Virus record (IMG/VR): IMGVR_UViG_3300001848_000627
Span: 1 to 24,102 of that record
DNA length: 24,102 nt
Origin: a virus
Reading direction: 5' to 3' (one strand)
Shown: one piece after another, positions 1-24,102 of the stretch
Layout: each line of letters starts with the position of its first letter
Numbering within the stretch: position 1 is the stretch's first letter
The notes under the pieces: generated by a model
The model's database searches: none
Seen by the model: the letters and a program-made list of their open reading frames with translations, nothing else
Told to the model about the DNA's origin: nothing
Position numbers and translations under genes: made by a program

Positions 1-1259
1 CAAATACTCAATCTAATGACTATGCTGCATATGCTAAATTCACCACATTGTCTGGAGTAGATCCCACATCAACGATTTATTTTCTGCAAGAAAATTCTTC
101 TGGCAACTATGAAATTTACTTCGGAGATGGCATTTTGGGGAAAAAGCCAATTTCAAATAACATTGTAGAGATTGAATATATCTACACAGATGGCGAAGTG
201 ACCAATGGCGCTACTACATTTGAGACAGTAGATGGCGTGAGCGGAATGATTGTTCAGCCGCCAGTTACTGTAACAAAGTCATATGGAGCATCTGCGCGTG
301 AGTCTATTGATTCGATCCGCTACAATGCTCCATTTACTTTCGTGTCGCAGAATCGTGCTGTGACATCTGATGACTATCGCTCGATCATTCAGAATAACTT
401 CGGTAATATCGAAGCCATTTCTGTTTGGGGTGGCGAGGATGCTCCCGCGCCTGACTACGGCACGGTCTATATCTCGATCAAGCCTACTGGAGCAGAATAC
501 CTGACTACCGCTGAAAAGATTGCTATTCAAAACGTGCTGAAGGGCAAGAACGTCGTATCGATTACTCCTGTTCTGGTTGATCCAGAATACACCCAGATTT
601 CATTGGATGTATTCTTCAAATATAATCCTAATCTGACAAACCGTTCAAAGATTGATCTGCAGTCAGTGGTACTGGCAGCAGTGGGAACATACAACGATAC
701 TAACCTGAAGCGCTTTGATGGCGTGTTTCGTTACTCTCAGATTCTCAAGCAGATCGATTCGTCTGAGCCATCAATTCTAAACTCTGATTGCAGAGTATTC
801 ATGTATAAAGATATCTCGGCTACATCGACAGGCACGAATTACTTCGATCTGCAATTTTCTGCTCCGATTTATCGTACCACATCGACAGAGTCAGTAATGA
901 CGACAAATTACTTTAAGATCGGTGGAATCGATCATTACTTTGGCGATTCACCTATTGCAGGATCAAACGACAGAACGGTTTATCTATATAAGTCGATTGA
1001 AGGCAATACCGCGCGAGTAAAGGAAGTTGGTAAGATTTACACATTGACAGGAAGAGTTACAATCGGCGGATTTACAACTGATGTAGATACTGCTATTCGT
1101 GTGACAGTAATGCCAAATTCCAATGACCTTGCTCCAAAGCGCAACCAGTTACTTGAGATCGATCTGACCACAGTAAATGTTACCGGCGAAGTTGATACTA
1201 TCGTGGTTGCTGGATCTGCTGGTGCTGTCAATTACACCACGCCTTCGCGCCATCGCTAA
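1..1259 (+). CDS. 6: Baseplate wedge subunit gp6-like (5' partial)
   Basis: The gene enters from the left edge; the reading frame is open from base 3 and ends at TAA 1257-1259, giving about 418 visible residues. A TTG at 48 is in frame, but the open upstream frame argues that it is internal. The visible part carries a YFGDGILGKK motif like the one in T4 gp6. A baseplate-J-like stretch follows (SIRYNAPF, then AVTSDDYRSII, then ISVWGGEDAPAPDYGTVYI), which is typical of gp6 and Mu gp47 relatives. In T4, gp6 dimers form the inner ring of the baseplate wedges around the hub and hold neighbouring wedges together. T4 gp6 is about 660 residues, so roughly the C-terminal two thirds is present here. 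The next two genes continue the T4 order 6-7-8, which supports the call. The first 250 bases look more AT-rich than the rest. Confidence 0.85.
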   Translation, partial: NTQSNDYAAYAKFTTLSGVDPTSTIYFLQENSSGNYEIYFGDGILGKKPISNNIVEIEYIYTDGEVTNGATTFETVDGVSGMIVQPPVTVTKSYGASARESIDSIRYNAPFTFVSQNRAVTSDDYRSIIQNNFGNIEAISVWGGEDAPAPDYGTVYISIKPTGAEYLTTAEKIAIQNVLKGKNVVSITPVLVDPEYTQISLDVFFKYNPNLTNRSKIDLQSVVLAAVGTYNDTNLKRFDGVFRYSQILKQIDSSEPSILNSDCRVFMYKDISATSTGTNYFDLQFSAPIYRTTSTESVMTTNYFKIGGIDHYFGDSPIAGSNDRTVYLYKSIEGNTARVKEVGKIYTLTGRVTIGGFTTDVDTAIRVTVMPNSNDLAPKRNQLLEIDLTTVNVTGEVDTIVVAGSAGAVNYTTPSRHR

Positions 1260-1265
1260 ACGCAT

Positions 1266-3770
1266 ATGCCGCACTCAGTTGAGTCAATCGCCAGCTCGCG
1301 CAAGAAGACTAAAGAAACGATCAGAGTCGAATCATTGATTCCTCTGGAATTGCGCGAGCGCGCTCAAGCGCTGATCGGTCTGCTGCAGGATTACTACTCG
1401 CATCTGAACGAGAAAGGACAGACAAGCTACGCGCTGAACAACATCAATGTAGAGCGCGACATCGATACAGCAGATGCAGAATATCTTGACCTGATTCAAA
1501 AGGAAATTGCTATCTCAATTCCAAAGAATCTGCTGACAGATCGCGTGACACTGTATAAGAATCTGATGCGCTATTACTCTCTGCGCGGTTCGACAGAGTC
1601 TATTCAGCTGTTCTTCAAGATTCTGTTCAATGACAATGTGGAAGTGTATTATCCCAAGGACAGCATGCTTATTCCAAGCTCTGGCACCTGGGATACCTCA
1701 TATCAAAGCTCAGCATATATTGGTCGATACGATCAGACTAAGTACGATGCATTTCAGATGCGCGTGGCAAATGCAGGCACCCTAGCTATAGGTGAGCATC
1801 TGTACGGATCGACAAGCCATGCAGAAACAATCATTCGCGCTGTCGATGGTAATGTGCTGACAGTTGACCGGATTGTTAATGGAAACAATCAGTTTGAAAA
1901 GGGCGAAACACTGCTGGGCGAGACTTATGCTGTGCTGACGAACTACATTTCAGCAGAAAATGTGGTGGGATCAAATTCTGGAGCAGTTGGTGCAATTGCT
2001 GCAGTCGATGCAAGCAATGATACTTTTGTGGATGTCAGCATTACATCTGGTGCTTTTAATCTGAACGATTATTTGATCGGTGCACTGTCGGGAACTCATC
2101 GCAAGATCAATTCAATCGATCATATTCTGACTATTGGTCTGAACACGCTTGCTGTATCTGATACCATCACGGGATTAGTATCCGGTGCGACCGGAACAAT
2201 TTCTGCTGTCAATTCAAACGTTTTGACAGTCACATACAGCTCGTTCAATTCAAAGAATGCTCCCACGAACGGATTCTTTCAGATTGGTGAACTGATTACT
2301 GCTACAAGCGGCACATCCGGCAATTCTCGTGTGGTATCTGCGATCAATACGAAGCAAACTGTCATAGTCAGCAACGGATCACTGTTTACTGTTGGATGGG
2401 TGGTATCTGGTCAAAATTCAGGCGCGCGCGGAACAATCGAATCGATCAGCACAAATACACTCGTGCTGACAAATACATCTGGCGCATTTCGCAACGGTGA
2501 AAATCTGCTGAAGGATATCGATCCATCTGTGTACAGCGGAATTACTGCGACTCCGACGTTTGCGGCGTATCTGACCGTCGATAGTTTTGTGACGGGCGAT
2601 ACCGTTGGAAATGGTACTGCATACGCAACAGTAATTTCTGTTGAAACTAATAGCATTACTGTTGGATATTCCACGGGCAATTTTGCTACCGGTAATACTA
2701 TTACTGGTGGAACTGGAATTCTGATTAAACAAAAAGCTACATCTGTCACAAATCTGTACCGACTAACGTTGGGCAATTTTACTGCCGGTGAAAATATTAC
2801 CGCGCATGGCGTTACTGCAAAGATCACGCGAATCGATGGAGCAAACATTCGACTGCAGAAGATCACCGGAGGATCTATCGCGCAGTATGATTTACTGACT
2901 GGATCTACCTCTGCAACTGTCAGATCAATCAATGCGCTGACAGCTGCAGTAAGCACTACTATTACTGCGATCTATCGCAACAGTGAGTATCTGTTTACTC
3001 TTGATTTAGATCCTAGTAATGTGGGATCAACGTTGACTCCTGGGCAAATTGTCACAGGTGCAACCAGTGGAGCATTTGCCACGTTGGTAGCATATGATGG
3101 TACTGCTAATAAGATGACGCTGACAAACCCATCGGGTAACTTTACGCGCGGCGAATTGGTATCTGGATACGGACCAATGACTCGTCAGTATACTCGCGGA
3201 TCGTACACTTCTAACTTTGGTTTCTTGGATGATACGATCAAGGTACAGGATTCTTACTTCTATCAGAAGTTTTCATACGTCATTCGTACCGGCAATAATC
3301 TAGATGTCTGGAAGAATTCATTTAATCGTCTGGTACATCCTGCTGGATTCATATTCTTCGGTGAAATTCTGTTGCTAATCGAGCTGCTCAATCTGAAGGC
3401 AATGATGCCCAAGGATCAGCCAGGTCTGATTTATGATGATCTGCCAGTACTGATTCTGCTTGAACCTTATACCTCAGGCGGTGGATTGAATGTTGACTTC
3501 ATCAATAATCTTGCAACTGCAGTTCTTGGTGCAAGCATTACTCGCATGGCGCTTGATGTACCTTCAGGAACAGATACCTCGCTGATGCTGAAGTTTTTCG
3601 ATGCGAATCCTGGACTGATGTACGATACAATGACGATTCAGCAAGCCGATGGGTTTTCACAAGAATCTCCTGTGGGTTCTGCCTATGCCTGGGATGACCA
3701 CACTATTGGAGAGGTTATAAATAATCAGGTCACATGGAATGGCGTTATTCTGGGCGCCAATCTAATCTAA
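1266..3770 (+). CDS. Baseplate wedge protein in the gp7 position, with tandem beta-modules
   Basis: An 834-residue virion protein starting six bases after gp6. Residues about 20-135 form a conserved-looking helical head (SLIPLELRERAQALIGLLQD, then YYSLRGSTESIQLFF, then NVEVYYPKDS). Residues about 660-720 form a tail (VQDSYFYQKFSYVIRTGNN, then RLVHPAGFIFFGEILL). I associate both with structural proteins of cyanophage-type T4-like viruses. Between them lie about seven imperfect modules with the pattern F-x-x-G-E/D-x-I-x-G-x-x-SGA-x-G-T-I, then a short beta-strand, then N-x-L-x-V. Position between gp6 and gp8 matches T4 gene 7, whose product (about 1030 residues) runs along the wedge periphery. 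Sequence similarity to T4 gp7 itself is not obvious, so the gp7 role rests on position. A T4-type late promoter sequence lies near its 3' end. Confidence 0.7.
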   Translation: MPHSVESIASSRKKTKETIRVESLIPLELRERAQALIGLLQDYYSHLNEKGQTSYALNNINVERDIDTADAEYLDLIQKEIAISIPKNLLTDRVTLYKNLMRYYSLRGSTESIQLFFKILFNDNVEVYYPKDSMLIPSSGTWDTSYQSSAYIGRYDQTKYDAFQMRVANAGTLAIGEHLYGSTSHAETIIRAVDGNVLTVDRIVNGNNQFEKGETLLGETYAVLTNYISAENVVGSNSGAVGAIAAVDASNDTFVDVSITSGAFNLNDYLIGALSGTHRKINSIDHILTIGLNTLAVSDTITGLVSGATGTISAVNSNVLTVTYSSFNSKNAPTNGFFQIGELITATSGTSGNSRVVSAINTKQTVIVSNGSLFTVGWVVSGQNSGARGTIESISTNTLVLTNTSGAFRNGENLLKDIDPSVYSGITATPTFAAYLTVDSFVTGDTVGNGTAYATVISVETNSITVGYSTGNFATGNTITGGTGILIKQKATSVTNLYRLTLGNFTAGENITAHGVTAKITRIDGANIRLQKITGGSIAQYDLLTGSTSATVRSINALTAAVSTTITAIYRNSEYLFTLDLDPSNVGSTLTPGQIVTGATSGAFATLVAYDGTANKMTLTNPSGNFTRGELVSGYGPMTRQYTRGSYTSNFGFLDDTIKVQDSYFYQKFSYVIRTGNNLDVWKNSFNRLVHPAGFIFFGEILLLIELLNLKAMMPKDQPGLIYDDLPVLILLEPYTSGGGLNVDFINNLATAVLGASITRMALDVPSGTDTSLMLKFFDANPGLMYDTMTIQQADGFSQESPVGSAYAWDDHTIGEVINNQVTWNGVILGANLI
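3716..3723 (+). promoter_or_regulatory. Candidate T4-type late promoter (TATAAATA) inside the gp7-position gene
   Basis: An exact match to the T4 late -10 consensus, 56 bases before the gp8 start at 3780. T4 late promoters need little beyond this octamer. Transcription would begin near 3729 and leave a leader of about 50 bases. The site is inside coding sequence (codons for Val-Ile-Asn-Asn), so chance occurrence is possible. Confidence 0.4.
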
Positions 3771-3779
3771 ACTACTATT

Positions 3780-5138
3780 ATGTCAGCCATCATCACCACA
3801 AAATTTCGCTACGAGAACGCAAAAGGATTCATTGATTCCGTAGCATCGGATAGTCTGTATCTGTTTCTGGGCAAATCAGACCCATGGTCATCGAGTCTGG
3901 CTGTAACCACAGACGGATCAGCACCTACTCCGGTCGACACGATTGTAGAAGAGAATGATGCGCGCCAGAATATGCTTGCCGCCAAGAAAGTGACTACATC
4001 AGATGTCATCAACATTGCACCTAGACACACCTGGACATCGGGCAATTCTTATGTTCCATGGGATGATGCAGATGACACGATCTTCACCAAGTCATTTTAC
4101 GTCATCACCGACGAATTCAAGGTCTACAAGTGCATCAAGGCGGGCACGGGAGCATCGACAGTAAAGCCCACACAGACGAACGTCAATCCAACCACCGAAG
4201 GTGATGGATATCAGTGGAAATATATGTTCACGGTGTTCACCACAGATTCAGCCAAGTTTCTGACGAATAACTACATGCCAGTCAAGACAATCACTCTGGC
4301 ATCTGGTCAGGTGATCGGCGATCTTTCAGCTGACAATCAGACAAAGTATCAGTTTCAGATCGATTCCTCCGCTAATGCTGGAAAGATCTATCGTTACGTT
4401 GTTACCAACGGAGGAACAGGTTACTCGAATACGCCTACAGTCACAGTGGTCGGAAATGGAACCGGCGCTCAAGCAACTGCTACTGTCGTGGGTGGTATCA
4501 TTACTGCCATCAATGTCAACGGATCGAATTACGGATCAGGCTATTCTAATGTCTATGTGACGATCACTGATAGCACCGGATCTAATGCTACTGCACGTGC
4601 TGTCCTTTCGCCTGCCAATGGCCATGGTACTGATCCTGTCCGTGAGCTTGGTGCGTATTATACTGGTGTGGCAATTCGTCTGGAATATGCTGAAGGATCT
4701 AGCGATTTCATCGTCAACAACAGTTTCCGTCAGATTGGATTGCTGAAAAATCCATATAACTACGGCACCGCAACAGTATCAACCTCTACCACTCTTTCCG
4801 CGCTGCGTCAATTGCACTGCAGCGCGCACTCTGGGTTTGCAGTAGGCGATTATATCACTGGCGCAACATCAGGTGCAATCGCATTCGTGGATGCATATGA
4901 TGCAGTACTCGGAAACATAAAGTATCACCAGAATGACAAGACTGGATACGGTACATTTCAGGCATCAGAAACCATTGCAGGCCATACTGCAGGAACAGGA
5001 ACAATCGCAGCTGTGGCGGGTCTTGTCAATCCTGAAATTGACCGTTTTAGCGGTCAATTGACATTTCTGGAAAACCGCGCGCCAATCAATCGTTCAGCTT
5101 CTCAGATCGAAGAAATCAAGATTATCGTTGAATTTTAA
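3780..5138 (+). CDS. 8: Baseplate wedge subunit gp8-like
   Basis: A 452-residue homologue of T4 gp8, the wedge protein that bridges gp7, gp6 and gp10 at the baseplate rim. Diagnostic segments are TKFRYENAKGFIDSV near the N-terminus, YLFLGKSDPWSS (T4 has FGRSEPWSS) and EGDGYQWKYMFTV around residue 145 (T4 has EPGDGYVWEYLFEI). T4 gp8 is 334 residues. The extra length comes mainly from a glycine-rich insert at about 205-280 (VTNGGTGYSNTPTVTV, then GSNYGSGYSNVYVTI). A second insert at about 345-420 (FAVGDYITGATSGAIAFVDA) has the same pattern as the modules in the preceding gene. It follows that gene by nine bases. No Shine-Dalgarno sequence is visible before the ATG. Confidence 0.88.
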   Translation: MSAIITTKFRYENAKGFIDSVASDSLYLFLGKSDPWSSSLAVTTDGSAPTPVDTIVEENDARQNMLAAKKVTTSDVINIAPRHTWTSGNSYVPWDDADDTIFTKSFYVITDEFKVYKCIKAGTGASTVKPTQTNVNPTTEGDGYQWKYMFTVFTTDSAKFLTNNYMPVKTITLASGQVIGDLSADNQTKYQFQIDSSANAGKIYRYVVTNGGTGYSNTPTVTVVGNGTGAQATATVVGGIITAINVNGSNYGSGYSNVYVTITDSTGSNATARAVLSPANGHGTDPVRELGAYYTGVAIRLEYAEGSSDFIVNNSFRQIGLLKNPYNYGTATVSTSTTLSALRQLHCSAHSGFAVGDYITGATSGAIAFVDAYDAVLGNIKYHQNDKTGYGTFQASETIAGHTAGTGTIAAVAGLVNPEIDRFSGQLTFLENRAPINRSASQIEEIKIIVEF

Positions 5139-5152
5139 GAATCTATCTATCC

Positions 5153-8100
5153 ATGGCTATCAAGTACTACAACGCTCCTCCTTACTACGACGACTTCGAT
5201 CAGACGAAGAATTATCTGCGTGTGCTGTTTCGTCCTGGGTATGCAGTTCAGGCACGCGAACTGACTCAGCTTCAGACCGCGATTCAGGCACAGATCGACC
5301 GTTTCGGCAGCCATGTCTTTAAAGAAGGCTCGCAGGTGCTGGGCGCAGAAGTCACGATTGACACCAAGTATGCGTATATCAAACTGGAGCCCACGATCAC
5401 AGTAGGCGGTACAGTTTACAATGCAGATGTGCAGGCACCTCTTGCTGTCGGCATGACATTGACTGGTGTTGTTACTGGAATTACTGCCACCGTACTCGAG
5501 GTCATTACTTCTACATCTAGTGATCCTACCACGCTGTATGTCAAGTATACCGGATCAGATACGATTCTGAACAAGTATCAGGTATTCGGTGCCGGTGAGC
5601 AATTGACATTCTCGCCTGTTGGAGGAGGCACACGTTATCTCCAAGTTGGAGCTCCAACAACAATTCCTTTGGGATACGGCACCAAGGTATCTCTCAATGA
5701 GGGCGTATTCTTCACAAAGGGATGCTTTGCATATACTCCAGCAGCATCACTGATCATGGCAAAGTATAACAATCAGCCATCTGGGCGCATTGTGTATACT
5801 GTTTCAGAAAGCATTGTCACGCAGACAGAAGATCCCACGCTGACAGATAATGCTTTGGGTACGCCAAATGCTGCAGCACCAGGCGCGCATCGTTATGCTA
5901 TTGCTCTTGATCTTTCTGTTCAGCCTTACGATCTTAGAGCTCGCACAGAGACAAATATCATTCAGGTTGCTGTTATCAAGAGTGGCAAGATTGTCAGTCA
6001 GGTACATTCTGAGTACAATCAGCTGAATGATACTCTGGCTCAGCGCACCTATGAAGAATCTGGCGATTATACAGTAAAGCCATTTCAGATCAATATTCGT
6101 GAATATTACAATGATGGAACAAACGGCGGCTTATACACCACAGTTCAGATCCGCGATCAATACCCTACTCTTGCTAGCGATACTGCGGCAGTTACCTATG
6201 GTAAAGCGCGTCTTGCTGTCGGCCTTGAGCCATCCATTGCATATGTCAAAGGATATCGCATCGAGCTGATCGATACTCGATACGTCGAGGTTGAAAAGGC
6301 ACGCGATGAAGGCTACACCAATGCATCATCGACAGTTGCTCCTTTGGGCGGATATGTCAATGTAGTGCTGACTGGAAGCTGTGGATTGCCAGACATCACT
6401 AACTTCTCGCGATTGCGCCTGCAGACATCTTCTGGATCTGGCGGCAGTATCATTGGATATGCACGTGCTCGTTCGCTTGAATATTCTGGTACAAGCAACA
6501 TCTATCGTTTGTATCTGTTCGATGTGCAGATGAACAGTGGTCAGTATTTTGCGCAGACTACATATTTGTATCAGGCAGGAACGCCTGCATTCAGTGTGGC
6601 TATTTCTGGTACAGCGACGATCAATGATGTGGGTCGTAATACTCTGGTTTACAAATTGCCAGCGAATGCTATTCAGACACTCCGTACCAAGGACGGAATG
6701 ATCGATACGCTGTACTACGTCAAGCGTAAGTACGACAACCGCACGACAGATGCATCAAGCAACGTCACGATTTCAGCTGCAGCAGATGAAATCTTTGAAT
6801 CGACACAAACTTCCGATTGGACTGCAGTAACAGCGGCAGGTGCATTTGCTACACCGGCATCGATTGTACTGGGCGCAGGCGGAACTTCGATCACGCTGAC
6901 ATTCACATCTCTGCCAAGTACTGCAATGTATATCATTGGTCCTTCACGCCGCAATCTGCGCGAAAAGATCAAGAAGCTCGCGACCAGCAGTATTCAGCTC
7001 ACAAGTCCAAATACCACGCCGGGTGGGTACGATTTGCTCGGCGCAACTGACTTGTTTAAGATCACTGGCATTTATATGTCAGCAAATCTTTCAACGAACG
7101 CGACGACATCGGATACAGATATTTCTGATCGCTACACCATCGACAACGGTCAGCGCGATAACTTTTATGATGTTGCCCGTATTCAGTTAAAGGCCGATGC
7201 GGTTGTTCCTGCCGGTCGTGTTCTTGTTACATTTGAATACTTTGCACACCAGCCAGGAGATTACTTCTCTGTCGATTCGTATACCGGTATTGACTACGAA
7301 CTAATTCCAGCATTTGCATCAGCAAGTGGTCTGATTCAGCTGCGCGATGCAATTGATTTCCGTCCTACCAAGGATAATTCTGGTACCGATTTCGTTAGTA
7401 CTGGTGCTTCAACTGTCAACATGGTGAAGCCAGGATCGATCATCACCTGCGATATTCAGTATTACCTGCCACGCACCGACAAGCTTTATGTCGATAAGCT
7501 GGGTAACTTCAGCACTATTATGGGTGTCTCGCAGTTCAACCCAGTACCACCAGATGATCCAAACGATGCAATGGTGCTTTATGTACTGAAGCTTGGCGCG
7601 TACACCTTCGGTCCACAGCACATTGTTCCAGTAATGCTGGATAACAGACGTTACACGATGCGCGATATCGGTAAGCTTGAAAGGCGTATCTCAAACTTCG
7701 AGTATTATACTGCACTGTCACTGCTGGAGCGCGATACCGCAGGCCTGCAGATTGTCGATGCTTCTAATAATACTCGTTACAAGAATGGATTTGTAGTCGA
7801 TTCATTCTACGGGCATGGAATTGGTGCAGTAACTAATCCGGATTACAAATGCTCTATCGATAAGCAAAATGGCGTGCTGCGCCCTGCGTTCTATCAGGAC
7901 AACGTGAAGTTGCTTGTTGATATGACTAAGTCAACAGGGGTTCGTAAAACTGGTGATTTGCTTACTCTGGATTATGTTCAGACAAATGAAATCGAGCAAC
8001 CTTATGCATCGACTACAGAGTATCTGAATCCATTCAACTTTCACAATACTGTTGGACAACTGTATCTGTCGCCTTCAACCGACGAATGGCGCGAAACACT

Positions 8101-9301
8101 ACGTAAGCCAAGCGTGGTCATTGACCAAACTGGTGCATATTCAACATATCAAGCACTGAGCGACAATGATGCATCGCAGACAGTCTGGAATGACTGGCAG
8201 ACCACATGGACTGGCGCTACTATCACAAATGCAGTAGATACAGCAGGCGATCCAGTATGGTCTACAGACAATGGTGGCCAATGGACTACTACGCATACCT
8301 CGTCTGCAGATCTAACACAAACCACGATTCAGACACGCACTGGCATTCGTACCTCGTATGTGCCATCGACGCAAACGCAGTCGACTGGCGATAAGGTTGT
8401 AGAAATAAATGTGGTACCATATATTCGCTCGCGTAAGATTTACTTCAAGGCAATGGGGTTGCGTCCAAATACTCGTTTATATGCTTTCTTTGATGGCACT
8501 AGCGTGGATAGTTATGTTCGTCTAGAATCTGCATTCGTGGATTATACTACGCGAAATGATACCACAAACTATATGGATGCTACTAGCCATCCAAATGGGG
8601 CAATTCCTCTTTACTCAGATTCAACCGGCACAGTAATCGGATCATTTGTGATACCAAATACTGCCACACTGAAATTCAAGACTGGTACACGTATCTTTCG
8701 TCTGACGAGTAATGCAGCAAATTCTGCTACCGCAGTAATAACAAGTGCTGAAACTGCATACACCGCATCTGGTATGCAAGATGTAGTGCAGAATACTCTG
8801 ATCACCACGCGCTCCGTCAATATAGTTCGTACTGATGTAAGCGATAATCAAACATTGACATCGACAACAAAACTCAACTCGACGTATGATGTTACCAGAC
8901 CGGACCTTTGGAAGATTAAGGATCTTCTCCCAGGCGGCGCATTGAATCCTAATCTTCAGGTACCTGGCGATAACAACGTACAAATTGCAGATACAAATAC
9001 TGAAGCATCATACAATTCTGGCGGTAAGTATAATCAGTCTAACTCTGCTGCTGCTGAGCCCGCACCAGGATTCTCAACAGGAACTGCTGGACAGCCTGCC
9101 ACTACAACAACTGCTGCAGCTGCTTCATCGATGAATTGGACATCTCCGGATTCTACACCTCCAGCAGTTGATGTTCACTCGTGGCCAAATAGAGATGCAC
9201 TGGCAGCTGATACACCTACTACAACAACAGTACCTCAGGCAGAGTCTGCATCCAATCAATGGAATAATCCAGATGCTACTACTCAGTGGAACACGCAATA
9301 A
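5153..9301 (+). CDS. DUF4815-type virion protein (large N-terminal part)
   Basis: A 1382-residue tail or baseplate structural protein. The N-terminus (YYDDFDQTKNYLRVLFRPGY, then AVQARELTQLQTAIQAQIDRFGS) is the hallmark of DUF4815 proteins of cyanophage-like myoviruses. Their exact place in the virion is unsettled, but they are encoded between wedge and fibre genes. Residues about 90-165 hold a beta-module like those in the two preceding genes (VGMTLTGVVTGITATVLEV). Residues about 840-890 hold RRYTMRDIGKLERRISNFEY, a probable helical segment. Residues about 1094-1225 carry IYFKAMGLRPNTRLYAFFDG and FKTGTRIFRLTSN, also usual in the family. From about 1295 the chain becomes low complexity (Ala, Thr, Pro, Asn, Gln) with spaced Trp. 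Family members I recall continue into a DPLAQTF-type domain in the same chain; here that domain is the next gene. The start is ATG at 5153, 14 bases after gp8. Confidence 0.75.
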   Translation: MAIKYYNAPPYYDDFDQTKNYLRVLFRPGYAVQARELTQLQTAIQAQIDRFGSHVFKEGSQVLGAEVTIDTKYAYIKLEPTITVGGTVYNADVQAPLAVGMTLTGVVTGITATVLEVITSTSSDPTTLYVKYTGSDTILNKYQVFGAGEQLTFSPVGGGTRYLQVGAPTTIPLGYGTKVSLNEGVFFTKGCFAYTPAASLIMAKYNNQPSGRIVYTVSESIVTQTEDPTLTDNALGTPNAAAPGAHRYAIALDLSVQPYDLRARTETNIIQVAVIKSGKIVSQVHSEYNQLNDTLAQRTYEESGDYTVKPFQINIREYYNDGTNGGLYTTVQIRDQYPTLASDTAAVTYGKARLAVGLEPSIAYVKGYRIELIDTRYVEVEKARDEGYTNASSTVAPLGGYVNVVLTGSCGLPDITNFSRLRLQTSSGSGGSIIGYARARSLEYSGTSNIYRLYLFDVQMNSGQYFAQTTYLYQAGTPAFSVAISGTATINDVGRNTLVYKLPANAIQTLRTKDGMIDTLYYVKRKYDNRTTDASSNVTISAAADEIFESTQTSDWTAVTAAGAFATPASIVLGAGGTSITLTFTSLPSTAMYIIGPSRRNLREKIKKLATSSIQLTSPNTTPGGYDLLGATDLFKITGIYMSANLSTNATTSDTDISDRYTIDNGQRDNFYDVARIQLKADAVVPAGRVLVTFEYFAHQPGDYFSVDSYTGIDYELIPAFASASGLIQLRDAIDFRPTKDNSGTDFVSTGASTVNMVKPGSIITCDIQYYLPRTDKLYVDKLGNFSTIMGVSQFNPVPPDDPNDAMVLYVLKLGAYTFGPQHIVPVMLDNRRYTMRDIGKLERRISNFEYYTALSLLERDTAGLQIVDASNNTRYKNGFVVDSFYGHGIGAVTNPDYKCSIDKQNGVLRPAFYQDNVKLLVDMTKSTGVRKTGDLLTLDYVQTNEIEQPYASTTEYLNPFNFHNTVGQLYLSPSTDEWRETLRKPSVVIDQTGAYSTYQALSDNDASQTVWNDWQTTWTGATITNAVDTAGDPVWSTDNGGQWTTTHTSSADLTQTTIQTRTGIRTSYVPSTQTQSTGDKVVEINVVPYIRSRKIYFKAMGLRPNTRLYAFFDGTSVDSYVRLESAFVDYTTRNDTTNYMDATSHPNGAIPLYSDSTGTVIGSFVIPNTATLKFKTGTRIFRLTSNAANSATAVITSAETAYTASGMQDVVQNTLITTRSVNIVRTDVSDNQTLTSTTKLNSTYDVTRPDLWKIKDLLPGGALNPNLQVPGDNNVQIADTNTEASYNSGGKYNQSNSAAAEPAPGFSTGTAGQPATTTTAAAASSMNWTSPDSTPPAVDVHSWPNRDALAADTPTTTTVPQAESASNQWNNPDATTQWNTQ
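9030..9298 (+). repeat. Low-complexity A/T/P/N/Q tail of the DUF4815 protein
   Basis: The last 90 or so codons encode runs of Ala and Thr followed by short Trp-centred units: NWTSPDSTPP, SWPNRDA, QWNNPDATTQWN. Nothing similar occurs elsewhere in the window. It looks like a disordered tail or linker at the point where the family's chain is interrupted. Confidence 0.6.
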
Positions 9302-9304
9302 GAA

Positions 9305-9324
9305 ATAATCATTAAATAGATTAT
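9305..9324 (+). promoter_or_regulatory. AT-rich inverted repeat with TTAAATA loop between the two DUF4815 genes
   Basis: ATAATC (9305-9310) pairs with GATTAT (9319-9324) around the loop ATTAAATA. The loop shares its last six bases with the T4 late consensus TATAAATA. It ends 5 bases before the ATG at 9330. It could be a weak late promoter or a translational hairpin, but the stem is short and AT-rich, so the evidence is thin. Confidence 0.25.
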
Positions 9325-9329
9325 CATCA

Positions 9330-10874
9330 ATGAACGTTTTTAATCCTCTAGCACAAACATTTGCGGTCGATGCAAAGGGTGGTATTTTTGCCACATCGCT
9401 TGCAATATATTTTTCAGAAAAGGATGATACCGAGCCGGTAACCGTTCAATTGCGTACTGTTTTGAATGGAGTTCCTACTGCACAGATCATTCCATTTTCA
9501 GAAGTAACTGTTGAGAGTGCTGCTGTGTTGACATCTGCGGACTCTTCATTGCCCACAAACTTTACGTTTCAGGCACCAGTGTTTTTGCAGCAAGCAGTAG
9601 AGTATGCATTTGTGGTGCAATCTAATTCTGACAAGTATGCGCTTTGGGTGTCTGAAATCGGAGGTGTAGATTCATTGACGCCTTCATACACTATCACGAA
9701 GCAGCCAAGTTCAGGTGTTTTATTTAAGTCTTCAAACGGCACAACATGGTCGCCTGATCAAACAAAAGACATCAAGTTTGTGCTGCGCCGCGCAGCATTT
9801 GCTGAATCTGGTACCGCAGTATTCACAGAGGCATCTATTCCTCCGGTATCACTTGATTCTGATCCGCTGTATACCACATCAGGATCAAAGATCATTCGCG
9901 TCTATCATCCAAATCATGGCCACTTTGCGGGATCATCTCAGGTCACGATTTCGGGAATTACTTCTGTGGGCGTGAACGGAATTCCTGCCGCTGAGGTCAA
10001 TACCACATTTACTGTGCTTTCTGTTGAGCAGGATTGGTACACAATTCAGGTAAGCACTACAAATGCTACATCTACTGGTCGCAGCGGTGGCACAGATGTC
10101 ACTGCTACAGAAAATCGTCCGTTCGATGTGGTCTCACCTCTTGTTACTCAGATCGTCACTCCGGATGTTACTGCTGATTGGACAGCACGTATGACAACGG
10201 GCGCATCTTTAGCTGGTACCGAGCAGCCTCATGTCGTGGAAGATTATGTTCCGCTGAAGGTAAACGATAATAACTATCTGAAGCGCCCTCATGTGATTGT
10301 TTCTGATCCAAATCGCACATTGCTCACAAGTGGTGATAGAAGCTTCACGTTGAATTCTGACTTTTCGACATATCGCAACAACCTTTCACCTGCAATCGAT
10401 TTGGCTAGATTGTCAGTAGCCACAATTGCAAATCGTATCGATAATCCCTCTGCCACACTGCAGTCCGGATATAATCAGGTTGCTAATTACGTTCCTGAAA
10501 CTGCGTCACACTTCAGCTCTGCGCTGTCAAAGTACATCACCAAGAAGATCGACCTGAACGATCCTGCATCCGCGATCTCAGTGTATGTTAGCGTGAATCG
10601 TCCAACCGGATCAGATCTGCTGCTTTATTACAAAGTACAACCTAAGGGATCTGATACTAACTTCGATGATACTGGCTGGTCATTAGCATCGCCTGCATCA
10701 ACTATTCCAGTCACAGATGATCCTAATAACTACACAGAGATTCAATACAGCATCGATGAAACGATGCTGGGCAATGTGCAATTCTCTTCGTTTGCAATCA
10801 AGCTGGTATTTGTCTCGGAAAACTCCTCTGCTGTTGCTACCTGCAAGAACTTCCGCGCAATTGCTGTTACTTAA
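9330..10874 (+). CDS. DUF4815-type virion protein, C-terminal domains as a separate gene
   Basis: A 514-residue virion protein. It opens with NPLAQTFAVDAKGGIFATSL, then YFSEKDDTEPVTVQLRTVLN, AVEYAFVVQSNSDKYALWVS, and a VYHPNHGHFAGSSQVTISG segment near residue 190. In relatives I recall, these stretches form the C-terminal part of the DUF4815 chain. The start is ATG at 9330, only three residues ahead of the conserved block, and the frame differs from that of the upstream gene. It probably assembles with the product of 5153-9301 to rebuild the complete fold at the baseplate/fibre junction. No Shine-Dalgarno sequence is visible; a short inverted repeat lies just upstream. The split could be natural fission or an old frameshift with new flanking sequence. 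Confidence 0.7.
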   Translation: MNVFNPLAQTFAVDAKGGIFATSLAIYFSEKDDTEPVTVQLRTVLNGVPTAQIIPFSEVTVESAAVLTSADSSLPTNFTFQAPVFLQQAVEYAFVVQSNSDKYALWVSEIGGVDSLTPSYTITKQPSSGVLFKSSNGTTWSPDQTKDIKFVLRRAAFAESGTAVFTEASIPPVSLDSDPLYTTSGSKIIRVYHPNHGHFAGSSQVTISGITSVGVNGIPAAEVNTTFTVLSVEQDWYTIQVSTTNATSTGRSGGTDVTATENRPFDVVSPLVTQIVTPDVTADWTARMTTGASLAGTEQPHVVEDYVPLKVNDNNYLKRPHVIVSDPNRTLLTSGDRSFTLNSDFSTYRNNLSPAIDLARLSVATIANRIDNPSATLQSGYNQVANYVPETASHFSSALSKYITKKIDLNDPASAISVYVSVNRPTGSDLLLYYKVQPKGSDTNFDDTGWSLASPASTIPVTDDPNNYTEIQYSIDETMLGNVQFSSFAIKLVFVSENSSAVATCKNFRAIAVT

Positions 10875-10879
10875 CATAT

Positions 10880-11092
10880 ATGGCCATAGGACGTGCTACA
10901 GTTCGTAATATACCCTCTCTTGAGCGAGATCTTTCATCTCAGGCCATCATAAATAGAAACCAAACAGATTATCAACGACGCCTTGCTCAGAAACAGTTTA
11001 CCTCTGCAAAGGAACAAGAAATCGAAGATCTGAAGTCAGAAGTCTCTCAGCTTAAAGAACTTGTCAATCAGCTAATTTCCGCAAAAACTTAA
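10880..11092 (+). CDS. Small coiled-coil protein between virion genes
   Basis: A 70-residue protein of unknown function. The first half is basic and Gln/Arg-rich (LERDLSSQAIINRNQ, YQRRLAQKQF). Residues about 42-68 form a clear heptad pattern (KEQEIEDLKSEVSQLKELVN, with Ile/Leu/Val at a and d positions), predicting an oligomeric coiled coil. It starts five bases after the previous stop and ends one base before the long-fibre start, so it is probably cotranslated with both. It could be a fibre-assembly helper or a trimeric connector. I cannot assign it to a named family. Confidence 0.6.
   Translation: MAIGRATVRNIPSLERDLSSQAIINRNQTDYQRRLAQKQFTSAKEQEIEDLKSEVSQLKELVNQLISAKT
10948..10955 (+). promoter_or_regulatory. 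Weak late-promoter-like octamer (CATAAATA)
   Basis: One mismatch to TATAAATA, inside the 70-residue gene and 138 bases before the long-fibre start. It could give extra late transcription of the fibre gene. A single mismatch in coding DNA is weak evidence. Confidence 0.15.
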
Positions 11093-11093
11093 A

Positions 11094-14000
11094 ATGGCTA
11101 CCACAGTCCTACGTACCGCTACCTTTGAACAGTGGCGCACAGCAACCAATCAAATCTCCACTGATCTGGGTACTGTCGCTAGCCTGACAACTACCGACAA
11201 GAGCAGTGCTGTTAATGCCATCAACGAGCTAAAATCACGCACAATCTATATTGGTACAACAGGAATCGTTACCGACAGATCTTCAGGCAATCAGGCGCTG
11301 ACGGGTATTTCGAGTGTCACACTTCCGGGTAGCACAAGTGGAACAGTACAGATCATTCCGGTTGCGGCGGCAGGAACGACTGTTCTTACCGCACCAGCAA
11401 CAAGTGGAACAATTATTACCACGGGCGATATTGGCACAGTGACAAACACGATGCTGGCAGGTAGCATCGCAAACAGCAAGCTTGCTAACAGCACAATCTC
11501 CGGCGTCTCGCTGGGCAGCAACCTGAACGCACTGACGCTGGGTGACGGCCTAGATGGCACGTCATACAACGGTACTGCAGGAATTACTGCTGCAGTTGGA
11601 GCATCAATTGCCCGCCGCGCAGATACTCAATATATTGGTACGACTGCAGTAACATTGAATCGTGCATCTGCTAATCTGCCACTGACAGGAATTGCTTCTG
11701 TTGCGCTTCCTGGTAGTACAAGCGGCACGATCACGCTGCAGCCTGCTGCGATTGCTGGAACGACCACACTGACACTTCCTTCTGGAACAGGCACGATTCT
11801 GTCTGATCAAAGTGCCATCAACGGATCACAGCTTGTGGCAGGATCGGTGGCAAATGCCAAACTATCATCGAGCTCACTGACTGTCGGCTCTACGTCAATT
11901 TCTTTGGGTAGTACATCTACCACTCTTGCAGGTCTGACATCAGTAACATCAATTGCATTTACTGGTGCGCTGACAGGAAACGCATCAACTGCAACCACTC
12001 TACAAACATCACGCAACATCAATGGCGTGGCGTTCAACGGGTCTGCTGACATCACAATCGCTGCTGCTACGCCAAATGCGTTGACAGCCGGCAGTGGCAT
12101 TCAGCTCAATTCAGGCACGACATTCGATGGATCCGCAGCAAAGACAATTTCTGTTGACTCGTCTGTTGCTCTTCGAGCAGATACTCATTACATCGGCACG
12201 ACTGGAGTCACGCTGAATCGTGCATCTGCTAACCTAGCGTTGTCTGGTATTTCAAGCGTTACTCTTCCAGGCAGCACAAGTGGTACTGTTCAGATTGTTC
12301 CAAGTGCTGTTGCTGGCACTGGCACGATTTTGACGTTGCCTGCTACATCAGGCACTGTTCTAACTACAGCAAGTGGTATCGACGGCGCTCAGCTGAATAC
12401 TACATCAGTTGCTAATGCTAAACTTGCTAACAGCAGCGTTACTCTGGGCACAACGAACGTTGCGCTGGGAGCAACTGCTACCACGCTGGCCGGACTGACA
12501 TCCGTTACTTCTACTGGATTTACTGGTGCACTGACAGGAAATGTTACCGGTAACGTGAGCGGAAATGCAGGAACAGTGACTAATGGCGTCTATACCACAG
12601 ACACTGGTACCGTTACCAACACGATGCTGGCAGGAAGCATTGCAAACGGAAAACTTGCTAATAGCAGCATCACATTGGGAACAACAGCTGTTGCGCTAGG
12701 TGCTACAGCAACCACATTGACTGGTCTGACATCGGTCACATCTACAGGATTCACTGGTGCACTGACGGGTAATGCATCTACTGCTACCACGCTGCAAACA
12801 AGCAGAAATATCAACGGCGTGGCATTTAATGGATCTGCTGACATTACAGTTACTGCAAATACTACAAACGCACTGACTGTTGGTACTGGTCTAGCACTTG
12901 ATTCTGGCACGGCATTCAATGGATCTGCAGCACGCACGCTGACTAATACTGGTGTCACATCCCTTGCTGGTACTGCTAACCGCATTACTGTATCTGGATC
13001 AACCGGTGCGGTAACACTGAATCTGCCACAGGACATTGCCACGACTTCATCGCCTACATTTGCGGGCGAGACACTTACTGGTGCAATCGCGCAGAACGTC
13101 AACATTGCAGATGCATCGAAGTCAAATGTCTACACGCTGACGAATTCTAATGCGAATTACACAGCAAATCCAACGCGCTTTGCAATGGATTCTGCAGGCA
13201 ATGTCATAATCACTGGAAATTTGACAGTCAGTGGAACAACCACTCTTACTGCTACCACATATTCACCTGATTGGACAACAGTTAGTAACAAGCAATACTA
13301 CGGTCAGATCAAGGATGGAACGACGACAGCAATCGCAGCCACGAACATTGCAAACGGCGATGCTATCTGGTTCCGCGGATCGAACGGTGTTACTATCGCT
13401 GTTGGATCAAACGATGTGACATACGGTGACAATGTTCTGATCAGCCTGTCTGGTGTTCCAAATACATCACTTGCTAATTCTACGATCACGATTGCAGGAA
13501 CATCGACCGCGCTAGGTGGCTCAATCGCGCTTGATACGATCACCGGTCTATCTGCCACAGGCATCGTCAAGCGCACTGCCGCAAATACACTTGCCACCGC
13601 AACTGCGGGCACAGATTACGTCATCCCTTCTGGAAACATCACTGGATCTGCTGGATCTGTAGCAAATGCACTGACGATTGGAACAGGACTTTCTGGCGGA
13701 TCATATAACGGATCTGCTGGTGTTACGATTGCGAACACGGGCGTCCTTGCTCTGACACAGGGTGGAGGTATTGCAATCACTGGAACAAATGCTAATCTGA
13801 CAGTCACGCACGGTGCTACTTCGTCTGTTACTAGCCTGACATCTGCTGCTAATACCTTCATTACTGCACAGACTTACGATGCGTACGGCCATGTTACTGC
13901 TCGCACTGCTGCCGCTGTTGACTTTACTGTTTCTGCTAACTATGCATTTGCAAACATCGTTGTCGGTGCAGATTCTGGATATACCTGGGGAACGATCAAT

Positions 14001-16223
14001 GCTACCACGACTCAGGCTGCTGATAACAGCTCTGACACGATCACGATTGTCCCAGGTACCACGGCTGGTGTCAATGGCATCGATATTCAGGGAAGTACCG
14101 ATGCAATCAATGACGCACTGAGAATTTCACATAGTAAAACGTCTTCTCTTTCTGGCACATATGGTGGTAATGGTATCGCATCGATCACTGTCGATGGAAT
14201 GGGCCATGTCACAGCAGTCGGTACAGCAACATATTTGACATCTTCGACAGGCGTAGCAAGTTTGGCTGGTACAGCAAATCAGGTCATTGTTTCTGGATCG
14301 ACTGGAGCAGTCACTTTGTCATTGCCGCAAAGCATTGCAACAACTAGCAATGTCACATTCAATGCACTGACAACTAACGCAGATGTGATTGTTGGAGGCA
14401 ATCTGACGGTCAACGGTACTACAACCACTGTCAATTCGACCACGCTGGACGTCGTTGATCTCAATATTACTGTGGGTAAAAATGCAGTGACTGCAGCTGC
14501 ATCCGATGGTGCTGGTTTGACAGTCGGTAATTATGCAGGCAATCCTACGCTGCTGTACGTCAATGCTTCAAACCGCTGGGTGATGAATCGCGGCGTGGAA
14601 GGATCATCATTTGTTCGTACTGGTGGAACATCGAGCCAATTCCTGAAGGCCGATGGATCAGTTGATTCTACTTCGTATCAGGTTGCTGGATCATACGCCA
14701 CAGCTACACAAGGTACTAAAGCCGATAATGTGGGCGCAGTGAATGGTATCATCAAGTCTAACGGATCTGCCACATTCAGTGCTGCTGTTGCTGGTACCGA
14801 CTATGTCATTCCATCGGGTAGTATTACCGGATCTGCTGGATCTGTTGCAAATGCTCTGACTATTGGCACTGGTCTGAGCGGCACATCATATAACGGATCT
14901 TCTGCTGTTACGATCTCGATTCCGACATCTGGTGTTGCTGCTGGAACTTACAACAATGTCACTGTAAACGACAGAGGCATCGTTACTGCTGGATCTAATG
15001 TTTCGTATCTGACAGCTGAAAGTGACACGCTTGCCACTGTTACAGCTCGCGGCGCGACTACAACTGTAGCAATTACTACGACAGGATTCATCAAGTCAGG
15101 TGGAACATCTAGCCAATTCCTGAAAGCTGACGGATCAGTCGATTCAAATACTTACCTGACATCAGTGGGCAATGGAGCGTTTGGTGTAAGTATTGGAGTT
15201 GCTGGTGCTACAAACACGACTGTAACCTGGGGAACATCGTCAGGATTTACTGCTAATGCTGCATCTGCTTCTACGTATGATCTGAAAGTTGGTCCTGCAC
15301 TTACAGGTCTGGCAGCGCAAATGACTGGAGCAGGAAGCGGATTCCTGAAGAAGACTGCTGCTGACACATATTCGCTAGACACGAGCACATATCTGACTTC
15401 CGCTGTCACAAGTGCTGCTGCTGGAACTGGCATATCTGTTTCTGCAGCAACAGGTGCTGTGACTATCACAAATACCGGTGTCACCTCACTCAATCTTGGC
15501 GTGATTACTGGTGGTGGATCAGGATTTACTTCTGTTGGAAGTCTGACTGGTTCAGTGAATATGCAGTTCTCGAATCCGCTAACTGCTAGCCTCACGACGC
15601 CAAATGCGCTTGCAGTGGATCTGATGACGCAGTCTGGATTGACTGCTGGTACTTATAACAACGTTACTGTTAGTAGCAAGGGTATTGTTACTGCAGCATC
15701 GAATGTTTCGTATCTGACATCTGCAGTCACGAGCCTGACTGGCACATCGAATCAGGTCATTGCTTCTGCATCGACAGGATCTGTCACGTTGTCGCTGCCA
15801 CAAAGCATCAATACTGGCGCATCGGTTCAGTTCGGATCGCTAGGCATCGGCACCGCAGCATCTGGCGTGACCGGTGAAATTCGCGCTACAGACAACATCA
15901 CTGCGTACTACACCTCTGATGAACGCCTCAAGACAAACGTCACAAAAATCGAGAATGCTCTGGAAAAGGTATCTCAGATCGATGGCGTGATCTACGACTG
16001 GAACGAGGTCTACAAGGAAAAGCACGGTGGCGTGGATGGATTCTTCGTCCGTGAGCAGAATTCCGGCGTCATTGCTCAGCAGGTCGAAAAGGTGTTTCCA
16101 AATGTGGTCGGCGAACGTGGCGATGGCTACAAGGCAGTTCGTTATGAACTCCTGGTTCCTCTGCTGATCGAGGCAATCAAGGATCTGAAGGCAGAAGTCG
16201 AGGCACTCAAAGCACAGAAATAA
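11094..16223 (+). CDS. Long tail fibre with C-terminal S74 chaperone/peptidase domain
   Basis: A 1709-residue fibre. The N-terminal region includes LTTTDKSSAVNAINELKSRT, a motif common near the base of phage fibres. Residues about 45-1590 are Gly/Ser/Thr/Ala-rich repeats with few charges. They include two copies of a long module (RADT-QYIGTT, LNRASANL, LPGSTSGT, TLQTSRNINGVAFNGSADIT), three copies of a GTANQV-SGSTGAVTLSLPQ unit, and two of GGTSSQFLKADGSVDS. Residues about 1607-1709 form an S74 domain: the TSDERLKTN signature with the Ser1608-Asp1609 pair expected at the self-cleavage site, then GVIAQQVEKVFPNVV, and a C-terminal coiled coil (LLIEAIKDLKAEVEALKAQK). In this family the domain trimerises the fibre and then cuts itself off. 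The start one base after the preceding stop implies coupled translation. Confidence 0.88.
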   Translation: MATTVLRTATFEQWRTATNQISTDLGTVASLTTTDKSSAVNAINELKSRTIYIGTTGIVTDRSSGNQALTGISSVTLPGSTSGTVQIIPVAAAGTTVLTAPATSGTIITTGDIGTVTNTMLAGSIANSKLANSTISGVSLGSNLNALTLGDGLDGTSYNGTAGITAAVGASIARRADTQYIGTTAVTLNRASANLPLTGIASVALPGSTSGTITLQPAAIAGTTTLTLPSGTGTILSDQSAINGSQLVAGSVANAKLSSSSLTVGSTSISLGSTSTTLAGLTSVTSIAFTGALTGNASTATTLQTSRNINGVAFNGSADITIAAATPNALTAGSGIQLNSGTTFDGSAAKTISVDSSVALRADTHYIGTTGVTLNRASANLALSGISSVTLPGSTSGTVQIVPSAVAGTGTILTLPATSGTVLTTASGIDGAQLNTTSVANAKLANSSVTLGTTNVALGATATTLAGLTSVTSTGFTGALTGNVTGNVSGNAGTVTNGVYTTDTGTVTNTMLAGSIANGKLANSSITLGTTAVALGATATTLTGLTSVTSTGFTGALTGNASTATTLQTSRNINGVAFNGSADITVTANTTNALTVGTGLALDSGTAFNGSAARTLTNTGVTSLAGTANRITVSGSTGAVTLNLPQDIATTSSPTFAGETLTGAIAQNVNIADASKSNVYTLTNSNANYTANPTRFAMDSAGNVIITGNLTVSGTTTLTATTYSPDWTTVSNKQYYGQIKDGTTTAIAATNIANGDAIWFRGSNGVTIAVGSNDVTYGDNVLISLSGVPNTSLANSTITIAGTSTALGGSIALDTITGLSATGIVKRTAANTLATATAGTDYVIPSGNITGSAGSVANALTIGTGLSGGSYNGSAGVTIANTGVLALTQGGGIAITGTNANLTVTHGATSSVTSLTSAANTFITAQTYDAYGHVTARTAAAVDFTVSANYAFANIVVGADSGYTWGTINATTTQAADNSSDTITIVPGTTAGVNGIDIQGSTDAINDALRISHSKTSSLSGTYGGNGIASITVDGMGHVTAVGTATYLTSSTGVASLAGTANQVIVSGSTGAVTLSLPQSIATTSNVTFNALTTNADVIVGGNLTVNGTTTTVNSTTLDVVDLNITVGKNAVTAAASDGAGLTVGNYAGNPTLLYVNASNRWVMNRGVEGSSFVRTGGTSSQFLKADGSVDSTSYQVAGSYATATQGTKADNVGAVNGIIKSNGSATFSAAVAGTDYVIPSGSITGSAGSVANALTIGTGLSGTSYNGSSAVTISIPTSGVAAGTYNNVTVNDRGIVTAGSNVSYLTAESDTLATVTARGATTTVAITTTGFIKSGGTSSQFLKADGSVDSNTYLTSVGNGAFGVSIGVAGATNTTVTWGTSSGFTANAASASTYDLKVGPALTGLAAQMTGAGSGFLKKTAADTYSLDTSTYLTSAVTSAAAGTGISVSAATGAVTITNTGVTSLNLGVITGGGSGFTSVGSLTGSVNMQFSNPLTASLTTPNALAVDLMTQSGLTAGTYNNVTVSSKGIVTAASNVSYLTSAVTSLTGTSNQVIASASTGSVTLSLPQSINTGASVQFGSLGIGTAASGVTGEIRATDNITAYYTSDERLKTNVTKIENALEKVSQIDGVIYDWNEVYKEKHGGVDGFFVREQNSGVIAQQVEKVFPNVVGERGDGYKAVRYELLVPLLIEAIKDLKAEVEALKAQK
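11976..12060 (+). repeat. Fibre module copy A (NASTATTLQTSRNINGV)
   Basis: First copy of a roughly 28-codon unit GNASTATTLQTSRNINGV followed by AFNGSADIT. Further copies lie at about 12768-12850 in the same gene and 21839-21925 in the last fibre gene. The repeats are close at protein level and diverged at synonymous positions. Confidence 0.7.
12768..12852 (+). repeat. Fibre module copy B
   Basis: Second copy of the GNASTATTLQTSRNINGV unit, about 790 bases after copy A. It belongs to a larger duplicated block that also includes the VALGATATTL and FTGALTGN segments. Confidence 0.7.
15912..16220 (+). other. S74 intramolecular chaperone domain of the long fibre
   Basis: Residues about 1607-1709. 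The Ser-Asp pair of TSDERLK lies at 15915-15920. Known S74 domains cleave immediately before this Ser after folding the upstream beta-helix, so the mature fibre would end near residue 1607. Neither the 558-residue fibre nor the visible part of the last fibre shows this domain. Confidence 0.8.
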
Positions 16224-16236
16224 TCTGCCAGTTGAC

Positions 16237-16257
16237 GAGAGGCTCAACCTCTCCTTT
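16237..16257 (+). terminator. Intergenic hairpin, possible weak terminator
   Basis: GAGAGG (16237-16242) pairs with CCTCTC (16248-16253) across the five-base loop CTCAA, followed by CTTTATAT and the next ATG at 16263. The stem is only six pairs and the T tract is broken, so it would at most attenuate. It could instead mark an RNA end or structure the next gene's start. Confidence 0.4.
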
Positions 16258-16262
16258 ATATC

Positions 16263-17249
16263 ATGGACAACTTTGCCAAGTATGCTCTCGCGGCCGGAGG
16301 AACAATCCGGCCGCTGATCATTCCTGCTGCTCTGACTGGCGGGACAGGTCTGATGAATCCCAGCATCTTCAATGATAACGGAAAAATCATTGCTGTAGTG
16401 CGCCATGTGAACTATACCTTCTATCACTCTGAGAAGAAGATATTTCTGCATCCCTGGGGTCCGCTGACATACCTGCATCCAGAGAACGACCTGCACCTGC
16501 GGACGCGCAATTTCTACTGCGAGCTGAATGACGCACTGGAGATCACGCTGCATAAAGAGATCGATATGTCTCATGGAGACAGTCAATACACTCCAGTCTG
16601 GGAATTCCGTGGATTAGAGGATGCACGCATATTTCGATGGGATGGAAAGCTGTTCATCTCAGGCGTGCGGCGCGATGTGAAACCAAACGGCGAGGGGCGA
16701 ATGGAACTATGCGAGATCGACAGTGATGCTAAAGAGATCTCGCGGTTTCGCATTCCTCCGCCAAATGATCCCAATAGCTACTGTGAAAAGAATTGGATGC
16801 CGGTCATCGATATGCCTTACCACTACGTCAAGTGGACAGCGCCGACAGAATTAGTACACGTGGATCCTAGCAGACAGTCCTGTGCTACAGTAAAGCTTGT
16901 GGACAACAATCCGAGCATTCGGCGTGACATTCGTGGCGGTACTCAGATCATTCCAATTGGTAAAGGTCTGCGAATGGCTATGACTCATGAGGTCGATCTG
17001 TTCAAGTCAGAGGTAGGGCGCAAAGATGCTGTCTATCATCATCGGTTTGTAGTCTGGGATCAGGATTGGAATATCGTCAAGTTCAGCAAAGAATTCTGGA
17101 TGATGGACGGGCAAGTCGAATTTGGCGTGGGAATGTGTGCGGACAATGATCCAAAGAACTTACTGATCACCTTTGGATTTCAGGACAATGCTGCTTTTGT
17201 TCTGCGCGTTCCTTTACAAGCAGTGCTGAACTCCATCGATGCGCCATGA
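16263..17249 (+). CDS. Glycosidase-like five-bladed beta-propeller protein
   Basis: A 328-residue soluble protein with no signal peptide or membrane segment. Motifs spread along it fit the GH130/GH43-like five-bladed propeller superfamily: MNPSIFNDNGKIIAVVRHVN near residue 31, FRGLEDARIFRWDGKLFISG near residue 116 (compare the G-L-E-D-P-R blade motif), CEKNWMPVIDMPYHYVKWT near residue 173, and RGGTQIIPIGKGLRMAMTHE near residue 224. Members act on or bind mannosyl and related sugars; the actual substrate cannot be read here. It sits between two fibre loci and its stop overlaps the start of the TPR-like gene (ATGA), so the two products probably work together. Possible roles are processing host surface glycan, binding it, or maturing virion sugars. 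An enzyme is not proven, because the catalytic acids cannot be placed without a structure-based alignment. Confidence 0.6.
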   Translation: MDNFAKYALAAGGTIRPLIIPAALTGGTGLMNPSIFNDNGKIIAVVRHVNYTFYHSEKKIFLHPWGPLTYLHPENDLHLRTRNFYCELNDALEITLHKEIDMSHGDSQYTPVWEFRGLEDARIFRWDGKLFISGVRRDVKPNGEGRMELCEIDSDAKEISRFRIPPPNDPNSYCEKNWMPVIDMPYHYVKWTAPTELVHVDPSRQSCATVKLVDNNPSIRRDIRGGTQIIPIGKGLRMAMTHEVDLFKSEVGRKDAVYHHRFVVWDQDWNIVKFSKEFWMMDGQVEFGVGMCADNDPKNLLITFGFQDNAAFVLRVPLQAVLNSIDAP

Positions 17250-17833
17250 GACTGCATTCGCTACTAGTAACCTACATCGATGACCCGTCTGATCCGATTG
17301 CGAATATGCGGCTGGCACTGGAGTATGATTCGATGGGTCAGCTTGCTTCCGCGGTGTCATTTTACATCCGCGCCGCAGAAAGAAGCAACGATGCCACCCT
17401 ACAGTATACCGCTCTGATCAGAGCAAGCATGTGCTTTGACAAGCTTGGAACGCGCGGATTGTCTGTTCGCGGATTGCTAAACCAAGCAATTACTATACTG
17501 CCAAAACGCCCCGAGGCGCACTTTCTGCTGGCACGCTGGCACGAACGCGAACAGCAGGTTGAAAGCTGGGTGAACTGCTACACTGCAGCAAGCATGGCGC
17601 TAGACATATGCGACTTCTCGGTTGAACCTCTGAGCACACCAGTTGATTATCCTGGGCGATGGGGACTGCTATTCGAGAAAGCAGTATCTGCATGGTGGGT
17701 TGGATTGTGCGATGAGTCATACTTAATCTTCAAGGATCTGCAGCAGAACTATCCTATGGACGCGCCACATCATCAGGCAGTGCTCAATAACCTAGCTATG
17801 ATGGAATCTGCTCGGACACTACCGTATAAATAG
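17246..17833 (+). CDS. TPR-like helical protein coupled to the propeller gene
   Basis: A 195-residue all-helical protein. Successive helix pairs carry TPR-type spacing: NMRLALEYDSMGQLASAVSF then YIRAAERS, LLNQAITILPKRPEAHFLLA then RWHEREQQ, and GLLFEKAVSAWWVGLCDESY then LIFKDLQQNYP. The opening LLVTYIDDPSDP and the PKRPEAHFLLARWHE stretch resemble a TPR domain found in cyanophage and pelagiphage glycan-related proteins, in some of which I recall it next to glycosyltransferase domains. No glycosyltransferase domain is present here. The start ATG (17246-17248) overlaps the upstream TGA, indicating coupled translation. It is probably a scaffold or partner for the propeller protein. Its last codons contain a late promoter sequence for the next cassette. 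Confidence 0.65.
   Translation: MRLHSLLVTYIDDPSDPIANMRLALEYDSMGQLASAVSFYIRAAERSNDATLQYTALIRASMCFDKLGTRGLSVRGLLNQAITILPKRPEAHFLLARWHEREQQVESWVNCYTAASMALDICDFSVEPLSTPVDYPGRWGLLFEKAVSAWWVGLCDESYLIFKDLQQNYPMDAPHHQAVLNNLAMMESARTLPYK
17825..17832 (+). promoter_or_regulatory. T4-type late promoter (TATAAATA)
   Basis: An exact consensus match overlapping the stop of the TPR-like gene (TAT AAA TAG) and followed by ATG at 17846. With the usual T4 spacing, transcription would start near 17838, leaving a leader of only about eight bases. It would drive the cassette from 17846 to at least 20115. Confidence 0.65.
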
Positions 17834-17845
17834 TTAATCTCCAAT

Positions 17846-18184
17846 ATGGCTGTATATGCTAACATTCCCATCGATCAGGGATCAGACTTTGCCTCAGAAG
17901 TAACAGTTGAAGGCTCGGATGGCATCGTCTTTAATCTCACTGGTTATACGGCCAGAGGACAGATTCGAAAGACGTACACCTCGACATCTAAGATCTCTTT
18001 CACCACTCTAATCAATAATCCATCAGCGGGAAAGATCATGATTTCTCTACCAGCTGCGACTACTGCGTCAATGAAACCCGGCCGGTATGTCTATGATATC
18101 GAGGTAGTTCAGACTGGCACCGGCAAAGTTACTCGTGTCGTTGAAGGACAAGTCGAGGTCAATCCTAGAGTAACACGTCTATGA
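17846..18184 (+). CDS. Small virion protein with immunoglobulin-like (BppU-like) fold
   Basis: A 112-residue all-beta protein. It has IPIDQGSDFASEVTV, then FNLTGYTARGQIRKTYTS, SAGKIMISLPAATTASMKPG, and RYVYDIEVVQ with TRVVEGQVEVNPRVT at the end. This pattern is a familiar small protein of T4-like cyanophages and resembles the N-terminal Ig-like domain of BppU-type baseplate proteins. It probably attaches fibres or decorates the distal tail. It is the first gene after the late promoter at 17825, and its stop overlaps the next start (ATGA at 18181-18184). Confidence 0.65.
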   Translation: MAVYANIPIDQGSDFASEVTVEGSDGIVFNLTGYTARGQIRKTYTSTSKISFTTLINNPSAGKIMISLPAATTASMKPGRYVYDIEVVQTGTGKVTRVVEGQVEVNPRVTRL

Positions 18185-18426
18185 GCGGAATATCCGGCGC
18201 AATCTTTCAGACACCGTCAATCAAAGCTGCGCTGAGCAATGTCTCATCTGTTCAGGCACGCACAGTTGCTGTTGGCGCTGGAAAGTCATTAGCAGATCTT
18301 TCCGATGTCGACCTTTCTGCTGTCGCAGACGGATCAGTGCTAGTCTATAACGGAACGACCGGAAAATTTGTGGCCACTCGAGAGGTGGATAACCGAAACT
18401 TAAAAATCATCGGCGGAGCATTCTAA
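18181..18426 (+). CDS. Short fibre-connector-like protein
   Basis: An 81-residue protein translationally coupled to the Ig-like gene. The second half reads SLADLSDVDLSAVADGSVLV then YNGTTGKFVATREVDN, ending in KIIGGAF. The LSDVD - DGSVLVYN - KFVAT - GG-x-F pattern is a fibre-associated module I recognise from T4-like phages. The same terminal GG-x-F ends the next gene (IDGGTF). It is probably a small structural adaptor for the following fibre. No enzymatic motif is seen. Confidence 0.6.
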   Translation: MSGISGAIFQTPSIKAALSNVSSVQARTVAVGAGKSLADLSDVDLSAVADGSVLVYNGTTGKFVATREVDNRNLKIIGGAF

Positions 18427-18438
18427 TAACGTACTACC

Positions 18439-20115
18439 ATGGCAGGAACAATCATCAAAACCCGTTACAGTGATGTCACGAACCAACCGGCTCCTGACGC
18501 ACTAGTCCACGCCGAGCAAGCATATTCGTTCGCGTCAAACCGCCTGTTTATCGGTAAGCTAGGAGGCGCTACAGTCGATCCGATCATCATCGGTGGTAAA
18601 TACTACACCGATATGCTGAATCAGACGCGCGGCGTGCTGACGGCAAATTCCGCGATTCTGGTAGACTCAAACCAGTGGGTCGATCATCTGATTGCCGGAT
18701 CGCTGCAGCTGACAACATCTGGTGGTGGCGGGCAGGTCGTTTCCTCGATTGTCACAAGCCTGAGCGGCACACCAACTGACGGGCAGCTGATCACCGCGGC
18801 AGGTGCTAAGACATACATCGATACTCGTCTGGCCGCATATAGCATCAACGATCTGGCAGACGTCGCCATCACGTCTCCTGCGAATGCACACATGCTCATC
18901 TATGATGGCACTGCTGCAGAATGGAGAAATTTTGCGCTGTCTGGATCGCTGACCACCACAAAGACAGGTGTGGTCACGTTGTCATCTACAGGAGTAACTG
19001 CAGGACAGTATGGAAGTCAGACTGCAATTCCAGTCATCACTGTTACCGCTGAAGGACGCATTTCAGCACTGTCGACTGTCACGATTGCGACCACGCTGAA
19101 CATTGCTGGCGATACTGGTACTGATGGTGTATCGTTGCTCAATGACACACTGACATTCGTTGGTGGAGCAGGAATTACCTCGACAGTCACGAATAATACT
19201 GTCACTCTGGATGTAGACAACACTGTCGCTAGAAGCACAAGTGATCTGAGTTACTTCAGTGCCACGACATCTGCTCAACTCGCATCTGTCATCACTGACG
19301 AGACTGGCACTGGATATCTGGTATTTGGCACAAGCCCGAATTTCACCACGTCTATCACCACATCAAGCAACTCGTTTGATGTCTTCAATGCGAACGCCAC
19401 GACGGTCAATGCATTTGGCGCGGCTACCACGCTGCAATTTGGAGCGACGACAGGAACGACTACTGTTCGGAACAGCCTGGTTGTTGGCGGCAATCTGACT
19501 GTTCAGGGAATCGTCACCTCAGTCAACAGCACAACGACCACGCTGACAGATCCTGTCATCATGCTGGCACAGGACTCTGTTGCTGCGGGCGATGCAAATG
19601 ACCGCGGTGTCCGATTCAATTGGGGCAACGGTACCAGCGTGGTCACCGGATTCTTCGGTATGGATATGCAGACTGGACGATTTGTCTTCAAGTCGTCTGG
19701 CGCTGAATCAAACACCGAGAATTACTCTGCTCCTTGGAGCGATGCTCAGTTCGGCGAGATCTATGGCACAGGTGGTACATTCGGTAATGTCACCGTTGGC
19801 GTAGCTACTGACAACAAGATCACCACGACAAGTGGCACGTTGGTCATTGATGCCGCAAACAACACTGTTCAGATCGATGCAGATGCCAGCGTCACTGGCA
19901 CGTTCGGTGTTACCGGTACTGTTACTCTGACATCTGGTCTGGCTGTTTCATCCGGCGGTACTGGTGTCCAATCCTTCACGGGTAAGGCAGTTGCTGTCAC
20001 GAATACCGGTGGAACTGCTCTGGCATTCATCACCGGATCACAATACCAGCTGATTCAGTTCGATTCATCGGGCACGCCTATCGCATCAGCCACAATCGAC
20101 GGCGGCACATTCTAA
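18439..20115 (+). CDS. Tail fibre protein (558 residues)
   Basis: A beta-rich Gly/Ser/Thr protein. An N-terminal adaptor of about 80 residues (IIKTRYSDVTNQPAPDALVH, then FASNRLFIGKLGG) is followed by a LADVAI - LIYDGTAAEWRN module at about 140-170. Next comes an AFGAATTLQFGATTGTTTVR unit near 330, and at about 371-420 a conserved block DPVIMLAQDSVAAGDANDRG then VRFNWGNG and FFGMDMQTGRFVFKS. The C-terminus SATIDGGTF matches the GG-x-F ending of the preceding gene. No S74 domain is present. It probably forms a short fibre or a fibre base with the two small proteins upstream, in a cassette headed by the 17825 promoter and closed by the terminator at 20143. The start is ATG at 18439, 12 bases after the connector gene. 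Confidence 0.75.
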   Translation: MAGTIIKTRYSDVTNQPAPDALVHAEQAYSFASNRLFIGKLGGATVDPIIIGGKYYTDMLNQTRGVLTANSAILVDSNQWVDHLIAGSLQLTTSGGGGQVVSSIVTSLSGTPTDGQLITAAGAKTYIDTRLAAYSINDLADVAITSPANAHMLIYDGTAAEWRNFALSGSLTTTKTGVVTLSSTGVTAGQYGSQTAIPVITVTAEGRISALSTVTIATTLNIAGDTGTDGVSLLNDTLTFVGGAGITSTVTNNTVTLDVDNTVARSTSDLSYFSATTSAQLASVITDETGTGYLVFGTSPNFTTSITTSSNSFDVFNANATTVNAFGAATTLQFGATTGTTTVRNSLVVGGNLTVQGIVTSVNSTTTTLTDPVIMLAQDSVAAGDANDRGVRFNWGNGTSVVTGFFGMDMQTGRFVFKSSGAESNTENYSAPWSDAQFGEIYGTGGTFGNVTVGVATDNKITTTSGTLVIDAANNTVQIDADASVTGTFGVTGTVTLTSGLAVSSGGTGVQSFTGKAVAVTNTGGTALAFITGSQYQLIQFDSSGTPIASATIDGGTF

Positions 20116-20131
20116 GGCTAATTTAATAAGT

Positions 20132-20139
20132 TATAAATA
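20132..20139 (+). promoter_or_regulatory. T4-type late promoter (TATAAATA)
   Basis: An exact consensus match in the 97-base intergenic region before the last fibre. Expected transcription start is near 20145, which falls in the left arm of the terminator hairpin. The resulting leader would be about 68 bases and begin with that hairpin. Confidence 0.65.
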
Positions 20140-20142
20140 GAT

Positions 20143-20176
20143 GGGTCTGAGTTTTTACTCAGGCCCTTTCTGTTTT
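20143..20176 (+). terminator. Rho-independent terminator
   Basis: GGGTCTGAG (20143-20151) pairs with CTCAGGCCC (20158-20166) in nine pairs including one G-U, around the loop TTTTTA. It is followed by TTTCTGTTTTT (20167-20177). It closes the 17846-20115 cassette. This is the only strong intrinsic terminator I saw in the window. Confidence 0.75.
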
Positions 20177-20205
20177 TACAGGTCGGATTCTCGAGTTTTT
20201 ACTCA
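20149..20205 (+). repeat. Direct repeat of GAGTTTTTACTCA in the leader of the last fibre
   Basis: The 13-base sequence GAGTTTTTACTCA occurs at 20149-20161 (inside the terminator hairpin) and again at 20193-20205, eight bases before the ATG at 20213. Each copy has self-complementary ends (GAG/CTC). The second could sequester or position the start region. Confidence 0.6.
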
Positions 20206-20212
20206 CTAAACC

Positions 20213-23200
20213 ATGGGCAACAATATTCTTCTCAAGAAATCGTCAGTCACGGGCAAAGTACCACTGACGACAGATCTGCAGTACGGTGAAGTCGCAATCA
20301 ACTACGCAGATGGCAAGCTGTATTATAAGACAAATAGCGCGACAGTCGATGTCCTGAATCCGACCGAGTCGAACAACTTTCAGACGATTGCAGTATCTGG
20401 GCAGTCGAGCATCGTTGCTGGATCAGCAACTGCTACTGTCAACTTCTCGCCTTCGGTAGGTCTGGACATCACCACGAATGCGGGTACCAATACCGTCACC
20501 TTTGCTCACAGCGATACCAGCAGCGTGGGCAACATCAATTCTGACAATGGCGCCGGAACTGTCATTCAGGATGTTGCGCTGACGTTCGATACATTTGGTC
20601 ACGTCACTGCAGCATCGGTGGGAACCGTCAATCTGGACAGCCGATATCTGCAGGCTGAGGTTGACACGCTGAATACTGTCACCACGCGCGGTGCAACTAC
20701 TACAAATGCTATTACTGTTGGTGGAATCACAGTGAATGGAGACGCATCGGTGACAGGTAGTTTGACTACAATCGATGCAGTCAATTTTCACACTACTGCT
20801 AGTGTAGCTGATGCATCCGCACGCTTGTTCTGGGATGCCACATTTGGCCTGCTGCGCGTTGGCACAGGCAGCGCAAACGTGTCCTTTGACCTGGGAATGA
20901 CGACTGTGGTGTATGCCACGAACGATGACTCTGTCAACATCACCAAAGGACAAGTGGTCTATCTTTCTGGCGCACAGGGTAACCGTCCCACAGTCAGACT
21001 GGCACTCAACACGTCTGACACGACATCCTCACGCACTCTGGGATTTGCTGCAGAAAACATCAACACCAATCAGGCTGGATACATCATCACCGGCGGAGTG
21101 ATTGAAGGCCTGTCACTGGGAGCATATACTCCAGGTGATGTGCTCTGGCTGGGATCTTCTGCTGGCACGTTCACGACCACAAAACCAGTAGCACCGTATC
21201 ATGGTGTATTTCTGGGGGTGGTGCAGCGCGCAAACAACGGCAACGGGCAGATCTACGTAAAGGTTCAGAACGGCTATGAGCTTGATGAGATCCATGATGT
21301 GCAGATCATCAGCAAGGCCGACAAGGACAGCCTGTTCTATGATTCTACAGCAGGTGTCTGGAAGAACTACACTCCAGCAAATGCGCGCACAAACCTGGGT
21401 CTGGGCACGATAGCCACACAGAATGCCAGCAGTGTGACTATCACTGGCGGAACGATCAACAGCACATCCGTAGGAGCTACCACGCCAAGCACCGGAGCAT
21501 TCACCACACTTTCCACGACTGGCAATGCCACGATTGGCGGCAATCTAATTGTTCAGGGCACTACCACGACCGTCAGCGCGACGAATCTGTCAATTTCAGA
21601 TAATTTGATTTATCTGAACAACGGCGCCACAAACACCAATCCTGACATTGGATTCGCAGCAAATTACAATGATGGAACATACCATCATACCGGTTTCTTC
21701 CGTGATGCCACCGATGGCTACTGGAAGGTGTTTCAGAATTATAGTCCTGAGCCGGATGCATCGCTCTACATTGATACTAGCGATGCTTCATTTCAGCTTG
21801 CAGACATTCAGGCTGCTAACTTTCGTGGTGCACTAGTAGGAAATGCTAGCACAGCAACCACACTGCAGACAGCGCGCACAATCAACGGTGTCTCGTTCAA
21901 TGGATCTGCGAACATCACGATCACCTCAAATACCACAAATGCTTTGACGCTGGGTGATGGATTGAGCGGCACAAGCTTCAATGGATCTGCTGCAGTCACT
22001 GCTGCTGTGGACAGCACAATTGCTCGTCGCGCGGATGTTCATTACATTGGCACCACATCGGTTGCGCTGAATCGTACTTCTGCTGCACTGGCACTGACAG
22101 GAATCAGCAGCGTGACAGCACCGACAGACCTGACTCTGAATACCGCGGTGACAGTGACATCCGGCGGAAATGTTGGTATCAATACTTCTAGCCCAAGCTA
22201 TAAACTTCATATCACACATGGCGGAAGCTCATATGGAGTGGGCGTAACAGATGGAACAACTGCTTCTGGCATATACAACGGAATTCCACTCGCAGGAATT
22301 ACTGGTGCATATTTTGGAACTATTAACGGTAACGATTGCGTATTTGGCGCAAGTGGTGGTGGCGCATATCTGATCGTAAAGTCCAGTGGCAATGTTGGTA
22401 TTGGAACAAGTAGTCCATCATATAAGCTTCAGGTAAATGGAACATTTAATAGCAATGCACTTTGGACAGATGGATCTGCTATCGCATATTGGGGTAACGG
22501 CTCGACCTCGGCCCCATCTGGTATACTAACGTGGGATACCCCATATGCTACTGTAGCTGCAGCATCTGGCAAGAAACTGTATTTGAGTGCTAATGGTGCT
22601 GGTAACCAGAATATCACTATCGATACCTCCGGAAATGTCGGTATCAACAATACCGCTCCAGCATATCGTCTCGATGTAGGAACTGCAGACAACGATGCGA
22701 TCCGCATTCGCAATTCATCTGGAACACAGTCGAACGGTATTGCTCTGGGCGTGGGCCAAAACAGCCCGTTCTTAGATCTGGTCAATGGCGTGGAGTTCAG
22801 AATCAAGGGCAATACCTACGCAAATCTGGGCACATGGAACTCAGGCAACAATACTAAGTTCATCATCGATGCTAGCGGAAATGTGGGCATTGGAACAGCA
22901 AGTCCAAACTTAAAATTGGATGTTCAAGGCGGAGGCGCCAGATTGCTACAAAATGGAGGAGTTGCTCTCAATTTTTCAAACAATTCAACTAGAAATTGGG
23001 ATATTGGTTTAGCTGCATCTACAGATGCTTTTTATATTAAAGATGTCGTTGCAAACTCAACAAGAGTTACAATTGATACTGGTGGTAATGTTGGTATTGG
23101 AACAACTAGCCCTGCAGCAAAATTGGATGTTTATGGAACAGTACATATCGGAGCTACTGCAAATACCAACGGCAGTGCAGTTAATATTGCACAGGGAAAT

Positions 23201-24102
23201 TATAACCAGGTAAATCTGACATATGCCGGTTACAGCGGTTGGGGATTGCTGATTGGTTATGGCGATGGTTCTGCAAGCGGCAGTTATCATGGTCTTAATA
23301 CTGCTGCAATTATTAATGTTAATGATGCGCCGCTGCATTTGGGCACGGGGAATGCACCTACATTAACATTGAGTGGCGGATATGCTGGTATTGGTACTAT
23401 AACTCCTTCTCAGACTCTGCACGTTGTCGGCAATGCACGAATCACTGGCGCGCTGTATGATAGCAGCAATTCGGCAGGCACATCTGGGCAGGTGCTGACA
23501 TCGACAGGGTCTGGCACAGCATGGAGCTCGGCTGGCGCATCAGTCAGTGGCTCAGGCACAACGAACTACATTGCTAAGTTCACGGGCAGCACTGTTCTGG
23601 GCAATTCACAGATCTTTGACAACGGAACAAATGTTGGTATTGGAACAAATAGTCCAGACGCACAATCCAGATTAACTGTTGCCGGTGTTGGCGGCATTAC
23701 CGTCACGGGAGATTATAGTGGAGTGCCAGCTGTTGCAGGATTGGCCTTAGATTATCACCCTGCAAATTCTGCCGCAAGAATCAGTGTTGCAGATGGTTCG
23801 TCTGGTTGGACAAAAAATCTATTACTGCAACCGTATGGCGGAAATCTTGGTGTTGGAACAACAAGTCCCGGCGAAAAACTTGAAGTTGCAGGAAATATAC
23901 TGTCGAAGTTTTCATCAACAGATAATAGCGGCTTTTTGCAATATAGCGGAAACACTCATATATTCAGTATTACCCGCCAAACAAACAGCGTAAGTTTGAG
24001 CGGATACGATGGTGTTGGTTTGGCGCCAAACGCAACAAGCGGTCCTTCTGCATCATATGCACTGTATGCAAAATCAAATGGTAATGTGGGTATCGGAACA
24101 AC
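20213..24102 (+). CDS. Long tail fibre with GNVGIGT-type repeats (3' partial)
   Basis: Open from ATG 20213 to the right edge: 1296 complete codons, no stop in the window. Residues 1-43 are a fibre-attachment module (ILLKKSSVTGKVPLTTDLQY, GEVAINYADGKLYYK). Residues about 226-357 are a conserved beta-domain widespread in phage fibres (NITKGQVVYLSGAQGN, TLGFAAENI, GVFLGVVQRANNGNGQIYVK, VQNGYEL). Residues about 440-520 carry a NLIVQGTTTTVS - NLIYLNNG - DIGFAANYNDG unit. At about 543-630 there is a module shared with the 11094 fibre. From residue 652 there are nine GNVGIGT-SP type repeats at 60-100 residue spacing. Such proteins usually end in an S74 or similar domain, which would lie beyond the window. 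Its own late promoter and terminator region precede it. The AUG in CCATGG lacks a Shine-Dalgarno sequence. Confidence 0.85.
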   Translation, partial: MGNNILLKKSSVTGKVPLTTDLQYGEVAINYADGKLYYKTNSATVDVLNPTESNNFQTIAVSGQSSIVAGSATATVNFSPSVGLDITTNAGTNTVTFAHSDTSSVGNINSDNGAGTVIQDVALTFDTFGHVTAASVGTVNLDSRYLQAEVDTLNTVTTRGATTTNAITVGGITVNGDASVTGSLTTIDAVNFHTTASVADASARLFWDATFGLLRVGTGSANVSFDLGMTTVVYATNDDSVNITKGQVVYLSGAQGNRPTVRLALNTSDTTSSRTLGFAAENINTNQAGYIITGGVIEGLSLGAYTPGDVLWLGSSAGTFTTTKPVAPYHGVFLGVVQRANNGNGQIYVKVQNGYELDEIHDVQIISKADKDSLFYDSTAGVWKNYTPANARTNLGLGTIATQNASSVTITGGTINSTSVGATTPSTGAFTTLSTTGNATIGGNLIVQGTTTTVSATNLSISDNLIYLNNGATNTNPDIGFAANYNDGTYHHTGFFRDATDGYWKVFQNYSPEPDASLYIDTSDASFQLADIQAANFRGALVGNASTATTLQTARTINGVSFNGSANITITSNTTNALTLGDGLSGTSFNGSAAVTAAVDSTIARRADVHYIGTTSVALNRTSAALALTGISSVTAPTDLTLNTAVTVTSGGNVGINTSSPSYKLHITHGGSSYGVGVTDGTTASGIYNGIPLAGITGAYFGTINGNDCVFGASGGGAYLIVKSSGNVGIGTSSPSYKLQVNGTFNSNALWTDGSAIAYWGNGSTSAPSGILTWDTPYATVAAASGKKLYLSANGAGNQNITIDTSGNVGINNTAPAYRLDVGTADNDAIRIRNSSGTQSNGIALGVGQNSPFLDLVNGVEFRIKGNTYANLGTWNSGNNTKFIIDASGNVGIGTASPNLKLDVQGGGARLLQNGGVALNFSNNSTRNWDIGLAASTDAFYIKDVVANSTRVTIDTGGNVGIGTTSPAAKLDVYGTVHIGATANTNGSAVNIAQGNYNQVNLTYAGYSGWGLLIGYGDGSASGSYHGLNTAAIINVNDAPLHLGTGNAPTLTLSGGYAGIGTITPSQTLHVVGNARITGALYDSSNSAGTSGQVLTSTGSGTAWSSAGASVSGSGTTNYIAKFTGSTVLGNSQIFDNGTNVGIGTNSPDAQSRLTVAGVGGITVTGDYSGVPAVAGLALDYHPANSAARISVADGSSGWTKNLLLQPYGGNLGVGTTSPGEKLEVAGNILSKFSSTDNSGFLQYSGNTHIFSITRQTNSVSLSGYDGVGLAPNATSGPSASYALYAKSNGNVGIGT
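21839..21925 (+). repeat. Fibre module copy C, shared with the 11094 fibre
   Basis: GNASTATTLQTARTINGV then SFNGSANIT matches copies A and B in the first long fibre. It is followed, as in that gene, by a NALTLGDGLSGTSFNGS stretch and RRADVHYIGTTSVALNRTSA. Confidence 0.65.
22166..24102 (+). repeat. Nine GNVGIGT-type tandem protein repeats
   Basis: Repeat cores start at 22166, 22388, 22631, 22877, 23084, 23378, 23624, 23840 and 24080, all in frame. The consensus is G-N-V-G-I-G-T-x-S-P followed by x-x-x-L-x-V, at intervals of 207-294 bases. The intervening sequences are unrelated to each other. This is a common architecture for host-range-variable fibres. The array continues past the window. 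Confidence 0.8.

What the first reader, a model, noticed from the sequence alone, without database searches (positions are those of the whole stretch)
16263..17833. Coupled glycosidase-like propeller and TPR pair embedded in the fibre locus
Two non-structural-looking genes with an ATGA overlap interrupt the fibre genes. The propeller has GLEDAR and EKNW-type motifs of sugar-active propellers. The TPR protein resembles domains I associate with phage glycan-related proteins. This could be an undescribed glycan-processing or virion-glycosylation module that works with the fibres. It is the best candidate in the window for an unusual system.
Basis: partly seen in the sequence, partly recalled or inferred. 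Interest (0 to 1): 0.65.

Follow-up and report, generated by a model that had tools for sequence, protein, structure and literature searches.

The report
Phage sugar-transferase propeller with TPR partner
Two overlapping genes inside a phage's tail-fibre cluster encode a five-bladed enzyme built like known mannose-transferring enzymes, and a helical partner that almost always travels with it; hundreds of uncultured aquatic phages carry the pair among sugar-attaching genes, so these viruses probably assemble sugar chains, most likely on their own fibres.

Summary
In detail: an intact 328-aa gene (16263-17249) and a 195-aa gene (17246-17833) overlap by ATGA and sit between fibre genes. The first protein models confidently (pLDDT 88.5) as a five-bladed GH130/GT108-type propeller (best Z 24). 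Residues aligned to the GH130 mannose site (N32, R47, E119, D120, Y258, F287, D308) are invariant in 54 relatives, whereas the hydrolase bases are not acidic (R224, P185). So it is probably a mannosyl transferase or phosphorylase-like enzyme, not a glycosidase. The second protein is a TPR domain present in 54 of 55 non-redundant propeller loci, usually overlapping or adjacent, once fused to the propeller (fusion model pTM 0.92). Elsewhere this TPR is fused to methyltransferase, radical-SAM and GT domains, and neighbours are GT2, GT17, GT25, FkbM and DUF6445 genes. Where the propeller is absent, DUF4422 can fill its slot. There are at least 599 relatives in viral contigs, 3 in 50,697 phage records, 5 on short MAG contigs. 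Best reading: a mannosyltransferase-like enzyme docked to a TPR scaffold in a phage glycan cassette, most likely decorating virion fibres. The window holds the most reduced form. Glycan target and donor are inferred.

The parts
16263..17249 (+). GH130/GT108-fold five-bladed propeller, putative mannosyltransferase or phosphorylase-like enzyme (328 aa)
   Evidence: AF2 pLDDT 88.5, pTM 0.90; PDB Z 24 to GH130, Z 19 to GT108; 26 of 54 relatives hit PF04041 weakly; mannose-site residues invariant
17246..17833 (+). stand-alone TPR domain protein (195 aa), ATGA-coupled to the propeller; proposed scaffold or adaptor
   Evidence: TPR models in relatives; same domain in 54 of 55 non-redundant propeller loci; ten helices in the fusion model
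17246..17249 (+). ATGA stop/start overlap, likely translational coupling (no clear Shine-Dalgarno before the second ATG)
16356..16358 (+). codon N32, aligned to GH130 mannose-binding Asn (BT3780 N74, BF0772 N73)
16611..16628 (+). GLEDAR (residues 117-122): equivalent of the GH130 GxEDPR motif, D120 = proposed proton-relay Asp
17184..17186 (+). codon D308, aligned to GH130 mannose O4/O6-binding Asp (BT3780 D363, BF0772 D344)
11094..16223 (+). upstream tail-fibre gene (1709 aa) with C-terminal Peptidase_S74 chaperone; candidate acceptor, not shown
   Evidence: relatives of it also precede the propeller in L006 and L012
17846..18184 (+). downstream fibre-assembly-like gene (112 aa)
   Evidence: PHROG 3304, E 9e-31; homologue also follows the cassette in L006

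Best explanation
The pair is the minimal core of a phage glycan-assembly cassette. The propeller is an inverting mannosyl-type transferase, or phosphorylase run in the synthetic direction, with the GH130/GT108 fold. Its invariant basic residues would hold the phosphate of a sugar-phosphate or GDP-sugar donor, and D120 acts through the mannose O3 as proposed for GH130. The TPR domain binds the propeller and holds it with the other sugar-modifying enzymes (in relatives as a covalent fusion), and may also present the protein acceptor. The acceptor is most likely the phage's own fibre proteins, encoded in the same cluster. Shown: ORFs, predicted fold, residue conservation, linkage of the two genes, natural fusion, synthetic gene neighbourhood. 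Inferred: transferase direction, donor identity (mannose), physical complex in this phage, fibre as target.
For: Fold: AF2 pLDDT 88.5; VIA-align Z 24.3 to RaMP1 and Z about 24 to other GH130 phosphorylases, Z 19 to Leishmania GT108 mannosyltransferases, GH43 below at 18. Weak PF04041 hits in 26 of 54 members. Active site: N74, R89, E141, D142, Y302, F344 and D363 of BT3780 align to N32, R47, E119, D120, Y258, F287 and D308, all invariant in 54 relatives (roles from PMC4599007, and PMC4264767). The hydrolase bases E268 and E227 align to R224 (invariant) and P185. Partnership: TPR in 54 of 55 non-redundant loci, 46 adjacent, 33 overlapping; natural fusion L036; distance matrices correlate r 0.73 against a permutation maximum of 0.25; fusion model pTM 0.92, with the conserved 51-80 loop rising from pLDDT 56-64 to 82-94. 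Synthetic context: the TPR is fused to FkbM, other methyltransferase, radical-SAM, GT2, GT17 and GT25 domains; downstream GT2 x20, DUF6445 x16, FkbM x8, GT17 x8, GT25 x8, two mannose-6-P isomerase domains, one GDP-mannose dehydratase; propeller fusions to GT17, GT25, radical SAM and DUF6445; DUF4422 fills the slot in L115 where the propeller is missing. Fibre context: window, DSL-LC02, L006-L008, tail-fibre PHROGs among upstream genes.
Against: No biochemistry. The profile alignment to GH130 is not significant on its own (E about 0.03) and is supported by co-linear motifs and the fold only. Mannose is not proven; GH43-like folds act on other sugars. The window has no other GT in 24 kb, so the chain it would build is short or other enzymes lie outside the fragment. 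Only 23 of 55 loci could be tied to fibre or structural proteins of two reference phages by BLAST, and some loci sit in general sugar clusters. A published reading of similar GT islands in pelagimyophages favours host O-antigen modification (PMC7029224). No donor-binding GDP pocket was tested.
Confidence: 0.52

Rival explanations
1. The cassette remodels the host's surface glycan (LPS O-chain or capsule) during infection to exclude competing phages; its position beside the fibres reflects the host-recognition island.
For: Authors of the pelagimyophage survey interpret fibre-island glycosyltransferases this way (PMC7029224). GT25 and DUF4422 are polysaccharide-synthesis families. Beta-1,2-mannose occurs in some O-antigens (PMC4264767).
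Against: Propeller and TPR are soluble (max 19-aa hydropathy 1.2 and 0.9) and no lipid-carrier enzyme family appeared among the neighbours. Host O-chains are made by many membrane steps. The TPR-enzyme fusions and the position in the fibre cluster suit protein acceptors. The window phage has only this pair in 24 kb.
Confidence: 0.2
2. The propeller is a beta-mannosidase or phosphorylase that degrades host or storage glycan (glycosidase), either in the virion or in the cell.
For: GH130 fold and mannose-site residues. GenBank calls relatives 'MGP protein' and 'beta-mannosyltransferase'. GH130 phosphorylases are reversible.
Against: The hydrolase bases are not acidic. Neighbours and fusion partners are synthetic. 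No hydrophobic signal-like segment and no recognised fibre-anchoring domain. A DUF4422 gene (glycosyltransferase-like by own knowledge) occupies the same slot in L115.
Confidence: 0.13
3. The propeller has lost catalysis and serves as a glycan- or protein-binding lectin or chaperone, with the TPR, for fibre assembly.
For: Gene lies between a fibre and a fibre-assembly-like gene. TPR proteins often scaffold. In the window no other enzyme is present.
Against: Catalytic-site residues are invariant across 54 sequences with pairwise identity averaging 60%, which a lectin would not need. Recurrent fusion to GT, radical-SAM and methyltransferase domains.
Confidence: 0.1
4. The pair modifies phage DNA (glucosylation-type hypermodification).
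For: Phage glycosyltransferases often modify DNA, as cited in PMC12619734.
Against: Locus is in the late fibre region, with no nucleotide-hypermodification genes seen in the window. Protein- and polysaccharide-type modifiers (GT25, GT17, FkbM) prevail.
Confidence: 0.05

Closest known systems
[quoted passage not shown] BF0772/MGP (3WAS), RaMP1 (5AY9), BT3780 (5A7V)
   Same: Five-bladed propeller (Z 24); GxED-x-R motif; mannose-site residues N, R, E, D, Y, F, D aligned and invariant
   Different: 10-16% identity; window protein below PF04041 detection; hydrolase bases absent; lies in viral synthetic clusters with a TPR partner instead of mannan-use loci; GLEDAR has Ala where GH130 has Pro
CAZy GT108 Leishmania mannosyltransferase/phosphorylases (6Q4W, 6Q4X, 6Q50)
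   Same: Same fold (Z about 19); biosynthetic role with sugar donor fits the phage context; dual GT/phosphorylase mechanism (PMC8950772)
   Different: 12-15% identity; eukaryotic storage polymer versus phage cassette; no GDP-binding residues tested; no TPR partner known to us
Giant-virus propeller proteins (Pithovirus, Solivirus, Indivirus, EsV-1-17) in BFVD
   Same: Among the closest structural matches of all (E 1e-21 to 1e-10, TM 0.6-0.8); some in multidomain proteins named fucosyltransferase or LicD
   Different: 17-21% identity; mostly unannotated and untested; the TPR partner was not matched together with the propeller in them
Host-recognition-cluster glycosyltransferase islands of T4-like pelagimyophages and cyanophages
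   Same: GTs and radical-SAM genes beside tail fibres (PMC7029224)
   Different: That paper's text mentions neither TPR nor FkbM and treats them as O-antigen modifiers; the propeller-TPR pair was not found there
TPR-containing glycosyltransferases such as O-GlcNAc transferase (GT41), from own knowledge
   Same: TPR array joined to a sugar-transferring enzyme, where TPRs choose protein substrates
   Different: Catalytic domain here is a propeller or other GT, TPR array is only about 177 aa and is usually a separate or differently fused chain; not tested for homology

Membership tests
GH130/GT108 fold superfamily | five-bladed beta-propeller with full-length structural match to GH130 | tested here: met
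   Z 24.3, 280 residues aligned to 5AY9; GH130 phosphorylases lead the ranking; Foldseek E 1e-10
GH130 (CAZy/Pfam PF04041) | score above the Pfam gathering threshold | tested here: not met
   window protein has no PF04041 hit; relatives reach only E 2e-4
GH130 (CAZy/Pfam PF04041) | mannose-site residues Asn, Asp (relay), Asp (O4/O6), as BF0772 N73, D131, D344 | tested here: met
   N32, D120, D308 invariant; the alignment itself is weak (E 0.03)
GH130 hydrolase subgroup | Glu227 and Glu268 general-base carboxylates of BT3780 | tested here: not met
   aligned to P185 and R224; weak alignment in this stretch, though R224 is invariant
GH130 phosphorylase | three conserved basic phosphate-binding residues | tested here: inconclusive
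   many invariant basic residues (R136, R137, R146, K176, K190, R224, H242, H260) but one-to-one mapping was not secured
GT108 | GDP-mannose-dependent mannosyltransferase activity and Leishmania-type sequence | not testable with these tools
   fold match Z 19; activity needs an assay
TPR superfamily | repeated antiparallel helix pairs with TPR profile match | tested here: met
   TPR_17 in 23 of 47 proteins, best 2e-8; ten helices in the model; window protein alone below cut-off
Phage virion-glycosylation system | glycan covalently present on virion proteins and dependent on the genes | not testable with these tools
   only genomic association with fibres and GTs

The most novel reading that the evidence does not exclude
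Aquatic T4-like phages share a modular glycan-assembly platform in which a GT108/GH130-type propeller mannosyltransferase and a dedicated TPR docking domain form a constant core, and interchangeable enzyme domains (FkbM and other methyltransferases, radical-SAM, GT2, GT17, GT25, DUF6445) are plugged on, mostly by fusion to the TPR, so that closely related phages put different glycans on their fibres.
Probability: 0.35. Interest if true: 0.8.

Novelty: new variant of a known kind. Interest (0 to 1): 0.6.

Why it matters
If true, it names the likely function of a protein pair found in at least about 600 uncultured viral contigs that current domain libraries miss or score weakly, and adds a phage branch to the small propeller-fold mannosyltransferase group now represented by Leishmania GT108. 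It would also help explain why fibre islands of aquatic myophages are full of glycosyltransferases, and make directly testable the open question whether these act on the virion or on the host. Giant viruses hold some of the closest structural relatives, which hints at a shared viral toolkit for making glycans.

Tried and rejected
Direct Pfam, PHROG, NCBIfam and PADLOC scans of the window propeller gave nothing; the PADLOC hit of the TPR (DpdD, E 0.005) is ordinary TPR similarity and was dismissed. Profile search of PDB sequences found nothing. Global hhalign failed and local hhalign was weak; the co-linear alternative alignment was used with that caveat. BT3780 Lys199, the beta-1,2 linkage determinant, fell in a gap, so linkage specificity could not be read. 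The distant DSL-LC01 relative gave only two further loci. Promoter and terminator scan: counts not above shuffles; the hairpin at 16237-16253 is therefore not claimed. MAFFT misaligned two attempts at a fusion alignment; anchor rows with a stop codon read through solved it. A bacterial origin was considered and rejected: only 5 loci turned up in 84,980 genomes, all on short MAG contigs that also carry the TPR gene. An obligatory collagen link was considered: GXY proteins occur in 18 of 55 loci, and none was noticed in the window's translations, so it is not general.

Full report
WHAT IS THERE. The window is a 24,102-base virus record. It has T4-like baseplate genes (gp6-like, a wedge protein, gp8-like), closest to Methylophilales and Pelagibacter myophages at 35-38% identity in gp6, followed by a fibre cluster. 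Between the 1709-aa fibre with a Peptidase_S74 tail (11094-16223) and a fibre-assembly-like gene (17846-18184) lie the two genes of the finding: 16263-17249 (328 aa) and 17246-17833 (195 aa), sharing ATGA. There is no space for another gene between them or directly after the second.

CONSERVATION. Among 50,697 phage records only three hold a relative of the first protein: Synechococcus phages DSL-LC02 (57.5%) and S-SCSM2R (51.3%), both with the second gene directly downstream, and the distant DSL-LC01 (22%). In IMG/VR viral contigs the scan hit its ceiling: 599 confirmed relatives, with more existing. In 84,980 prokaryote genomes there were five, all on contigs of 3-18 kb in MAGs, each with the TPR gene next door. 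So the family is essentially viral and nearly absent from cultured phages.

THE PROPELLER. AlphaFold2 on 54 aligned homologues gives pLDDT 88.5 and pTM 0.90, all-beta with short terminal helices. GH130 beta-mannoside phosphorylases head the structural ranking (Z 24.3, 280 residues aligned), then Leishmania GT108 mannosyltransferase/phosphorylases (Z 19), with GH43 behind (Z 18.5). PF04041 matches 26 of 54 relatives, best E 2e-4, but not the window protein. I fetched true GH130 proteins, anchored numbering on BT3780 (all eleven published residues fell on the expected letters) and aligned profiles. The alignment is statistically weak (E 0.03), but its full-length alternative is co-linear and pairs BT3780 N74, R89, E141, D142, Y302, F344 and D363 with N32, R47, E119, D120, Y258, F287 and D308. 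All seven are invariant in the 54 sequences. BT3780 D142 is the only candidate catalytic acid and E227/E268 are the hydrolase bases (PMC4599007). N73, D131 and D344 recognise mannose in BF0772 (PMC4264767). The base positions correspond here to P185 and an invariant R224, so hydrolysis is unlikely; phosphate- or nucleotide-sugar chemistry is more likely. GLEDAR is thus the counterpart of the GH130 GxEDPR motif.

THE TPR PROTEIN. The window protein is only the domain. In relatives the same ~177-aa domain is found N-terminal, central or C-terminal in proteins of up to 997 aa, joined to FkbM and other methyltransferases, radical SAM/SPASM, GT2, GT17 and GT25 domains. Of 55 non-redundant propeller loci, 54 have it within the held flank, 46 directly adjacent, 33 overlapping; the exception is L011. 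Conversely 65 of 82 loci fetched by the TPR scans hold the propeller. In the propeller-less loci mapped here (L115, L116, L123, L138, L159, L160) a gene of about 247 aa overlaps the TPR start in the propeller's place; the one from L115 was scanned and is DUF4422 (E 1e-23), followed by a GT2. In L036 the two window genes are a single 528-aa protein. Its model has pLDDT 91.7 and pTM 0.92 with ten helices after the propeller. The conserved loop 51-80, poor in the propeller alone (pLDDT 64, 56, 63), rises to 94, 89, 82, consistent with docking there; the different alignment may contribute, and no interface score was available. Propeller and TPR distances correlate (r 0.73; permutation maximum 0.25), while the nearest propeller neighbour shares the TPR-protein architecture in only 21 of 54 cases. 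The enzyme parts are thus swapped around a constant pair.

NEIGHBOURHOOD. Of 107 downstream genes, GT2 matched 20, DUF6445 16, FkbM 8, GT17 8, GT25 8, radical SAM 5, with single or double cases of mannose-6-phosphate isomerase, GDP-mannose dehydratase and GT11. The propeller itself is fused to GT17 plus methyltransferase, DUF6445, radical SAM or GT25 in four loci. Upstream genes are rich in tail-fibre and collagen-like tail families; of ten examined singly, five hit tail families and three hit sugar or methylation enzymes. At least 23 of 55 loci contain homologues of fibre or structural proteins of the window or DSL-LC02. No random-gene baseline was made, so the fibre association is good but not quantified against chance. 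L006 has related fibre genes on both sides as in the window, and between propeller and the following fibre-assembly-like gene it carries GT17-methyltransferase-TPR and GT25-GT2 proteins. The window therefore shows the same slot with everything but propeller and bare TPR missing.

HOW IT MOST LIKELY WORKS. Inference: the propeller transfers mannose (or a close sugar) with inversion from a phosphate-linked donor. The TPR holds it, together with other enzymes where present, and perhaps binds the acceptor. The acceptor is probably the co-encoded fibre. Against this stands the published reading of similar islands as host O-antigen modifiers (PMC7029224), which I keep as the main rival.

NOVELTY. 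Fold and residue pattern are those of a known enzyme group, so this is not categorically new. A viral propeller branch with a dedicated TPR partner and exchangeable modifying domains was not found in the six literature searches of the held library that ran. GenBank submitters already named relatives 'beta-mannosyltransferase' and 'MGP protein'. I file it as a new variant of a known kind.

Noticed in passing
window 15915-16109 (residues 1608-1672 of ORF 11094-16223): The upstream fibre ends in a Peptidase_S74 intramolecular chaperone (E 4e-16), so the mature fibre is probably released by self-cleavage just before the propeller gene.
   Followed up: partly
L029:362-1966; L070:4076-4666; L001:15118-15711: DUF6445 recurs beside the pair (16 of 107 downstream genes) and is fused to the propeller in L029; the L070 match is just below the Pfam cut-off; the similar-sized DSL-LC02 gene in that position is named FkbM methyltransferase in GenBank, which looks wrong. 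Possibly an oxygenase-like modifier; not tested.
   Followed up: partly
L115:7250-7996 and the similar-sized genes in L116, L123, L138, L159, L160: A gene of about 247 aa overlaps the TPR start exactly where the propeller usually lies; in L115 it is DUF4422, an apparent functional replacement. The other five were not scanned.
   Followed up: partly
BFVD hits A0A481Z9G3, A0A3G5AFP7, A0A1V0SDN7, Q8QNP4: Giant-virus proteins are closer in structure to the phage propeller than the solved GH130 entries are by Foldseek E-value, some in large proteins named as fucosyltransferase or LicD; a shared viral glycan toolkit may exist.
   Followed up: no
18 of 55 propeller loci, e.g. L004, L006, L007, L012, L070: Collagen-like GXY proteins occur near the cassette, in some loci together with GT25, the family that includes collagen galactosyltransferases (own knowledge). 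Collagen-type glycosylation of fibres is a possibility.
   Followed up: partly
window 16237-16253: Terminator-like hairpin between the fibre stop and the propeller start; the scan does not exceed shuffles.
   Followed up: yes
window 5153-9301: 1382-aa protein with DUF4815, a large fibre or baseplate-like protein of unknown role.
   Followed up: no

Follow-up and report, generated by a model that had tools for sequence, protein, structure and literature searches.

The window, by which we mean the whole stretch of DNA analysed here, is a 24,102-nt fragment (IMG/VR record IMGVR_UViG_3300001848_000627, positions 1 to 24,102). By its Pfam and PHROGs matches, its gene content is that of the baseplate and fibre region of a T4-superfamily myovirus. 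The Pfam matches comprise the gp6 C-terminal domain, baseplate wedge, gp8 and DUF4815, and the PHROGs matches comprise L-shaped tail fibre assembly, virion structural and tail fibre proteins. The locus described here is a 97-nt spacer between two genes on the + strand. Upstream lies an ORF for a virion structural or fibre-like protein of 558 aa (18439–20115, PHROGs structural protein matches). Downstream, a tail-fibre gene begins at 20213 (PHROGs tail fiber matches on 20213–24100); its ORF meets no stop and continues past the end of the window at 24102. A megablast search with the window found no similar DNA in cultured phages, and blastn with E values up to 10 returned only short and unrelated cultured-phage matches. 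An Rfam match to MicC over 20106–20180 was below threshold (27.4 bits against a gathering score of 90, E 0.039) and was dismissed as chance.

The spacer carries an exact T4-type late promoter box, TATAAATA, at 20132–20139 on the + strand, corresponding to -13 to -6. Three exact copies of this octamer are present in the window, all on the + strand, with 0.59 expected; at least three were obtained in 2 of 100 shuffles. One-mismatch boxes were not in excess in the window (14 versus 14.1 expected). Another exact copy, at 17825–17832 (+), is located 13 nt 5' of the ATG at 17846, where a gene of 112 aa begins. It probably drives the upstream late unit, 17846–20115, and relatives retain TATAAATA 6–9 nt ahead of the start codon that matches this ATG. 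No sigma-70-like sites were listed near 20132 on the + strand, and the promoter there is of the late type.

The box is followed by a terminator-like hairpin at 20143–20166 (+), GGGTCTGAGTTTTTACTCAGGCCC, which starts 4 nt beyond the last A of TATAAATA; the outer AGA/UCU can pair as well. Its stem has 10 pairs counting G-U, six of them G-C, and closes on a UUUU loop. With a folding energy of -18.0 kcal/mol (z -5.7, none of 200 shuffles equally stable) it is the strongest terminator-like hairpin of the window. It begins 28 nt past the stop codon of the upstream ORF, and the stem ends 46 nt ahead of the fibre ATG. An imperfect U-tract, TTTCTGTTTTT, follows at 20167–20177 (+). The tract, TTTCTGTTTT, is flush with the stem yet interrupted, and the U-tracts of the relatives are interrupted too. 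The stable G+C-rich stem and the short loop of an intrinsic terminator are both present. Terminator-like sites as a class were not in excess in 4200–24102 (17 versus 13.9 expected). Since neither one-mismatch boxes nor terminator-like sites are in excess, the case rests on box and hairpin jointly. The first-pass annotation had placed TATAAATA at 20132 next to a terminator-like hairpin of nine pairs. The exact octamer, the hairpin and its coordinates were all recovered, while the stem has one pair more once G-U is counted.

Predicted start of transcription

As excerpts of PMC1524935 give it, TATAAATA covers -13 to -6 in T4 late promoters. By this geometry the predicted start (+1) falls on the third stem base, 20145 (+), and the 5' arm would straddle +1. 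The spacing between boxes and start codons was used as a second guide. For each TATAAATA site, the downstream ATG of an ORF of at least 70 aa was located; these counts include orthologues. Of 211 sites from 17 phage records, each a genome or a contig, 13 had the ATG exactly 5 nt past the box and none had it closer. The same limit was seen in the surroundings of the 112-aa gene at 17846 (80 loci), where 9 of 154 sites have the ATG at 5 nt, 20 at 6 nt and none at fewer than 5, and in a gp23 sample of 80 loci (35 of 192 sites at 5 nt, none closer). The cases with 5-nt spacing in HTVC008M are five different genes, and the three that were looked up are annotated in its record as CDS starts (6280, 7562 and 49760). 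If an ATG cannot precede the start of its transcript, transcription should begin at the latest at the sixth base past the box, which is 20145. The earlier prediction of a start near 20145, inside the hairpin, thus agrees with both the T4 box geometry and the codon spacing. The start is thus placed as far as codon spacing can place it, and the geometry of a start inside the stem is well supported by comparison. Such a spacing wall offers a way to read late starts in uncultivated T4-like phages from their sequences.

The minimum spacing is 6 nt in the window and G001–G005, compared with 13 nt in T4 and 20 nt in RB49. The larger minima of T4 and RB49 are expected if a leader with a ribosome-binding site is needed there. 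Across marine T4-like phages and the clade of the window, many TATAAATA boxes stand 5–7 nt 5' of an ATG and none at fewer than 5 (window 17825–17846, HTVC008M/L256 6267 and 7549, G001–G007). Spacings of 5–7 nt imply leaderless or near-leaderless late mRNAs, unlike those of T4 and RB49.

As a control for the meaning of the octamer, scrambled versions were compared. In the window and G001–G005, 17 of 30 TATAAATA sites lie within 25 nt of the ATG of an ORF of at least 70 aa, with spacings of 6–15 nt, while nine scrambled octamers gave 0–3 such sites each. By its placement, TATAAATA is the late promoter of this group and marks gene starts. A variant, AATAAATA, is also found near start codons (12 of 26 sites within 25 nt, in the same set) and may represent another form of late promoter; an A at -13 does occur in T4 late promoters, according to portions of PMC2988020. 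The same source, as excerpted, describes a preference of T4 late promoters for A/T just past the box, a tendency and no strict rule. The 20132 box is followed by GATGG, and the boxes of the relatives by GGTGG or GATGG, which is A/T-poorer than this tendency predicts. The promoter may for that reason be weak.

Conservation and folding of the stem

Relatives were collected as 15 loci from a search with the upstream protein, and L158 was added by a pattern search. In viral contigs, TATAAATAN{2,8}GGGNCTGAG matched 55 stretches. Four of the 15 loci (L004, L005, L006 and L015), plus L158, have TATAAATA directly followed by the hairpin in the same spacer. L006 and L015 are identical in the spacer, which leaves five distinct spacers including the window (six contigs), and box and hairpin are kept in all five. 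Nine loci (L007–L014 and L017) have another hairpin in a spacer that lacks TATAAATA. L016 carries TATAAATA about 12 nt ahead of a weak palindrome, and L018 stops short of a spacer. In four relatives the stem begins at or before the last A of the box, and about half of the 5' arm lies upstream of +1.

Third-position identity of the upstream gene is 37–46% between the window and the relatives and 45–61% among the distinct relatives. Weakly constrained sites are therefore largely randomised. Despite this divergence TATAAATAG, most of the stem and the 12-mer GAGTTTTTACTC are nearly unchanged. The stem was tested on a six-row alignment of 13 pairs (78 cells). Standard pairs fill 97.4% of the cells, compared with 31–45% when the partner was slid by 1–3 columns. 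Two pairs show two-sided changes, columns 52–78 (G-C to A-U, upstream of +1) and columns 57–74 (at about +1). The paired percentage or the covariation score was matched by 12 of 500 shuffles, and the number of two-sided pairs by 253 of 500. With five distinct spacers only, the paired changes back the stem in a supportive, not a conclusive, manner. An RNA started at the box's own +1 lacks the 5' side of the pair upstream of +1, so the conservation of this pair favours the read-through RNA as the target of selection. This agrees with the first-pass idea of one hairpin with two readings.

Folding was then compared for the two predicted transcripts. The spacer of the read-through RNA folds at -25.7 kcal/mol in G001, -21.8 in G006, -24.4 in G003, -26.8 in G002 and -23.6 in the window. 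The corresponding values for the own RNA, starting at the sixth base past the box, are -7.0, -6.2, -7.3, -7.3 and -14.2 kcal/mol. Part of the window value of -14.2 comes from a further small hairpin; the first hairpin by itself reaches -11.0, compared with -18.0 for the full hairpin over the same stretch. The own-promoter RNA is predicted to retain 6–8 pairs at its 5' end, while the read-through RNA would have the full stem. The gap between stem and U-tract in the own RNA is about six unpaired bases in the relatives and 2 nt in the window. By geometry, the predicted escape of the own transcript is clear in the relatives, and weaker and perhaps incomplete in the window. The predicted loss is large in the relatives (-6 to -7 versus -22 to -27 kcal/mol) and smaller in the window (-11.0 versus -18.0 kcal/mol, gap of 2 nt), which makes the first-pass view that the own hairpin could not work as a normal terminator no more than plausible.

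With moderate confidence we propose that the hairpin terminates transcripts from upstream, while those from its own late promoter partly or wholly escape. The composite element would end one late unit (promoter at 17825, genes to 20115) and start the next, with the fibre gene at 20213. A polymerase arriving from upstream would transcribe the full hairpin and terminate in the U-tract. A polymerase with the phage late sigma factor would start at about 20145 in the 5' arm and make an RNA without the outer arm. The hairpin of this RNA would be shorter and weaker and would no longer abut the U-tract, so that the polymerase would read on. The fibre mRNA would carry the leftover short hairpin at its very 5' end and may be protected by it. 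If this is true, a span of about 45 bases is enough for the phage to insulate neighbouring late genes and to start transcription anew, and the start site decides whether the hairpin acts as a terminator.

The repeated 12-mer and nested boxes at other loci

The hairpin tip is formed by the 12-mer GAGTTTTTACTC (20149–20160, +). This copy is identical in four of the five distinct spacers; G001 has GGGTTTTTACTC, with one change. A second copy at 20193–20204 (+), 8 nt 5' of the fibre ATG and with the potential for a 4-pair hairpin, is identical in all five and stands 2–8 nt ahead of the ATG across them. The hairpin might therefore be mainly a regulatory RNA or DNA element, with the tip GAGUUUUUACUC at the 5' end and before the ATG serving as a protein operator or ribosome-access switch, and with termination secondary. 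We regard this as possible, though doubtful. Consistent with it, the five distinct spacers hold ten copies of the 12-mer, of which 9 are exact while the remaining spacer varies, and within the window and G001–G005 the 12-mer is confined to the 20132 locus. It is also found 5 nt 5' of the ATG in L032 (9420–9437), a distant fibre homologue whose spacer has neither TATAAATA nor the promoter-hairpin composite. The same 12-mer, however, caps strong terminator-like hairpins, GGGGGAGTTTTTACTCCCC with a T-run, soon after gp23 in L354 (near 6492) and L400 (near 2991), and may be just a good tip. The predicted leader folds also speak against a switch, as they differ among the five spacers: separate tip hairpins form in the window, G002 and G003, and long-range pairing in G001 and G006. 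GAGTTTTTACTC may serve as an RNA signal or be a tip that terminators favour, and the unlike folds keep us from committing to an operator role. The pair of 12-mers is present in L159 too, in another setting.

The frequency of such nesting was examined with 1604 terminator-like hairpins from 17 records and 73 further T4-like loci. A box was called nested if the 5' arm of the hairpin starts between 7 nt before and 5 nt after the last A of TATAAATA, or if the box lies in the loop. Within 60 nt of a hairpin, 39 TATAAATA sites were found: 8 at the 5' arm, 2 in the loop, 2 upstream and 27 after the hairpin. Twelve control octamers (n = 152) gave 19, 6, 62 and 65, respectively. Five of the eight 5'-arm cases are the 20132 locus. 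Besides it there are five nested T4-like loci, three at the 5' arm (G001:10239, G007:76912 and P-SSM4 172828) and two in the loop (Melnitz 76334, which is L310 16334, and one in G008). The nested box of G007:76912 precedes a tail-fibre ORF. At P-SSM4 172828 a second box lies 5 nt 5' of an ATG and may be the real promoter of that locus. In Melnitz, TATAAATA stands in a terminator-like loop between tRNA-Leu and a gp5-type gene, and transcription is predicted to begin where the 3' arm does, at its first base. P-SSM4 and Melnitz are both cultured phages, the latter with a methylotroph host. G001:10239 (L224) is a second nested late promoter in this relative, with TATAAATA followed immediately by an 11–14 pair hairpin and a T-run; its locus has one relative besides itself, L409, in which TATAAATA is absent on the strand examined. 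Under the scan criteria no nested cases were found in T4 or RB49.

With orthologues counted once, 6 boxes are nested and 2 upstream, versus 25 and 62 for the controls (p = 0.014). A separate gp23 sample (n = 40) had 0 nested, 2 upstream and 38 after the hairpin, with controls (n = 80) at 10, 25 and 45. A search for gp23 in the fragments G001, G002, G004, G006 and G007 did not find it. After pooling, again with orthologues counted once, the excess of nested boxes over controls has p = 0.07, and the upstream position is taken by 4 of 79 TATAAATA sites versus 87 of 232 controls. These positions argue strongly that late promoters avoid the upstream side of terminator-like hairpins. A start inside the hairpin evades this constraint, and nesting is, by the same counts, a rare way to stay close without being upstream of the terminator. 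A general rule that a late promoter is followed by a hairpin was rejected (across T4-like loci a hairpin came just after 7 of 148 TATAAATA versus 62 of 976 control sites; 0 of 40 nested in the gp23 sample).

A broader proposal is that some T4-like phages have self-blind terminators, in which a late promoter in the 5' arm or loop of an intrinsic terminator makes the hairpin stop all but its own transcript, and that here the leftover hairpin and its exact twin 5' of the ATG act together as an RNA operator with two sites, which would control tail-fibre output. We consider this combined version rather unlikely.

The same scan bears on a simpler explanation, an ordinary terminator with a chance-abutting box, in which the overlap follows simply from a short, compact spacer and shortening of the hairpin is without effect. 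Nested geometry is indeed rare, with none in the 40 cases of the gp23 sample, and most promoters come after the terminator (27 of 39 in the scan, 38 of 40 in the gp23 sample); the paired stem changes, too, are compatible with a plain terminator. Against chance, however, all five distinct spacers have the overlap although third positions have diverged strongly, and an own RNA that starts within the stem is bound to form a different hairpin. We judge this explanation improbable, if not markedly so. Less probable still is the suggestion of the first-pass annotation that the hairpin was selected as a stabiliser of the mRNA 5' end. In its favour, for each of the five distinct spacers the own RNA is predicted to open with a stem that starts at +1 or +2, but the nested cases of G007, Melnitz and G008 are predicted to leave their own RNA without such a 5' hairpin. 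Protection of the 5' end would thus not be the general purpose of the nested geometry. Very improbable is that TATAAATA at 20132 is no promoter and only the A-tract part of a two-way terminator (AAATAG...CTATTT): the AAT/AAAT of the box does pair with the U-tract side in relatives, but the full octamer is kept in all five spacers, including its first TAT, which stays unpaired, and the octamer marks gene starts in the clade of the window.

Comparison with known systems

Among titles and the opening lines of abstracts, in a literature without most subscription journals, a late promoter nested in a terminator was not found. Termination by the hairpin together with escape of its own transcript, the reading we favour, can be set beside two known types of element. 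PeSL cassettes of T4-like phages, which are said to have been described by Arbiol in 2010 and Comeau in 2014, join an early (host-like, sigma-70) promoter to a stem-loop and have been linked to gene shuffling. Excerpts of PMC4503421 present the PeSL (promoter early stem-loop) as a composite promoter-terminator motif of T4-like phages. The element of the window is likewise a compact composite of stem-loop and promoter. It differs from a PeSL in that its promoter is a late one, located between virion genes, and not early.

The second comparison is with T4 gene e. According to portions of PMC3014915, inhibitory hairpins are found at the start regions of T4 e, soc, 49 and I-TevI, and a late promoter of gene e lies within the sequence of the 5' strand of its hairpin. 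As described there, long transcripts of gene e form the hairpin, while late ones are made without its 5' portion. In another case from the same source, the start region of a T4-like virion gene keeps a small conserved stem; the potential stem of the second GAGTTTTTACTC copy would resemble it, although gene and sequence differ. By its geometry the predicted late start in the window also falls within the 5' strand of a hairpin. The gene e hairpin, as portrayed in these portions, hides the gene's own ribosome-binding site, whereas the stem of the window ends 46 nt before the ATG. Unlike the gene e hairpin described there, that of the window has the anatomy of a terminator, with a U-tract and a position 28 nt past the upstream stop. 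If the proposed mechanism is true, the logic of gene e, in which a start inside the hairpin removes its effect, would extend from translation to termination.
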